Source: Saprospiraceae bacterium
GTDB taxonomy: Bacteria; Bacteroidota; Bacteroidia; Chitinophagales; Saprospiraceae
NCBI GenBank assembly: GCA_029262995.1
Contig: JAJCYH010000023.1
Location: forward strand, 248,001-312,000
DNA length: 64,000 nucleotides
Reading direction: 5' to 3'
Position 1 is the stretch's first letter; each line of letters opens with the position of its first letter. A program made the translations under genes and the position numbers. The notes beneath the pieces are model-generated. The model saw only the letters and a list, made by a program, of their open reading frames with translations, did no database searches and was not told the origin of the DNA. Below are positions 1-64,000 of this stretch, in pieces.

Positions 1-781
1 ATGTTTGCGAAGAAACCAAAGCAGTAAACCACAATACATTATTACCAAAAGGTCTACTTTGTTGTATCATTGAAATTAAAAAAGCTTTTTCACCGCCTGG
101 ATAAACAATTTCGGTATTTACGCCACCAAAGTTTTTATTTACTGATTTTGATTTTGACTTAGAGAGATTTTGAGTCTTCCTAATGTTCGCAGCAAGAGCT
201 TCTGCCTCATCTTTATAGTAAGGAGGATTACATATTGTAAAATCAAAATGTTCATCCTTTCCAATCACATCTCTGAAAAAATTTGCACTATTGGGCTGAT
301 GAACCAGTTTGATGTATTTGCTTAATGGACGATTGCTTCGTAGAATTTTCATCGAGGAATCTAGAGCTTCTTTGTCTATTTCTGAGCCCTTCATCATCCA
401 GCCATATTCAAGATTGGCAAGTACTGAGTAAATAGCAGTAGAACCAGAGCCAATATCTAGACCTATTAATTTGTTTCCCTTTGGAATAATTCCTTTGTTA
501 TCTTTCGCAAGAAAGTCAGCCAGGTGATGTATGTAATCTAATCTTCCTGGAATTGGAGGTATCAAGTAAGATTTTGGAATTTCCCAATACTTTAAACGAT
601 AGTGGTAAGCCATCAAAGCTTGATTCAGAACTCTCACAGCTTTTGCACTTGCAAAATCAATAGTCAGTCCCTTTGGACCATTTATAACATATTCTTTTAA
701 TTCAGGTAAAGCAGTTATTAAAGCATCGATGTCATATCGGTCTGACATTCTACTTCTTTCATGGTGTTGCTTTTTTTTCAT
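1..781 (-). CDS. rlmF: 23S rRNA (adenine(1618)-N6)-methyltransferase, 3' end outside window
   Basis: This SAM-dependent enzyme methylates A1618 of 23S rRNA in the cytoplasm. The first 260 codons are visible and the C-terminus lies beyond base 1. The NPPY catalytic motif of N6-adenine methyltransferases is present (CNPPYYKDEAEA). The N-terminus reads MKKKQHHERSRMSDRYDIDAL, which matches the HPRN-H-RYD opening of RlmF, followed by the conserved IP-YLIPPIPGRLDYIHHLAD stretch and the GLDIGSGSTAIY SAM-binding loop. I chose the ATG at 781 over the internal ATG at 748 because the extra residues align with the family N-terminus. The gene begins 29 bp after the stop of the TPR lipoprotein gene, so the two are probably cotranscribed. 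Family assignment is secure. Confidence 0.88.
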   Translation of the reverse strand, partial: MKKKQHHERSRMSDRYDIDALITALPELKEYVINGPKGLTIDFASAKAVRVLNQALMAYHYRLKYWEIPKSYLIPPIPGRLDYIHHLADFLAKDNKGIIPKGNKLIGLDIGSGSTAIYSVLANLEYGWMMKGSEIDKEALDSSMKILRSNRPLSKYIKLVHQPNSANFFRDVIGKDEHFDFTICNPPYYKDEAEALAANIRKTQNLSKSKSKSVNKNFGGVNTEIVYPGGEKAFLISMIQQSRPFGNNVLWFTALVSSQT

Positions 782-810
782 TAAAACCTGATCTTTTAGA
801 AAATGTCGAA

Positions 811-2346
811 TTAAGAGTTGTTCTTCATTTTTGCTAAGTGATTCATTACTATATATCTGCCTGGTGCCCTTTCTAAAACTGACTGTAATTGCTTCTCTGC
901 TTCTTCGTATCTTTCTTGGGAAATCAACCATTCCGCATACAGTTCATTTGATGGTTTTACGATTTCTGGTGGTCCATAATTATAGCTCGTATTTCGCTCC
1001 AATTCGACAGCCTCAACCATTAAAGATTCAGTATTTTCTGCATCTCCCTTCAATATTAACTTTAATGCTTCTAATTCCAACTTCATGACTTTAGACCTTT
1101 GAAGATCCAGTTCTGTGACACTATATCTATTATAAGAACCACTGCAAAGTGGTGCATCGCTTATCATCGCTTCTTGCGTGTGCCTTTTATACAATGTGTC
1201 CATTGCTAATGTTTTTTTCTGAAGCGACGAAACGTCATTATCCGCAAAGGCCTTCATTCCCATTAAATAATGATGAGCATTTTTGGTATAGAATGAATGC
1301 TTGCTATAGTCTATTGTATCATAGACTAGACTGTCATTCCAATTATTGGACTCTATGAAATAAGCAGCCTTCATCATTACAAGGTGAGAAACTGATCGTT
1401 GCGTAGAATATTCATAACAATAGTCTTGCATTTCTTTTACCAGTCGCCTAGCATTATCCAAATCTCCCTTTTGGAGATAAGCATACATTAACCACTTAAA
1501 TCCATGATAATTTAAAGCATCATTATCCAAACCCTTTGCTTCTTTCCTTTTTTTACTTGCATTCCAAGAATTGATGTTTGACGAAATAACTTCATCCCAC
1601 ATTCCCAACGCAACGTAAATATGCGATGGCATGTGTAGCGCATGACCTGCATCTGGTGCCACTTGGGAATAACTATTCGCCGCTTCAAGTGCTTTGTGTG
1701 CATTCTGAGGATCATCATAAGAATGAATCAGGTAATGCAATGCTCCCGGGTGATTTGGGTTTTCTTCAAGAATAGATTTAGCGATTCTTGCTCCTTTTGC
1801 GTAAGCTTCAAAATCACGACCTCCTTTTACAGCTCCTAAGACTGATAGTGCATGAAATGCCGTGACTTCATTATTGTCTGGATACTTATCACTTAACACA
1901 GACATATATTCAGAATAGGCTTCATCACGCTGACGCTTACTCCCCTTTCCATAAAGAACAGATATAGCATCAAACATATCTTTTTCAAAATCCGTTTTAA
2001 ATTTTTCTCTGCGCTCTTCTTTGGTTTCTCCTAATTTGGCTAGAATCTCTACCGCTTTATTAAAATCTTGCTCCCTCCAAAGTGGATGATTTTGGCACAT
2101 CGCTTGTCCCCAATATGCCATGGCGAATTCAGGATCAATCTCCTGGGCATTTAAAAACTTTTCTTCAGCATCTTCAAATTCAAAGCTATGCAATAAGAGC
2201 ATGCCTTCGTGAAAGCTTTGCTTAGCCTCTTCTTTGGCAGTTACCTCCATTGTAATTTCACCCAATTTCAAATTCTTATCAGCAGAGGATTTATTCTTGC
2301 AAGAAAAAACTGAAACTAGCAAACAAAGTCCAAAAATATATTTCAT
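811..2346 (-). CDS. TPR lipoprotein of unknown function
   Basis: A 511-residue protein with a lipoprotein signal: a short charged start, the hydrophobic LFGLCLLVSVF-type core and the lipobox FSC near residue 16. The mature part is helical with tetratricopeptide-like units, such as the EFEDAEEKFLNAQEIDPEFAMAYWG segment (residues about 56-82) and another near the C-terminus. It carries a conserved block, HYLIHSYDDP and then HALHMPSHIYVALGMWDE, which I recognise from a widespread family of TPR proteins without an assigned function. It is probably anchored in a membrane facing the periplasm and used for protein contacts. The stop lies 29 bp before rlmF and the start 62 bp after the acyl-CoA dehydrogenase stop, so all three could form one transcription unit. 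Confidence 0.75.
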   Translation of the reverse strand: MKYIFGLCLLVSVFSCKNKSSADKNLKLGEITMEVTAKEEAKQSFHEGMLLLHSFEFEDAEEKFLNAQEIDPEFAMAYWGQAMCQNHPLWREQDFNKAVEILAKLGETKEERREKFKTDFEKDMFDAISVLYGKGSKRQRDEAYSEYMSVLSDKYPDNNEVTAFHALSVLGAVKGGRDFEAYAKGARIAKSILEENPNHPGALHYLIHSYDDPQNAHKALEAANSYSQVAPDAGHALHMPSHIYVALGMWDEVISSNINSWNASKKRKEAKGLDNDALNYHGFKWLMYAYLQKGDLDNARRLVKEMQDYCYEYSTQRSVSHLVMMKAAYFIESNNWNDSLVYDTIDYSKHSFYTKNAHHYLMGMKAFADNDVSSLQKKTLAMDTLYKRHTQEAMISDAPLCSGSYNRYSVTELDLQRSKVMKLELEALKLILKGDAENTESLMVEAVELERNTSYNYGPPEIVKPSNELYAEWLISQERYEEAEKQLQSVLERAPGRYIVMNHLAKMKNNS

Positions 2347-2408
2347 ATTATAGGGTTTTAAATCTAAGACAATTGCGAAGCATCAACATCTAATAAAGAA
2401 AATTTTAT

Positions 2409-3902
2409 TTACAACAGATTCCAAGAAGAAGATGACTCAAAGTCGTCTACAGGCATAATGCTTTCTTGAACACCATAGGAATTTAGCAAAGATGAAATCT
2501 CCTGCCCCAGATAATCCAATGAGGCATTAACCAAAGCCTTATTGAAACCAGAATTATCAAGTTCAATAACATAATTGGCACTAACCACTCTACTAATAAT
2601 TTCTCCTAATATGACATGTTTCCTTTGAGGTATTGAATGGTCAATTTTGAAATTCAATAAGGACTTATACCGTTCTGCAGAAAAAAGGCTTAAGTCATTT
2701 ACCTTGAAATATTCATAAAGGTTATCAAAAGATTTACGCTTCATATCCTTCACCACTGATTCAGAAATTTGCGAAAACAACATTTCATTTGGACCCTCAA
2801 AAATTTGAAATGGCCTAGAATCCATTATTGCTCTTGAACCTAAACTCATTATTTTATAGCCATTAGCTCCCTGCAATTGAATGAGAATCTGGGAGGCATT
2901 CTGCATAAGTTCTGTAACGTAGGCTTTAATAATATTAGCTTCTACCCCTGATGTAGCCAGGTTGTTTTGATACCCACTAATTTTAATACTTCTATGACAC
3001 ATCGCGGAACAAATCGTAAAGGCACTTTGCAATTGAACAAGATGATAATTCACCTGATCAAATTGCATTAAGGAATTACCTCTAATCATTCTTTTACTAC
3101 AATGTTTGGTGGCGACCTCTAGAATTCTTTTCAGGAATCCCATTGCCATCCCTGGAAATTGCATTCGGCTTCTATGCAATACGTCCATCAACATTTTAAT
3201 ACCTGAACTTTCAGGTGTCAATTTAAAGTTAGCAGGAACCTTAATGTCAAGAATGTTTTTGCCGTAGGGAATTGGATAAAGACCGTTGTTTAAATAATAT
3301 TCTTCAACTACAATTTTTTGTTCTTCCCTTGCATCATCCGCCAAAAACAAACCAATATCTTTACCAAGATTACCAGCGTCATTTTTTTCACGACAAGCAA
3401 TTAGCCAAAAATCGGCCATGCCTGTAAGCCCTTGCCAATGTTTAGTCCCTTTTATTTCATATTCATCGCCCTTTTTTAAAAAATAGCTTTGCATATTCAA
3501 AGCGTCACTACCATGAAGTGGCTCTGAGATCATCAATCCGCCCATAGCTTGATGATTGATGAATCTATCGAACACCATAGGTTTCAAATCATCATCACCA
3601 TATTTTGCGTATGGCTCCAAAAACAAAGCGATATTGATTCCAAAGATCAGAGACAAGGGTAAAGACTCATAAGAAGCAGCCTCAAGAATACTCAAACATT
3701 CCTTCACATGCATTCCTCTACCACCATATTCAGAAGGCACTGCAACAGAAAGTGGCTTATGGGCCATTATTTTTTGAAGAATCTGTTTTGTAAAACCCCT
3801 CTGGGTGAGTTGTTCCTCACAGGCATTCCTTTCTTCAAACTCACGATTCAAACTAGACTTAAAGTCACTCAGGAATTTGTCAAAATTGGTAGGATCAGAC
3901 AC
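2409..3902 (-). CDS. acyl-CoA dehydrogenase family protein
   Basis: A 497-residue flavoprotein predicted to oxidise an acyl-CoA to the 2-enoyl-CoA with FAD. Visible signatures are the FAD-binding segment MISEPLHGSDAL followed by KGTKHWQGLTGMADFW, and the FEGPNEMLFSQI segment holding the Glu that serves as catalytic base in the YEG-type motif. The family usually has about 380-400 residues; this one adds roughly 100 at the C-terminus without a motif I recognise. The substrate cannot be deduced. It is divergent from pckA with 231 bp between them, and upstream of the TPR lipoprotein and rlmF on the same strand. Confidence 0.82.
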   Translation of the reverse strand: MSDPTNFDKFLSDFKSSLNREFEERNACEEQLTQRGFTKQILQKIMAHKPLSVAVPSEYGGRGMHVKECLSILEAASYESLPLSLIFGINIALFLEPYAKYGDDDLKPMVFDRFINHQAMGGLMISEPLHGSDALNMQSYFLKKGDEYEIKGTKHWQGLTGMADFWLIACREKNDAGNLGKDIGLFLADDAREEQKIVVEEYYLNNGLYPIPYGKNILDIKVPANFKLTPESSGIKMLMDVLHRSRMQFPGMAMGFLKRILEVATKHCSKRMIRGNSLMQFDQVNYHLVQLQSAFTICSAMCHRSIKISGYQNNLATSGVEANIIKAYVTELMQNASQILIQLQGANGYKIMSLGSRAIMDSRPFQIFEGPNEMLFSQISESVVKDMKRKSFDNLYEYFKVNDLSLFSAERYKSLLNFKIDHSIPQRKHVILGEIISRVVSANYVIELDNSGFNKALVNASLDYLGQEISSLLNSYGVQESIMPVDDFESSSSWNLL

Positions 3903-4055
3903 TATTATTATTTTGATTTGAAAATTGCTTAATGGCGTTAACTTACATTTATTAATGAACTAAATCCATGTTTACAAGCATAAAAAAAAACATTTTTATC
4001 AAAAATCTTAAATCTTCCATTAAACTAGCTGCAAAATGATTTAAAGTCATTTTTT

Positions 4056-4090
4056 AAGAATTATAATCATAGAATTCTATGATAATTCTT
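4056..4090. promoter_or_regulatory. palindrome upstream of pckA, candidate operator
   Basis: Bases 4066-4083 form a perfect 18-bp palindrome, ATCATAGAATTCTATGAT. It extends outward through AAGAATTAT and ATAATTCTT arms with a 3-nt bulge on the left. It lies 51 bp upstream of the pckA start and about 150 bp from the divergent acyl-CoA dehydrogenase start, where a dimeric regulator could control either gene. No T-run follows, which argues against a terminator. The binding protein is unknown. Confidence 0.45.
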
Positions 4091-4133
4091 AGTTTCTTTG
4101 CCATCAAATTTATAGAACCTAAAAAATAGATTT

Positions 4134-5717
4134 ATGAGCCTAAATTTAAAACAATATAGCGTAGAAGTAAAGGAGGTTTATCATAATTCCAGTAAATCTC
4201 TGTTATATGAATTGGCATTGTCCACTGAAAAAGGAACTGCAATTTCAGACGTTGGAGCTCTACTGGTGTATTCTGGTGAAAAAACAGGTAGAAGCCCAAA
4301 AGACAAGCGTATTGTAAGAAATGAGGCATCAGAAAATAACATTGATTGGGGTGATGTTAATATTGACCTTGATGAAAAGGTTTTTATGATCAATAGAGAA
4401 CGTTCCATTGATTTTTTGAATACAAGAGATCGCATATACGTTGTTGATGCATTTGCAGGCTGGGATCCTACTTACAGACAAAAGATTAGAATTATATGTA
4501 CAAGAGCTTATCATGCCTTGTTTATGCAAAATATGTTGATCATGCCAACAGCTGAAGAGTTGACTAATTTTGGAGAACCTGACTATGTCATTTTCAATGG
4601 TGGTGGTTTTCCAGCTAATAGATTCACCTCAAAAATGACCTCAAAAACAAGTATCGATTTGAATTTGGAACAAAAGGAGATCGTAATACTTGGAACCGAG
4701 TATGCTGGTGAAATGAAAAAAGGGGTTTTTTCAGTTATGAATTACTTAATGCCCCTTCAAGACGTACTTCCAATGCATTGCTCCGCTAATGTTGGTAAAG
4801 AAGGAGATGTATCTGTTCTATTTGGTCTTTCAGGAACTGGTAAAACAACTTTAAGTGCGGACCCTAACAGAAAATTAATCGGTGATGATGAACATTGCTG
4901 GACAGATACGGGTGTCTTTAATATAGAAGGTGGCTGTTATGCAAAAGCCATCGATTTATCTGAAGAAAAAGAGCCAGATATCTATAAGGCTATTCGATTT
5001 GGTACTGTATTGGAAAATGTCGTTTATGATAAAGTTTCCAGAAAAGTAGATTACAGTGATACATCAATTACTGAAAATACAAGAGCATCATATCCAATCC
5101 ATTTCATTGAAAATATACAAATGCCATGCGTTGCTGGTCATCCCAATCATGTTATCTTTTTAACCTGTGATGCTTTTGGTGTCTTGCCACCTGTGAGCCA
5201 ATTATCACCAGATCAAGCCAGCTATCATTTCATTTCAGGATACACCGCTAAAGTTGCAGGTACAGAAATGGGTGTAACTGAACCTTCAGCAACTTTCAGC
5301 GCTTGCTTTGGTGCAGCATTTATGATGTGGCACCCAAATAAATATGCAGAACTTTTAGCTCAAAAAATAAAATCTCATAATGCAAAGGCATGGTTGGTTA
5401 ACACAGGGTGGACAGGCGGAGCTTACGGTGTTGGATCAAGAATCAAACTAGCTTATACGAGAGCAATTATTTACGCTATTCAAAACGGTTCATTAGAGAA
5501 TGAGGTTATGATCAAAGACGATGCTTTTGGATTTATGATTCCACAATCGTGTCACGGTGTACCAACAGTATTAATGAATCCAGAAAATACTTGGAAAGAG
5601 AATTCTGAATACCAAAAAACGAGAAACAAACTTGTAGACTTGTTTAACAACAATTTCAAAGCATTTGAATCCAACGTCAATTCAAATATTGTAGTCGCTG
5701 GACCAAAAAGAATCTAA
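4134..5717 (+). CDS. pckA: phosphoenolpyruvate carboxykinase (ATP)
   Basis: This enzyme converts oxaloacetate and ATP to phosphoenolpyruvate and CO2, the entry step of gluconeogenesis, in the cytosol. The 527-residue length is typical. Diagnostic segments are GEKTGRSPKDKRIV near the N-terminus, the PEPCK P-loop FGLSGTGKTTLSADP, the following LIGDDEHCW metal-binding segment, EGGCYAKAIDL, ENTRASYPIHFI, and the C-terminal WLVNTGWTGGAYGVGSRI. All active-site segments look intact. The gene stands alone on the plus strand, behind a conspicuous palindrome at 4056-4090 that may govern it. Confidence 0.97.
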   Translation: MSLNLKQYSVEVKEVYHNSSKSLLYELALSTEKGTAISDVGALLVYSGEKTGRSPKDKRIVRNEASENNIDWGDVNIDLDEKVFMINRERSIDFLNTRDRIYVVDAFAGWDPTYRQKIRIICTRAYHALFMQNMLIMPTAEELTNFGEPDYVIFNGGGFPANRFTSKMTSKTSIDLNLEQKEIVILGTEYAGEMKKGVFSVMNYLMPLQDVLPMHCSANVGKEGDVSVLFGLSGTGKTTLSADPNRKLIGDDEHCWTDTGVFNIEGGCYAKAIDLSEEKEPDIYKAIRFGTVLENVVYDKVSRKVDYSDTSITENTRASYPIHFIENIQMPCVAGHPNHVIFLTCDAFGVLPPVSQLSPDQASYHFISGYTAKVAGTEMGVTEPSATFSACFGAAFMMWHPNKYAELLAQKIKSHNAKAWLVNTGWTGGAYGVGSRIKLAYTRAIIYAIQNGSLENEVMIKDDAFGFMIPQSCHGVPTVLMNPENTWKENSEYQKTRNKLVDLFNNNFKAFESNVNSNIVVAGPKRI

Positions 5718-5740
5718 GACAACAGGAGAACGTAAATTTC

Positions 5741-6361
5741 CTAATCAGTAACTCTGAGAGAGACTGGATCAATAACGATAGGATTAAATTCACCAATTCG
5801 AATTTCAATATCAGAGAATAAGATCTTGTCTTTCTCTTTTACTCTAAGCAGTAAATTAGATATTTCAGTATTGAATTTGTCTCTCATATTTAATCTCTTC
5901 ACTGGCTCCTTGTCATTACTAGAATGTTCAAACTTGAATGTTTCAATTTTCATTGATTCTTTAAAGTCTGGATTATTGCACTCCAATCTTAATGACTTAT
6001 AGGCTAGCAATTCTGAAATCGATATGTATCCAGAATCATATAGCCCGATCCTAGCAGATATGTGAGGCAATTCAACGACATAATAATTGAATGTTCTAAC
6101 GATGTTTGACTCTTCATCTCTAAGTTTAAAACTTTGTTTGCCCAGTTTATTGAAATGCAAAGTTACTACGCAAGGCTTTTTCTTGTTTTCGATGGTAATC
6201 ATTGAATCATCAAACAGGAATTTGTTACATTTCAAGCCTGAATCTGAAAGATCAATATCAATACTTAATCCATTATAAGCCTTTTTGTATTCATCTTGAC
6301 CGTATACTTCTGAACTTATTAAAAGCAACGCAAATAAAACAACACCAATTATATTCTTCAT
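5741..6361 (-). CDS. small secreted protein resembling the GldM C-terminal domain
   Basis: A 206-residue protein with a Sec signal peptide (MKNIIGVVLFALLLISSEVYG then QDEY). The mature region has beta-rich spacing and the order expected of GldM C-terminal domains: a YYVVELPHISARIG strand, a GYISISELLAYKSLRLECNN segment, a KIETFKFEH strand, then KEKDKILFSDIEIRIGE and a closing DPVSLRVTD. GldM is the periplasmic shaft of the type IX secretion and gliding motor, but this protein lacks its TM helix and first domains, so it is not GldM itself. The gene starts 6 bp before the pntB stop and follows it on the same strand. The domain match is from memory and only moderately certain. Confidence 0.5.
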   Translation of the reverse strand: MKNIIGVVLFALLLISSEVYGQDEYKKAYNGLSIDIDLSDSGLKCNKFLFDDSMITIENKKKPCVVTLHFNKLGKQSFKLRDEESNIVRTFNYYVVELPHISARIGLYDSGYISISELLAYKSLRLECNNPDFKESMKIETFKFEHSSNDKEPVKRLNMRDKFNTEISNLLLRVKEKDKILFSDIEIRIGEFNPIVIDPVSLRVTD

Positions 6362-6367
6362 ATCAAA

Positions 6368-7762
6368 CTACTTTTTAATAAACTGATTTATCTTATCAAC
6401 GGAATCTTTAGCGTCTCCGTATAACATAAAAGTATTTTCTTTATAAAAAAGAGGGTTTTGCACACCAGCATACCCTGTAGCCATTGAACGTTTCATTACT
6501 ACAACTTGTGCAGATTTCCAAACTTCTAAAACCGGCATACCATAAATTGGACTTGATGCGTCCTCTTGAGCACCTGGATTTACAATGTCATTAGCACCAA
6601 TCACAAGTACAACATCAGTTTCAGGCAAATCATCATTGATTTCATCCATCTCTAAAACAATATCATAAGGTACATTTGCTTCAGCCAACAAAACATTCAT
6701 ATGTCCTGGTAACCTTCCAGCTACTGGGTGAATTCCAAATCTTACATTCTTTCCTGCTTTACGCAAAACTTCAAGCATTTCAAATACTGGATATTGTGCC
6801 TTTGCTACAGCCATACCGTAACCTGGAACAATTACTACAGATTCTGCGTTTTGCAACATTTCTGATACTTCTTCGTGATCCATTGAATTTACAGATCCTG
6901 AAATTTCCTCGCTTGATGACGATACTGTAGTTCCAAATCCACCAAATATTACTGACCAGAATGATCTATTCATAGCTTCGCACATTATAATAGACAATAT
7001 TGCCCCAGAACTACCTACCAACGCACCAGTCACAATCAAAAGATCATTGCCAAGCATAAATCCTGCTGCTGCTGCTGCCCATCCTGAATAAGAGTTTAGC
7101 ATAGAAACAACTACTGGCATGTCGGCACCACCAATCGCCATAACCAACATCACACCAATAAATAATGAAATTGCGGTCATGATGTATAAATACAATATTC
7201 CAGATGTCCCATCAGATTGTGTAAACAAAACGGCTAAAACAATGCAAATCAGTAATAAAACTAAATTTACAATATGTCTTCCTGGGTATAATAATGCTTT
7301 GCTTGTAATGGTGCCTTGCAACTTCCCCCATGCAACGATAGATCCAGTAAAGGTTATTGCCCCAATGAAAATACCTATATATACTTCTACATAATGTATG
7401 TTATGATCAACTCCAGTTAATGTTTGTGTGTGCGGATCCAAATAGGAACCAAAACCAACCAGCACTGCAGCCAACCCAACAAAGGAGTGAAGAATGGCAA
7501 CCAGTTGAGGCATAGAAGTCATCTCAACTTTTCTAGCTACAGTCATACCAATAACAGAAGCAATAGCAATAGCTACAATAATATAAACGTGGCCTTCTAC
7601 GTTATCTCCTAACACTGTAGAGGCAATTGCTATCACCATACCGATGATGCCGTACAATACACCTCGCTTAGCAGATTCCTGCGAGGAAAGACCACCAAGG
7701 CTTAATATAAAAAGGATGCTTGCAAATAAATATGATGCAAGCTGTATTTGTGATGATATCAT
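6368..7762 (-). CDS. pntB: NAD(P) transhydrogenase subunit beta
   Basis: PntB forms the membrane and NADP(H)-binding half of the proton-translocating transhydrogenase, which makes NADPH from NADH using the proton gradient. The 464-residue protein has about eight to nine hydrophobic helices in residues 1-280 and then the soluble domain III. That domain shows [46 protein letters not shown] and the C-terminal [17 protein letters not shown], all characteristic NADP-site segments. It starts 4 bp downstream of the pntA stop, so the pair is one operon. Length and motifs are normal. Confidence 0.96.
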
Positions 7763-7766
7763 AGTT

Positions 7767-9299
7767 TTACTTTCTAAACATTTTTAACATTCGATGTGTC
7801 ACTAAAAATCCGCCGACAATATTTATACTTGCTACAAGTATTGCAATAAAAGCTAAAATGGTAAGAGGATCTGATAGGCTTGAACTGGTTTGTAATAGAC
7901 CACCAATTATAATGATACCACTAATAGCATTCGTGACAGCCATTAAAGGGGTATGTAATGAATGGGAAACATTCCAAATAACCTGCCATCCAACAAAAAC
8001 AGATAGTACGAAGACAGTGAAATGTCCCATAAAGTCTGATGGCGCAACCATGCCTAAGAGGTACAATAGTGCAGCAATAAATACCAAACTAATTGCTGTA
8101 CTTCTAGACTTTTTCTTATTATCGCTTATTTCCTTCTCTTTTAGGTCTATCGTTTCAATGGGTTTCACTTTTGGAGTAGACCTTACCGGTAATGGCTCAG
8201 GTGGCCAATTAACCTTTCCATTGTAGGTAACCATAGCTCTCTTAACAACATCGTCATCCATGTTGATATTAAAACCTTCTGCTTTACCCATATCATCAAG
8301 TAAATGACAGAGATTGTTACCATACAATTGACTGGCTTGAGAAGGCAATTGATCCAATTTACCTATTATTGTTACCCCGTTTTCTGTAGTGTAAATTTCA
8401 TTGTTTCTTGTAAGTACACAATTGCCTCCACTTGAGGCAGCAAGATCAACGATTATAGAGCCTGGTTTCATAACCGCAACATGATCTTCAAGAACCAATT
8501 TAGGAGCTTCTCTTCCAGGAATTTGAGCTGTAGTAATTATTATATCGACTTCTCTTGCTTGCTCTTTGAATAACGCCATTTCCGCATCTATGAAAGCCTG
8601 ACTCATCACTTTTGAATATCCTGAATCTGTCGCTCCATCCTCATCAATTTCTACTTCCAAAAACTGAGCTCCCATTGACAGAATCTGCTCTTCAACTTCT
8701 TTTCGAGTATCGAAGGCTCTTACTATTGCACCTAAAGACTTGGCGGTACCAATTGCGGCCAAACCTGCAACACCTGCGCCTATAACGAGAACTTTTGCAG
8801 GATCGACTTTTCCTGCCGCCGTGATCTGACCATTTAAGAATCTGCCAAAGTGATTTGCTGCTTCGATTACGGACCTATAGCCTGCTATATTTGCCATGGA
8901 AGACAATACATCCATTTTTTGTGCACGTGAAATTCTTGGAATTGTATCCATAGCGACAGCATTTACGCCTTTGTCTGCTAATAATTGCAATAGTTCCAAA
9001 TTCTGAGCTGGATTCAAATAACTTAGACTTACTTGTCCAGAATGCATTAGATCTATTTCTTCGGGTCTTACAGCTTGAACTTTTAATATAATATCAGAAT
9101 CAGAATATAGGATTTCTGCATTCTCAACTATAGAGGCTCCAGAATTAACATATTCTTCATTTGAAAATCTGGCATTTTGTCCGGCTGAATCCTGAACCAA
9201 CACTTCGAAGCCTTGTTTTCTTAGGCGCTTTACAGTTTTGGGTGTTGCCCCTACTCTGAATTCTCCAGAAACGACTTCTTTAGGAATACCTACTTTCAT
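7767..9299 (-). CDS. pntA: NAD(P) transhydrogenase subunit alpha (fused alpha1-alpha2)
   Basis: A 510-residue PntA. Residues about 1-375 are the NAD(H)-binding domain I, with [20 protein letters not shown] at the start, [23 protein letters not shown] as the dinucleotide fold and [11 protein letters not shown]. Residues about 395-510 hold the alpha2 membrane part with four hydrophobic helices. Alpha1 and alpha2 are one polypeptide, as in the E. coli form, rather than split. It is followed by pntB after 4 bp. The neighbouring divergent ferredoxin-linked oxidoreductase operon suggests a local grouping of redox-balancing functions. A candidate -7 box lies at 9330-9337. Confidence 0.96.
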
Positions 9300-9329
9300 C
9301 TATTAATGTTATTTGTTATATGTTTTGCA

Positions 9330-9337
9330 CAAAACTA
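9330..9337 (-). promoter_or_regulatory. candidate Bacteroidota -7 box for pntAB
   Basis: On the minus strand this reads TAGTTTTG, a full match to the TAnnTTTG -7 consensus of Bacteroidota housekeeping promoters. It would place transcription start about 24 nt upstream of the pntA ATG. No convincing -33 TTTG is visible at the expected spacing, so support is partial. Confidence 0.3.
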
Positions 9338-9521
9338 ATTTTTATAATCAAAATATAATTAGACATTACATACTTTTTTCGATATAGAAATGTTTTATCT
9401 ACTGAAAATTCCAAATTTGTCTACGATTATTCATATGAACTGCTATATTTATTATTACGCTAATTATAAATTGTGAATCCATAATGAGATTACAATATCC
9501 ATAATGTAAAAGTATAATATT

Positions 9522-11318
9522 GTGAAACCTACAGACATTAATGATCCGGAATACTTTCATAAAGTAGTGGATTGCCAATATGCGTGTCCTGCACACACTC
9601 CTGTTCCAGAATATATTAGACTCATTGCACAAGGCAAATATACAGAAGCCTATATGATTAATTGGGAATCTAATGTGTTTCCAGGAGTCCTAGGCAGAAC
9701 TTGTGATAGACCTTGTGAACCCGCTTGTAGAAGAGTGCGAGTAGAAGAGGAACCCGTCGCAATTTGCCGACTAAAAAGAGTAGCTGCAGATAACAAGTCA
9801 AATGTTAAACCATTTATGCCTCAAGGCCCTTTTCCATCAAATAGTAAAAAAATAGCTCTTATCGGTGGTGGTCCAGCATCACTTACTGTCGCCAGAGATT
9901 TAGCTCCTCTTGGATATGAAATCCATCTTTACGATGAATGGGAAAGCGGTGGAGGAATGATGAGAACACAAATTCCCTCCTTTAGACTTCCTTTAGAAGT
10001 ACTCAATGAAGAAGTAAACTATATTCTCGACATGGGTATTCATACACATTTCAATCATTACGTAGACAGTATGGCTCAAATTCTAAGTAAAGATTATGAC
10101 GCCATTTTTGTAGGTACGGGAGCACCAAGAGGAAGACAATTAGATCTTCCTGGCTATAAAGAAGCCCAACAGCATGTACAAATAGGAATAGAGTTCCTTG
10201 CCAATGTAGCTTTTGAACACACTGAAGAGATTGGCAAAAAGGTTATCGTTCTTGGTGGTGGAAATACTGCAATGGATTGTTGCAGAACCTCTAAGCGATT
10301 GGGTGCGGATCATGTTTATGTTGTCGTAAGAAGTCCAAAAGCAGACATGAAAGCCTCACCCTGGGAAATTGATGATGCAGAGAGAGAAGGCATTAATATA
10401 TTAAACAACCTACCTCCAAAAGCCTATGTTATGGAGAATGGCAAATTTATTGGCATGCACTTCGAACATGTACAGGCTGTTTATGATGATAATGGAAAAC
10501 GGAAATTAATTCCTACCGGTGAAGAGGATTTATTTATAGAGGCTACAGATGTGATACTTGCCATTGGACAAGACAACGCATTCCCTTGGATTGAAAGAGA
10601 CCTTGGTCTTGAATTTGGTAAATGGAATTTGCCCGTACTTGACCGAAATACATTTCAATCAACATTACCAAAAGTATTTTTTGGAGGAGATGCTGCATTT
10701 GGACCAGAAAATGTAATTACTGCTGTAGCACACGGCCATCAAGCTGCAATTTCTATTGACTTGTTTTGCAAAGGAGAAAGCCTTGCCAAAAGGCCCGCAC
10801 CAATGACTAATTTGATAAGTCAGAAAATGGGAATCCACGAGTGGACCTATGACAATCATATTGCTGATGACCTAAGATATCTCGTGCCACATGAAGATAA
10901 TGAGAAAGCACTAAAAGACAGAAAGGTAGAAGTTGAATTAGGCTTTGGAAAAGAAACTGGCTTTAAAGAAGCCATGCGATGTCTTAATTGCGATGTACAA
11001 ACAGTTTTCGCAACAAACCTGTGTATTGAATGTGATGCCTGCGTTGATGTTTGTCCGACCGATTGTATCACATTTACTGAAAACGGAGAAGAACTAGAAT
11101 TAAGAGAAAGGCTTAACGCACCAGCACTAAATAAATCGCAAGATTTATACGTGTCCGATATACTTCCAACGGCAAGAGTAATGGTAAAAGATGAAGACGT
11201 ATGTCTCCATTGCGGTTTATGTGCCGAAAGATGTCCTACTGCTGCTTGGGACATGAAAAAATACTTGTATAATGTAACCAAAAGCTATGAACAAGATGGA
11301 GCAGGAGTCACTATTTAA
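9522..11318 (+). CDS. GltD-like FAD/Fe-S oxidoreductase linked to 2-oxoacid:ferredoxin oxidoreductase
   Basis: A 598-residue flavoprotein. The N-terminus carries the GltD-type cysteine cluster (CQYACPAHTPVPEYI then GRTCDRPCEPACRR). Residues about 105-420 form the FAD/NAD(P) two-dinucleotide fold (IALIGGGPASLTVARDLAP; VIVLGGGNTAMDCCR; VFFGGDAAFGPEN). The C-terminal 120 residues carry two 4Fe-4S ferredoxin clusters (CIECDACVDVCPTDC and CLHCGLCAERCPTA). It probably shuttles electrons between NAD(P)H and ferredoxin for the two downstream subunits. The start is GTG, since an in-frame TAA lies only five codons upstream. Its 3' end overlaps the next gene by 32 bp, which implies coupled translation. 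Confidence 0.85.
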   Translation: MKPTDINDPEYFHKVVDCQYACPAHTPVPEYIRLIAQGKYTEAYMINWESNVFPGVLGRTCDRPCEPACRRVRVEEEPVAICRLKRVAADNKSNVKPFMPQGPFPSNSKKIALIGGGPASLTVARDLAPLGYEIHLYDEWESGGGMMRTQIPSFRLPLEVLNEEVNYILDMGIHTHFNHYVDSMAQILSKDYDAIFVGTGAPRGRQLDLPGYKEAQQHVQIGIEFLANVAFEHTEEIGKKVIVLGGGNTAMDCCRTSKRLGADHVYVVVRSPKADMKASPWEIDDAEREGINILNNLPPKAYVMENGKFIGMHFEHVQAVYDDNGKRKLIPTGEEDLFIEATDVILAIGQDNAFPWIERDLGLEFGKWNLPVLDRNTFQSTLPKVFFGGDAAFGPENVITAVAHGHQAAISIDLFCKGESLAKRPAPMTNLISQKMGIHEWTYDNHIADDLRYLVPHEDNEKALKDRKVEVELGFGKETGFKEAMRCLNCDVQTVFATNLCIECDACVDVCPTDCITFTENGEELELRERLNAPALNKSQDLYVSDILPTARVMVKDEDVCLHCGLCAERCPTAAWDMKKYLYNVTKSYEQDGAGVTI

Positions 11319-13122
11319 TGATATGGTAATCCGGTTTGCCAACGTAAACGGAACCGGCTCTGCCTCTGCCAATGAAATGTTTGCCAAATCATTATTTAAA
11401 ATGGGCTTACCGGTAACTGCAAAGAATATATTCCCATCCAATATTCAAGGACTTCCAACCTGGTATGAAGTACGGATTAGTGAAAAAGGATATTTAGGAA
11501 GACGAGAAGGCATAGATATTATCGTTGCGGTAAATCCACAAAGTCTGGAACAAGATATAAAAGATGTAAAAAGTGGAGGTTACTTGATTTATGATAACAG
11601 TAAATTGTTATATGATAATTACAAAAGAGAAGATATTAATTTTATTGGCATTCCTATGATAGAGATGTCAGCTCAGAACTATAATTCAGCAAGACATCAG
11701 CAACTTTTCAAAAACATCATTTATGTTGGAGCAGTGGCTTGCTTAATCAATATGGATATTGATACTATTAAGGAAGTAATAACTGAACAATTTAAGTCTA
11801 AAGAAAAGCTCATTCCACCTAATTTTAAAGCGCTTGATTTAGGCATTAATTATGTAAGAGAAAACCTCAACTATCCAATCAAGTATTGTGTTAAAAAATC
11901 AAACAAGACAGATGGAAAAATTATAATTGACGGCAATACCGCTACTGGCTTAGGAGCTGTTTATGCCGGTGCCACAATGATGGCATGGTATCCTATCACG
12001 CCTTCTACTTCCGTAGCGAGCGCTTTTGAAAAATATTGCAAAAAATTACGAGTAGATCCAGAAACTGGAAAAAACAAATATGCATTTATACAAGCCGAAG
12101 ATGAATTAGCTGCTATCGGTATGGTCATAGGAGCCAATTGGAATGGAGCCAGAGCATTTACAGCAACCAGTGGTCCAGGTGTATCATTGATGAATGAGTT
12201 TATTGGCCTATCATATTTTGCAGAAATTCCAGTAGTACTTATAAATGTTCAAAGAGGAGGTCCTTCTACAGGAATGCCTACCAGAAGCCAACAGGCTGAT
12301 GTGATTTCTTGTGCATATGCTTCGCATGGAGATACCAAACATCCTATGCTGATTCCAAGCACTCCAACAGAATGTTTTGAATATACCGCCAAAGCATTTG
12401 ATCTTGCTGAAAGATCACAAACACTTGTATTTCTTCTAACAGATCTTGATCTAGGAATGAATAACCATCTTACAGACGAATTATCATGGGATGATACTCA
12501 AGAATATGACAGAGGGAAAGTCCTTGATGAAGAAATGCTTGAAAGAATGACGGAAAAGTTTGGCAGATATCTTGATGTCGATGATGATGGAATTCCATAT
12601 AGGACCATTCCCGGAACTCACCCAACCAAAGGTGCGTATTTTACTCGAGGAACATCCAGAGATGAATATGCAAAGTATACCGAAGATGGAAAGGTTTATG
12701 CAAAAAACATGGATCGATTATCTAAAAAATGGGACACAATAAAAGCTCTAGTTCCTTCTGCTCGAATTCATTCCTCAGATCAAAGTACAAAAATTGGAAT
12801 GCTTTATTATGGCACAAGTTTTTATCCTTCAACTGAAGCGACCGATATGCTTACCGATCATGGAATTCATATCACTAAAATTGAAATAAAAGCATTCCCG
12901 TTTTCAGACAATGTAAAAGAGACAATTGATAAATTGGATTTTGTTTTTGTTGTTGACCAAAATAGAGACGGACAAATGAGAACTTTATTGATTAATGAAT
13001 TAAACATAGATCCACATAAACTTATATCAGTTTTAAATTATGACGGTACGCCAATAACCGCAGACAAAATATTTAAAGAAATTTCTTCGCATAAGGTTTT
13101 AGATCTTGCAACTCAAAATTAA
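11287..13122 (+). CDS. 2-oxoacid:ferredoxin oxidoreductase, fused gamma-alpha subunit
   Basis: This subunit belongs to the enzyme that decarboxylates a 2-oxoacid (often 2-oxoglutarate) to the acyl-CoA and reduces ferredoxin. Residues about 10-190 are the gamma domain (VIRFANVNGTGSASAN, a diverged glycine-rich loop). Residues about 210-610 are the alpha/pyrimidine domain, with GNTATGLGAVYAGATMMAWYPITPSTSVA, FIQAEDELAAIGMVIGANWNGARAFTATSGPG and NVQRGGPSTGMPT. The gamma-alpha fusion is common in two-subunit KorAB enzymes. It overlaps the flavoprotein gene and is followed by the beta subunit after 6 bp. The 2-oxoglutarate preference is inferred from similarity to KorA, not shown. Confidence 0.88.
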   Translation: MNKMEQESLFNDMVIRFANVNGTGSASANEMFAKSLFKMGLPVTAKNIFPSNIQGLPTWYEVRISEKGYLGRREGIDIIVAVNPQSLEQDIKDVKSGGYLIYDNSKLLYDNYKREDINFIGIPMIEMSAQNYNSARHQQLFKNIIYVGAVACLINMDIDTIKEVITEQFKSKEKLIPPNFKALDLGINYVRENLNYPIKYCVKKSNKTDGKIIIDGNTATGLGAVYAGATMMAWYPITPSTSVASAFEKYCKKLRVDPETGKNKYAFIQAEDELAAIGMVIGANWNGARAFTATSGPGVSLMNEFIGLSYFAEIPVVLINVQRGGPSTGMPTRSQQADVISCAYASHGDTKHPMLIPSTPTECFEYTAKAFDLAERSQTLVFLLTDLDLGMNNHLTDELSWDDTQEYDRGKVLDEEMLERMTEKFGRYLDVDDDGIPYRTIPGTHPTKGAYFTRGTSRDEYAKYTEDGKVYAKNMDRLSKKWDTIKALVPSARIHSSDQSTKIGMLYYGTSFYPSTEATDMLTDHGIHITKIEIKAFPFSDNVKETIDKLDFVFVVDQNRDGQMRTLLINELNIDPHKLISVLNYDGTPITADKIFKEISSHKVLDLATQN

Positions 13123-13128
13123 TATCCC

Positions 13129-14181
13129 ATGTCTTATATAAAGCCACAATTCCACCATCCCGAATTAAAAAAGAACAAGGTAGGTTACTATAAAACAGAT
13201 TATGAGGGAGTAATATCTACGCTTTGTGCTGGTTGCGGTCATGATTCTATAAGCAGTGCCATTGTGCATGCCTGTTATGAAATTTCATTGGAACCGCACA
13301 GGTTGGCTAAATTATCAGGCATTGGATGTTCTTCTAAGACCCCTGCATACTTTCTCAGCAATTCCCATGGATTTAACTCTGTGCATGGTAGAATGCCATC
13401 GGTAGCAACCGGTGCGGGATTAGCCAATAGGGATCTTATCTATATGGGAATTTCAGGCGATGGCGATACCGCTTCAATAGGTATGGGACAATTTGTTCAT
13501 GCAGTAAGAAGAAACATCAATATGGTGTATATCGTAATGAATAATGGATGTTATGGTCTTACAAAAGGACAAGATTCGGCGACTGCTGACTTTGGCTCAA
13601 TAAGCAAGTCTGGATCCGAAAATCCATACACTGCTATTGACCTTGTTGGGCTTGCCCTTGAACTTAATGCAGGTTTTGTTGGAAGGAGTTTTTCAGGTGA
13701 CAAAAGCCAATTGGTTCCCATGATTAAAGCTGCACTCTCGCACCCTGGTTTTGCTTTTATCGATGTCATCTCTCCTTGCGTTACATTCAATAATAATCAA
13801 GGTTCGACAAAGTCTTACTCCTATGTACGTGATCACATTGAAGCCACCTCTGTATTGGATTTTGTACCATTTGAGGAAGAAATCAAAGTAGATTATGAAG
13901 ACGGTACATCTGCAGAATTAGAATTATTTAATGGTTCAAAAATTGTTCTAAGCAAAATTTCATCACATTGGGATCCAAGAAATAAAATTTTGGCCAAAAA
14001 ATATTTAAACGAATCAAAAGAAAATGGCCAGATTCTTACAGGCTTATTCTACATCGACACAGAAACCGAAAGTTTCCATAAAAAACTCAACACTGTTACC
14101 ACTCCTCTGAACAAGTTATCTAAGAATGACCTGTGTCCTGGCAGTAGCAAACTGACAGACATCAACAAAACATTTATGTAG
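13129..14181 (+). CDS. 2-oxoacid:ferredoxin oxidoreductase, beta subunit
   Basis: The 350-residue thiamine-diphosphate subunit. It has the CAGCGHDSI and GIGCSSKTPAYF cysteine segments of KorB-type beta subunits and the GDGDTASIGMGQFVHA ... NNGCYGLTKGQ thiamine-diphosphate/Mg motif. VISPCVTFNN supplies a further conserved cysteine. It partners the gamma-alpha subunit encoded 6 bp upstream, and electrons should pass to the GltD-like protein encoded first in the operon. The operon probably ends here or runs on into the polyphosphate kinases, 68 bp downstream on the same strand. Confidence 0.9.
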   Translation: MSYIKPQFHHPELKKNKVGYYKTDYEGVISTLCAGCGHDSISSAIVHACYEISLEPHRLAKLSGIGCSSKTPAYFLSNSHGFNSVHGRMPSVATGAGLANRDLIYMGISGDGDTASIGMGQFVHAVRRNINMVYIVMNNGCYGLTKGQDSATADFGSISKSGSENPYTAIDLVGLALELNAGFVGRSFSGDKSQLVPMIKAALSHPGFAFIDVISPCVTFNNNQGSTKSYSYVRDHIEATSVLDFVPFEEEIKVDYEDGTSAELELFNGSKIVLSKISSHWDPRNKILAKKYLNESKENGQILTGLFYIDTETESFHKKLNTVTTPLNKLSKNDLCPGSSKLTDINKTFM

Positions 14182-14249
14182 GTTAATGTGGACAAGAATC
14201 AGAAGTATTAAAATGATTAATTTTATATTTTAAGCTAGATTTAAAACAA

Positions 14250-15116
14250 ATGCCGAAGCAGAATAATTCTTTCATTTTAAACAATGAAAACATTCCCGAT
14301 TTAAAAACACCAGAAGACGTAATTAAACTACTGGATAAAAGCGATTGTAACTATTCAGATATCCTAAACAAGTTAGAATACGAAAAAGAAATACAATTTC
14401 TACAAGAGGAATTATTGAAACTTCAAAACTGGGTCTTAAATAATCATAAAAGAATTGTAATAATTTTCGAAGGCCGAGATGCAGCTGGCAAAGGTGGCAC
14501 TATAAGGAGATTTGCACGATACTTAAATCCCAGATCAATGAGACTAGTTGCTTTAAACAAGCCTACAGAAATAGAAAGCGGTCAATGGTACTTTTCAAGA
14601 CATGTCAAGGAATTACCAAATGCAGGAGAAATTGTCTTTTTTGACCGCTCTTGGTATAACAGAGCTGTAGTAGAACCAGTAATGGGGTTTTGTGATGCCT
14701 CAGAGTATACAACATTCATGAGGCAGGTACCCGAATTTGAGCATATGCTTTTTGAAGATGGAGTTACCATAATCAAATTTTGGTTTTCAATTTCGAAAGA
14801 AGAACAAGCCAAACGATTTAAATTAAGGAAAGAAAAAAAACTGAAACAATGGAAATTAAGCCCAGTTGACCTTAAGGCCCAAAAAAAGTGGGATGATTTT
14901 ACAAAGCACAAAGAAGCCATGTTTAGTAAGACCCACACTAGTATTGCACCATGGATAATTGTGCGAGCTAATGATAAGAGAAAGGCCAGACTTGAATCGA
15001 TTCGATATGTACTTTCAATGTTTGATTACGAAGGAAGAGAAGAAGCAAAGACATATATATATCCAGACCCAAATGTCATTGAGAGATTCAATCGTTCTAT
15101 GCTAAATCTAGATTAA
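14250..15116 (+). CDS. ppk2: polyphosphate kinase 2
   Basis: PPK2 transfers phosphate between polyphosphate and nucleoside diphosphates or monophosphates in the cytosol. The 288-residue protein has one PPK2 domain (about residues 45-275). The P-loop is FEGRDAAGKGG with Asp77 and Lys81, followed by LNPRSMRLVAL, the lid/recognition segment GQWYFSRHV, and the Walker B-like FFDRSWYNRAVVEPVMGF. Every expected residue is present, so it should be active. A paralogue begins 5 bp downstream. It resembles the single-domain class I group, although nucleotide preference cannot be read reliably. Confidence 0.92.
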   Translation: MPKQNNSFILNNENIPDLKTPEDVIKLLDKSDCNYSDILNKLEYEKEIQFLQEELLKLQNWVLNNHKRIVIIFEGRDAAGKGGTIRRFARYLNPRSMRLVALNKPTEIESGQWYFSRHVKELPNAGEIVFFDRSWYNRAVVEPVMGFCDASEYTTFMRQVPEFEHMLFEDGVTIIKFWFSISKEEQAKRFKLRKEKKLKQWKLSPVDLKAQKKWDDFTKHKEAMFSKTHTSIAPWIIVRANDKRKARLESIRYVLSMFDYEGREEAKTYIYPDPNVIERFNRSMLNLD

Positions 15117-15121
15117 CAATA

Positions 15122-15892
15122 ATGAATTACAATAAAAGTAAATTATCAATACTAAATTCTAAAAAAGCAATATTACACCTTTTAGGGCAAAAAAAAATAA
15201 ATTTCGATGGAGTCCTGTCTAAACTGGAATATGATTCTGCACTAGAAAGTCTTCAAATCGACCTAATCAAAGTACAACGTAAAATTGCTAACAAAGGTCA
15301 CCGATTATTAATAATAATTGAAGGAGGAGAGTTTGCAGGAAAGAGTGACTTGATCCGTGTACTTACAGATCATTTAAATCCCAGATCAATTAGGAGTGTG
15401 GCACTACCTAAACCAACAGTATTGGAAAAACATCAGTGGTATTTCAGAAGGTATGTGAATCAACTACCACAGAAAGGTGAGATAGTGATATTTGACAGAA
15501 GTTGGTATAACAGAGCTGTGCTAGAACCTGTTAATGGATTTTGCTCTAAAGAAGAATACAGTGGTTTCATGTCAGAAGTCAATTACTTTGAAAAATTAAT
15601 TGGCAATAAGAATCTCACTTTATTTAAGCTGTACCTCAAGGTCAGTAAAAAGGAACAAGCTTTACGCTTAGAAAATGTCAAAAAAAATCCTTTAAGATAC
15701 TGGGAATTGACAGAGGTAGATAGAAATGCCCAACGACTGTGGAACGATTTTAAAAAGTATGAAAAAAAAATGCTTAACAAAACAAACACAAAAGAAAACC
15801 CATGGATAATACTAAATGCTGATGATAAAAAGCATGCACAACTTGAAGCTCTTAGGTACATCATCAAATCCTACAATAAAATACAAGATTAG
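15122..15892 (+). CDS. PPK2-family paralogue with diverged P-loop
   Basis: A 256-residue tandem paralogue of the preceding PPK2. It keeps LNPRSIRSVAL, HQWYFRRYVNQLP and IFDRSWYNRAVLEPVNGF, so the fold and Walker B segment are intact. The P-loop reads IEGGEFAGKSD rather than EGRDAAGKGG: the family Asp is Glu70 and the final glycines are Ser75 and Asp76, while Lys74 is retained. It may be catalytically altered, may prefer a different nucleotide, or may form mixed oligomers with its neighbour. The 5-bp gap indicates cotranscription. It converges on the decayed subtilase gene with only 4 bp between their stops. Confidence 0.82.
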   Translation: MNYNKSKLSILNSKKAILHLLGQKKINFDGVLSKLEYDSALESLQIDLIKVQRKIANKGHRLLIIIEGGEFAGKSDLIRVLTDHLNPRSIRSVALPKPTVLEKHQWYFRRYVNQLPQKGEIVIFDRSWYNRAVLEPVNGFCSKEEYSGFMSEVNYFEKLIGNKNLTLFKLYLKVSKKEQALRLENVKKNPLRYWELTEVDRNAQRLWNDFKKYEKKMLNKTNTKENPWIILNADDKKHAQLEALRYIIKSYNKIQD

Positions 15893-15896
15893 TTAA

Positions 15897-17070
15897 CTAG
15901 TTAATGAGAATTTTATAAAGCTCTCTTGAACGGTCTTTTGCTTTAACTTTTAAAACATAAAACCGATTTGGTAAAGTCGTTGTATCAATTTTAAAATCCT
16001 TTGTATTGTATCCTTGCAATACTAACTTTCCAAATTGATTATATAAATAGAAAGTTACTGCACCTTTATTCACACTTACATTTAATTCTCTGACTGAAGG
16101 ATTAGGATAAACTTTCACTGAGGATTTAATATAAGTATTTTCAATAGCATAATCAACTGCATCTTCAAGAAACCTTGAATACGCACTTCCTCCAACCGAC
16201 ATATTAATTACATGGGCACCATTATCCACAGCATAATATATTGCGTTTGCCCAATTCGAATAGAAGCCAGTACTATTTTCATCTATTATTTTACATGTCA
16301 TTATTTTACAATTCCAGTCAACTCCACTATAACCAATTGAATTATTTGCATTAGCCCCTACTATACCTGCTACATTAGTGCCATGGCCGTGGTCATCCGA
16401 TGGATCATTGTCATTATTTACAAAGTCCCAGCCCAGAACATCATCGACAATAACCATTATTGTCATCATCTCCAAATGAATTACTTTCATTTACATTTTG
16501 CCAAATCCTGCCAGAAAATTCAGGATGTGATGTCCTTACTCCAGAATCTAATATTGCAACAACTATAAATTCACTCCCTTGCTCCAGTTCCCATGCCTCA
16601 TCCATATCTACATCAGAATCAAATATTGCTTGAAACAAATTTAAAGAACCATCATTCTTTAATCCCAACTGCCTATTAAAATAGAAGTCATTAGGTTCTA
16701 GTATACTTTCAGAACTTACTCCAGAGCTTGTTCCAATATAATCTAGTTCTACATATTCCAATAAACCAGTCTTTACTAATTTATCAGCAACACTTATTAA
16801 ATCAATAGATTCTGAGAATTTAAGAATTACATTTCGGGAATGATTGTAATTTCCTAAGAAATTGAAATCAACACTATATTTATTTAGTACCTGAGTCTTT
16901 AAAAAGGTTATCTTCTCTTCTAAATTATAATTATTCGACTTCTCATTCTGGAATGATGTACCTTTTATTTTCATAACAAGCCTATTGTTGCTGTAATTAT
17001 TAGCTTGCTGAGCAAAAAGCGTCGGTGCTAAACTCATTTGTAGAATAAGATATAAACATAGAATTCTCAT
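15897..17070 (-). pseudogene. decayed S8 subtilisin-like protease with T9SS tail
   Basis: The 5' part (17070 to 16441) encodes a signal peptide, a propeptide-like region and the Asp segment VVAILDSGVRTSHPEF. It ends at a stop just after GDDDNNGYCR. Removing one T at about 16449-16450 restores GYVDDVLGWDF, the normal subtilase continuation, and the frame then runs through the His segment DDHGHGTNVAGIVG to 15897. The reading frame then jumps from VDYAIENTY straight into SSVKVYPNPS, the start of a type A T9SS sorting domain. The oxyanion Asn and GTS-Ser segments are therefore missing. A frameshift plus an internal deletion makes it non-functional as a protease. The single-base shift alone could be a sequencing error; the deletion could not. 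Confidence 0.82.
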
Positions 17071-17195
17071 AAGTTATATTTGGGTTTTAGAAGTTGAATA
17101 CTGAATGAAATTAATAAAAAAACATTTCGGCATCCTAGAAGAGATTTAGAGTCAATGTACTAAACCCAATAATATTACAAAGCGTTAAATCAACA

Positions 17196-18326
17196 TTATA
17201 TGTTTTTAAAAACTTCTTTTACTTCCATGTCACCATGATTTCCTGCTTTAGCAAAGCGATACCCTACAGAAAAATTAATTAAATAATCTGCAAACGCTGC
17301 ATCACCGTGTCGGTAAACTCCTGTACTAATTGTTCGCTCTTTGTCAGAAACACTTTGTGTTCTATTTCTATACATCGCAAAAGGAAAACTAAGGTTTACG
17401 GATACGTTGTTGACATTATAGCCTATTCCCGGCTCTATTGAAACTGCATATCCTGGTCTACGGTAACCTGAACTTCCTCCTATTAAATCCTCAGCAGGCA
17501 CGCCTTCTAATCTGCTACCTAAATAGAGATTAAATCCATTATCAAAATTGTAAAAACTACCTATCCTTAGGGCATATTGATCAGGACAAGAAAATTCACT
17601 ACTACCACTTCGGGTCAATATTCCGTTTGTTTCTTCTATATTAAACAGATAATACAGACTCCCATTTATGCCAAAGTGATTATTTATCAAGTGATAAGTT
17701 TGTAGGTCTAAAGTCAAACCAAATCCTCCATCTCCAGGCTGAATAGATTGATCCACTACACTTTTAAGAGTTTCATTTTTATCAGGCCCTTGGTTATAGA
17801 AATCAGCTTTATAATTTGAATCTCCGGTAGGCAGCTTTACGCCAAAACCAAGTGAATAGTTATAGTTCTTACTCCCTGGTTCTAACAACCAATAATTAAT
17901 GGAAAATCTAAGATCAGACAAACCACTTGACGATGTTTCATTTCGGTCACCAAGTCCGTTAGGAGGATTTCCACCATGCTCATACATTGAAGATCTAATA
18001 TGGAATACTATGGGTAAAACAGATGTCAGAAATACTCGATTCGATATTCCATAACTAATACCCAAATCTAAAAAGCTAGATATGTTAATGACTTGTGTTC
18101 CATTTAAAATTCTATCATGCTCTTCAACATCACCTCTAAAGTGACGAAATGATTTAAAATATCTAAATGACGAAAAAACAGTAATTTCTGATTTAGAAAG
18201 CTCAATTAAATTTGACATTGAACCTCCACATGCTCCATTGCCCCGTATGGCTACACATCCTTGAGCATATGAAAGGTTCATACAAAAAATTACACTTATA
18301 ATACTTATGAAAGTTGTTCTTAACAT
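17196..18326 (-). CDS. outer-membrane beta-barrel protein of the operon with the cytochrome peroxidase
   Basis: A 376-residue protein with a signal peptide ending near SYAQG and alternating hydrophobic/polar strands typical of a barrel. The segments LDLGISYGISNRVFLTSVLPIV, GLSDLRFSINYWLL and LGFGVKLPTGDSNY resemble the MetA-pathway/transporter barrel family (PF13557-like), for which no firm function is known. Two cysteines flank an RGNGACGG motif just after the signal peptide. The gene starts 25 bp downstream of the cytochrome gene stop, so it is the third gene of a DoxX-like/cytochrome/barrel operon. The family match is from memory. Confidence 0.55.
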   Translation of the reverse strand: MLRTTFISIISVIFCMNLSYAQGCVAIRGNGACGGSMSNLIELSKSEITVFSSFRYFKSFRHFRGDVEEHDRILNGTQVINISSFLDLGISYGISNRVFLTSVLPIVFHIRSSMYEHGGNPPNGLGDRNETSSSGLSDLRFSINYWLLEPGSKNYNYSLGFGVKLPTGDSNYKADFYNQGPDKNETLKSVVDQSIQPGDGGFGLTLDLQTYHLINNHFGINGSLYYLFNIEETNGILTRSGSSEFSCPDQYALRIGSFYNFDNGFNLYLGSRLEGVPAEDLIGGSSGYRRPGYAVSIEPGIGYNVNNVSVNLSFPFAMYRNRTQSVSDKERTISTGVYRHGDAAFADYLINFSVGYRFAKAGNHGDMEVKEVFKNI

Positions 18327-18351
18327 TTGACTAATTTTTAAAATTAATTTA

Positions 18352-19839
18352 TTACAAACACAACATATAGGCCGTCAAAGCCTCTTTTTCCTCTTTATTT
18401 AAACCAAGCTCCAAAATGAGATTAAAAAACTCAACAGTATCATCTAACGTTAGCAATCTATCATCATGGAGGTAAGGTGGTGAATCCTTAATTCCCCTCA
18501 GCGGAAAAGTTTTAATGGGCCCTTCTGGTCTACCAATATAAAATCTTTCAACTTGCAAATCATGCATATAGTCATCAACAAAGGCAGGACCATAGTGACA
18601 ACTTGAGCATTGTGCTTTACCAAAAAACAATTCTTCACCAAACAACTCTTGTTCATTAGCCTTGGTTGCCATGAGTTTTCCATTTGGTCCCAATTTTGGA
18701 GCAGGGGGAAAATCAAGCATAGCATTAAAATCACCCATTCGATTTGAAACAGTCTTTTGATGTCCTCTTGGTCCTATAGCTTGCATGAATCCAGGATCTC
18801 CATCAAAATATTCTTCAATTTCTGCAAAGTGATCCATACTCCTAATTGAACGCTTTGATGACAATTGCATCAAATTATAATTTCCTCTCATGGAAGGTGT
18901 TCCCACTCTTAATCGAGCAAGATTTGGTCTGCTGTCAGGACCTAATTCGAAAGCTCCATTTGTGTGCCCATTTACGTGGCATGAAAAACAAGATACGCCT
19001 GCACTTGGTTCTTCTGTTATTCTATGCGTTGTATGGTTAAACCATGTTGTTGCAGTTGGTCTAAGCAATTCCTTTAAACCTTCCATTTGTTCTGGAGTCA
19101 ACAATCCATTAAATATTTCATAATAGTTACTTAGAGTAACCTCTACCCCTTTAGTAACATCTCCTAGCTCTTTATGGTTAGATAAAAACATTGGAGGAGG
19201 AAACTCAGGCAAATATTGATCTGGAATATCATGATCTAAATCTATTCGAATATGTTCAGGGTGAACCTTGTTCCATTCATCTGGAAATACCATATGTGCT
19301 GTGGTTGCAATTGGATGCGCAAGCGGCTTAAAAGGAAAAATATTTTTCCGTCTGATTTCTTCAGGAGACAGCTCACAAAGTTCTTCAAATGACTTAATTC
19401 CTTCTGGCAATCTTGACACTGGTCCTTTCATGATAGCTTTACGTCCACCAGACATATATTTCCCTTCATGCGTTTTGCCTAAAAAGTCATAGCGTGATTC
19501 CATATAAGCTCTTACTTCATTCATTACCAATGACTTTCGATCAGAGTTATACGCAAGCCATTCTTCCCATTCCATTGGAAGGTTTGGGTCCATAAACGAA
19601 GATTTACCCTTTCCTGCATATCGCCATAAATCAAAAGGCGTTCTGTCTCCTTTTTCTAAATCAGGAAATGGTAAAAGTGAGTCAACATGACTTGGACCTA
19701 AGCCGTAATCAGGTTCTTCATAATCTTGAACGACTGCACCACGTGATTGTAGCAAATGCAGATCGATATTAATCGGTAGCTGAGAAGCTAAAAGTACGAT
19801 AGAGCCCAATGCTATTGGAACAATTATCTTTTTTGACAT
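18352..19839 (-). CDS. di-heme cytochrome c peroxidase-like (MauG/CcpA type) protein
   Basis: A 495-residue periplasmic or membrane-anchored protein with an N-terminal hydrophobic segment (IVPIALGSIVLLASQ). Two c-type heme sites are visible: CFSCH at residues 284-288 and CSSCH at 411-415, followed by GPAFVDD and the PLRGIKDSPPYLHDDRLLTLDD segment characteristic of the di-heme peroxidase/MauG fold. About 280 residues precede the first heme, much longer than in classical CcpA, and that part has no recognised motif. It may reduce peroxide or oxidise a partner protein. It sits 25 bp after the DoxX-like gene and 25 bp before the barrel gene. Confidence 0.8.
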   Translation of the reverse strand: MSKKIIVPIALGSIVLLASQLPINIDLHLLQSRGAVVQDYEEPDYGLGPSHVDSLLPFPDLEKGDRTPFDLWRYAGKGKSSFMDPNLPMEWEEWLAYNSDRKSLVMNEVRAYMESRYDFLGKTHEGKYMSGGRKAIMKGPVSRLPEGIKSFEELCELSPEEIRRKNIFPFKPLAHPIATTAHMVFPDEWNKVHPEHIRIDLDHDIPDQYLPEFPPPMFLSNHKELGDVTKGVEVTLSNYYEIFNGLLTPEQMEGLKELLRPTATTWFNHTTHRITEEPSAGVSCFSCHVNGHTNGAFELGPDSRPNLARLRVGTPSMRGNYNLMQLSSKRSIRSMDHFAEIEEYFDGDPGFMQAIGPRGHQKTVSNRMGDFNAMLDFPPAPKLGPNGKLMATKANEQELFGEELFFGKAQCSSCHYGPAFVDDYMHDLQVERFYIGRPEGPIKTFPLRGIKDSPPYLHDDRLLTLDDTVEFFNLILELGLNKEEKEALTAYMLCL

Positions 19840-19864
19840 TAGAATAGTTTTTATTAAATTAAAA

Positions 19865-20329
19865 TTAGTTAAGGTTTAATCCTTGAGATTCAGTACTTGT
19901 GCTATTTTTATTTGTTGACTGATTGTTTTGCAAACTATCGGGGTAGATTACCCAAAGTGCAGCAATTATTATTATATTTTTAAAAATATATTGACCCAAA
20001 ATACTTGGTGTCCATAGTGATCCTTGAAATGTTAAATCAGGAAAAAGTATCAAAGGTGAAAAGGTAAAAACAAGATGTGCTGTTCCAACCCAAATGCCAA
20101 GTTTTCTGAATTTGTTGGTAAACAAACACAAACCAATAAGCATTTCTAATATCGCCAAACTGTATATACAAAATGACTCCGATAAAACCCCGCAACACAA
20201 CTTACTTACCGTATCAATTCCAAGTGCCTCTGCCGGACTAGCATTTGGTATCATTTTTAAAAAACCGAAATAGAAAAATATCAATCCGATACAAATGGAA
20301 AGCAGTCGCAATTTTGAATTTAGCTTCAT
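19865..20329 (-). CDS. DoxX-like four-helix membrane protein
   Basis: A 154-residue inner-membrane protein with four hydrophobic segments: LLSICIGLIFFYFGFLKM, YSLAILEMLIGLCLF, LGIWVGTAHLVFTFSPLILF and IFKNIIIIAALWVI. The order and the GFLKM motif after helix 1 fit the DoxX/DoxD-like family, whose members often serve redox or oxidative-stress modules. It is the first gene of the operon with the di-heme cytochrome and barrel protein, and it faces the LytTR regulator across a 138-bp gap holding the direct repeats at 20417-20447. The physiological substrate is unknown. Confidence 0.65.
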   Translation of the reverse strand: MKLNSKLRLLSICIGLIFFYFGFLKMIPNASPAEALGIDTVSKLCCGVLSESFCIYSLAILEMLIGLCLFTNKFRKLGIWVGTAHLVFTFSPLILFPDLTFQGSLWTPSILGQYIFKNIIIIAALWVIYPDSLQNNQSTNKNSTSTESQGLNLN

Positions 20330-20416
20330 CAGAGTTGGTTATTGATAAGGAAAACAATTATTATTGCTGTTAGTTAAACACTAAAAGTAATGTGCCTCTT
20401 TAATTTCAGTGCTTCA

Positions 20417-20447
20417 ATTATGTGAAACCAACAATATATTATGTGAA
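20417..20447 (+). promoter_or_regulatory. two ATTATGTGAA direct repeats, candidate LytTR operator
   Basis: ATTATGTGAA occurs exactly at 20417-20426 and again at 20438-20447, start-to-start distance 21 bp (two helical turns). LytTR regulators bind paired direct repeats at such spacing. The site is 20 bp upstream of the LytTR regulator ATG and 88 bp from the divergent DoxX-like start. The second copy also forms TATGTG-N6-CACATA with the following bases. It could mediate autoregulation and divergent control. Confidence 0.55.
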
Positions 20448-20467
20448 CTAGCACATATTTTTTTTAA

Positions 20468-21166
20468 ATGAAAAAAATCAATCAGAAATTAAGTTGTCTA
20501 ATTATTGACGATGACCCTACTATAACTAATTTGATTGAACACTTTTGCAGTAAAGTACCACAAATCGAATACTGCATCAGCTGCAATAATGCTGTTGATG
20601 GATTAAAGCTGATTAGCAATCAGGAATTCGATCTTTTATTTCTTGATTATAATATGCCAGAATTAGATGGAAGGGCAATTTTGGAAATTAAGAAAGATAA
20701 TAGCAAAGTAGTTATGATCACTTCCAACAGTGAATTTGCTGTTGATTCCTATAATTACCCACAGATTATAGACTACCTACTAAAGCCTATTAAGTTTGAC
20801 CGCTTTATTAAGTCCATAGGTAAATTTTCTCAAGAAATTCCTTCCAAAGTTCAAGAAAATAAACACTACTATGTTAAAGATGGGATCAGATGGGTTAAGA
20901 TTAATTTAGATGATGTATTGTTTATCAAATCAGATTCCAATTATGTTATCTGGCAAACAATAAATAGATCGGTAATAAGTTTAATGACCCTAAAAGATTT
21001 GGAAAAAGATTTGCCTGATAATTTCAAAAGAATTCACAGATCCTATATTATAAATATTAACCAAATTACAGAAATTTCAAAAGAGAATATCTCTATTTCA
21101 AAACATAAAATTCCAATCGGAAATCAATACAAGGAGATAGTCTTTCAATTACTAGATGGAACTTAA
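20468..21166 (+). CDS. LytTR-family response regulator
   Basis: A 232-residue cytosolic transcription factor. Residues about 10-120 are a receiver domain with the acidic pair IIDDDP, the phosphoacceptor Asp in LLFLDYNMPELDG, the Ser/Thr switch MITSNS and the conserved Lys in YLLKPI. Residues about 137-230 are a LytTR DNA-binding domain (VKINLDDVLFIKSDSNYVIW, then LPDNFKRIHRSYIININQI). No kinase gene lies directly upstream; the nearest is the hybrid kinase, which converges and overlaps its 3' end by 4 bp. Direct repeats suited to a LytTR protein lie just upstream, so autoregulation is likely. Confidence 0.9.
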   Translation: MKKINQKLSCLIIDDDPTITNLIEHFCSKVPQIEYCISCNNAVDGLKLISNQEFDLLFLDYNMPELDGRAILEIKKDNSKVVMITSNSEFAVDSYNYPQIIDYLLKPIKFDRFIKSIGKFSQEIPSKVQENKHYYVKDGIRWVKINLDDVLFIKSDSNYVIWQTINRSVISLMTLKDLEKDLPDNFKRIHRSYIININQITEISKENISISKHKIPIGNQYKEIVFQLLDGT

Positions 21167-23811
21167 AGCAGTTCAATATTCTCTTTAATCTTGAATAAAT
21201 AATATTCCATTCTTAAGTTAAATGGAACGGCTTCATTACTTAGATCTCCTTGAGAAATATTTTCTAAGCTTAATAAAAAGTTTTCAAAATCATTAAGTTT
21301 CAGCCTTCGTACAGAAGTAATAATTTTATGGATAAGTGAACTTAACGCTTCTTTATCAGAATTATTAAATGCCTTTGAGCTTCTTTCTTGCATTAATTTC
21401 CACTCATCATAGAGTAAAGTCAAAGCATTATGTATCTTTTCAATATTTCCATCGTAATCATCTACTATAGAGGTAAAATCAGGAGCCTCAAAAAGAAGCC
21501 TCGACATATCTTCACTTATTCTATCAATTAATTCCTTGGCGGAAAAAGGCTTTTGAATATGAATAAAATTTAAATTTTCAAGATAAATTTCATCTCTTGC
21601 AACTGCAGAAACTATATAAATCAGACTCTTAGATTGCAAATACTCTCTTTTATTATTCAATACATTAGGTAGATTGATATTTCCAATTTTGTAATCACAA
21701 ATTAAAATATCAAAGGATGAAAAATTCAAATCTTTTACTTCATTAGCTTTAGTTACATAACTAACTTTTTCAAACAATGCTTTAAAATGATATTTATATA
21801 AATCAATAATTTGTACGTCATCTTCAATTATCAGTATACGCTTACTCTTCAAAACAGAATTGATATTCAAATTGCGTTTAGCTTCTGCTCTATGTGATTT
21901 TGTTCGCTCTGGAAGTTTTAAAGAAAAATAAAATTCAGAACCTTTTAAAACTTGAGATTTAATCTTTAATTCGGACTTATGTAGCTGCAATAAAGCGATA
22001 ACTATACTGAGACCAATTCCAAAACTGTCACGAGGAACAGAATCTTTATTTCCAGTATAATATCTATTTCTTATAGCCAAAATTTCAGATTCTTCGATTC
22101 CCTTTCCATTGTCAATTACATTAAATATTATCTCATGATTCCATTCATTATCTTGCTGACGTTGCAAGCTAATGGCAACCCTCCCCTTTTCTTCAGTATA
22201 TTTAATAGCATTGCTTACCAAATTTGTAAGTAACTGACTAAGCCTTGCGCTATCCAGATAAAACTCACTCTCTCTAAATGTGGCATCAATATCCAGCTTT
22301 AATTCAATTTTTTTCAATGAAGCTGAAAAAACAAAAATCTTAATAAAGTCATTCATAAATTCTGCTAAGTCAATCCATGAAGGCTCAAGGGTGATTTCTC
22401 TTTTAAGCACTTTCTTATAATCCAATACATCATTTACGAGGCTTTGCAAATTAAGTGTGCTCAATCTAATGCTCTCAATCAATTTTAGCTGATGTGGCAA
22501 ATGCTTGTTTTTGTATAGTAAATCACTTAACCCCATAATTGTGTGAATAGGATTACGAATCTCATGACTCATATTTTCTATAAACTGCTGCTTTTCCATT
22601 ACAGCAGTTTCTGCTTCCAACTTGGAATGTTTCAATTTTTTTATATTCTCGAGAACCAATTTGGTCATATAATTAAAACTTTGTGCTAAAACACCTATTT
22701 CATCATTACGTTGGGAAGGCAATTCAATCTCTTCTAGCCTTACAGAAAACTGTTTTATTGTTTGTGAAATATTTTTTAATTCTGAAACTTGTCTTTTCAT
22801 TATAGCCATTGCAATCATCAATGACAACATACCAAAGCCTAGGATTATCATCAAACTGTTATTTCTCCATGCATAATAATTAGCCAATAACAGTCTTCGA
22901 TCAGCAGATACCATAACATAAACGGAATAGTCGTTTTTAGGATAATACAGTTTTTCAAACCTTAAAAGAAAGTCCTTAATTTTGATAACAGATGAATTTA
23001 CTTCGAACATATTTTCTGGCAGTTTACCAAACGTTTCTAAGTAACTAGAAGGATTACCAAATTCAAATTCAAACATTCTTGCTTGTTCTTCATGAGAAAG
23101 GTAATAGCCATCGCCATTTAACAATGAAACCCTAACATTTGCGTCAGCCAATTTTGACAATGAATTAATTAGGGAAGATATGTTTGCATTAATAACAACA
23201 ATTGCTTCAACTCCATTGTTAACGTAAAGTGGATAAGCCATCCTAATAGTAGGTGTATATGGGATACTTATTTCTCCAAATTCTTTATTAAGATCTATTG
23301 GCGATATATAAATAGAATCAGGAGGTAAACTGATTGTATTCTTAAAATACTCTCGATCACCCTTTTCTTGTAATTGACTAATATCAACTATTACAAATTC
23401 TTCATCTTTTTTCTCAACTCTTACAAGTTCTTTTCCATTATTTTCTAGACCTATAATTCTGATTTGCGAAAAGTGAGGTTTTGATTTCAATAAACTCAAA
23501 TACTCCTTCTCAAGCAATGACTTTATATCATTAGACCCGCTATCAAGGAATAATTCTAACAAAGGACTTTGACTTATATGAGTAATATCATATTTTAAAT
23601 CGATTATGTATTTGGAAAATATAAGACCAACACGTTCAGAAGAGTGAATTAAATTCTTCTCAGAGGATTTGATAATTTCTTTTGAACTATTTCTGAGTAT
23701 AATATAACTGATCAGACTAATGGTAATGAGAAATAAGCCAAAATAGCTGATGGCATTTTTTGCAGCAAGAGACAGTTTTATTTTATTAAAAATTTTAATT
23801 TTACTCTCCAT
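21163..23811 (-). CDS. hybrid sensor histidine kinase with receiver and Hpt-like domains
   Basis: An 882-residue inner-membrane kinase. It has a TM helix at residues about 20-45, a Cache-like extracellular sensor (about 46-315) and a second TM helix (NNSLMIILGFGMLSLMIAMAI). A HAMP segment (ISQTIKQFSVRLEEIELP ... NDEIGVLAQSFNYM) follows. The HisKA motif MSHEIRNPIHT has His416, and the ATPase part has DNGKGIEESEI and SFGIGLSIVIALLQLHK. A receiver domain carries IIEDDVQ and Asp706 in ICDYKIG, and a C-terminal Hpt-like helix has His828 in SLIHKIITSVRRL. It is thus a four-step phosphorelay in one chain. Its stop shares a TTAA with the LytTR regulator stop. It starts 3 bp after the bestrophin-like gene stop. 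Confidence 0.87.
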   Translation of the reverse strand: MESKIKIFNKIKLSLAAKNAISYFGLFLITISLISYIILRNSSKEIIKSSEKNLIHSSERVGLIFSKYIIDLKYDITHISQSPLLELFLDSGSNDIKSLLEKEYLSLLKSKPHFSQIRIIGLENNGKELVRVEKKDEEFVIVDISQLQEKGDREYFKNTISLPPDSIYISPIDLNKEFGEISIPYTPTIRMAYPLYVNNGVEAIVVINANISSLINSLSKLADANVRVSLLNGDGYYLSHEEQARMFEFEFGNPSSYLETFGKLPENMFEVNSSVIKIKDFLLRFEKLYYPKNDYSVYVMVSADRRLLLANYYAWRNNSLMIILGFGMLSLMIAMAIMKRQVSELKNISQTIKQFSVRLEEIELPSQRNDEIGVLAQSFNYMTKLVLENIKKLKHSKLEAETAVMEKQQFIENMSHEIRNPIHTIMGLSDLLYKNKHLPHQLKLIESIRLSTLNLQSLVNDVLDYKKVLKREITLEPSWIDLAEFMNDFIKIFVFSASLKKIELKLDIDATFRESEFYLDSARLSQLLTNLVSNAIKYTEEKGRVAISLQRQQDNEWNHEIIFNVIDNGKGIEESEILAIRNRYYTGNKDSVPRDSFGIGLSIVIALLQLHKSELKIKSQVLKGSEFYFSLKLPERTKSHRAEAKRNLNINSVLKSKRILIIEDDVQIIDLYKYHFKALFEKVSYVTKANEVKDLNFSSFDILICDYKIGNINLPNVLNNKREYLQSKSLIYIVSAVARDEIYLENLNFIHIQKPFSAKELIDRISEDMSRLLFEAPDFTSIVDDYDGNIEKIHNALTLLYDEWKLMQERSSKAFNNSDKEALSSLIHKIITSVRRLKLNDFENFLLSLENISQGDLSNEAVPFNLRMEYYLFKIKENIELL

Positions 23812-23813
23812 AT

Positions 23814-24800
23814 TTACATTAAAAAACCATTTTCTCCTTTTACAGGTGCAGGAATATTTTGATCGAAAATCATTTCTCTTATATCGATTTCAATTCCTCT
23901 AGAAATTGCAGTAATTGGAACATCATTGTAAGTCCCTTCAAATGGGTTTTCAGAATAGTCTCCGATTTTTTCCATCAAAAAAAATATCCAGATAATTAAC
24001 GCCGACATAAATGAACATATTGCACCGGTCCAAAGGTTCAATTCGCTAAAAACATCCAATAAACCAAGAGGAACAAAGGCACAAAACACCAATGTCAACC
24101 AAAGAGCAGTCGAAGCATATTGGCGAGGGAATGGAAAGTTTTTAATCCTTTCTGATTTTCCTTGATCATCATAAAAAGTACGTATTAAAGCATGAAACTC
24201 CATATGACGAAAGTCCTCAAAATATCCACAGTTTCTCAAATTCTGCAGTCTCATTGATTGTAAACGTAACAATTGAGTTGCCATATTACTCGAAGATTCA
24301 AGTTCTTCAAGTTCTGTTTGGACTATCAGTTCAGATAGTTCATTTTTAAGTTTTGTTGTATAGTCTTCGCATACCGTTGGAGAATAAATTCCGTTTAATC
24401 TATTTTCGATATGCTCCCATGGTCTACTCAACCTAAGCTGGTGTCTTAGAGCTGTTAACCAAGCTATATGTCTATAAATCAATTCTCGTTTTATCTCTTT
24501 GTCATTATCACCATCAACAAATGAAACTACCGCAGCACCAAAGCTCCTGCTATTATTTACAATACTTCCCCATATTTTTCTTGCTTCCCATGTTCTGTCA
24601 TAAGAGCTATTGTTTTTAAAACCTAAATAAAAGGCCACTGCTATACCAATCACACTAATGGGCTGCCAAGGTATTGTAAAGGAAAGTTTAAGATAAAACG
24701 CTGCATAACTTACTATTGCAGAATAAAGGAACCCGAATAAAAAAGGTTTTTTTGACCAATTGAAAGTCATCCAAAACCCATAATTACGTTTAATATACAT
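23814..24800 (-). CDS. bestrophin-like (UPF0187) membrane channel protein
   Basis: A 328-residue protein of the bacterial bestrophin family, pentameric ion channels of the inner membrane. It begins with MYIKRNYGFWMTFNWSKKP and has an early hydrophobic pair (FLFGFLYSAIVSYAAFYLKL; PISVIGIAVAFYLGFKNNSSYDRTWEARKIWG), the family hallmark NSSYDRWWE-like segment. Two more hydrophobic stretches (ALWLTLVFCAFVPLGLLDVF; AICSFMSALIIWIFFLMEKIG) and the conserved ENPFEG acidic stretch follow. The sensor kinase gene follows after 3 bp on the same strand, so ion flux and signalling may be coregulated. Ion selectivity cannot be read. Confidence 0.85.
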   Translation of the reverse strand: MYIKRNYGFWMTFNWSKKPFLFGFLYSAIVSYAAFYLKLSFTIPWQPISVIGIAVAFYLGFKNNSSYDRTWEARKIWGSIVNNSRSFGAAVVSFVDGDNDKEIKRELIYRHIAWLTALRHQLRLSRPWEHIENRLNGIYSPTVCEDYTTKLKNELSELIVQTELEELESSSNMATQLLRLQSMRLQNLRNCGYFEDFRHMEFHALIRTFYDDQGKSERIKNFPFPRQYASTALWLTLVFCAFVPLGLLDVFSELNLWTGAICSFMSALIIWIFFLMEKIGDYSENPFEGTYNDVPITAISRGIEIDIREMIFDQNIPAPVKGENGFLM

Positions 24801-24839
24801 CCTTCAAAAATTTAAAATTAAAAAATTATATTTCAAAAG

Positions 24840-25487
24840 CTATACCTCATATTCTTTAAAACCTGTCTCATAAAACAACTCAAAACCAGAATGCTTTCTC
24901 ATAAAAGTTAGCATAGGATGCTTTAGTATCATGCTTTGATCTTGTAAACCAAAGGAAGCTGATTTTTGAATACATTCAAAAGCATTATCAATATTTTCCA
25001 CTACAGAATAAGCGCAAGCCATATGGAATTAAACTTCTTCGTCATTTGGATTCAGATCCAGTGCCTTCTTAAAATCTACAAGTGCATCTTCCAAATCATA
25101 CTCATTTAGCATCTTCATAACTTCCTTTTTTAACTTATCATCAGGATTGGAAGACAAGGAAATTGTAACATTTTAATGCAGCATAATTCCATATTTCAAT
25201 AAATATATAAGTAGGATTGGACCATTGGTCTTTGATGTTAGTACATATCTCTGCTTTTATCCCTATTCCAAAATAGTAAAATGTTTTTTCGTTCCCAAAA
25301 AAGAGGATTTTTGAGAAACAATTTGTCCAGCTACTATTACCGTTTCTTCTCCCAACCAATTGTTATGGAATTCAATGACAGAGTCTCCAGAAGCAAGTTT
25401 TTTGTAATATATAATATCTATTTTATGGCCAAAGTCACCATTTTCAATTGAAAGCTCAAGTACTAGTGAATCTTTTATAAAAAATAA
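24840..25487 (-). pseudogene. decayed gene for a TPR-end-of-group protein
   Basis: Read from 25487 downward, one frame gives SLVLELSIENGDFGHKIDI, then KLASGDSVIEFHNNWLGEET and VIVAGQIVSQKSSFLGTKKH, ending at a TAG. After a frameshift the protein resumes as VLTSKTNGPILLIYLLKYGI, passes a TAA at 25173-25175, continues NVTISLSSNPDDKLKKEVMK and NEYDLEDALVDFKKALDLNP, meets a TAA at 25029-25031, and finishes with a TPR-end segment (MACAYSVVENIDNAFECIQK) to 24840. At least two in-frame stops and one frameshift therefore interrupt a protein that otherwise reads well. Both internal TAA codons could come from CAA by one change. The last 60 codons still form an open frame but are unlikely to be a gene. 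Confidence 0.75.
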
Positions 25488-25574
25488 CTAGAATTGATGA
25501 AAATTATTTAAATATTTTAAGCTGTATTTAATGACGCTACTATTTTCTATATCACTTTTATCTTGTAGAAGTAT

Positions 25575-26336
25575 GGAGAAGTATTGAAACTATTCCAACA
25601 CTTATCTCCTAACTACAGACTGAAACAGACAGACAAAAACCACCCAAAGCTAAAAACTGAATACGTTGAATACAACTCTCAAAATGGTGGAGGCATTATT
25701 AAGGCACAGTTGTCAAGATTAATGAACCCAAAGCAATAAAGACCAGGTGTAATTGTGGTACACAAAAACAGAGGCTTAAATCCATATCTTGAAGATGTAG
25801 GAAGAAGACTTGCATTAGAAGGGTTTATTAGCTGTGCACCAGATGCACTATCTCCTTTAGGTGGATAACCAGGTGATGATGAAACAGGTAAAGAAATGCA
25901 AAGAACAAGAGATAAGGATGAGATGCTAAATAATTTTATAGCTGCCTTTAAATATTTAAGAGCTCATAAAGAATGTAATGAAAATATTGGTGTAGTAGGA
26001 TTCTGTTTTGGTGGTTATATAGGCAATATGATGGCAGCACTGGTTCCAGAATTGAAAGCTGCTATTCCCTATTATGGCGGTCAACCTCCTACTGAATACG
26101 TCAAAGATATTCAGTGTCCTCTATTGCTTCACTTTGCAGAACTGGACCAACGGGTTAATGAGGGATGGTCTCAATACGAATCTGATTTAAAAATGCACAA
26201 TAAAGAATATTCAGTTCACTTTTACCAAGATGCCAATCATGGATTTCATAATGATACAACCCCTAGATATGATAAAGAAGCGGCACAATTCTCGTGGAGC
26301 AAAACAATTGAATTCTTTAAACTGCATTTGAAATAA
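25575..26336 (+). pseudogene. decayed dienelactone hydrolase gene
   Basis: A single frame spells a dienelactone-hydrolase family protein: LKTEYVEYNSQNGGG, then [40 protein letters not shown], the nucleophile segment GFCFGG, Asp in FAELDQRVNEGW and His in DANHGFHNDTTPRYD. It is broken by TAA codons at 25737-25739 and 25866-25868. The second replaces a Tyr expected in the GGYPG segment. Near the 5' end the frame passes from EVLKLFQ directly to LSPNYRLK, which suggests loss of about 30 codons that normally encode a Tat signal. The 146 codons from 25896 stay open and contain the whole catalytic triad, so recent decay is likely. Confidence 0.8.
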
Positions 26337-26371
26337 AAAAAGGAACACTTTTTACAGCATTCCTTTTTTTT
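26335..26371. terminator. bidirectional intrinsic terminator
   Basis: An A-run followed by GGAA, a 12-nt loop, TTCC and a T-run forms a symmetric stem flanked by A/T tracts. It sits between the convergent dienelactone hydrolase pseudogene and the giant surface-protein gene and could stop transcription from both sides. Confidence 0.65.
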
Positions 26372-26386
26372 AAAATTAAAACCTAA

Positions 26387-29300
26387 TTAATACTTTTGAA
26401 TTAGAAGTCTTTTAACAATCAGGTCTTTTTCTGTTTTAAGCTGAATTAAATACAAGCCACTAAGATACTTAGCATCTGTAATATCTAATTCGACAAATCT
26501 CTTATCAGCACTTAATGGTTGGGTATATACTCTTTTTCCATTAAGGTCAGAAATTCTTAATTCAGCATCAGTGTTTAAGCCATCAATATTTATCCTAACT
26601 CTGTCATAAGCAGGATTAGGAATAACCAACATATCGATTACATCCGATTGCGAACGCAATTCAAATTGAGGATCGATTCCGAAGCCATATTCATTTCCAG
26701 AGCGGTCAATACCAGATGGCATACAATTCTCAGGAACAAATGGAACTGTCAAAGTTGTTGAACAGAGCGATCCCGCTTGAAAATCTTCAGAATACCATGT
26801 TATATCACTAGGAATATCGTTAATGTCGTATGAGTTTTCTGGCACAAACAATACTGGAGTAGCAGAATTATACAACCATTCTCCATAAGTAATAATACTT
26901 GGTTCGAATGCTATACCACTGGCATCGGGACCATCAAACATGTCTAATGGCCTCGCTGGATTTGCTAAATTCGCAGCTTCTGGCGAACCATCAGCTTCGT
27001 CAAACTTATAATAAGCGATCAAATTACCTTCAGTACCATCAAGTTGACTGGTCATATTACATAGCACTTCATCAGAAGTAAGCGCTCTATCCCAAATTTT
27101 TAGTTCATCAACTTTACCATCAAAGGTTTCAGGAAAACCTGGATCCAAAACAAACTGCTGACCAACGATTAAACCATTGGTTGCGTTTTGACTCATATTG
27201 CCTATAGTTGACCCTTTACTACTTGCAAGTACTCCATCGATATAAAGATGAGTATTGTTATTTTCCACATCTTTAACAACAGTATAATGATGCCACTGTA
27301 AATCTGTATTCCAAATGACTCCGGTAGCCCAGCTGTCTCCTACTCTGATTTCATATGCAGTAGGATTTTGTGCATTACCTGTACTTGGCGTATGTCCTAA
27401 ATAGAATTGACGACCGTGAGAAATAACTTCTGTATAACCAGTCTGGACTGCTAATTGTTTGGCCCATATTGATAATGTAAATGAAGCAGTACTTGGCAAT
27501 ATCAAATTGGGGTCCTGTGCATAATCATCATTTCCATCAATGACATAAGCATTACCTGAAGGTCCCCAGTTCTCTGCTATCGGTGGAACTGCCTCCGGAA
27601 TTTCTGTAGAACATTGGACAGTGCTGTATGACATAAAGAACGTATTACTAGGTGTAAATGACCCAGTAGGATCTCCTGCCTGAAAGGATGCCATATCCCA
27701 TGCATATACTGAATTAGCACTATTCTGAATAATTCTTAATGTATAATTACTTGCATCGGTTAAAAAGACTCCATCTCCACTATAATCAATAACATCTCCG
27801 TTATTGAAAACAGGAACATTTTTACTTAGAATTAAATTAGCTGCATTTATTCCCACACCATCATATAGTTCAAATGTCATATCTGAAGAACCTCCAAAGG
27901 AGAAAATATCAGGATCAATGGTATATAAATCTCCCCCAGTGCTTACAACGAAAGATTGCCATGTAAAATTATTCTGTCCATTACCTGCATAAGTGCCATT
28001 TGTAGTTACATCCGTTGTAACGCCAATATTATTTACTGTAGATACACATCCAGAAAATCCTCCTATGGTACTACCATCTTCAACAGTGACAGTAAAAGAA
28101 CATAAACCTACATTACCTTCATCGTCAGTACTACTAAACGAATTTGTTGTAACACCAATTGAATAATTAGAACCACTACTTAGTCCTGTATTTTGAATTA
28201 CTATTGCAGGAGCTGTGCAATTATCAACCGCAGTTGGTGTAACATATGATACTGCAATTGACCCGCTACAAGTTTCAACAGTTATATCTGTAGGGCATGT
28301 CATTTCAGGAGCTTGATTATCTGTAACAGTAATATTAAAATTACAATCAATTGTATTTCCAGAATTGTCTTCTGCAGTCATTACAATATTATTAACTCCC
28401 AAATTAAATTCAGAACCTGAATTTTGACCTGATGTCGTTGTGACTGAAGATATTCCACAATTATCAAAACCATTTGCAGAATACAATACTTGCGCAGTAC
28501 ATTCTCCATTACGATTTCCAACAACAGTCATAATAAATGTACTGTTAAAAATAGAAGTAACAGAACCCGTTGGATCGCCAGCTTGAACTTCAGAACCTCT
28601 CCATACATAATTATTACTTTGACCTGGTCCAAACATTTCAAGTGTGTAAAATCCAGCTGTCAATATCAGGTCAGCATTACTAAAGTCAATAAATCCATTA
28701 CTATATGTCGGCAATAATTCAGTATATAATAGCGTACCAGTTGTACCTACTCCATCATAAACGCTTGCCTCCAATGGATCATTAACTGAACCACCAAATC
28801 TATCCAAGTCAGGGTAAATCTTACTTAAAGTAATTTCTTCCGTTACTTCAAACGATTGCCATTGACCATTAGAGGATACATGATCAGCTACATTGAAATA
28901 TATACCTGTTTGAATATCCATATCCCCTGCATTTCGAGTTTGGTTTCCAAAACATTGTATGCCTGGATTCTGCTGATCTTCAACAGTTATATTAAAGATA
29001 CAAGTATTAGAATTTCCGGTGTTATCTGCAGCATCATAAGAAACAACATAAGACCCAACTGACTGGCTAGAGCCAGAAGCAGGACCTGATATCAAAGCTG
29101 GTACAACTACATCACAATTATCTGTAGCGGTAGGTGCTGAATAATTAATAGTCGCAGCACATGTCCCGAATACTGTATTAATTGTTACATCTGATGGACA
29201 ACCACTAATTACTGGAGCTTCAGCATCATCAACGCTAATATCAAAGGTGCATTCACTAAAATTGTTGTTTGCATCAGTTGCACGTAAGGTAACTGTAGTT

Positions 29301-32300
29301 CCTCCTACTGGAAACAGACCACCACTTTCAACTCCTGTCGTTACTTCAATAAGTGGAATTCCACAGTAATTATCATTTACAATGATATCCATTGCATAAT
29401 CTACAATAGCTCCACATTGTCCAAGATCATTATTCAATCCAGAAATAATATCTGCAGGGCATTGTAAGGAAGGAGCATCAACATCACCAGATTGCAAGTC
29501 AATCGTAGATGCACAATAACCCTTATTTCCTGCAGTATCAGTTATCGTTAAAATAGACGAATTGTCTGGTCCAAATAATTTTATACTTCGTATTTCAATA
29601 TATGCTGAATTACCAAGAGATCCATCGTTCTTTGCATGAAATTTAACATATTGAGCTGGTACAGCATCAAAAGAAAGCTTTAAAGGTCCAGAAATTACAT
29701 CACTGTTTACAACAATTCCCGCTCCCACACTGCTATAAGGAAACAACTGTATCCATCCTGGATCATTATCTGTAGGTGGCGCACCTACTGCTGATGGATG
29801 ATACCAACCTTCTATTTCTGTAGTTTTACCGTCTGAAAATGTCATTTGAAATACAGATACATCACTGATTACTTCCTGAGCTCCAAGATCTATAAGAATA
29901 GATCCGTATGAAGTCCCTGGAGTTGGATTCACCCAAGTCGCTCCTGAGTTATGGTCAACTTTATAGCTGTTGTCAGGATCATTAGCAAACTGTGGTCCAT
30001 CACATAAAGTACCACGTGCTCGCCAGTCTTGCGCACACGTTGTCCCAAGATCATTATAAAAATTACTAGCTCCTGCATATCCAGTAATAGATATAACATC
30101 CGCTGCTCCTCCTGTAAATGGTCCATTGGTTAAGTTAACTGGTGTCTGTTCTAAGTCATCACAAACAAAATCTGTAACACTTAAACTGGAGGAACTTATT
30201 CCACAATTATCACTAGAACCGCTGTCAACCATTCCTGCCGTTATTGAAGCATCACCAACTGCATCCAACGCAACAACTAAATCTTGGCATTGAGCATCTG
30301 GAGTCTCTTGATCTTCCACGGTCACATTAAAGAAACATTCATCTTGTAATCCTGCAGAATCTGTAACCCTAATTCCAACACCTAATGTGCCTTCACTAAA
30401 TTCATTACCACTAGCTAATCCATCAATAACTTGTACGTTAGTTATTTCACAGTTATCTGTTCCAGAAGCGGAGTAAAACACTAATGCAGTACAGCCACCT
30501 AAGTCTGTAGCTACAGTCATATCAGCAGGGCAAACAGCCACAGGAGCAATATTATCAACAACCGTAACATTAGCTTCACAAGTTGCAGTATTTCCAACTA
30601 AGTCTCTTGCAACCAAGGTCACAACAGATACACCTAAGTCATTACAATCAAAATCCTGAAATTCATCTTCATTGGGGGTATCTCCAGTAACAGAAATATT
30701 ATCAACACCAAGATTAGTATCTGTACCATTTGTCTCAGCTCTAATCGTTAATAAGTGAGATGAAGAAGTTGCAACAAAATCAATATTCACATTGGTCCAA
30801 GTTAATCCTGGATTAGCCAATTCAGTGAGTATTACATTATCTATATCAACTGCAAAAGTCAGAGTACCTATTGGTGAAGAGAATAAAGTTGTATAGTTTT
30901 TGAAATCCATTGAAAAAGTATACGTATTTCCTGGTGTAAGCCCATTTATTACTTGTTCAATATATGGATCAGTTGATACCTCTCCTGCAGCATTTAATGC
31001 ATAGTAAGGTCCAGAGATTACATCTGTTGTTTTGATTCCTGAATTGTTATCATTACCAACAGAAGTCCAGTTTGTCAATGCACTATCAAAGCTTCCATTT
31101 TGTACAAATTCTCCTCCAATTCCATAACTTAGATTTAATATATCCAATCCACAATCATCACTTGATCCGTTATCTATGCTGGCAGCTGCTAATTGCACAT
31201 TACCAGTATTATCCAAATTAATTGTCACATCTTGACATACAGCTTCTGGCAATTCTGCATCTTCTACCGTAATATTAAAGCTGCATGTTGTTGAATTATT
31301 GGAAGCATCCGTAGCCTGATATTCTTGATTCGTTACACCAAGAGGAAAGAATGAGCCTGATGCTAAACCCCCTGTTTGGGTAGCAGTGGATGAACAATTA
31401 TCAAAAGATACTGGAATACCTGTTGTTAGTGTTGCACCGCATTGGCCGATATCTGCATTCACAGTTATATCGGAAGGACAATAGGAATATTCTACAGTAA
31501 GTACTCCCTGACTCACAATAAAAGTATGACCAAAATTGCATCTATGAGGTCTGAGTTTAAACACATGTGGTCCACCAGGAACAAATCCATCTATTAAACC
31601 AGAATAGTTTATTACGTCAGAATATAGAGAATAGTCTGTAACTCCAGTTGGTCTTGGCGTCTGGTCACTTCCTACTGCTGTGTTATTATAAGATAATATA
31701 AGGGTTGTTTTATTTCCCCAACCTTGATCACGTCCTGTATAATCTAAACTCACATTTGTAATATAAGCTCCTGCAGGAATTACAACATCAATATCAACAG
31801 GATTACTGCATAAGTTACTATTTGTCGGAGAATTATAAATAATTGTATTGCTCTCTGTAAATACGAGAGGCGCCTCATTATCTACTACTTCGACATTAAA
31901 TGAACATTCATCGGTATTGCCAGCGTTATCTGTAGCTCTGTAGATTACTGTATTTATTCCTATTGAGAATAAATCGCCACTTGCAGGTCCTGAAACTAAT
32001 TCTAAAGTAGGTTCAAAACAGTTATCTGATGCCTCTGCAATATAGGTATAAATGGCACCACATTGACCAGGGTCATTTGGAATGGCTGTAGTTACATCAG
32101 GAGGACAAATTGCTACAGGGACTTCGTTATCTTCAATTGTTACATCAAAACTACATTCTGCTGTATTTGTATTGCTGTCGGTAGCTCTTAAAGTCACATT
32201 TGTAGTACCAAAACCAAATCTAGATCCACTTGTCAATCCTGTAATAACTTGAACACCACCGATACCACAATTGTCAGAAGTAACAGCGGAATAACTAACT

Positions 32301-35300
32301 ACGGCATCACACAATCCTGGTTCTGCAGAAGCAATTATATTAGAAGGGCAGGTGATTTCTGGATTTTCATTATCAATAACAGATACAGTAAATATACAAT
32401 CTACGATACTATTGTTTTCATCCTTTGCTCTAAGAGTTACCTCTGTATCTCCAACGTTAAATGCATCTCCGCTTCCTGGCGTTTCAGAAATTACTTCTAT
32501 TGTTATAAGTCCACATCCTCCAGTTGGTTCAGCTGAGAAAAATGCAATTCCTGAACATGATTCTGGTGAAGTGTTTACTTGTATATCACTAGGGCATACC
32601 ATAGCTACAGGCGTATCACAAATTACTTCCAGGGTTCCATTAACTATTGTAATGATATAGTTAGGATCAGAAGCTGTCGCTACAATATCATAAAATCCAA
32701 CATCACCAGTATAAGCAATCACATCAAAAGTTATATCTAATTGGTCTCCTTGCACCAATGTATTTATATCGGCTACAAACTCTGGCAAAAGCTCCCCTTC
32801 AATAATAAATGTATCTCTAACAATAATTTGTATCGGTTTTGGATCAATCGATACTTTACCAGGATTATAAGTAACATCATAATTATCCGAGAAAAAAGTC
32901 CCAGGGACTATCCAATGACATCCTGCTTTATAACCTGTAAGTATATTAATAGATCTTATAGAATCTACTTCCGGCTGATCAGAAAGAATTACAATCGCCT
33001 CATCCAGAACATTTGTAGGTTGATTATCTTCTGAATCCACTAAAGCGACACCGTTAACTAAAGCTATTCCATCAGCCAATGCAACTGGTAATCCGTCTAC
33101 TAGAGCTAATCCATTTACTAAAGCAAATCCATCTACTAAAGCTATTCCGTCTACTACAGAAACACCATCAACTAATGCTAATCCATCTACTAAGGCTAAT
33201 CCATCTACTAAAGCTATTCCATCTACCAAGGCTAAAGCATCAACCAAGGCTGTTCCATCTACCAAGGCAACACCATCTACTAATGCTAAAGCATCCACTA
33301 AGGCAAGACCATTTACAAGGGCTGTTCCATCTACTAGTGCTAAAGCATTTGCTAAGGCGTCTTCACTAATTGATCCACTCTTATCTACTAATGCCAATCC
33401 ATCAACTAAGGCTAATCCATCAACCAAAGCGAATCCATCAACTAAGGCTAATCCATTGACCAAGGCAAGTGCATCAGTAATCTGGGCACCATCTACTAAA
33501 GCAAGTGCATCTACTAATGCCAAACCGTCTACCAATGCCAAGCCGTCGACAAGAGCAATGCCATCTACCAAAGCAAGGGCATCCGTTAAGTTTCCAATAC
33601 TAGCATCAACTAAGGCAAGGGCATTTACTAAGGCCGTCCCATCAACTAGTGCTAGTGCATCTACTAATGCCAAACCATCTACCAAGGCCAAGCCATTTAC
33701 ATATGCGGTCGCATCTACCAAGGCTGTTCCATCCAAGAATACATCTAATGCATCCACAAGTGCTACTCCATCAACTAAGGCTACCCCATCGACTAGCGCT
33801 AGAGCGTCAGTTAAATTATTTACTGTAGCATCTACCAATGCCAAGGCATCTACCAATGCTGTTCCATCCACCAAAGCCAAACCGTCTACAAGTGCCAAGC
33901 CATCTACAAGTGCTAAGGCATCCGTTAGGCTTGAACCATCAACTAAAGCTAAAGCATCTACCAATGCCGTCCCATCTACAAGGGCGAGACCATCTACAAG
34001 TGCCAAGGCATCGACTAAGGCTAATCCATCTACTAAGGCTAAGGCATCCACTAATGCAAGCGCATCTACAAGTGCTATACCATCCACCAAGGCCAAGCCA
34101 TCTACAAGTGCCAAGGCATCTGTCAAATTTCCAATAGATCCATCTACCAATGCCAACGCATTAACCAAGGCAGTTCCGTCTACTAAAGCAAAGCCATCTA
34201 CCAAAGCAATTCCATCTACATATGTCAATGCATCTAAAAGAGTTGATCCATCTACCAATGCTAACGCATCCACTAAGGCTACGCCGTTAACAAGAGCTAG
34301 TCCATCTACTAGTGCCAAGGCATCAACTAAGGCAAGGGCATCTACAAGAGCTATTGCATCAACTAAGGCTATACCATCTACTAGAGCCAAAGCATCTACC
34401 AACGCAAGTCCATCTACTAAAGCAATGCCATCAATGACGCCATATTGATCTACCAATGCCAAAGCATCCGTAATATTAGTAATATTTGAATCTACTAGTG
34501 CTAAGGCATCTACTAAGGCTATACCATCTACAAGTGCAATACCATCAGTTATAACCATACCATCTACAAGTGCTAGAGCATCTGTGAGGTTTGTAATATT
34601 TGAGTCAACTAAAGCCAAAGCATCAACTAGTGCCAAAGCATCAACCAGTGCCAAGCCGTCGACAAGTGCTAAGGCATCAGCTACAGAGACACCATCAACT
34701 AAGGCTAAGGCATTTCTCAATGCATCAACCAAGGCAAATCCATCTACTAAAGCAATACCATCTACTAAGGAGTTACTGTATAAAGAGTTTACTTCTGTTG
34801 TATTATCTACAGAGCCCCCAAAGTCATAATTAAAGCTAATTTGATTGCTTAGGATCTGATCTCCATAAACTATATTAATTGAATCAGGCGTAATTGATAA
34901 TGGCATTTTACCAATATCCAAAACACCACCGATTAGTCTAAAATCATAAAGAATCCTTATACTATCAGGTACAGAACCTAAGGATAATCCAACTCTATAT
35001 AAACCTGGAGGACTCGTTGTATTTGCTGTCGTATTATAATTAATATTTAAAGCATTCAAGCCTGAGCTTGCAAGTGTCACACCGCTTGGCAATCCTGAAA
35101 TTGATGCGGTAAATGTAGGATTATCTTCCCCATATTTTTTAGAATGTGCTTTACCTTTTATGGTTATAATTGTTTTGACAGGCTGAATAAATGCAAAGCC
35201 ATTTGAGTTACCTCCATCAATAGATGAAGAGGTAATTGGTGGGTTATACAGCGTTACAATCGTACTGTCCATTGGATCAAAAGTTGGGACAATAGCTGTG

Positions 35301-38300
35301 ACTGTTGTATCACCAACTACAGTTGTTTCTAACATTTGATTACCAAACATTACACATGTAGAATCAATAAGATACAATCCATTTATTGTTATCATAAATT
35401 CTTCTTCACCAATATTTGTTTCATCAATTCCTGCTGGCAATATATAGCTGCTCAGTTCTGGTGTTGGGTTTGCAAAAGTCTTCAAAGCTTCTTGTGGTTG
35501 AATAAAGCCAGCACCTGATTCAATATCATAGCCAGGTTCTCCCATATCTAGTGCCGTTGATTGCAACAGTGCTTTTGCCTGCAGTGGCGTAGTCGATTTA
35601 CTGAGAAATTTTTTCCTTCCCTCCATAATCAAAGCAATCGAACCAGATGCATGAGGTGCCGCTGCTGAAGTTCCAAAGAAATTAAAAAATTCATCACCAT
35701 CAATATTAGTACCTCCAAGGTCCACTGTTGTATTACCACCATTAGGAGCCATAATATCAGGCTTAGATCTTCCAATACCATCTATATTAAATCCTCCTCT
35801 TGAAGAAAAAGATGCAGCAGTTGGTATTTCCAAACCAAATTTTGGCGTATTGCTATACAATACAGCACCAACAGATATAACATTTTCTGCATTTGCTTGC
35901 CCTACAATTGTAGATCTGTCAGAAACAAATTCATTAAATGCAACTGAGCCTGCTCCTCTAAAAAAGATATATTTAAAATTTACTGGAATCACTGGCAATC
36001 CGTCACTATTGTTATAGACAACCATTATATTGGTAAAAGCGGTACTTCTCTTAACGGTAAAATCCACTATTTCTATAGGGTCAGTGCCTATATTATTAAA
36101 GTTTCTATTGTACCTAATAGTTCCATTATTATCAATAAGGTAGATATCCAAATCAATTGCAGCTCCAACTGGACCTAATTTTGTTGAAGAATAAAAATTA
36201 TCATCCCACTGTAACGACATAGTGTATTTTCCTGGCTCCAACTGAATAGCTTGCATTACATCGCCTCCTCCATAATTATGTGCCATACCAGGAATACCAA
36301 ATGGCGCTGGAACTGGATTAAATGTACCACTGTAGGTGTTTTCTCCATAATTTCCAGCTGCAGTAACATATGTTACACCTTTAGCTACAACCTGCTCCGC
36401 TGCTTTGGCAACAATACCGTCTTCAAAAAAGGGTTCTGTGATATAAGTTATATCATCACAAACTATATCACAATTTCCTTTTAAATCGTCCGCCAAATCT
36501 AATATTGCTTGCGCAAAACCACCTGGACTAATAAATCCAGTCTTAAAAGCTAGTGCAGTCCCAGGTGCGACATCATGAATCAACTGTAGCATCGCTCTTC
36601 CTTCATCTGTAGCTCCAGGAATTCTACCTCCATCAAAAAGAACATGTACACCTACTTCTGGTAAATCACCATTTTGTATATCCAAGTCCGCTTTTCCTAG
36701 TGCATTATAACTGTCTGAAATAACTCCGATTTTGACACCTTCACCAGACAAATCATAACCATTTCTAACAAAGTCAGATCGCTGTGCTTTATCACCTTGC
36801 GTAGTTGTTAAGCCTTTATCTAAAATAGGTCTGAAAACTGGTCTGGCAAATTGAACGCAAGCATTAGCACCAAATCCAAGTGCATTTAATTCATCTAGAC
36901 TTTCAATTGGTAAAAACCCTGACACTCTATTCTGATATTGCGAAGTAGACACAAGTCCAATAGCTTCTAAAGCTGCAAGTGCTGCAGCATACTTTGAAGG
37001 AATTATTATTACCTCTATCAATACAGTAACTGTATTGACATTATTTACTGTATTGATTTCTAATGTGTAAACATTGTCTGAAACAATGTTACTTGGATTA
37101 GGCTCTGGATCAGCAACAAAAATTGATGTCAACTCTGATCCAATAATATTACCGACCTGATTCGGTATGATGTTTCCAGGAATCAAATCGTAACTTGGAA
37201 CGATGTTCCCTGGTACTTCAACGTCTAATTTCCAGGTCACATATTTATCTGAATTAAACTCTTCTGCGATGAACTGACCTTCCATAACGGTCGGTTTGTC
37301 AGCACTTTTGCCTTTTACATCAATCTTTCCATCTCTTGCGTCAATCAAGCCCTTGAAATACCCTTCTTCCTTTATCTTAACATCTCCTTCAATCAAGTAG
37401 CAAATTATACTTTCTTGCTTGTCATTATTGAAAAACACTTTCTTCCCAATGTCGAATTTTTTCTTTATTATCAGAACAGTTGGCTGTGCAAAAAGAATAT
37501 AAATCTCCTTGTTGTTACTTGCTGTCTTTATATCAAATTCTTCAATATATACAGTATCCTGACCAGAAAAAAGAACAGTATTATCTTTTTCTATTATAAG
37601 TTTCTTATAATCTGAACCCTCAATTAATGTGGTATCAGGCTGTCCTTCTAAAATTGTTAAATCAGGTCTATTGCTTGCTTGTACATAAGGTGGAACTGTG
37701 CCTTCTGCAACTGGTGCAGGGCTAACAATTTTTGCAAAATCTCCTTCATTATCTGAATCTATTTCATCAGCTCTAGCAAAACTGCTTATTTCTGAATCAT
37801 CATCAATTTTAATTTCTTCATCACTTAACCAAACACCAATACCTCCAGAAAGTACCGTTGTCTTTTTGAGATCAATCTTTTTTGCGGCAAGCATAACATA
37901 TTTAAAAGCATCATCTGCTTCTAAAGAGTCTATTAATTCTTGTTGAGTCGGACCATCATAACAAGAGGTGGCATAGGATCCATCTATTTTTATTTTTCCA
38001 GAACCATCATCAGAAATTTCTAAAGTTTGCTCCCCTGCATCAACTACATCAATACAAATTTCTTGAAGAGTATAACTATTTTCTCCAGATGGGTTATCTA
38101 TTGTAGTATCTTCTCCGTTTAAATCAAATTTAACTTTACCATTGGCATTATTAAATCCCAGAGTTACGCAAATTTGTTCTCCTGGTTCAACAGATGCATA
38201 GGTTAGTATAACATAGTCAGAATTATCGATCTGACCAGTGAGGATGCCATCGGCTAAGCCCCCTGCATTAGCTCCATTGCTAACGCCATCACTAGAATCA

Positions 38301-38407
38301 TAGACTCCATCAACGCTTGGGCACTGTGAATACAAATGTGGTTGAAAGGCAAAGCCTAACAGAATAAATAAACTAAGTTGGTAAAATTTCAAATTGAGAT
38401 TTCGCAT
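26387..38407 (-). CDS. giant secreted multidomain protein: protease, MBG, ALVDG repeats, HYR, LamG, T9SS tail
   Basis: A 4006-residue protein. It has a signal peptide (1-27, ending LYSQ) and a secreted N-terminal region to about 540. A subtilase/sedolisin-like domain spans about 550-1010: Asp565 in GVISDS, Glu602 in TDEGRAMLQLIHDVAP, Ser914 in FFGTSAAAPHASG. An IPT-like segment follows, then MBG modules from about 1079. Residues about 1212-1791 hold roughly 95 ALVDG-type hexads placed inside an MBG domain. About ten HYR-like modules run from about 1930 to 3400 (CPSDI ... RATDN.GN..C.F.V.V.D). A LamG domain lies at about 3616-3790 and a T9SS type A sorting domain at about 3930-4006 (IPNPAYDRVRINI). 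It is probably exported across the outer membrane as a surface adhesin or matrix protein. The gene is monocistronic. Confidence 0.9.
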   Translation of the reverse strand: MRNLNLKFYQLSLFILLGFAFQPHLYSQCPSVDGVYDSSDGVSNGANAGGLADGILTGQIDNSDYVILTYASVEPGEQICVTLGFNNANGKVKFDLNGEDTTIDNPSGENSYTLQEICIDVVDAGEQTLEISDDGSGKIKIDGSYATSCYDGPTQQELIDSLEADDAFKYVMLAAKKIDLKKTTVLSGGIGVWLSDEEIKIDDDSEISSFARADEIDSDNEGDFAKIVSPAPVAEGTVPPYVQASNRPDLTILEGQPDTTLIEGSDYKKLIIEKDNTVLFSGQDTVYIEEFDIKTASNNKEIYILFAQPTVLIIKKKFDIGKKVFFNNDKQESIICYLIEGDVKIKEEGYFKGLIDARDGKIDVKGKSADKPTVMEGQFIAEEFNSDKYVTWKLDVEVPGNIVPSYDLIPGNIIPNQVGNIIGSELTSIFVADPEPNPSNIVSDNVYTLEINTVNNVNTVTVLIEVIIIPSKYAAALAALEAIGLVSTSQYQNRVSGFLPIESLDELNALGFGANACVQFARPVFRPILDKGLTTTQGDKAQRSDFVRNGYDLSGEGVKIGVISDSYNALGKADLDIQNGDLPEVGVHVLFDGGRIPGATDEGRAMLQLIHDVAPGTALAFKTGFISPGGFAQAILDLADDLKGNCDIVCDDITYITEPFFEDGIVAKAAEQVVAKGVTYVTAAGNYGENTYSGTFNPVPAPFGIPGMAHNYGGGDVMQAIQLEPGKYTMSLQWDDNFYSSTKLGPVGAAIDLDIYLIDNNGTIRYNRNFNNIGTDPIEIVDFTVKRSTAFTNIMVVYNNSDGLPVIPVNFKYIFFRGAGSVAFNEFVSDRSTIVGQANAENVISVGAVLYSNTPKFGLEIPTAASFSSRGGFNIDGIGRSKPDIMAPNGGNTTVDLGGTNIDGDEFFNFFGTSAAAPHASGSIALIMEGRKKFLSKSTTPLQAKALLQSTALDMGEPGYDIESGAGFIQPQEALKTFANPTPELSSYILPAGIDETNIGEEEFMITINGLYLIDSTCVMFGNQMLETTVVGDTTVTAIVPTFDPMDSTIVTLYNPPITSSSIDGGNSNGFAFIQPVKTIITIKGKAHSKKYGEDNPTFTASISGLPSGVTLASSGLNALNINYNTTANTTSPPGLYRVGLSLGSVPDSIRILYDFRLIGGVLDIGKMPLSITPDSINIVYGDQILSNQISFNYDFGGSVDNTTEVNSLYSNSLVDGIALVDGFALVDALRNALALVDGVSVADALALVDGLALVDALALVDALALVDSNITNLTDALALVDGMVITDGIALVDGIALVDALALVDSNITNITDALALVDQYGVIDGIALVDGLALVDALALVDGIALVDAIALVDALALVDALALVDGLALVNGVALVDALALVDGSTLLDALTYVDGIALVDGFALVDGTALVNALALVDGSIGNLTDALALVDGLALVDGIALVDALALVDALALVDGLALVDALALVDGLALVDGTALVDALALVDGSSLTDALALVDGLALVDGLALVDGTALVDALALVDATVNNLTDALALVDGVALVDGVALVDALDVFLDGTALVDATAYVNGLALVDGLALVDALALVDGTALVNALALVDASIGNLTDALALVDGIALVDGLALVDGLALVDALALVDGAQITDALALVNGLALVDGFALVDGLALVDGLALVDKSGSISEDALANALALVDGTALVNGLALVDALALVDGVALVDGTALVDALALVDGIALVDGLALVDGLALVDGVSVVDGIALVDGFALVNGLALVDGLPVALADGIALVNGVALVDSEDNQPTNVLDEAIVILSDQPEVDSIRSINILTGYKAGCHWIVPGTFFSDNYDVTYNPGKVSIDPKPIQIIVRDTFIIEGELLPEFVADINTLVQGDQLDITFDVIAYTGDVGFYDIVATASDPNYIITIVNGTLEVICDTPVAMVCPSDIQVNTSPESCSGIAFFSAEPTGGCGLITIEVISETPGSGDAFNVGDTEVTLRAKDENNSIVDCIFTVSVIDNENPEITCPSNIIASAEPGLCDAVVSYSAVTSDNCGIGGVQVITGLTSGSRFGFGTTNVTLRATDSNTNTAECSFDVTIEDNEVPVAICPPDVTTAIPNDPGQCGAIYTYIAEASDNCFEPTLELVSGPASGDLFSIGINTVIYRATDNAGNTDECSFNVEVVDNEAPLVFTESNTIIYNSPTNSNLCSNPVDIDVVIPAGAYITNVSLDYTGRDQGWGNKTTLILSYNNTAVGSDQTPRPTGVTDYSLYSDVINYSGLIDGFVPGGPHVFKLRPHRCNFGHTFIVSQGVLTVEYSYCPSDITVNADIGQCGATLTTGIPVSFDNCSSTATQTGGLASGSFFPLGVTNQEYQATDASNNSTTCSFNITVEDAELPEAVCQDVTINLDNTGNVQLAAASIDNGSSDDCGLDILNLSYGIGGEFVQNGSFDSALTNWTSVGNDNNSGIKTTDVISGPYYALNAAGEVSTDPYIEQVINGLTPGNTYTFSMDFKNYTTLFSSPIGTLTFAVDIDNVILTELANPGLTWTNVNIDFVATSSSHLLTIRAETNGTDTNLGVDNISVTGDTPNEDEFQDFDCNDLGVSVVTLVARDLVGNTATCEANVTVVDNIAPVAVCPADMTVATDLGGCTALVFYSASGTDNCEITNVQVIDGLASGNEFSEGTLGVGIRVTDSAGLQDECFFNVTVEDQETPDAQCQDLVVALDAVGDASITAGMVDSGSSDNCGISSSSLSVTDFVCDDLEQTPVNLTNGPFTGGAADVISITGYAGASNFYNDLGTTCAQDWRARGTLCDGPQFANDPDNSYKVDHNSGATWVNPTPGTSYGSILIDLGAQEVISDVSVFQMTFSDGKTTEIEGWYHPSAVGAPPTDNDPGWIQLFPYSSVGAGIVVNSDVISGPLKLSFDAVPAQYVKFHAKNDGSLGNSAYIEIRSIKLFGPDNSSILTITDTAGNKGYCASTIDLQSGDVDAPSLQCPADIISGLNNDLGQCGAIVDYAMDIIVNDNYCGIPLIEVTTGVESGGLFPVGGTTVTLRATDANNNFSECTFDISVDDAEAPVISGCPSDVTINTVFGTCAATINYSAPTATDNCDVVVPALISGPASGSSQSVGSYVVSYDAADNTGNSNTCIFNITVEDQQNPGIQCFGNQTRNAGDMDIQTGIYFNVADHVSSNGQWQSFEVTEEITLSKIYPDLDRFGGSVNDPLEASVYDGVGTTGTLLYTELLPTYSNGFIDFSNADLILTAGFYTLEMFGPGQSNNYVWRGSEVQAGDPTGSVTSIFNSTFIMTVVGNRNGECTAQVLYSANGFDNCGISSVTTTSGQNSGSEFNLGVNNIVMTAEDNSGNTIDCNFNITVTDNQAPEMTCPTDITVETCSGSIAVSYVTPTAVDNCTAPAIVIQNTGLSSGSNYSIGVTTNSFSSTDDEGNVGLCSFTVTVEDGSTIGGFSGCVSTVNNIGVTTDVTTNGTYAGNGQNNFTWQSFVVSTGGDLYTIDPDIFSFGGSSDMTFELYDGVGINAANLILSKNVPVFNNGDVIDYSGDGVFLTDASNYTLRIIQNSANSVYAWDMASFQAGDPTGSFTPSNTFFMSYSTVQCSTEIPEAVPPIAENWGPSGNAYVIDGNDDYAQDPNLILPSTASFTLSIWAKQLAVQTGYTEVISHGRQFYLGHTPSTGNAQNPTAYEIRVGDSWATGVIWNTDLQWHHYTVVKDVENNNTHLYIDGVLASSKGSTIGNMSQNATNGLIVGQQFVLDPGFPETFDGKVDELKIWDRALTSDEVLCNMTSQLDGTEGNLIAYYKFDEADGSPEAANLANPARPLDMFDGPDASGIAFEPSIITYGEWLYNSATPVLFVPENSYDINDIPSDITWYSEDFQAGSLCSTTLTVPFVPENCMPSGIDRSGNEYGFGIDPQFELRSQSDVIDMLVIPNPAYDRVRINIDGLNTDAELRISDLNGKRVYTQPLSADKRFVELDITDAKYLSGLYLIQLKTEKDLIVKRLLIQKY
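33036..34773 (-). repeat. 18-bp coding tandem repeat encoding about 95 ALVDG-type hexapeptides
   Basis: About 1.74 kb of the giant gene encodes near-perfect hexads (L/I/F/V/T-A-L-V-D-G/A). They are broken at intervals by 8-residue units ending in N-L-T-D-A or N-I-T-D-A (NITNLTDA, SIGNLTDA, TVNNLTDA) and by a few degenerate hexads (VSVADA, STLLDA, LTYVDG, SGSISEDALANA). Neighbouring 18-bp units differ mainly at wobble positions, so the peptide is conserved more strictly than the DNA. The pattern V-D-G-L-A-L fits the [LIV]-[GAED]-x-x-[STAV]-x signature of left-handed beta-helices. Other-strand open frames across it are shadows of the repeat. Confidence 0.95.
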
Positions 38408-38752
38408 TTTCGTTTTTTTTTAAAATTTAAAGCTTTAACACCCTCAATTTGTGACTGATTAAAGGATAATCTTTATCATCCATGAAATATTCTAATATCC
38501 CTTTAATGACAACCGAATTAACATACAATTCAATTCATGAAAATTGATCATTATTTATATTGAAAATCAACTCGGCAATATTATTTATACTAATAAATTG
38601 GTTTTCAGCGGCTAATATACTACCGTATACTAAAAAAAAAAAAGCAATTACCTGTCATTATATATCATGAATTGACCAATTATTATCACAATCGTCCCAT
38701 TTCCTATTGAAAAAATTGCATATTTTACATTTGCAATACGAATAACACAATT
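38408..38752. other. 345-bp divergent intergenic region
   Basis: A very A/T-rich gap between the divergently transcribed giant surface-protein gene and the TPR-adenylate cyclase gene. It contains an A12 run near 38630 and a candidate -7 box for the cyclase gene (38726-38733). I see no coding sequence, RNA gene or strong hairpin in it. Confidence 0.6.
38726..38733 (+). promoter_or_regulatory. candidate -7 box of the cyclase gene
   Basis: TACATTTG is an exact match to TAnnTTTG. A TTG at 38707-38709 is the only -33 candidate, with a spacer a few bases shorter than the usual 19-21. The implied start site is about 13 nt before the ATG at 38753. Confidence 0.4.
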
Positions 38753-40693
38753 ATGAAGTTCAATACCCGTACAATTTGTCTTCTTCTACTATGTTTTATA
38801 TCAACACAAGTGTCGGCCCAAGTAGACAGTTTGTTAAATATAATAAACTCTGAAGAATCAGATACCACTAAAATAGACGCATTTAATGCAATTAGTAGCT
38901 CTTATTTAGGCTCAAACCCTGACACATCTATTTATTACGCTTCTCAAGCAAGCGATCTATCAAAGCAAACAAAAGATTATATCAGATTAGGCACATCTTT
39001 AAAGAATGTTGGATTGGGATATTACTACAAAGCTGATTTTGTAAGAGTCTTAGAATATTGGGAAGAATCGCTAAAGGCCTTTGAAGATGCAAACGATCCT
39101 AAAGGTGTTAGTAACCTATTAAGCAATATTGGAGCCGTATATTATTCTACAGGTGATAATACCAAGGCTATCGACTATTATTTAAGATCACTTCGAATTG
39201 CGGAGGAAGCTGGTGAAGATTTTAGGGTTGCCACCGTTTTGCAAAACATAGGTGCCGTTTATGAATCCACCAAAGAATTTGATAAGGCAGAATCTTATCT
39301 TATTCAGGCACTAGAAATATGCAAAGTATTGGAGTATGATAAAGGTATTGGGACCAGTGCTTTGAATCTCGGTGACATCTACATGCAAATGGAGGAGTAT
39401 GATGTTGCTGAGAATTATTTAAATATGGCTACAGAGTATTTTACAAAAACCAATGACAATTACCTCGCTACTCCAAAAATAATGATTGGTAAAATAGAAA
39501 CCGAACGAGGCAATTACGCATTAGCACTTAAATCTTTAGACGAAGCCAAAAAAATAGCTATAGATAAAGAAACAAATCTTGCTTTAGCTCTAGCACATAA
39601 TGCAACAGGAGATGTTTATTTAAAAATGAACAATCCTGAAAAAGCCATTTATGCCTATAATCAAGCCCATAAAATAGGAAAAGAAATAGGAATTACTGAA
39701 GACTTAAAGGAGACTTACACAGGTTTAACCAATGCCTATAAAATGAAAGGTGATTTTATGAATGCAACTAGATTTCAAGACAGTCTGATCTATGCAACAA
39801 TCGCCATTTATAATCTTGAAAAGAACAATCAAATTGAAAACCTACAACTACAATTTGACATCGAAAGAAAAGAAGGCGACAATGTTAAACTTAAAGCCAA
39901 TAATCAATTAATGACTGAGCAAATAGCTAGAGCAAAACTATTTAGAAATTTCTTAATGGCAATTGCTGTTCTGCTTGTAGTCGTTGTGGGTGGTGTCGCC
40001 TATCAATACAACTATGCAAGAAAAACCAATCTTATAATAACTGAGGAGAGGAATAAGTCGGACAAACTGCTACTCAATATCCTTCCAGAAGAAACTGCCG
40101 ACGAGTTAAAAAATAATGGTCTCGTAAAAGCCCAAAAATATGATAATGCAACAGTATTATTTACTGACTTTGTAAATTTTACAGGTACCGCAGGAAATAT
40201 GCCCCCGGAAGATCTTGTCAAAACTATTGATTACTACTTCAGGAATTTTGATGATATCATAAAAAAATATAATTTGGAAAAAATTAAAACCATTGGTGAT
40301 GCCTATATGTGTGCTGGAGGCATTCCCAAAAAGGACGAAAATAACCTACATAACGCATTGAATGCCGCTGCTGAAATCGTACACTTTGTGAGTAAGACTT
40401 ACCAAAACCCTCCTGAAGGTATCAAAGCTTTTCAGATTAGAATTGGCCTCAATAACGGTCCAATAGTAGCAGGAGTTGTCGGTAGCTCTAAATTCCAATA
40501 TGATATTTGGGGGGATACAGTAAATATTGCCTCAAGAATGGAAAGCAATAGTCTAGCCAATCAAATTAATGTTTCAGAAAGTGTTTATGAAGACATGAAA
40601 GAACACTACGAATTTGAATTTCGAGGAGAACTAGATGTTAAAAATAAAGGCAAAATGAAGATGTATTTCTTTAAACCAGAACTATTAAATTAA
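38753..40693 (+). CDS. TPR-containing class III adenylate cyclase
   Basis: A 646-residue protein with a signal peptide (ending VSAQV), five to seven TPR-like units (residues about 60-350, e.g. AIDYYLRSLRIAEEAGEDF), a TM helix (FLMAIAVLLVVVVGGVAYQY, about 403-422), a short coiled linker and a class III cyclase domain (about 440-646). The metal ligands are Asp472 (VLFTDFVNF) and Asp516 (IGDAYM). The specificity residues are Lys512 and Asp584 (KTIGD; YDIWGD), the pair found in adenylate cyclases. Asn591 and Arg595 (TVNIASR) are the transition-state residues. All needed residues are present, so it should make cAMP from ATP in response to a periplasmic TPR-bound signal. Confidence 0.9.
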   Translation: MKFNTRTICLLLLCFISTQVSAQVDSLLNIINSEESDTTKIDAFNAISSSYLGSNPDTSIYYASQASDLSKQTKDYIRLGTSLKNVGLGYYYKADFVRVLEYWEESLKAFEDANDPKGVSNLLSNIGAVYYSTGDNTKAIDYYLRSLRIAEEAGEDFRVATVLQNIGAVYESTKEFDKAESYLIQALEICKVLEYDKGIGTSALNLGDIYMQMEEYDVAENYLNMATEYFTKTNDNYLATPKIMIGKIETERGNYALALKSLDEAKKIAIDKETNLALALAHNATGDVYLKMNNPEKAIYAYNQAHKIGKEIGITEDLKETYTGLTNAYKMKGDFMNATRFQDSLIYATIAIYNLEKNNQIENLQLQFDIERKEGDNVKLKANNQLMTEQIARAKLFRNFLMAIAVLLVVVVGGVAYQYNYARKTNLIITEERNKSDKLLLNILPEETADELKNNGLVKAQKYDNATVLFTDFVNFTGTAGNMPPEDLVKTIDYYFRNFDDIIKKYNLEKIKTIGDAYMCAGGIPKKDENNLHNALNAAAEIVHFVSKTYQNPPEGIKAFQIRIGLNNGPIVAGVVGSSKFQYDIWGDTVNIASRMESNSLANQINVSESVYEDMKEHYEFEFRGELDVKNKGKMKMYFFKPELLN

Positions 40694-40701
40694 ATCTTTA
40701 C

Positions 40702-41502
40702 TTATACCTTAAATTCATTTCCACATTTCGGACATGTACAAATACTGTGCTTAAATTTTGATTTCATATTAATATGAGATATGAATGCCGAGCTGATAAT
40801 ACCTGAAGGTAAGGCAACAAATCCAATGCCTATAATAGCCGTTATCGCCCCTAATAGCTTACCTATCGGGGTTATCGGATATATATCACCATATCCAACA
40901 GTTGTTAAGGTTGCAACGGCCCACCAAACCGAATTTCCAATATTTTGAAACTTTTCTGGTTGGGCATCATTTTCGATATAATACATTAAGGTAGAAGAAA
41001 AAATAATGAGAACAGTACAGCTAAATAAGGTGACAAAAAGCTCTGTCCTCGTTTCTTTTAATACTTGGGCAATCATCCTCATGGAGCGAGAGACCCTACC
41101 TAGTTTGAATATCCTAAGTAATCTAAACAATCTCAATATTCTTAATATTCGCAAATCCATTACAACGAAATAAGGAATATAAAATGGGAGGAATGCTAAG
41201 AGGTCAACTACGCCATAAAATGAAGTTGCAAACTTAAAGCGTTTTCGAAGTGAGTTGCCTTGTAGGTGTTCATTACAATCAGAAGTCCATAGCCTTAAGA
41301 CATACTCAATCGTAAATATAATGATGGATATAAGATCAAACAAATGAAGCCAGTGACCATAGGGAACACTTATTTCTTCAAAAGATTCTAATATCAGGAC
41401 AAACACATTAACTACAATTAATGTGTAGATAAACTCAATTACGTACCTGTTGTGGTTAAGAAGTAAATATATCTTACGTTTCATAGCTATCAAAAATTTC
41501 AA
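40702..41502 (-). CDS. voltage-gated-type potassium channel
   Basis: A 266-residue inner-membrane channel. Six hydrophobic segments are visible, including an S4-like helix with regularly spaced arginines (RILRILRLFRLLRIFKLGRV). A pore loop with the K+ selectivity filter TTVGYGD follows, then the last helix (LGAITAIIGIGFVALPSGIIS). The C-terminus ends in CTCPKCGNEF, a zinc-ribbon-like pair. The Met at 41484 (MKRKIYLLLN) is an alternative start. It converges on the adenylate cyclase gene with 8 bp between stops, which leaves open a functional link between cAMP and K+ flux, although no cyclic-nucleotide-binding domain is present in this protein. Confidence 0.88.
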   Translation of the reverse strand: MKFLIAMKRKIYLLLNHNRYVIEFIYTLIVVNVFVLILESFEEISVPYGHWLHLFDLISIIIFTIEYVLRLWTSDCNEHLQGNSLRKRFKFATSFYGVVDLLAFLPFYIPYFVVMDLRILRILRLFRLLRIFKLGRVSRSMRMIAQVLKETRTELFVTLFSCTVLIIFSSTLMYYIENDAQPEKFQNIGNSVWWAVATLTTVGYGDIYPITPIGKLLGAITAIIGIGFVALPSGIISSAFISHINMKSKFKHSICTCPKCGNEFKV

Positions 41503-41612
41503 GGGTCATTTAAAAGACCTTTGAAATTAATGATTTTGCTTGGCTTGCTTAAATAATTGATTGACTATTGGAAACTGAAATATTCCTAATAAATTAATTT
41601 AAGCAAATATAT

Positions 41613-42755
41613 CTAGGCATTTTGCAAGTAAGGATGTTCCTTAACCAGCTCCATTCTTTTATTGGTCAACTTCTCTATATTCCTGATGTATTGATTTTCT
41701 TCATACTCACTTATAGAGATTGAAATTCCTTTTTCTCCTGCTCTCCCTGATCTTCCTATTCTATGAACATAAGTCTCAGAAATATTTGGTATATCAAAAT
41801 TTATTACAAATGACAATTTTGAAATATCAATACCTCTGGCAGCTATATCTGTGGCTACTAGTAATTTAATTTTCTTTTCTTTAAAGTTTGATAAAGCCAA
41901 TTGCCTTTGATTCTGACTCTTATTGCCATGAATAGCAGCGGCAGAAAAGCCACTACGATTTAGGAATTTACACAAATTATCAGCTCTCCGTTTTGTTCTG
42001 GTAAAGACTAGAGCTTGATCAATTTTATGATTCTTTATGATGTAACACAATAGATCCTTTTTCTTTGTGCCATCTGTATAATACTTTAATTGTTCAAGCG
42101 TTTCTGCTGTTGATGATGGTGGATCTGCTTTAACCTGAATAGGATTATTCAATATTGTTTTTGACAATGATAAAATATCCTTTGGCATTGTCGCAGAAAA
42201 GAACAAATTCTGCCTTCTTTTTGGCAGTAGCTTTATCATGCGCTTAATATCGTGTATAAAGCCCATATCCAACATACGATCTGCCTCATCTAGAACAAAA
42301 TATTCAACTTCAGACAATGAAAATATCTGCTGATTGACTAGATCCAGTAATCTTCCAGGAGTTGCTATTAATATATCTACACCTTGCCTTATTCTATTGA
42401 CCTGTCTTGTCTGTTTGACACCACCATAAATCACCGAGGTCTTAATGTTTGTGTATTTAGAATAGGCAACCATATTTTCTGCAATTTGAATTGCCAACTC
42501 TCGAGTAGGTGTTACAATCAGAGCTTTGGGGTTTCTTCTATTGCTTTGGCTATTAATTTTACCTGATAATAATTGTAAAATAGGTAATGCAAATGCAGCA
42601 GTCTTTCCTGTGCCAGTTTGTGCATTTCCTAAAACATCCCGATTTTTTAATATAAGTGGAATAGATTTTTGCTGTATTTCCGTAGCAATATCATAAGACA
42701 TTTCGTTTACAGATCTTAATATGGCCTCATTGAGACCGAGTTCGCTAAATTTCAT
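41613..42755 (-). CDS. DEAD-box RNA helicase (RhlE-like)
   Basis: An ATP-dependent RNA helicase of about 380 residues with all motifs: Q motif (IQQKSIPLIL), Walker A AQTGTGKTAAFALP, PTRELAIQ, TPGRLLD, DEAD box FVLDEADRMLDMGF, SAT (FFSATMPKDI), ATDIAARGIDI and HRIGRSGRAGEKG. I chose the ATG giving MKFSELGLNEAIL because family members begin this way; an ATG seven codons further upstream (42776) is possible. The C-terminus is short, with no basic RhlE tail. It lies 49 bp downstream of a cold-shock-domain gene on the same strand, a pairing consistent with RNA structure control at low temperature. Confidence 0.93.
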   Translation of the reverse strand: MKFSELGLNEAILRSVNEMSYDIATEIQQKSIPLILKNRDVLGNAQTGTGKTAAFALPILQLLSGKINSQSNRRNPKALIVTPTRELAIQIAENMVAYSKYTNIKTSVIYGGVKQTRQVNRIRQGVDILIATPGRLLDLVNQQIFSLSEVEYFVLDEADRMLDMGFIHDIKRMIKLLPKRRQNLFFSATMPKDILSLSKTILNNPIQVKADPPSSTAETLEQLKYYTDGTKKKDLLCYIIKNHKIDQALVFTRTKRRADNLCKFLNRSGFSAAAIHGNKSQNQRQLALSNFKEKKIKLLVATDIAARGIDISKLSFVINFDIPNISETYVHRIGRSGRAGEKGISISISEYEENQYIRNIEKLTNKRMELVKEHPYLQNA

Positions 42756-42803
42756 ATTTTTTTTTGATTGTATCAATAAAGGCCAGTCGCCTTGGTATAT
42801 TGA

Positions 42804-43262
42804 TTACTTGATTTGTTTGACGTCAATGGCCTGATCACCTTTCGGTCCTCTTTCAGTGTCATATTCAACTCTGTGCCCTTCATCTATTTCTTTATAACAC
42901 TCATTGATATGTACAAAAACATTTTGCTTGCTGATATCATCTATGATGAAGCCAAATGCTTTTTCATGGTTAAAAAATTTCACCACACCTTGTCTTTTTG
43001 CTACTTCTTCTCGTAATAATCCAGGGCTAGCACCCAAAACAATATTTTCGAGTTTAATTTCAATTTTATTGGCAGGATCTGGTTTTTCGGAAACGATATT
43101 TCCATTATGATCAAGATATGAAAATTGTTCTTCTTGCGTTAGTTTTCCTTTTTCAGCTTTTTCAATTTTTCGCTGTTCTTTTCTTTCTATCTTGTCTTGA
43201 AGCTTTTTTTGTTTTTTCTTCTCACGTTCTTTCTTTTTGAACGTTTGTTGAGACTTACTCAT
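42804..43262 (-). CDS. cold-shock-domain protein with lysine-rich N-terminal extension
   Basis: A 152-residue protein. Residues about 1-65 are highly charged (long K/E/Q runs such as KKKEREKKKQKKLQDKIERK) and probably form a helical nucleic-acid-binding arm. Residues about 88-150 are a cold-shock domain, with the RNP1-type GVVKFFNHEKAFGFI and the RNP2-type NVFVHINECY. It likely binds single-stranded RNA. It is cotranscribed with the DEAD-box helicase 49 bp downstream. A gap of 216 bp separates it from the cysteine dioxygenase gene, and the leader may carry regulatory structure, although I see no canonical cold-box sequence. Confidence 0.86.
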   Translation of the reverse strand: MSKSQQTFKKKEREKKKQKKLQDKIERKEQRKIEKAEKGKLTQEEQFSYLDHNGNIVSEKPDPANKIEIKLENIVLGASPGLLREEVAKRQGVVKFFNHEKAFGFIIDDISKQNVFVHINECYKEIDEGHRVEYDTERGPKGDQAIDVKQIK

Positions 43263-43450
43263 ATAATCTATTTAGTTACTTAATATGCCTTTGAAGCAAA
43301 TACAATAGAAATGGCCTTAATGAGTAAAATCTATTATTAGGATTTTCAAAAACGATGTAAAGTTAATCAAATTTAAGCAAACATGCTTATAAAAATATAT
43401 TATATATTAATTTAATATATTTATCGGATGAGGCGTATTACTTGCATGCC

Positions 43451-43467
43451 AGAGCTTCTAAAGCTCT
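43451..43467. other. short hairpin after the cysteine dioxygenase gene
   Basis: AGAGCTT-CTA-AAGCTCT is a perfect 7-bp stem with a 3-nt loop. It lies 11 bp beyond the stop of the cysteine dioxygenase gene. No T-run follows on the minus strand, so it is a weak terminator candidate or part of the long leader of the downstream cold-shock gene. Confidence 0.4.
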
Positions 43468-43478
43468 AAATAAGATCA

Positions 43479-44006
43479 TTAGAATGAGTACAATGGCTCA
43501 TTAACATATGATAACTCTTTAGATTCAAAACACTCTTCTTCTTCGTTAAAAACCAAACACGAATCAATCGGAGAGGCATAGATATGTAATGTCAATGCTT
43601 TTTTATCTGAATTATTATTCAAAGTATGTAGTCCCATTTTATCATCCATATAACTCAGACAACCAGACGATATTTTCGTATTAGAAACAAGTTGTGCCCT
43701 TTCATTTACAAGTTTATAGATTGATTCCTGAATCTCACCTGAAACTTGATACACCCAACACCGTTGACCATCATGACCATGTATTGGAGTATTATCTCCA
43801 GGCATCCAGCAAAGCAACAAAACCTCAAACTTATCATCTCGATAGAGGCAAACTCTGGCGTACTCATCTTCTTCCCAACAGGCTAACTCTTTGACATCAT
43901 CATACCCTATTGGATGACTTTTAATAATATTGGGAAAATCTTTATAACTAGCTTCGGATAATTCACTTATCATTTCAAAAAGAACACTGGAAGAATCACT
44001 TTTCAT
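43479..44006 (-). CDS. cysteine dioxygenase family protein
   Basis: A 175-residue cupin that should oxidise cysteine (or a related thiol) to the sulfinate using non-heme Fe(II). The iron-binding HxH is in PIHGHDGQRCWVYQVSGEI, where the Cys six residues on matches the position that forms the Cys-Tyr cofactor in mammalian enzymes. The third His is in MGLHTLNNNS. Length is normal for bacterial family members. It stands apart from its neighbours: 130 bp separate it from the membrane protein gene upstream and 216 bp from the cold-shock gene. Confidence 0.82.
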   Translation of the reverse strand: MKSDSSSVLFEMISELSEASYKDFPNIIKSHPIGYDDVKELACWEEDEYARVCLYRDDKFEVLLLCWMPGDNTPIHGHDGQRCWVYQVSGEIQESIYKLVNERAQLVSNTKISSGCLSYMDDKMGLHTLNNNSDKKALTLHIYASPIDSCLVFNEEEECFESKELSYVNEPLYSF

Positions 44007-44136
44007 GGATTATATAAATTGATTATTGTTAATCATATGGAGTCCAAAGATACAAAAAATAAAGACTCACTGAATTCTCACATTAAAACTGGTGACAAAA
44101 CCTTATGTCTCATAGATACATATCCATTAGAAAAAT

Positions 44137-44661
44137 CTAAGACTCAATCATATCAAAATTCACTTGTTGTGTTTTCCAATGGTCAACAATCTTTCTTAAT
44201 TGAACGATCATATAATGTGAATTAATTTCAAAGAAATAGGTATATTTCTTACCTTTCTCTACTACATCAAGTCTTTGCATATAAGTTTTTCCTTTCAATT
44301 CTGAGACTGCTTCAGTGATACTTTCCCCTAATAATCTAAATTGTATTTTGAGTTCTATTTTTTCTATACGCTCCGGGTGAAATTGCTCAATAACGACATT
44401 ATCTCTATCTACAATTTCAATTTTATTTAAATCCAAATGCAAGAAAAAACGATCTTTTTTCTTATTCACACTTTTTTGAAATTTCATTTCAACAATTAAT
44501 ATCAAAGCAATTAGTAGAACAAGAAAATATTTGGACCAAAAAGGTAAAATACCCACAACAAAAACTATCACAAAGATTACAAGCATAGTCGCACTTAAGA
44601 AGAACAATATTCGTCTTTCCTTATAATAACTTTGATCATGAATAAGACTAGCTTTAAACAT
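44137..44661 (-). CDS. two-TM membrane protein of unknown function
   Basis: A 174-residue protein with two adjacent TM helices (FFLSATMLVIFVIVFVVGIL; YFLVLLIALILIVEM) near the N-terminus. A roughly 110-residue cytosolic part with alternating strands (LDLNKIEIVDRDNVVIEQF, FHPERIEKIELKIQF) follows, reminiscent of a PH-like fold. I do not recognise the family. The architecture is like that of the 167-residue protein at 51404-51907, although the sequences do not align well. It lies 16 bp downstream of the methyltransferase gene on the same strand. Confidence 0.6.
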   Translation of the reverse strand: MFKASLIHDQSYYKERRILFFLSATMLVIFVIVFVVGILPFWSKYFLVLLIALILIVEMKFQKSVNKKKDRFFLHLDLNKIEIVDRDNVVIEQFHPERIEKIELKIQFRLLGESITEAVSELKGKTYMQRLDVVEKGKKYTYFFEINSHYMIVQLRKIVDHWKTQQVNFDMIES

Positions 44662-44677
44662 TTTTTAAGGTTAATTT

Positions 44678-45493
44678 TTATAAGCTAATACGCTCTTTCG
44701 AGGCATCCAACGAAAAAGTTATTGGAATCATTTTATCAAATTTCTCTATTCTATATTTTGATTCATCTACTTCAAGCATAGCGTTTAAACAGTTATAAGG
44801 TGAATAATCATATTCACGAAATGAGTTGATCCCAATTCCATTGTCAATTAATGCACTGAGTAGTTCAGATACACTATGATTCCAGCTAACGAATTCATAA
44901 TTCTCCCTTGAATTCTTATCTGCATATGTGCCAATTTCAACTTCTGAAATACCCTTGTCCTTAAAATAATTGTATTTGATAAACTTAAAATCGTCATCAA
45001 ACATCCACACAAAAGGATGAAAGTCAACTATCAGGAATCTTCCATTATCAGAAAGGAAGTGACTTATTACCTTAGCCCATTTATCCAAATCTGGTAACCA
45101 AGTAATGGTCCCATAACTTGTAAAAACCATATCAAACTTACCATCAAGATGATTGGGAAGATCGTAAACACCTGAATTAACAAATTTAACTTTTTGAGAT
45201 GTTTTAATAGCAAGCTCTTTTGCAGTACGAATACTCTCATCAGACAAGTCAATAGCTGTCACATTGGCTCCCATCCTAGATAAACTTATGGAATCCTGAC
45301 CAAAATGGCATTGCAAATGCAAAATAGAAAGCCCTGATATATCACCAAGAAGTTCTAACTCTATGTTCTTTAATGACGTTTTTCCATTCAGGAAAGCTGG
45401 CATATTGTAAAACTCCGAGTTGAGATGAGGTATTACTTTTTTGTTCCAAGTTTGTCTATTGATCTCTAGATAATTTTCTTCAGGATCTTCCAT
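44678..45493 (-). CDS. class I SAM-dependent methyltransferase
   Basis: A 271-residue cytosolic protein. The SAM-binding fold shows ILHLQCHFGQDSISLSRMGANVTAIDLSDESI, with glycine loop and acidic motif II, then NSGVYDLPNHL and FDMVFTSYGTITWLPDLDKWAK. The N-terminal NRQTWNKKVIPHLNSEFY and the C-terminal WNHSVSELLSALIDNGIGIN match a frequent Bacteroidota methyltransferase type whose small-molecule substrate is unknown. It lies 16 bp before the two-TM protein gene and 38 bp after the EEP-type protein gene, all on the same strand. Confidence 0.82.
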   Translation of the reverse strand: MEDPEENYLEINRQTWNKKVIPHLNSEFYNMPAFLNGKTSLKNIELELLGDISGLSILHLQCHFGQDSISLSRMGANVTAIDLSDESIRTAKELAIKTSQKVKFVNSGVYDLPNHLDGKFDMVFTSYGTITWLPDLDKWAKVISHFLSDNGRFLIVDFHPFVWMFDDDFKFIKYNYFKDKGISEVEIGTYADKNSRENYEFVSWNHSVSELLSALIDNGIGINSFREYDYSPYNCLNAMLEVDESKYRIEKFDKMIPITFSLDASKERISL

Positions 45494-45531
45494 TTATCTA
45501 ATATATCAATTTCAATATAGAGAAACAATAC

Positions 45532-46380
45532 TTACAATTTAAATTCTAAATAAACTGGAAAATGATCAGAAATAAAAAGTTTTTCTGTACGCCTTTCATA
45601 TATATGCATATAATTCGTGGCTTCAATATTCTTTATAAATATATAATCAATCCGTTCATCTGGAATTTCAGCATGATCAAATGCATTATATGTTCCTGCT
45701 GGACCATTAAATATTACACTATTAATTTCTATAGGATCATCTAGAAAAGACTTAAGGGATATTATTTCTTTAGACAATTCAGTAGCATTAAAATCTCCAA
45801 GCAAGATGACTGATTCTCCCCTTTCTAGTAATCTAATAATCTTTCCTTTTAGCAACTCAACAGAATTAATCCTTGACAACTTCCCCTTATGGTCAAAATG
45901 TGCATTAAAAACGTGTAAGTCCTTTTCGGTCCCCAATATGCTTAAATGAATATATGTACAAATCCTTGGCAATACTGCATCCCAACCAATTGAAACTTTA
46001 TTGGGCTCTTCAGACAACCAAAACGTATGTGAATGTAATAACCCATACTTTGAAGTATCATACATAATACAGCTGTATTCCCCCTTTTCATTTCCGTCAT
46101 CTCTAGCCTTTCCTACAATAGAATACTTATTTAATTCATTTGTTAAAAATTCCTTTTGACCATGCAAGACTTCTTGCAAACCAATAATTGAAGGATTATA
46201 TTTTTGCAATAAAGACTTTAGTGCAAACTTTCTTTTATCCCATGAATTTTCACCATCTTGAGGATTATCATATCTAATATTATAACTCATTATTGAAAAC
46301 GACTCTTGTGAATTAACATTTACAAAAGCGCATAACATAGATATAAATATCAAGCTCTTAATCCACATTCTAAATTTCAT
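45532..46380 (-). CDS. secreted endonuclease/exonuclease/phosphatase family protein
   Basis: A 282-residue protein with a signal peptide (WIKSLIFISMLCAFVNVNSQ). The EEP fold shows SIMSYNIRYDNPQDGENSW, the metal-binding Glu in SIIGLQEVL, HVFNAHFDHKGKLSRI, VILLGDFNAT and the C-terminal ISDHFPVYLEF with the catalytic His. All active-site segments are present. In Bacteroidota such exported proteins are often phosphodiesterases or nucleases acting on extracellular substrates; the exact target is unknown. It is 32 bp downstream of the TfoX-N gene. Confidence 0.88.
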   Translation of the reverse strand: MKFRMWIKSLIFISMLCAFVNVNSQESFSIMSYNIRYDNPQDGENSWDKRKFALKSLLQKYNPSIIGLQEVLHGQKEFLTNELNKYSIVGKARDDGNEKGEYSCIMYDTSKYGLLHSHTFWLSEEPNKVSIGWDAVLPRICTYIHLSILGTEKDLHVFNAHFDHKGKLSRINSVELLKGKIIRLLERGESVILLGDFNATELSKEIISLKSFLDDPIEINSVIFNGPAGTYNAFDHAEIPDERIDYIFIKNIEATNYMHIYERRTEKLFISDHFPVYLEFKL

Positions 46381-46412
46381 TATCAGATAATGTAATTTTA
46401 TTGAATATGCTA

Positions 46413-46751
46413 TTATAGCATTTTATTAAATTGTAAGGCTTTGTCTATCCAAAAATCAAGATCTTTATCTAGATCAAAACCTTTAGGGTCAATAAATAAA
46501 AATCCCCTCATCGGCTTTCCCGTAAAATTCATTTCACGGCTACCTCTTGTACTTAGCAATTCCTCATAAGGCAGTTTACCGACTCTTACCATTAATCTAT
46601 CATAATTTGTTTTTTTATCAATATCAACGCCAACACACATTTTACCATTGACCATAAAGATGAGTCCTCCCATCATTTTTCTCTCTTCTACGTCTAGAGT
46701 GCCTAATAATCTTTGCCTAACCCTGTCCGCCACGAAATCACTAAACGCCAT
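46413..46751 (-). CDS. TfoX/Sxy N-terminal domain protein
   Basis: A 112-residue protein consisting only of the TfoX N-terminal domain. The core EERKMMGGLIFMVNGKMCVGVD, then DRLMVRVGKLPYEELL and KPMRGFLFIDPKGFDLDKDLDFWI are typical. The C-terminal TfoX domain found in competence regulators of gammaproteobacteria is absent, and a competence role is therefore not implied. It precedes the EEP-type gene by 32 bp. Confidence 0.82.
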   Translation of the reverse strand: MAFSDFVADRVRQRLLGTLDVEERKMMGGLIFMVNGKMCVGVDIDKKTNYDRLMVRVGKLPYEELLSTRGSREMNFTGKPMRGFLFIDPKGFDLDKDLDFWIDKALQFNKML

Positions 46752-46946
46752 AATTCATAATTGCTGTGATAAAATTATATTTTTTTCTTTAAACTCTAAC
46801 AAACAATTTTGGCATTGTAAATGACCATTATTGTCTGATAATTTCAAACCACTTAAGTGCTCAGTTGCCTAGTATTGAATCCAACCTTTCCTTTGTTTAA
46901 TTCTGTTTAGATCTATCTTTTGCCTTATTAAAGCATCATAAAACTT

Positions 46947-47535
46947 TTATTGATACTCCTGCCTTCCCCAACAGCTTGGACAATATCCATTCTCTACTTC
47001 AATATGTACATGGCTGCTAACGCATTCCATAGATCCTACGATAAAAAATGCAACTAGAAAGTTTGGCATCCAGCATAACCAAGATATAATCTGATATGCG
47101 ATATTGAAGTCCTCTATAATTTACATAAGAAATGGTAATCATAACCGAAGGGTTACTGCTGCAAAACAAAAAGCACAACGATAAATCATACTCTTCTAAT
47201 GCTCAATTATTTCTTTATTCCTAATATGTAAATATTTTGATTTTCCTCCATGTCTATAATCCTTGTAGCGGATTACAACAGTATGATAATGCTTGCCTGT
47301 GTGATACGATGATTGCTAATGGCGGTTTTGTAAGTGTACCGAGCAAGATATTCTACAACTCCTTTGCTTCCCATTAAAGCTTGCTTACAATACACTACCC
47401 AATCGTTTCGATACAGGGAGTTGTCCAACCCATTACGATAGACCATTCCCTCAGTCACGCACTCTGTAACTGATAACATTGCTGGATCAACCCATCTCAG
47501 TGGATGCAATATGTCAACATAATTATTCGATTAAT
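46947..47535 (-). pseudogene. IS91-type transposase remnant
   Basis: The stretch 47535 to 47273 reads WVDPAMLSVTECVTEGMVYR, NDWVVYCKQALMG and VVEYLARYTYKTAISNHRI, the Y2-transposase core of IS91-like elements. A frameshift then gives VVIRYKDYRHGGKSKYLHIR from about 47265, followed by a stop. Further on, about 47030-46947, a frame with HIEVENGYCPSCWGRQEYQ looks like the terminal cysteine pair of this family. The N-terminal half is missing and at least two frame changes are needed, so it is dead. It marks the left side of the likely acquired segment that contains the DUF262 gene. Confidence 0.7.
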
Positions 47536-47544
47536 TTAATTATC

Positions 47545-47673
47545 TTGATCCCATAATGCATCTTCACTGAGAGCACACTTCGTCCTGTCGCATCAACGCG
47601 ACAGCGGACTCGTTGGGGATCTGCTATACGTTGCCCACAATTAAAACGAACACCAGTAATACAATTAAACTTA
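47545..47673. other. GC-rich hairpin segment before the DUF262 gene
   Basis: Between the IS91 remnant and the DUF262 gene the base composition jumps well above its surroundings. A perfect 7-bp stem, CTGTCGC-ATCAAC-GCGACAG, lies at 47585-47604. ACGTTGCCCA follows near 47629, and a related ACAGTTGCCA follows the gene near 49791. This could be an insertion-element or cassette boundary. It does not match the attC consensus GTTRRRY, so no integron is claimed. Confidence 0.45.
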
Positions 47674-49788
47674 ATGAATAAACAGCCAAAACCAGACTCA
47701 AAAAAATATACGGACTTGATATCCGAAATTCAAAAAGGACAAATAAAAATCCCGAAATTCCAACGGGATTTTGTTTGGAGTATTGACAAAACCGCAAAAC
47801 TTTTGGATAGTATTTTAAAAGGCTATCCGATTGGAACTTTCATTTTGTGGGAAACCAACGAGCGATTAAACGATATAAAAAATATTGGAAATCTTGTATT
47901 GCCACCTGTTCCAGACGACATAAAAGTTCAGTACGTTTTAGATGGGCAACAACGAATTACATCTTTGTACGCTGCATTTTTGGGTGCTTCAATTCAAAAA
48001 GTAGGAGAGAAAAAGATTACGAATTATGGTTCAATATTCGTTGATTTAGAAGGCGATATTGACAATAACGATGACCAAATAATAGTAGCTGAACAACCCG
48101 AATATAAAAATATCTCTCTCAAAGATTTACTAAATTCAAAATATAGTGATTTAAGAGAAAATTATTCAAACGAGGATATTGACAAAATACAGGAATACAA
48201 GGAAACTTTCACTTCCTATGATTTCTCAACAGTCGTACTTCGTAAAGAAGATATTGATTCTGCAATAGAAGTCTTTACTCGAATAAATACAGGCGGACAA
48301 ACTTTAACTCTATTTGAGATAATGTCTGCAAAAACTTATGACGAGGAACAGAAATTCGATATGCAAGACCGATTTCAAAAATTACTCAAACAACTTGAAG
48401 TCAGTAAATACGAAACAATTTCAAGTACAGTAATTTTAAATGTTCTAGGTCTAATATTAAGCAAAAACAAAGAGTGTAAACGAAAAGTCATTTTACAATT
48501 AGATAAGCAAAGTATAATTGACATTTGGGACGATGTAATTTCCGCACTTAAAGAAAGTATAGACTATTTCCGTTCAGTTTATAGAATTCCTGTATCAACT
48601 TTATTACCTTACGATGCACTTTTGATTCCTTTCAGTTATGTTTTCTACTACCAAAAAGAAAAACCAAAAGGAGAACAAATTAAATATTTAGAAGAGTTCT
48701 TTTGGAGAATTTCGTTATCTTATAGATATTCCAGTTCAACAGAATCTAAACTCGCTCAAGATATTAAGAGAATTGACCAAATTCTAAATGGAGAACGACC
48801 TAACTACGATGAATTAAAAGTCTTTTTAAGTTCACCAAGAGATTTAATTGACACCAATTTTAGTGCAGGAAATAGTTATTGTAAAGCAGTTCTTTGTTTG
48901 TTGGCTTATTCTGAGCCAAAAGACTTCCAAGATAATGGAAAAGTTATCCTCGACAACTCTTGGTTAAAAATGGCGAATAGCAAAAACTATCATCACTTTT
49001 TCCCAAAATCATATTTAAGAAAACAAGGAATTGGAAACGAAAATAGTATTGTGAATATTACTTTGGTCGGTGCAGATTTAAACAAGCGTAAAATCCGAGC
49101 AAAAGCACCATCAATTTATATTCAAGATTTCTTGGACGAGAATGCGGAATTGCATAAATCTATAAAATCTCATTTAATTGATAATATTGACGATTTTGGA
49201 ATTCATAGCGATGATTATTCTGTGTTTTTAGAAAAGAGAGCTACCTCTATTTATAATGCTTTAAAAAACAGAATAGAATTTACAAACACGGAAAAGGTTG
49301 AAGATACCGAATTAAAGGAATTAATCTTAATCGGAGAAAATGAAAAGTTGGAAATGAAATCAACTTTACGTTACGATTTAAGACAGAACATTGTAAATAA
49401 AAATTTAGAGTATGTTATTGCCAAAACTGTTTCTGCATTTTTAAACAGCGAAGGTGGAATTTTAATAATTGGAGTTGATGACAATGGAAATGCTTTAGGA
49501 CTTGAAAAAGACATTGAAACCTTTTCTAAAAAAGACATTGACGGATTTGAATTGCATTTAAGGAACATCATAAAAAAACATTTAGGTTCAAACTTTGAAA
49601 AGTATCTAAAAATCACATTCCCAATAATTGACGAAAAGACTATTTGCAAAGTTAAAATCCTAAAAAGTGGAAAACCTGTGTTTGCGAATTTTGAAGGAAA
49701 AGACAGTTTCTACGTCCGAAATGGAAACTCATCAATTCCAAAAAACAGAGAAGAACAAAGCGAGTACGAAAATCTACATTGGAAATAA
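47674..49788 (+). CDS. DUF262 - HNH - AlbA_2 (Schlafen-like) fusion, putative defence protein
   Basis: A 704-residue cytosolic protein with three parts. Residues about 8-225 are a DUF262 domain (IPKFQRDFVW, then DGQQR at 90-94, the motif proposed to bind or hydrolyse nucleotide in GmrS-like proteins). Residues about 430-475 are an HNH-like segment, with the His pair at 440-441 in YHHFFPKSYL and N/K in NSIVNITLVGADLNKRKI. Residues about 552-704 are an AlbA_2 domain (EKLEMKSTLRYD, AFLNSEGGILIIGVDDNG, FYVRNGNSSIP), found in Schlafen-type nucleases and regulators. The first two parts resemble GmrSD, a modification-dependent restriction system. No second gene accompanies it. It lies beside an IS91 remnant, suggesting transfer. 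Confidence 0.82.
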   Translation: MNKQPKPDSKKYTDLISEIQKGQIKIPKFQRDFVWSIDKTAKLLDSILKGYPIGTFILWETNERLNDIKNIGNLVLPPVPDDIKVQYVLDGQQRITSLYAAFLGASIQKVGEKKITNYGSIFVDLEGDIDNNDDQIIVAEQPEYKNISLKDLLNSKYSDLRENYSNEDIDKIQEYKETFTSYDFSTVVLRKEDIDSAIEVFTRINTGGQTLTLFEIMSAKTYDEEQKFDMQDRFQKLLKQLEVSKYETISSTVILNVLGLILSKNKECKRKVILQLDKQSIIDIWDDVISALKESIDYFRSVYRIPVSTLLPYDALLIPFSYVFYYQKEKPKGEQIKYLEEFFWRISLSYRYSSSTESKLAQDIKRIDQILNGERPNYDELKVFLSSPRDLIDTNFSAGNSYCKAVLCLLAYSEPKDFQDNGKVILDNSWLKMANSKNYHHFFPKSYLRKQGIGNENSIVNITLVGADLNKRKIRAKAPSIYIQDFLDENAELHKSIKSHLIDNIDDFGIHSDDYSVFLEKRATSIYNALKNRIEFTNTEKVEDTELKELILIGENEKLEMKSTLRYDLRQNIVNKNLEYVIAKTVSAFLNSEGGILIIGVDDNGNALGLEKDIETFSKKDIDGFELHLRNIIKKHLGSNFEKYLKITFPIIDEKTICKVKILKSGKPVFANFEGKDSFYVRNGNSSIPKNREEQSEYENLHWK

Positions 49789-49970
49789 TAACAGTTGCCA
49801 ATAAATAAGAATTCAAGTGTTCAGAACAACCGAACGTGAATCTTGTGTTGAACCCTATCGCAGACTGGAGTAGGATAAACCAAATTATCTTTCTCTAGAT
49901 TTAAAGTGGATTTGGCAGGAACCAGCTATTCAGGCTTCTGTATGTTATTTTATTGCTTTGCGCAAAAGTC

Positions 49971-50801
49971 CTATAATCGGATACTTAATAGTGGTAAATA
50001 AGAATGATTAGCTACCGCCTCAGCAATACTTGGAGAAAACAACTGCTTTAATCCCGATTTACCATGTGTGCAAATCGCAACAAGGTCAGTGTCATTATCA
50101 TTAGCAAAAGCCTGTATTCCTGTTTCAACCGTCTCAGCTTCAGCCTGATGTATGTCAACAGAACCTCCAGCTACAATCACCAATTCTGCTAGTTTACCCA
50201 TATTGCTTTTAACATTTTCAGCATCAATTTTTTGCTTTGGGGTCTTGACAAACAACATATCAATATGTGCACCCAATACATCAGCAAACGCAACCACTTT
50301 AGCGAACGAATCATTAGAAACATCAGTAAAGTCAGAAGCAAATATTATCTTCTTAATATCTCTTTCGATACTATTCTTAATTACAAGAACCGGTACTTCT
50401 GCATTTCTTATCATATGTTGTGCATTTGAACCTATTAGCTTTTCCGACAATCCCTTTGCACCATGAGAGCCCATAACCATGAAATCATAATCATGATTTT
50501 GCAAATAGGTAAGAACGACTTCTTTACCCATACCATAAACCATTGTTATCTCTGCCTTAACTCTCGCATCATCTGCTTTTTTAGACAAATCCCTAAGAAG
50601 GCTTTTAGCCAAACCAATTTCATGAAGGGTATCAGGATACTGGCTTTCTTTTTCCTTTGATAACCTAACCCAATCTACAGGGGTATCCTGCAGGTGCAAA
50701 AAATTAATCTTTGCATTTGATTTGCTAGCAAGCTTTACTGCATAAGCACTTGCACAATTTGCACATTCGGAAAAATCTGTTGGTACTAAAATGTTTTTCA
50801 T
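49971..50801 (-). CDS. universal stress protein with tandem USP domains
   Basis: A 276-residue cytosolic protein. Domain 1 (residues about 1-142) carries ILVPTDFSECANCASAYAV and the ATP-binding VMGSHGAKGLSEKLIGSNAQHMIRNAEVPVLVI. Domain 2 (about 146-276) carries KIIFASDFTDVSNDSF and VAICTHGKSGLKQLFSPSIAEAVANHSYLPLL. The two-domain form is common in Bacteroidota. G-2x-G-9x-G(S/N) spacing is complete in domain 1 and weaker in domain 2, so only the first half may bind nucleotide. The gene stands alone, with long non-coding gaps on both sides. Confidence 0.88.
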   Translation of the reverse strand: MKNILVPTDFSECANCASAYAVKLASKSNAKINFLHLQDTPVDWVRLSKEKESQYPDTLHEIGLAKSLLRDLSKKADDARVKAEITMVYGMGKEVVLTYLQNHDYDFMVMGSHGAKGLSEKLIGSNAQHMIRNAEVPVLVIKNSIERDIKKIIFASDFTDVSNDSFAKVVAFADVLGAHIDMLFVKTPKQKIDAENVKSNMGKLAELVIVAGGSVDIHQAEAETVETGIQAFANDNDTDLVAICTHGKSGLKQLFSPSIAEAVANHSYLPLLSIRL

Positions 50802-51403
50802 ATTTTTTTGCTTGAATAAGTTGGACTAAGAGTTCCTTTGTTTCTAAAATGTTCAAAAATAATAGCATCCATCGATTTTACTAATCCAAGATGCAATATT
50901 TTTTCAAAAAAAATAAATTATAGCCTTTTTCAACTAGTTGAGCTTTTGATCTCACAAACAATTTCATCTAAAATGACATTTTAAATTATTGAGTCAATTG
51001 CTCAATATTTCATAGTAATGGATTGGAATCGGAAACCAGCAAGACCTGATATTAAGCTAATATTATCAACTATTCACTGCATTACTGACTTTGATAACTG
51101 GCAATAATAGATTAAATATCAGGAACAGCAAGAACCACCATTACAACGAGCAAGTTTCTTCCTGATATACATAAAAATATACCTAATATTAGTCCAATAA
51201 CACCAGCTGAAGCCATCCCTTGATTACCACTATTAAAGCTGGTAAAGAATTATGGCCTGGAAGAATACTGCTAACGCAGTTCCAATATTGTTCCTTCAAA
51301 AAACTTATTCTAATTATTCAAAATAAATCCGTAATTATTTCACAATCATAATGGTTGATAACACATGATGTACTCAGTAGCTCGAAGTCTTTCGACTTCA
51401 CTA
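50802..51403. other. 602-bp region without a credible gene
   Basis: No intact gene is seen. On the minus strand, about 51235-51112, a short frame reads MASAGVIGLILGIFLCISG and NLLVVMVVLAVPDI, a TM-like peptide with an in-frame stop shortly upstream. It could be a remnant of a membrane protein or chance. A hairpin, GAAGTC-TTTC-GACTTC at 51384-51399, follows the stop of the next gene on the minus strand and lacks a T-run. Confidence 0.5.
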
Positions 51404-51907
51404 TTAAATGGATTTATAATCTAATTTGATGCCCTGATCAAATAACGATTGTATCAACACTTCAAAGGCTTTATGATCACTCTTCGTTTTGATGGAGAAC
51501 TCAAACTCATAATTTGCTTCTTTGAATAAAAAACGAATATAATTCGAATGGACATAATTAGGAATACTATCCCATCCTGGACTCCTGCACCCTCTTATGA
51601 TTTGAACATGCTTAAGCACTCCCCAATTATATATCATTGATTTGTCATCAGCTATTACCACAATTCCATCATTGTTCAATTCTAATTTTCCTAATTTCCT
51701 ATAATGCTTGCGCCTTTTAAGTGAATAATAAATATAAAACACCCACAATGAAGACATGAGAATAGCTGCCAAAGGATTATCCAACCATTTAAAAATTGGG
51801 TTAAAAGCTAAGAATATAAATATTATTCCAAGTATCATAGCGATTCGATCCAACCACTTTTTATCCCACTTACTGTCAATCCATTCTGTTTTAAATATCA
51901 TATCCAA
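51404..51907 (-). CDS. two-TM membrane protein of unknown function
   Basis: A 167-residue protein with a short cytosolic start, two TM helices (IAMILGIIFIFLAFNPIF; LAAILMSSLWVFYIYYSL) and a C-terminal part of about 95 residues with beta-strand spacing (LELNNDGIVVI, NWGVLKHVQII, YIRFLFKEANYEFEF). The layout (two helices then a PH-like domain) resembles the protein at 44137-44661. I do not recognise the family. It begins 6 bp downstream of the outer-membrane-protein gene stop and is probably cotranscribed. Confidence 0.55.
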   Translation of the reverse strand: MDMIFKTEWIDSKWDKKWLDRIAMILGIIFIFLAFNPIFKWLDNPLAAILMSSLWVFYIYYSLKRRKHYRKLGKLELNNDGIVVIADDKSMIYNWGVLKHVQIIRGCRSPGWDSIPNYVHSNYIRFLFKEANYEFEFSIKTKSDHKAFEVLIQSLFDQGIKLDYKSI

Positions 51908-51913
51908 ATTACT

Positions 51914-53047
51914 TTATTTCGGCTTAATATTAGTTATCACAAAACTCATGTCCAAAAGCAAATAAACACCTATCGCATGATTTATCTTTTTAGAATCTAA
52001 ATCATAGTAGCCATCCAACCTTACTTGCCATTGCATTGATTCAGAAATCTCCTTTTTCCACTGCCACTTAGCCGTTAATAAATGCCTCTCTTCATCAATA
52101 ATGCTCTTTGAATCCTCAGATACACTATGAAACAAGTATTCACCTTTGGTTGCAATAAATTTTCGAGCATTCCAATACCCCAACATGCCATAATAATTAT
52201 GAGTCTCATATGCCATTTTGAGATAAAATGCACTTCCTGAATTAAAAGCCTGGGCATTGATCCCTGTTTCCGGAATTTGAAAAGCGTTATAAATTATAAA
52301 CAGTGGCTCTATATTTATTTTGCTTCCCTCATCAATTTCAAATGATAAACGTAATCCTGTTGTAGCATTTAAGATACTTGAAACCCCTTCTGGTGAGTTA
52401 TCGATCTCTCCCCCTTTGTGATCAAACAAAAAATGAAATGGAATTTTAAGTCCTATTTTACCATCAAATAAACAAAGTTCATTTACGCTTCCGACTTGAA
52501 ACTGCTCTTGAATCTCATCCTCCTTAAATATAAACTGCTCCCAATTTAGCCAAGAATCACTATATAATAATTTGCTTTTATAGATAAACTGTATTCCATA
52601 TTCAAGCTGATTCTGATAGAAGCGATCAAACCTAAATATAGGCTCCTCAAGTCTATGATTAATACTTCCTTTGATACTGCCAAAGTTGATCGTTATTGAA
52701 TTGGTTGGCCTATACCGAACATTAAAGATGGGTGTCACATTACTAAATTCATTCAAACCTGAATACTGTTGTAGAAATACCCCTGTGAAGATCCTAGTTC
52801 TACTATTAGGGAAATAAGAAAATCCAGGTTTAATAAAATAGCCAATACCAGTCGACCCTTGAACAAATGCACTTGGATATTCATTGTTCTTAATAAAGTT
52901 AGCACTAGAAAATTCGAATAAAAGATTATGTGAACAAGTATCACATAATGGTCTATCGTTAGATAGATCCAATTGTGAAAAAGACTCATGAACACTTAAG
53001 CTAAGTAATACTAAAGTGAAGATTCCTATAAATAATTTTCTACACAT
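51914..53047 (-). CDS. putative outer-membrane beta-barrel protein
   Basis: A 377-residue protein with a signal peptide (MCRKLFIGIFTLVLLSLSV, cleavage near SFSQ) and repeated amphipathic strands (YFIKPGFSYFPNSRTRIF, SITINFGSIKG, YGIQFIYKSKLLYSD, WQVRLDGYYDLDSK). CDTC near residue 35-38 could form a disulfide or bind metal. I recognise it only as a conserved Bacteroidota type without assigned function. It is followed after 6 bp by the two-TM protein gene, and its start is 18 bp after the stop of the deleted GNAT gene. Confidence 0.6.
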   Translation of the reverse strand: MCRKLFIGIFTLVLLSLSVHESFSQLDLSNDRPLCDTCSHNLLFEFSSANFIKNNEYPSAFVQGSTGIGYFIKPGFSYFPNSRTRIFTGVFLQQYSGLNEFSNVTPIFNVRYRPTNSITINFGSIKGSINHRLEEPIFRFDRFYQNQLEYGIQFIYKSKLLYSDSWLNWEQFIFKEDEIQEQFQVGSVNELCLFDGKIGLKIPFHFLFDHKGGEIDNSPEGVSSILNATTGLRLSFEIDEGSKINIEPLFIIYNAFQIPETGINAQAFNSGSAFYLKMAYETHNYYGMLGYWNARKFIATKGEYLFHSVSEDSKSIIDEERHLLTAKWQWKKEISESMQWQVRLDGYYDLDSKKINHAIGVYLLLDMSFVITNIKPK

Positions 53048-53065
53048 GTATTGCGAATAAATAAT

Positions 53066-53338
53066 TTATAAATGCATTTTCATTTCATATAAATCAAAAG
53101 CTTCTGCCCAATAATCTTTTACTACCTTCTGAAGTTCAAATCCACATTTTTGATAAAACTTAAAAGCATGCTGCGATGTACGGACACTTATTATTCTGTA
53201 TCTTTCCTTTGATCTGATATGAGATAATCTATGATCCATTAGGTCGATAATCTCGTTGGGATGAAAATAATTAGGGGAATTCAACTCAACCAACTTTAGC
53301 AATTCTGAATCATCAGCATCTAGAAATGGTCTTATCAT
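53066..53338 (-). pseudogene. GNAT acetyltransferase with internal deletion
   Basis: The 90-codon frame opens as a GNAT protein (IRPFLDADDSELLKLVELNS, then FHPNEIIDLMDH) and ends as one (VRTSQHAFKFYQKCGFELQK, DYWAEAFDLYEMKMHL). The middle, which normally holds beta-strands 3-4 and the acetyl-CoA motif A (R/Q-x-x-G-x-G), is missing; the join is near residues 37-48. The remaining peptide cannot form the cofactor site. It is an in-frame deletion, not a frameshift, and residue spacing indicates roughly 50 lost codons. Confidence 0.7.
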
Positions 53339-53377
53339 AATTAAATACTTAGACTACCAATTATTAAAATAAGTTAA

Positions 53378-54100
53378 TTATACATCTATCAAAGATTCAA
53401 TCCTTGGCTTTAATTGCTTAGCCCAAAGGATATAACCAAGCTTGTTCATTTGAAACCCATCTTCAGTAAATAGATCTCTTCTGACAACACCGTTTTTATC
53501 CATCATAAATGTTCCACAATCCATATACTTAGCATTACTGAAACTTCTTAAATACTGCTGTATCAATTCATTTCCCATCTTGAATTTATTCCATAATGCC
53601 CATCTGGCAACGGATGGCTTCATCGATATATAAACCCATTTAACACCTGGGAGTTTCTCATTCGTATAATTGAAAAACTTTTTAAACCTTAGAAATACCT
53701 GTTCCGGGCTAGCCCCTTCTGCAATATCATTTTCACCACAATAAAAGACTATAAGCTTTGGCTTATGCTTGAATAAAAACCTATCGGCATAATACTCAAC
53801 TTCAGGGATTGTAGATTCCCCAAATGCTCGATTAAGAACATTAATACCTTTCATATCATCTTCTAAGTCTGGCCAAAACCGAATGCTAGAGCTGCCTGTA
53901 AAGAGAACACAGAATTCATTTATACCGTTCAAAGAATCCTGTAGTTCAAAAGCTACAATATGCTTTTCAAACCTGTCTGTCAAAGTTACATTATCAACCA
54001 CTTTCTTTCCGTCAACTATGCCTGAATTGCTTTGTGTTTCTGAAAACCCACAAGCCTGAAACATCACGGAAATAAAGATCAAATATTTTATTTTCTTCAT
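53378..54100 (-). CDS. SGNH-hydrolase-like lipoprotein lacking block V histidine
   Basis: A 240-residue lipoprotein if started at 54100 (MKKIKYLIFISVMFQAC, lipobox Cys17); an upstream ATG at 54139 gives an unlikely leader. The SGNH fold shows block I in VLFTGSSSIRFW (69-72), block II NRAFGEST, block III FYCGENDIAEG with Asn124, and a block V position reading DGFQ (214-217), where catalytic members have D-x-x-H. The His is replaced by Gln217. Activity as an esterase is therefore doubtful unless another residue serves as base. It may bind a glycan or act through an atypical mechanism. Confidence 0.78.
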   Translation of the reverse strand: MKKIKYLIFISVMFQACGFSETQSNSGIVDGKKVVDNVTLTDRFEKHIVAFELQDSLNGINEFCVLFTGSSSIRFWPDLEDDMKGINVLNRAFGESTIPEVEYYADRFLFKHKPKLIVFYCGENDIAEGASPEQVFLRFKKFFNYTNEKLPGVKWVYISMKPSVARWALWNKFKMGNELIQQYLRSFSNAKYMDCGTFMMDKNGVVRRDLFTEDGFQMNKLGYILWAKQLKPRIESLIDV

Positions 54101-54163
54101 TATATAAATATACATCTGAAATCTCATTAGAAAGTTCAATTTTCCTTAATAATCCCTTAATAT

Positions 54164-54679
54164 TCATGGTTTGTGATTATATAATACGTAAACCACATTT
54201 TTACTGTTGTCTGAATCAATTCTATCGTGATGCTTTACAAATCCAAACTTATTCAAAAGACTTAAAGAAGCCGTATTATTAAACTGTGTAAAAGCTTCAA
54301 GCGATTGTATCCTCAGTGTATTAAATGAATATTCAATCAATTGCTCTAATGCTTCAGTCATAATACCTCTATTATGATAAGCTGTCATCAAGTCATAACC
54401 GATTTCTGCTTTTAATCTGCTCTCAGAAAAATTCCATAAGCAAATTGAGCCAATCATTTTATCATCATCTTTCAACTGTATAACCCAATAATAGGAAGTC
54501 ATGTCTGAATAAGCCTTGTGAATCTTAGCAATAAAGTCAAGGGCTTCTTGACGTGACGCTGCCCTAGGCCTTTCAACAAATTTATTAACATCTGCATCAG
54601 ACCTTAGATATTGTATAGAAGGCCAATCTTTTTGCTTTAATGGTCTTAACAACAATCTTTGGGTTTTTAAAATGATCAT
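54164..54679 (-). CDS. RimJ-type GNAT acetyltransferase
   Basis: A 171-residue N-acetyltransferase of the RimJ/RimL type. It opens with IILKTQRLLLRPLKQKDWP, and motif A is in AEIGYDLMTAYHNRGIMTEALEQLIEY (the Arg-Gly positions are relaxed relative to the usual R-x-x-G-x-G). SLEAFTQFNNTASLSLLNKFGF is the typical closing segment. I chose the internal ATG at 54679 since it gives the usual family N-terminus; the ATG at 54703 is an alternative. Its substrate is probably the amino group of a protein or an amino compound. Confidence 0.82.
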   Translation of the reverse strand: MIILKTQRLLLRPLKQKDWPSIQYLRSDADVNKFVERPRAASRQEALDFIAKIHKAYSDMTSYYWVIQLKDDDKMIGSICLWNFSESRLKAEIGYDLMTAYHNRGIMTEALEQLIEYSFNTLRIQSLEAFTQFNNTASLSLLNKFGFVKHHDRIDSDNSKNVVYVLYNHKP

Positions 54680-54817
54680 AGATAATTTAATGTAAGAAAT
54701 CACTAGAAAAGAGTCTATGCAATTATAAAAGTAACATTTGTCGACTAATTATACTGACTTGTATAATCATTGAAACTGATTTAGCTAAGAATAGCATTGA
54801 TATGGTTAAACGATAAA

Positions 54818-54982
54818 ATGAGTTTAATAAGAGTAATTCTGAGTATAGTCTTCCCTCCACTAGCCGTTATAGATCAAGGCTGTGGCTCAATTATTATTGT
54901 ACTTTTGTTAACACTATGTGGCTGGGTGCCAGGAGTCATCGCTGCTTTAGTAATTCTTAATAAGCATGAGAGATATGATTAA
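54818..54982 (+). CDS. Pmp3/YqaE-family small membrane protein
   Basis: A 54-residue peptide, MSLIRVILSIVFPPLAVI, followed by DQGCGSIIIVLLLTLCGWVP and GVIAALVIL. It has the two-helix layout and the FPPLAV and GCG motifs of the Pmp3/UPF0057 family, associated with membrane potential and stress in yeast and plants. I chose the second Met over 54797 because family members begin directly before helix 1. It stands alone on the plus strand between minus-strand genes. Confidence 0.85.
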   Translation: MSLIRVILSIVFPPLAVIDQGCGSIIIVLLLTLCGWVPGVIAALVILNKHERYD

Positions 54983-55075
54983 AAAAAGCTCCTCAATAAA
55001 CACTACAGAACCATTTAGTGTTTAATTCTTATAAATATTATTTAGCCTTAATTTTCCCTAAATCTGAATATAAAA

Positions 55076-55738
55076 TTATTGCCCTGCATTGAATTCCTTT
55101 TCCAAATGATCTATGTATAAAATTCCATTAAGGTGATCAATTTCATGTTGAAAAATTATGGCTGTAAAATCTTCCACCATCTCAACATGATGGCTTTTAT
55201 CCCGTTTGTCATATTCTATTAAAATTGCATAAGAACGACAATTTAATGTATCGCTTCTGTCAGGAATTGACAGGCAGCCTTCTCTCCTAGTCATCAGCTT
55301 CTTAGAATACTGTTTAATTTTTGGATTGATATAGACCTCAAATGGAAAATCTTCTTTATCAAATCGCTGTACCCAGATAATGTTTTTCAAAATACCAACT
55401 TGAGCTGCGGCAATTCCTACACCGAGTGACATACTATCTCGCACTGTTTTATAAAGACGGCTTATAAAATGATCCAATGTTGGATCTTTAAAGCTTAAGG
55501 TCACATCTGTACTCTTTTCACGCAGCAACAAAGAATCTTTCCTATCACTAATTTTAAATACGCGCATCGGGCTAGAAGAATCTGAAGACATGATCATAGC
55601 ATGTTCAATCTCGGAAAAATTCATTTTTCGAATTGGGTCTTGTAAATTCTTTTGTCTTGAACAAGAGAAAAAAGCACAAAGTGCAATTAAAAGAGCTAAT
55701 CCTTTTATACCATTTAACTTCAAGCTACTTAAATACAT
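55076..55738 (-). CDS. lipoprotein peptide deformylase
   Basis: A 220-residue protein. The first 26 residues form a lipoprotein signal, with the basic start LKLNGIKG, hydrophobic LALLIALCAFF and lipobox FSC with Cys26. After a roughly 30-residue spacer comes a peptide deformylase domain with all three motifs: GVGIAAAQ at 106-113, EGCLS at 153-157 and HEIDH at 198-202, which supply the metal-binding Cys and two His and the catalytic Glu. Deformylase normally acts on nascent formyl-methionine proteins in the cytosol, but here the signal predicts a periplasmic or outer-membrane location. No deformylase-linked gene such as fmt is nearby. Confidence 0.85.
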   Translation of the reverse strand: MYLSSLKLNGIKGLALLIALCAFFSCSRQKNLQDPIRKMNFSEIEHAMIMSSDSSSPMRVFKISDRKDSLLLREKSTDVTLSFKDPTLDHFISRLYKTVRDSMSLGVGIAAAQVGILKNIIWVQRFDKEDFPFEVYINPKIKQYSKKLMTRREGCLSIPDRSDTLNCRSYAILIEYDKRDKSHHVEMVEDFTAIIFQHEIDHLNGILYIDHLEKEFNAGQ

Positions 55739-55787
55739 ATTTCCTTAATTCAACAATTAATAAAATTTAAATTTCTAAATCACGCAC

Positions 55788-56426
55788 TCACTGGTTTCTA
55801 GCAATTACAATAATCTCATCATTGGCATTCTCATCACTCTGAGCACTCTTTAATACAGAAAGATATTCCATTGTAAGATTATGTTTGAATACTGTATCGC
55901 TTAACGTCTGTTCGGTAAATAATCGGATCATGAGATCATTTTTGCCATCACTGGATTTTTTTGCAATTTGCTCATCTTTTTCTCCAAGTATCGTGCTTAT
56001 ATAAAGCAATCCATTTTGACAAAGTAGCTTTTTAATATCTAGCATCATCTTTTCAATATCTTCGTCCTCTAGGTAAGGCATTACAAATCCACATATTATT
56101 ACATCAAACTTTTGATTCAATTGGCCTATTTCACGGACATCCATTAACTGGAATTCTACATTAGCTACGAGTGATCGTGCCTTAGAAATCATGGCCAGAG
56201 CAAAATCAATTCCCAGAATTCTATACTTTGGATTTCTGGATATCATATATTGTGACAGATTACCAGGACCGCATGCAATATCTAATATTCTTGCTTCATC
56301 CTCTACAATCAGTTTACATAGTTGTTGCAGTTCATTTTGGTATTTTGCAACAGACATATACTTATCCGCGTAAATATCAGCATTATCATTAAAAACCGTT
56401 TTGATATTATCAACCGAACCCTTCAT
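55788..56426 (-). CDS. class I SAM-dependent methyltransferase
   Basis: A 212-residue cytosolic protein with an N-terminal NADIYADKYMSVAKYQNELQ, SAM loop ILDIACGPGNLSQYM, motif II ILGIDFALAMISKA, MDVREI and FDVIICGFVMPYLE. It is of the Methyltransf_25 or 31 type. The substrate is unknown. It is 7 bp downstream of the LOG-family gene and 49 bp upstream of the peptide deformylase gene. Confidence 0.83.
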   Translation of the reverse strand: MKGSVDNIKTVFNDNADIYADKYMSVAKYQNELQQLCKLIVEDEARILDIACGPGNLSQYMISRNPKYRILGIDFALAMISKARSLVANVEFQLMDVREIGQLNQKFDVIICGFVMPYLEDEDIEKMMLDIKKLLCQNGLLYISTILGEKDEQIAKKSSDGKNDLMIRLFTEQTLSDTVFKHNLTMEYLSVLKSAQSDENANDEIIVIARNQ

Positions 56427-56433
56427 ACTTCCG

Positions 56434-57015
56434 TTAACTATTTGAGCTGTTAAGCCATTTTTTAACTACAGGAGCTTTATAGCTAATTAACTTTCCAAAC
56501 AAATCTCCAATGTCGTCCGATATTAAAACCATGTTTCTATTTTTTATGTTTAGGAATCCTTCATCAACCATTTTTTGGATCATCAGACTAATGTGATCAT
56601 AATATCCATTGGTATTTAGGATTCCTATCGGCTTCGAATGTAAGCCCAATTGAGCCCATGTTAGAACTTCAAAAAACTCTTCCAGTGTACCAAAACCTCC
56701 AGGCAACACAATGAATGCGTCAGCAAGATCATTCATTTTTGCTTTGCGCTGATGCATAGTATCCAGTACGATTAATTCTGATAGATTAGTATGAACAACT
56801 TCTTTATCCGTTAAAAATTCAGGAATGACACCTATCACTTTACCTGCATTATCAAGCGCGCCTTTGGCTACGGCTCCCATGATGCCAATCTTAGCGGCAC
56901 CATAAACAAGTCCAATTTTTTGGCTTGCTAAAAATTCACCAAGTGCATAGGCAATGTTATAATAAAGTGGTTTATCCCCTACACTCGAGCCACAAAATAC
57001 AGCAATGTTTTCCAT
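56434..57015 (-). CDS. LOG-family protein (cytokinin-type phosphoribohydrolase)
   Basis: A 193-residue Rossmann-fold protein. It has IAVFCGSSVGDKPLYYNIAYALG, GLVYGAAKIGIMGAVAKGAL and the diagnostic PGGFGTLEEFFE at 105-116, which carries the catalytic region of LOG enzymes that release a base from nucleoside 5'-monophosphates. MHQRKAKMNDLADAFI supplies the conserved Arg/Lys. In bacteria the physiological substrate is often not plant cytokinin. The methyltransferase gene follows at 7 bp. Confidence 0.9.
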   Translation of the reverse strand: MENIAVFCGSSVGDKPLYYNIAYALGEFLASQKIGLVYGAAKIGIMGAVAKGALDNAGKVIGVIPEFLTDKEVVHTNLSELIVLDTMHQRKAKMNDLADAFIVLPGGFGTLEEFFEVLTWAQLGLHSKPIGILNTNGYYDHISLMIQKMVDEGFLNIKNRNMVLISDDIGDLFGKLISYKAPVVKKWLNSSNS

Positions 57016-57145
57016 GGTTTAAAATTAATCCAAATAATGATATTGCCCTTTAATAATAAGGCAAATTCATGAATGCTTTAAATATTCTTAGATTTTATTT
57101 TATTGAACAGTATTCTAATCACAAATAACCGTGCTTAAAGATAAT

Positions 57146-57181
57146 AATTCAGCTCAGAATTCAGCTCAGAATTCAGCTCAT
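57146..57181. repeat. three 12-bp tandem repeats next to a stop codon
   Basis: AATTCAGCTCAG is repeated three times, the last copy ending in AT. It overlaps the stop codon of the small barrel protein at 57181. Such short arrays can change length by slippage but this one does not enter the coding frame. It is probably neutral. Confidence 0.7.
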
Positions 57182-57633
57182 TAGAAAAAAGCAGAAATAC
57201 GTATTCCCAATGTAGGATCAGAAAAATCAGAGAATGGATATTCAAATACTGGCTCAAGAGATACTGTTTTACTTAGAAATATATTGTATCCTAAAGCAAA
57301 TGAAAATATTTTTCGATCATCTAATTGATAGCTTAAACCACCAAATAAATTTGATATGACATAGTACCTAGCTTCGAGTTCTAATGAACTATCTGATCCT
57401 TGACCAAAATCGACATACTGAAAATTGGCTCCTAGCATAAAATTATCCGCTACAAAGTATCCCATGCCAACTTGTAAAAGTTTTGGTAAATCGTCTGATA
57501 AAAATAAATTAAATCCACTTGATCCGTTCAGGTAAATTGTTCCAGAAGAAAAAGGAACTGAATCAACTTCATCCTGACTGAATAAATTAAAACTAGTAAA
57601 AAAAAGGAAGGAAAATAAGATTAAGTTTTTCAT
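57181..57633 (-). CDS. small outer-membrane barrel protein
   Basis: A 150-residue protein with a signal peptide (MKNLILFSFLFFTSFNLFSQ). Alternating strands follow (VGMGYFVADNFMLGANFQYV, ELEARYYVISNLFGGLSYQL, DRKIFSFALGYNIFLSK, VSLEPVFEYPF), ending LGIRISAFF with a terminal aromatic residue typical of outer-membrane barrels. It looks like an eight-strand barrel of the OmpW or OmpA-beta class, but no family is certain. Its stop borders a 12-bp repeat array. Confidence 0.68.
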   Translation of the reverse strand: MKNLILFSFLFFTSFNLFSQDEVDSVPFSSGTIYLNGSSGFNLFLSDDLPKLLQVGMGYFVADNFMLGANFQYVDFGQGSDSSLELEARYYVISNLFGGLSYQLDDRKIFSFALGYNIFLSKTVSLEPVFEYPFSDFSDPTLGIRISAFF

Positions 57634-57906
57634 GATCTATTTTTATACATTTTGAAATAAGGATAATTTAAGATAGACAATTATTTCATATGTGTAGAGA
57701 TATTGCTTTTTATTCCAAAAAAAATCCTTTCCATTAACAAAAAGACTTAACAAATAAATGCTATCTAATTTATTAATCCAATCTTGCAATATAGTTCATA
57801 GACTTGCTTAGCAACTTGAATATACTTGCATTTCAGTAATCCAATTCAAAGTATTTTGCTCATCGCAAAACTAAACTCTAAGTATTATAAGTCTCGAAAA
57901 ATAAAC
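57634..57906. other. 273-bp intergenic region
   Basis: Between the small barrel protein and the arginase gene, both on the minus strand. It is A/T-rich and I see no gene, repeat or strong hairpin. The upstream promoter of the barrel gene presumably lies here. Confidence 0.5.
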
Positions 57907-58857
57907 TTACTTAAGTAAATAATTTGTGACATTATCAAGAACTTTAAAGGCGGTTTCGGCCATTTTGTTTCCCTTCATATCTAATAGTGGGTTCACTTCC
58001 GTTAGCTCCAAACAAACTACCTTCTTGGAATCAAACAGACTCTTTATTATATATTCCACTTCCTCAGGATCGAATCCCTTAGAGACAGGTGTTCCGGTGC
58101 CATAAGACACAAGATCACAATCAAGGCTGTCTACATCAAATGAGATGTAGATCATATCACATGATGACAACTGTTGCTTTGCCTCCATAAGGCAGATTTC
58201 AGGACCTCTAAATCTATATTCGGCCACGGTATAGTTTTTAATATTATTAGTTGCAATAAGATGATCCTCAGCGTCTTCGGTATCTCTTACCCCAAAGAAA
58301 ATTAAATCTTCAGGCAAAACTTTACTCCCACTAATGCCGGTATCCTTAAGTTTTTGCCATGAAGCAAGCGTCACATCACTCACATCATTGACAGCTTTAC
58401 CTTTATTATCGAAGCCTAAAGAAGCTGCTAACGGCATACCATGAACGTTTCCAGAAGGCGTTGTATAAGGTGAATGTAAATCTGCATGTGCATCTATCCA
58501 GATTACCCCTAACCTTTTATCGGGAAATTCCGCTTTAATACCACTTATGGAACCCAATGCTGAAGAGTGATCACCGGATAAAACTATTGGAAACATATCC
58601 CTATTCAGCACATCTTTTACCGCAATACATAAGCGTTCACATTGTTCACATACAAATGCAATTCTTTTAGCAAATACTGCTTTTACCTTATTGTACACTG
58701 ATTCATTATGAGTATCAAGGTCTAAATGCTTAAATCGAGCAAAGTAATCATTGTTAGAATTGATAGCCGCAATTTCTATGGCATCGATTCCCATATCAGA
58801 ACCTCTTGTTCCAGCACCAATATCAGATCTATTTTTAATTATAAAAATCTCCTTCAT
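57907..58857 (-). CDS. rocF: arginase-family ureohydrolase
   Basis: A 316-residue binuclear manganese enzyme that should hydrolyse arginine to ornithine and urea, though agmatine or formimidoylglutamate are alternatives. Metal-binding motifs are intact: GDHSSALG, WIDAHADLHSP, and SFDVDSLDCD. The Asn/Ser-rich loop PYTTPSGNVHGMPLA matches arginase more than agmatinase. The N-terminal segment KNRSDIGAGTRGSDMG is the usual Bacteroidota arginase opening. Cytosolic; the gene stands alone. Confidence 0.85.
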   Translation of the reverse strand: MKEIFIIKNRSDIGAGTRGSDMGIDAIEIAAINSNNDYFARFKHLDLDTHNESVYNKVKAVFAKRIAFVCEQCERLCIAVKDVLNRDMFPIVLSGDHSSALGSISGIKAEFPDKRLGVIWIDAHADLHSPYTTPSGNVHGMPLAASLGFDNKGKAVNDVSDVTLASWQKLKDTGISGSKVLPEDLIFFGVRDTEDAEDHLIATNNIKNYTVAEYRFRGPEICLMEAKQQLSSCDMIYISFDVDSLDCDLVSYGTGTPVSKGFDPEEVEYIIKSLFDSKKVVCLELTEVNPLLDMKGNKMAETAFKVLDNVTNYLLK

Positions 58858-59025
58858 AATTACTTGGTATTATTTTCTTTGAAATTTAAAGATAAGCTTA
58901 TAACAGGAAAAGTTAATCAATACAACCTTCAATAATAAATTATTACGAGATCATTTATCACTCATAAATGAATACAATTTTTAATTCTATATAAATCCTA
59001 TGGGCAAGCCTTAATAATCCAATTA

Positions 59026-59475
59026 TTACTTCAATGACCAGAAGAATCTCTCTTTCGCCAAGGAAACTGCTCCAATTCTCCGATAAAATTTAATTGCTCT
59101 TTCGTTGAAGTCCGGTGTCTGCCATTGCAGGAGTTCAATACCTTCCCTAAGACTTTTTTGACCTACAAATTTCATCAATTCATCGCCAATACCTTTTCCC
59201 CTTGCATTATCTTTTAAAAAAATGCAATCCAAATACATATAATAGCTGGCATCCCATGTTGAATATTGCTTCATATAACTTGTATAACCAAGTATGCTTT
59301 TATTTTCACATGCTACCACACAATATAGTTCAGGTGAAATGTTAAATATTGCTTTGCGCAAAAGTTCTGATTTCCCTTCTTTATTGTATTCGCATTTTTC
59401 ATATGCTGCATGTAATGCACACAATTCAACAAGTTGATCCATCTCATTTTCTCTAATAAATATTATCTCATTCAT
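59026..59475 (-). CDS. GNAT-family N-acetyltransferase
   Basis: A 149-residue single-domain acetyltransferase. It reads EIIFIRENEMDQLVELCALH, a CVVACENKSILGYTSYM strand pair, then motif A FLKDNARGKGIGDELMKFVG with the full R-x-x-G-x-G, and closes IKFYRRIGAVSLAKERFFW. The CoA site is complete. The substrate is unknown. Confidence 0.87.
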   Translation of the reverse strand: MNEIIFIRENEMDQLVELCALHAAYEKCEYNKEGKSELLRKAIFNISPELYCVVACENKSILGYTSYMKQYSTWDASYYMYLDCIFLKDNARGKGIGDELMKFVGQKSLREGIELLQWQTPDFNERAIKFYRRIGAVSLAKERFFWSLK

Positions 59476-59595
59476 TAATTAGTACTTACAGAAGTAAAAA
59501 AACGTTATTTCATTGTATAAAAAGTTAATTCCTATAATACTGCGATTAAACTATTACGCATTATATAAAATCAAAAACTTAATTAGTTTTGAGCT

Positions 59596-60750
59596 ATGAA
59601 AATTAAGCATTTAATTACCCTTGGGCTAATTCTACTTTCTATTAAAAACCTTAAGGCTCAAGAATATGATCTGAGTGGTTTCGAAATCTCTATAGATCAA
59701 GACTATTTCGCTGACTTCCTTAGGGATAGTACTGAAATTGACGATAATCACACCATTGCCTTAAGGTTAGGGTTTTATGGAGATTTAGCCAATCATGTGT
59801 ATTTAGGATTGCCATATGTTCGACAACTGGCAGATGGGTTTTTAGTTGACAATCTGCTTTATAACTCAGGATTCAGAGAAGAAAGAGTCTCTCATAATTT
59901 CGTGTTTACCATAAATGGTTTTACCCCAGGACATATCTCAGACGAGACTCCAGAATTTCAAACAGCGTTAAACGAGGGATATAATTTCAGAGAAGATAGA
60001 CCATTTGCCTCCTTTACAGGGTTTAGAAGTACTAGAAGGCTTGAAGGCAATAAATTGTTTGTTCATTCTGCTAAGCAGTTGGATATGTCCATTAATACCT
60101 CTATTACCTTTGGTTTTGCCAGCTTTGGGCTATCTCAGGCAATTGAAAACCTTTTTGGGGCAAATCGACCAGATGCCAATTTATGGGACGAAGACGAAAG
60201 CAAGCCCTATCCAACGGGACAGGTGAATTTTGCACCAATGCCTTTATTTATGTATTCTGTATCCGTAGACGCTGTCGTATGGAGGCCTTTGAAAAAAGTG
60301 ATTCTACAAGTAAGGCCTGAAGTAAATTTAGGGTACTATACCAATATTGGGATAGGCGTTGATTTTGGTAAAGTAATGAACGTCGAACGTACTATTGATA
60401 ACTTATCTTATACAGACACTAATAATCCAGGTGTCTTGGTGGTTAATAACGAAAACCTATCTTTTTCTTTAGTCGGTGGTGCTGCAGTACGCGCTGTTTT
60501 ATATAATGCAAATTTAAGTGGATGGTTTGGCTGGAGAGATGATCATTACATCTCTGTCGCAGATACTAAGAAATTTATTTATGAAGCATATGCTGGTCTC
60601 AAACTACAGATGTTTAAAAAGATAGAATTAAACTTTTCAATTAACACACGAAGTTCAGAATTTAGTGGTACTGCTCAAAAGAAAAATCTCTGGGGCACCT
60701 TTGGGATGAAATACCTTTTAGCAGAAGAAGGAGAAGGATGTTACGATTAA
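59596..60750 (+). CDS. LpxR-like (DUF2219) outer-membrane protein
   Basis: A 384-residue protein with a signal peptide (MKIKHLITLGLILLSIKNL, cleavage near KAQE) and barrel-like strands. The segment NFVFTINGFTPGHIS followed by REDRPFASFTGF corresponds to the YTPxDI and DRPYAG blocks of the LpxR/DUF2219 lipid A 3'-O-deacylase family. HSAKQLDMSINTSITFG and QAIENLFGAN also fit the family layout. Whether the catalytic Asn-Asp/Thr/His set is intact cannot be confirmed by eye. If active it would remodel lipid A at the outer membrane. The match is from memory. Confidence 0.6.
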   Translation: MKIKHLITLGLILLSIKNLKAQEYDLSGFEISIDQDYFADFLRDSTEIDDNHTIALRLGFYGDLANHVYLGLPYVRQLADGFLVDNLLYNSGFREERVSHNFVFTINGFTPGHISDETPEFQTALNEGYNFREDRPFASFTGFRSTRRLEGNKLFVHSAKQLDMSINTSITFGFASFGLSQAIENLFGANRPDANLWDEDESKPYPTGQVNFAPMPLFMYSVSVDAVVWRPLKKVILQVRPEVNLGYYTNIGIGVDFGKVMNVERTIDNLSYTDTNNPGVLVVNNENLSFSLVGGAAVRAVLYNANLSGWFGWRDDHYISVADTKKFIYEAYAGLKLQMFKKIELNFSINTRSSEFSGTAQKKNLWGTFGMKYLLAEEGEGCYD

Positions 60751-60779
60751 TTTCAGCTTAAATATCCAAATATTAATTA

Positions 60780-62534
60780 TCAAGGGTAAGGCTTAAATAA
60801 TTCGACATTATCTATATCGAGATATTGCTTGATATATGCATTCCATTTAAGCATAGCGTCCTTATTATTGCCTCTATCAACCTCTTGAAGAAAACTCGCT
60901 TTCAATTCTTCAAATTCTGTTGAAAATTTTTGATATATATTATTTATTAAAGCTTCATCTCCTCTTGCATCCATAACCCTTAGATGAAGTTTTCTCCTCA
61001 TTATTTCACATAAATCAAAGTAGATATTAATAAAGCATTGTGTTATTTTATTGATATCCAAATAATAAAAGCTTTCATAGGGATCAAAAATAGTAGCTGT
61101 CAAAACATCAGTTGTTCCTGCATATGAATTTACATCAAGGAATATTTTAACGGATAGATTATAGTCGTAATTTTCAGATCCTTTTTCATAGAAAAACGAA
61201 TCTCCTTGTGGCACCAAATCCATGAATAATACTCTATCTTGAGACCACTTGACATATGGATGCTGGAAAATACCAACTTTTGTAAATGCGTTTTGTCTAA
61301 AAATATTTCTATTGGTAACAGTGGATTCGAAATTAAAAAATCTATTGTTTTTTTCCTTGCTATCGTAAAGGCTATATTCATCGTTAAATTTCCAAAAAAA
61401 ACTATTGTAAGGAATAGCATTTAACTTTCTAAAATCACCGTTAGATAGAGTATTAAAATAAAAATAAGGAATGGCAAAATAATTATTGTAGTCATAGGCA
61501 TACAAGACAGCATTCGTCTCAACATTATATTCAACTTCATTGGTGTGACCAAATCTACTTAAATAGTTTACTTTATACAGAAAATCAATATGCTTAAAAG
61601 CAGCCGAATTATCAACGATATCAAAGGTCTTCGTAATACGCATATCCACGCTCTTTATTTTATCAGTAGGAAACAAAGGAATAAATGGATGTGTTTTACA
61701 GGAATTACAGAACTTTTCAATCTTCTCCACCAACGAATGTGTAATATTGATCCATACTTTACCAGAAAACAAATCATTACCTGTCTTTTTAGGTGCAAAA
61801 TCAATAACATAAATAGAATCACCCTTTGAATCAACATACTTTTTATTCAGAGCAAAAAAGAATGATTTTGATAATTTCCGCTTTTTTACATTGAATGGTT
61901 GATCAGGAAAATAATAGCTTCTTGACATTAGATGCATCATTGAAAAAGCCAATGAACTTTCAAGAGAAGTAAAAAACCTATCTTTATATGGCTTCAATGC
62001 TAACCTTCCTGTTTTCAAATCCATCCATTGGAGATCATAACCTTCTGACCCTATATTGTAATAGCCTTCAACCAGTTCAATCTGACTTGTATCATAAAAT
62101 GTTTTAAGCGAATAATACGCCTTTGCAAACGCTTCATCCATTTGCTTTTTATCTCTGCACGACTTAATCAAATCAATATAATATTTATCATCATCTGGCG
62201 TTATCGTGATTTCATCCAATAGCGTCGGAGAATCCACCATGCCAATACTGTAATTCCCTTTTCCATCTACAAGCTTTATTGAATAATCATTAAAACCGAT
62301 GTAACTAATGACAATAGAATCAAGACCAGAATTTGTTTTTAATTCAAAGTAACCTTCATTATTACTAATAGTACCTATTCCCAATGTGTAATTATAAATA
62401 TTGGCATAAACAATTGGTTGCTGAGATTCGATATTAAATATTCTTCCAGATATAAATGATCCAGTGCTTTGGCTGTTACCCACAATAGGTAGGATTCCAA
62501 ATATCAATAACAATAAAATAGGTTTACAATTCAT
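60780..62534 (-). CDS. CarboxypepD-reg-like surface protein
   Basis: A 584-residue exported protein. After a signal peptide (MNCKPILLLLIFGILPIVG) comes a carboxypeptidase-regulatory-like beta domain (residues about 27-112: GRIFNIESQQPIVYANIYNY, then GTISNNEGYFELKT and DSIVISYIGFNDYSIKLV) of the kind that opens TonB-receptor-like proteins. The remaining 450 residues have no TonB plug or barrel motif and no recognised domain, but show a CNSC pair (FCNSCKTHPF) that may form a disulfide. It converges on the LpxR-like gene (29 bp between stops). Confidence 0.65.
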   Translation of the reverse strand: MNCKPILLLLIFGILPIVGNSQSTGSFISGRIFNIESQQPIVYANIYNYTLGIGTISNNEGYFELKTNSGLDSIVISYIGFNDYSIKLVDGKGNYSIGMVDSPTLLDEITITPDDDKYYIDLIKSCRDKKQMDEAFAKAYYSLKTFYDTSQIELVEGYYNIGSEGYDLQWMDLKTGRLALKPYKDRFFTSLESSLAFSMMHLMSRSYYFPDQPFNVKKRKLSKSFFFALNKKYVDSKGDSIYVIDFAPKKTGNDLFSGKVWINITHSLVEKIEKFCNSCKTHPFIPLFPTDKIKSVDMRITKTFDIVDNSAAFKHIDFLYKVNYLSRFGHTNEVEYNVETNAVLYAYDYNNYFAIPYFYFNTLSNGDFRKLNAIPYNSFFWKFNDEYSLYDSKEKNNRFFNFESTVTNRNIFRQNAFTKVGIFQHPYVKWSQDRVLFMDLVPQGDSFFYEKGSENYDYNLSVKIFLDVNSYAGTTDVLTATIFDPYESFYYLDINKITQCFINIYFDLCEIMRRKLHLRVMDARGDEALINNIYQKFSTEFEELKASFLQEVDRGNNKDAMLKWNAYIKQYLDIDNVELFKPYP

Positions 62535-62593
62535 AATAAATTTTATTCACGAAGATATAATCAAACAATCCATAATAAATTGTCTATTGAAAT

Positions 62594-63610
62594 TTATAAT
62601 ACCAGATCATAACCGTAAGTAGAATTAGAATTCAAATTAGCCTCTAAACTTCTTAATACGCCATCAGTTGTAGAATAAAAGATAATAATTACAATTTCAT
62701 TATCGATTCTCTTATGAAATAAACTAATGTCCTCATATACCTGATTCTTAAGGCTATAACTCTCTACATGCATGCATTCTTTCCAATCAATGGAGTTATA
62801 TTCAGAATTCTCAATATCGACTGGCTGAGATTCACAAGCATTTAAAGAAATAATCAACGGATCCATCTCGGATGTAGTATTAGAAACTATACCAAACAAA
62901 GGTGAAGATACAGTTGTTCCAACAACTGGTTCAATTGAAATCGAATTGGAGTTAAATGTCCAAATACTTTCATGAACATTCTCATAAACTTGGTTTAAGT
63001 ACTCTGGTACAACACTAAATTTTTCTCTAACCAAAAATTCATTTTCTAATATTTGTTGCTTTAATAAAATCACTAGGGAAACATTTTCATATGCCAATGG
63101 CTTTAAGAGGTTTAAAGTGTCTTCTTGAAAATGATAAGCGTAATGGCTTTCTTGTCTATAAGCTGGAAAGTCAAAGCTGATATGAGATTGCCTTACGAGA
63201 AGTTCATCATTATTATTGTAAATAAAGTTAGCAACAAATCTAATCTCATGAAATGCATTTAGGACTTGTGGATTTAATCTTTCTGAGGATATATAAACTC
63301 CTTTTGTAGGATGCCTCAATCTGATGTAAACTTCAGTAATATTGGATACTGTAAAAATAGATTGACCCTCTAAACAAACTTGTACTTGAGTAACCCTGTC
63401 AACCTGGTCTTTGGCATCATCATATGTTTTATAAAGCTCTACATTAAGACCAACAACACTTTCAAGTTCATCACATTGTATTGTTTTGCAATCGAAAACA
63501 TTTACTTTTAACTTTGAGAAAAATCCAGATGGATCAGGCTCAGAAACGGTAGATTCCTTTTGACATGAATATAAAATCAGAATTAAAGAAAAATAAAGGA
63601 ACCACTTCAT
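62594..63610 (-). CDS. lipoprotein of unknown function
   Basis: A 338-residue lipoprotein (MKWFLYFSLILILYSC, lipobox Cys16) with acidic composition and beta-rich spacing. No known family is recognised. It contains cysteines in CKTIQCDEL and an internal ESQPVDIENSEYNSIDW stretch. It lies upstream of the CarboxypepD-reg-like gene on the same strand (59 bp), and the two may form a surface-protein operon. Confidence 0.6.
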   Translation of the reverse strand: MKWFLYFSLILILYSCQKESTVSEPDPSGFFSKLKVNVFDCKTIQCDELESVVGLNVELYKTYDDAKDQVDRVTQVQVCLEGQSIFTVSNITEVYIRLRHPTKGVYISSERLNPQVLNAFHEIRFVANFIYNNNDELLVRQSHISFDFPAYRQESHYAYHFQEDTLNLLKPLAYENVSLVILLKQQILENEFLVREKFSVVPEYLNQVYENVHESIWTFNSNSISIEPVVGTTVSSPLFGIVSNTTSEMDPLIISLNACESQPVDIENSEYNSIDWKECMHVESYSLKNQVYEDISLFHKRIDNEIVIIIFYSTTDGVLRSLEANLNSNSTYGYDLVL

Positions 63611-63667
63611 AGTGCAAAATTATAGTCAATAATTACTAAAATTAATAATTATCATAAGTCTTAATGT

Positions 63668-64000
63668 CTAAAGAAATTTATATTCTGCTTTACGCAAACG
63701 ATCCATAACCGCAATTCCTACACCTTCCTCTGGTAATTTTTCGACAAGGATATAATCTATATCGGCGTCTTCCATTTCATGAATAGTGGCAAATAAATTT
63801 ACCGCAGCTTCCTTAAGGTTTCCTGATTTACTCAAATAACTTATTCTGCCGTACTTTATTCCTGGATCCCTAGAAAATGCAATGTACCCAACTCTGTCAA
63901 TATCCAGTTGTCTGCTACCATCATCCAAGTAAAGCGGTTTTGAAGGGCTATAGTGTGATTTTATCATTCCAGGTGCTAGAATATTTTCTTTGCTATCTTC
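63668..64000 (-). CDS. threonylcarbamoyl-AMP synthase, 3' end only
   Basis: The visible 110 codons are the C-terminal Sua5 domain of the long TsaC/Sua5 enzyme, which makes threonylcarbamoyl-AMP for tRNA t6A synthesis. The frame is open to base 64000, reading LAPGMIKSHYSPSKPLYLDD, where PGM-SHYSP is the linker and interface motif of Sua5, then LPEEGVGIAVMDRLRKA, a typical C-terminal end. The N-terminal YrdC catalytic domain lies outside the window. The Met at 63967 is internal, not the start. Confidence 0.85.
   Translation of the reverse strand, partial: EDSKENILAPGMIKSHYSPSKPLYLDDGSRQLDIDRVGYIAFSRDPGIKYGRISYLSKSGNLKEAAVNLFATIHEMEDADIDYILVEKLPEEGVGIAVMDRLRKAEYKFL

Follow-up and report, generated by a model that had tools for sequence, protein, structure and literature searches.

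The ALVDG-type repeat array in the window, i.e., the whole stretch of 64,000 nucleotides analysed here, belongs to a predicted type IX-secreted, subtilase-bearing protein with three MBG domains and is taken as an insert in the second one. Such arrays recur at this position in relatives of the protein, the repeated words are lineage-specific, and the array peptide is under selection; as judged from the sequences, the insert is an old and well kept part of the family. The fold and function which we infer, as a tentative first choice, are those of a strand-and-turn insert, the ends of which would be held at MBG2 and the exposed chemistry of which would be set by the lineage.

The host ORF (Table 1) starts with a hydrophobic, signal-like N terminus (judged by eye), and the Pfam models found above their cut-offs are Peptidase_S8, MBG_2 (two stretches), HYR (nine), Laminin_G_3, and the type IX tail. 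The Por_Secre_tail domain at the C terminus scored 32.5 bits against a cut-off of 27, and TIGR04183 scored 32.4 against 23. The secretion tail, the MBG and HYR stretches, Laminin_G_3, and the subtilase-like region point to a putative large surface protein. Upstream lies a neighbouring divergent gene (window 38753-40693) coding for TPRs and an adenylate/guanylate cyclase domain, and further away a perfect 12-bp tandem repeat, AATTCAGCTCAG, is present in 2.9 copies at 57146-57180, directly before an ORF at 57181-57633.

Table 1. Coordinates of the host ORF and its features in the window.
Feature	Coordinates	Strand	Residues and remarks
Host ORF	26387..38407	-	4006 aa; subtilase-like region, MBG1, split MBG2, MBG3, 9 HYR, Laminin_G_3, type IX tail
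Subtilase-like region	35483..36775	-	~545-975, limits set by us; Pfam Peptidase_S8 match 827-967
MBG1	34898..35164	-	1082-1170; profile 1-89 of 89
MBG2, first part	34793..34897	-	1171-1205; based on the family alignment of the joined halves
Hexad array	33038..34771	-	1213-1790; 578 aa
Irregular element ALDVFLD	33731..33751	-	just past the array middle
Conserved interruption KSGSISEDALAN	33347..33382	-	within the array
MBG2, second part, and conserved junction	32831..32995	-	1805-1859
MBG3	32624..32830	-	1860-1928; profile 9-84 of 89
Laminin_G_3	27065..27538	-	3624-3781; Pfam
Por_Secre_tail (type IX secretion sorting domain)	26399..26623	-	3929-4003

Subtilases (family S8) employ an Asp-His-Ser triad. 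Among 14 proteins, consisting of that of the window and 13 relatives, the Ser motif is present in 13 and the Asp motif, as defined by a pattern of our own, in nine, and 12 carry a Glu within the motif DEGRAMLQ. This Glu stands at the position expected for the triad His (window ~36583-36607, residues 601-608; likewise in loci L041-L051). The region is missing from the ORF used in the two proteins without DEGRAMLQ, and the upstream ORF of locus L003 does carry the motif; the L003 homologue is broken into two ORFs (241-3252 and 3298-7950), perhaps by an assembly error. The Glu may take the place of the triad His, and the putative subtilase-like region would then either use a Glu-type triad or represent an inactive domain.

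MBG domains are Ig-like, and the assignment of the insert to one of them comes from a profile grown from MBG1 and run on the same 14 proteins. MBG1 was complete in all of them. MBG3 was near complete in nine, partial in three (L002, L043, and the window), represented by its start in L048, and without a match in L049. A weak match to the first part of an MBG domain follows MBG1 directly in nine proteins and a weak match to the second part directly precedes MBG3 in ten, both being present in five; the first part of MBG2 in the window protein itself gave no match with this profile. The profile scores stayed weak when the two parts were joined in single proteins. Joined over 13 proteins, the parts aligned across the full domain both with MBG1 (hhalign probability 87, columns 1-79 corresponding to 1-89 of MBG1) and with MBG3 (94.9), compared to probabilities of 30 and 57 for the parts taken separately, and the combined parts cover the MBG_2 profile. 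The host domain is the one known from MBG_2 proteins (PF18676), with MBG1 complete and MBG2 identifiable when its two parts are combined, but here arrays of 112-620 residues split MBG2. The links between the matched MBG2 parts and the array of the window are estimated at about 19 and 34 residues.

The repeated ALVDG-type hexads claimed in the preliminary description are real. The array lies within the range 33036-34773 given there, but this range is out of frame, since the in-frame ends are located two bases inside each limit. The estimate of about 95 hexapeptides in some 580 residues agrees with the length of 96 hexads, but the units recognised by pattern number 83 with a looser ALV[DN]-type definition and 71 with the strict one ([AS]L[VI][DN][GA]x). 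Pieces of exactly six residues occur 69 times, and the unit spacings also include 7, 8, 10, 12, and 14 residues; in the output of Tandem Repeats Finder, several arrays overlap inside 33089-34768, their periods being 18, 36, 54, 72, 90, and 114. Leu, Ala, and Val make up 60% and five residues 85% of the array, and the charged residues consist of 85 Asp and one each of Glu, Lys, and Arg, resulting in a net charge of -84. The irregular element ALDVFLD appears to be alignable with AL...L.G elements of L002, L003, L041, and L042 (homology judged by eye). Counterparts of the interruption KSGSISEDALAN were recognised by eye in all seven other long arrays examined (L002, L003, L041, L042, L043, L050, and L051) and in none of the six short arrays examined. 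On the plus strand, a 330-aa ORF with STKAKP repeats (33456-34448) is the antisense reading of the array and does not point to a gene.

As remarked earlier, adjacent units keep the peptide and differ at wobble positions, with a pS of 0.68 and a pN of 0.21; the values for all 3403 unit pairs of the window are 0.70 and 0.20, the pN being lowered by the choice of units by pattern. Codon identity between adjacent units is 0.44 compared to 0.43 after shuffling (z +0.7), and codon sharing above the shuffle (z >2.5) is seen in three of 34 arrays (L012, +5.3; L023, +3.8; L025, +3.0), the other 31 staying below. The omega values between related arrays range from 0.025 to 0.097 in seven pairs, which comprise four within one genus (four genomes), L016/L024 (two genes of one genome), and two using L008, and exclude the window array, which has no relative close enough. 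They are below those of every measured flank in six of these pairs and equal in L008/L009, with overlapping intervals in some pairs, e.g., L030/L031. Moreover, identity is higher in the array than in the flanks for each of 14 pairs. The respective values are 0.78 and 0.47 between the window and L003, and 0.62 and 0.43 between the window and L002. Shifted units can flatter array alignments, so gapless pairs weigh most, such as L015/L029, where 165 array residues align without gaps at 96% identity compared to 86% in the flanks. The low pN at saturated pS, the codon identity close to that of shuffled units, and the low omega in relatives bear out the earlier proposal of selection rather than fresh duplication: the array peptide is selected, not freshly copied.

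The words repeated differ between lineages. A set of 34 arrays, which excludes duplicates, fragments at contig ends, and loci poor in LV[DN] units (read separately), yields 22 consensus hexads, including GLALVD, GSALVN, GLSLVN, GIPLVN, TGALVN, SRALVN, ARAIVN, AKAIVN, and QKGLVN, and further loci sharing the junction repeat PRVITN, GRVVTS, AKVVTN, or GKRSVN. Words of other lengths are LSLAN with five residues (L091), GSRGIAN with seven (L068 and L077), and GKSIVISN with eight (L078), and the lag identity of these loci peaks at 5, 7, and 8, respectively. The residue closing the word is Asn or Asp in all 34 consensus hexads and Asn in the words of the three other lengths, as expected for a residue in a turn. 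Position x is taken as exposed, because it is occupied by Arg or Lys in 13 of the 34 consensus hexads; the share of its modal residue is 0.19 in L007 and 0.56 in the window array. In L027, all ten units read GLSVIN, with a pS of 0.79 between neighbours and one DNA-identical pair among seven. The net charge of the units extends from -80 (window) to +15 across the arrays. A conserved non-repeat segment resembling VDIAPQSIFNY is found mid-array in L061, L065, L070, L074, L076, L078, L047, L049, and L068, i.e., in nine of 11 loci searched, and may constitute the true core of the insert.

A scan of genome contigs retrieved two loci, both from Saprospiraceae: L002, containing the G903 locus from the window's own genus, and L003, containing the G094 locus from another genus. 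The window is assigned to this family on the basis of these loci. The genus mate L002 repeats GSALVN and L003 the GLALVD of the window, a mismatch between word and genus which suggests either transfer or hidden paralogues. The C-terminal junction was detected in four genomes among 60 relatives, all with arrays, and its occurrence is patchy, with two of 14 members of the window's genus. Raw searches with the array matched 17 of 298 genomes at the family level, 13 of 298 at the order level, and 4 of 395 at the phylum level. The matches in G098 and G244 were rejected as antisense readings of other repeats, that in G050 as a different array (VDTMMM), and those in G775 and G890 because the inspected ORF contained no array; the VDTMMM-type arrays of G050 (L011 and L035) show a D every six residues in two large ORFs of the same genome. 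A profile built from the array end together with the junction (A6) matched 19 of 395 class genomes and 14 of 298 family genomes, and a repeated word precedes the junction in all 43 loci fetched with it (sparse in L066, L067, and L069), although including the array end favours array-bearing loci and makes array-free ones harder to find. As judged by Pfam, 12 proteins of relatives all contain Peptidase_S8 and MBG_2, and ten of them the type IX tail, the exceptions being L048, which runs off its contig, and L051, where none was found; the accessory domains differ between them (HYR, LRR, Laminin_G_3, SprB, and FG-GAP).

The similar arrays in MBG proteins of other Bacteroidota, which the preliminary description had tentatively mentioned, were thus found by the genome searches and the junction loci, and its statement that the repeat has no named domain agrees with the absence of any Pfam or NCBIfam model at the cut-offs. 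The LED repeat (PF20854) resembles the arrays in sub-threshold matches of up to 27.2 bits, but its cut-off is 59 bits and the similarity is probably one of composition. The phage and plasmid collections gave no match for the array, nor did the viral contigs with the window array; a weak viral-contig locus obtained with the L002 array (L036, E 3e-5) was discarded, its ORFs looking unrelated. As judged from titles and listings, the open-access papers searched contain no description of the array.

Proteins with hexapeptides of the Hexapep or LpxA type form left-handed beta-helices, and the preliminary description had predicted such a fold for the array, i.e., a straight triangular rod of about 32 coils with V pointing inward at position i, A at i+4, and L outward. 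This prediction was not borne out, and we regard the rod as very unlikely. It is true that the window has a period of six, that V-D-G-x-A-L can be written in the Hexapep register, that 62 of 84 window units fit the signature [LIV]-[GAED]-x-x-[STAV]-x with V at i, and that Arg or Lys would be permitted at x. In 33 other arrays, however, the fit is limited to 119 of 826 units, mostly because i+1 is Asn there, and the signature is thus a trait of the window variant rather than of the family. Pfam searches with the array and with 19 fragments listed no Hexapep match up to E 10, the HMMER filters dropping most weak hits, and the best PDB sequence matches, to the repetitive protein 9e5c (E 0.0036) and to 2o6y (21 residues, E 0.026), are read as chance. 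The YdcK beta-solenoid repeat (PF18836; chain 2f9c) likewise gave two weak matches (E 1.4 by sequence, E 0.016 by Pfam in one of 19 fragments), but neither is significant. Words of five, seven, or eight residues occupying the same slot would change the inward side chains, which is disallowed in a solenoid of fixed geometry. Also against such a helix, the hexads between two conserved loops number 14 in the window, 16 in L003, 14 in L042, 14 (plus one residue) in L041, and 15 in L051 (by eye), and arrays of one genus differ by alignment gaps of 6 and 12 residues. The autocorrelation of 11 arrays combined shows nothing at lag 3 (highest value +1.49), but signals at lag 2 (A +3.22, D/N +3.05) and lag 1 (V +4.71, A +2.93), although position x of the window alone scores +1.9 (lag 3) and +3.9 (lag 4); if anything, this weakly favours a predicted two units per turn. 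Finally, an insert inside one small MBG domain would fit a straight 15-nm rod badly. AlphaFold2 did not reach confidence for or against the helix, with a mean pLDDT of 31.9 and scraps of helix for 693 residues as a single sequence and of 41.4 for 151 residues with a six-row alignment; the latter model shows, for some of the units, four-residue strands at xALV and turns at DG, and Foldseek found nothing at E ≤ 0.001 for the predicted structure. According to Pratt and co-workers, AlphaFold2 gives confident but unrealistic beta-solenoids for repeats (PMC11795689); no such model was produced for the window array.

The low values of both AlphaFold2 runs, the composition of five residues for 85% of the array, and the differences in word length and chemistry between lineages would also suit a disordered or elastic hydrophobic segment without a fixed fold, but we consider this unlikely, since the array is under stronger constraint than the neighbouring domains, the positions of the interruptions are conserved, and the hydrophobic content is atypical of disorder. 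Doubtful as well, if slightly less so, is a cross-beta, amyloid-like arrangement, for which the chorion-like model is the basis of comparison and in which strand words with Asn/Asp turns from different molecules would pair and thereby bind cells or matrix to each other. Adjacent Leu and Val are both strongly kept, so that both faces of the strand may be buried, and the content of Leu, Ala, and Val, the strand-turn pattern of the weak AlphaFold2 model, and the tolerance of other word lengths are consistent with it, but the net charge of the window array is hard to reconcile with such pairing, and the stable lengths (566 residues in L005 and 569 in L006) and interruptions resemble a defined fold. 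A functionless array recently expanded by neutral slippage can practically be dismissed: the words are indeed lineage-specific and three arrays share adjacent codons, but the great majority including the window do not, synonymous sites are saturated at a low pN, and the low omega between related arrays together with the near-shuffled codon identity contradicts it.

In the strand-and-turn reading which we prefer, the host would be a subtilase-bearing protein that is secreted and bound to the surface, and the array would leave its second MBG domain and enter it again. Each word would form a short beta strand (x-A-L-V in the window) followed by a tight Asn/Asp turn (D-G in the window), and the copies would stack or pair together with position x exposed. 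For an insert placed within the loop of a small domain, the two ends are expected to lie close to each other, and the insert would therefore be folded back or closed rather than a straight rod. In all six short arrays, the largest of the inner irregular segments is found near the middle (0.40-0.50 of the array length; tied in L046 with one at 0.19), but among eight long arrays it is mid-array only in L002 and lies at 0.67 in the window; L041, L042, and L051 contain a second irregular segment at 0.54-0.58. The lack of a largest mid-array segment in most long arrays counts against our reading, as do the low pLDDT, the weak single MBG2 parts, the non-uniform position x, the words of other lengths, and the choice of the omega pairs, which come from relatives of the window array and largely from one genus. 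The insert would serve as a rigid side arm, with the exposed chemistry, which is anionic in the window and cationic (Arg/Lys) or uncharged elsewhere, determining what the protein sticks to; an adhesive or spacing role of this kind is suggested by the domain company of the array.

A bolder extension, to which we assign a minor chance, is a word-switching insert, in which one fixed slot of a conserved surface protein would be filled with many copies of the lineage's own word, maintained by selection and not by copying. In its boldest form, like words would pair with like, within the insert or between cells, and the word would thus be a tag for recognition or self-adhesion, present in many copies and specific to the lineage, which would have to change as a block. 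Independently of this, the family offers natural near-perfect repeats of 112-620 residues with many different words at a fixed insertion point. It may serve as a test set for the folding needs of short words and for structure predictors, which are reported to mishandle repeats (PMC11795689), and also for how selection keeps repeats uniform once the DNA trace of copying is gone. If the words do pair with like, the arrays would represent a new kind of lineage-specific adhesion.
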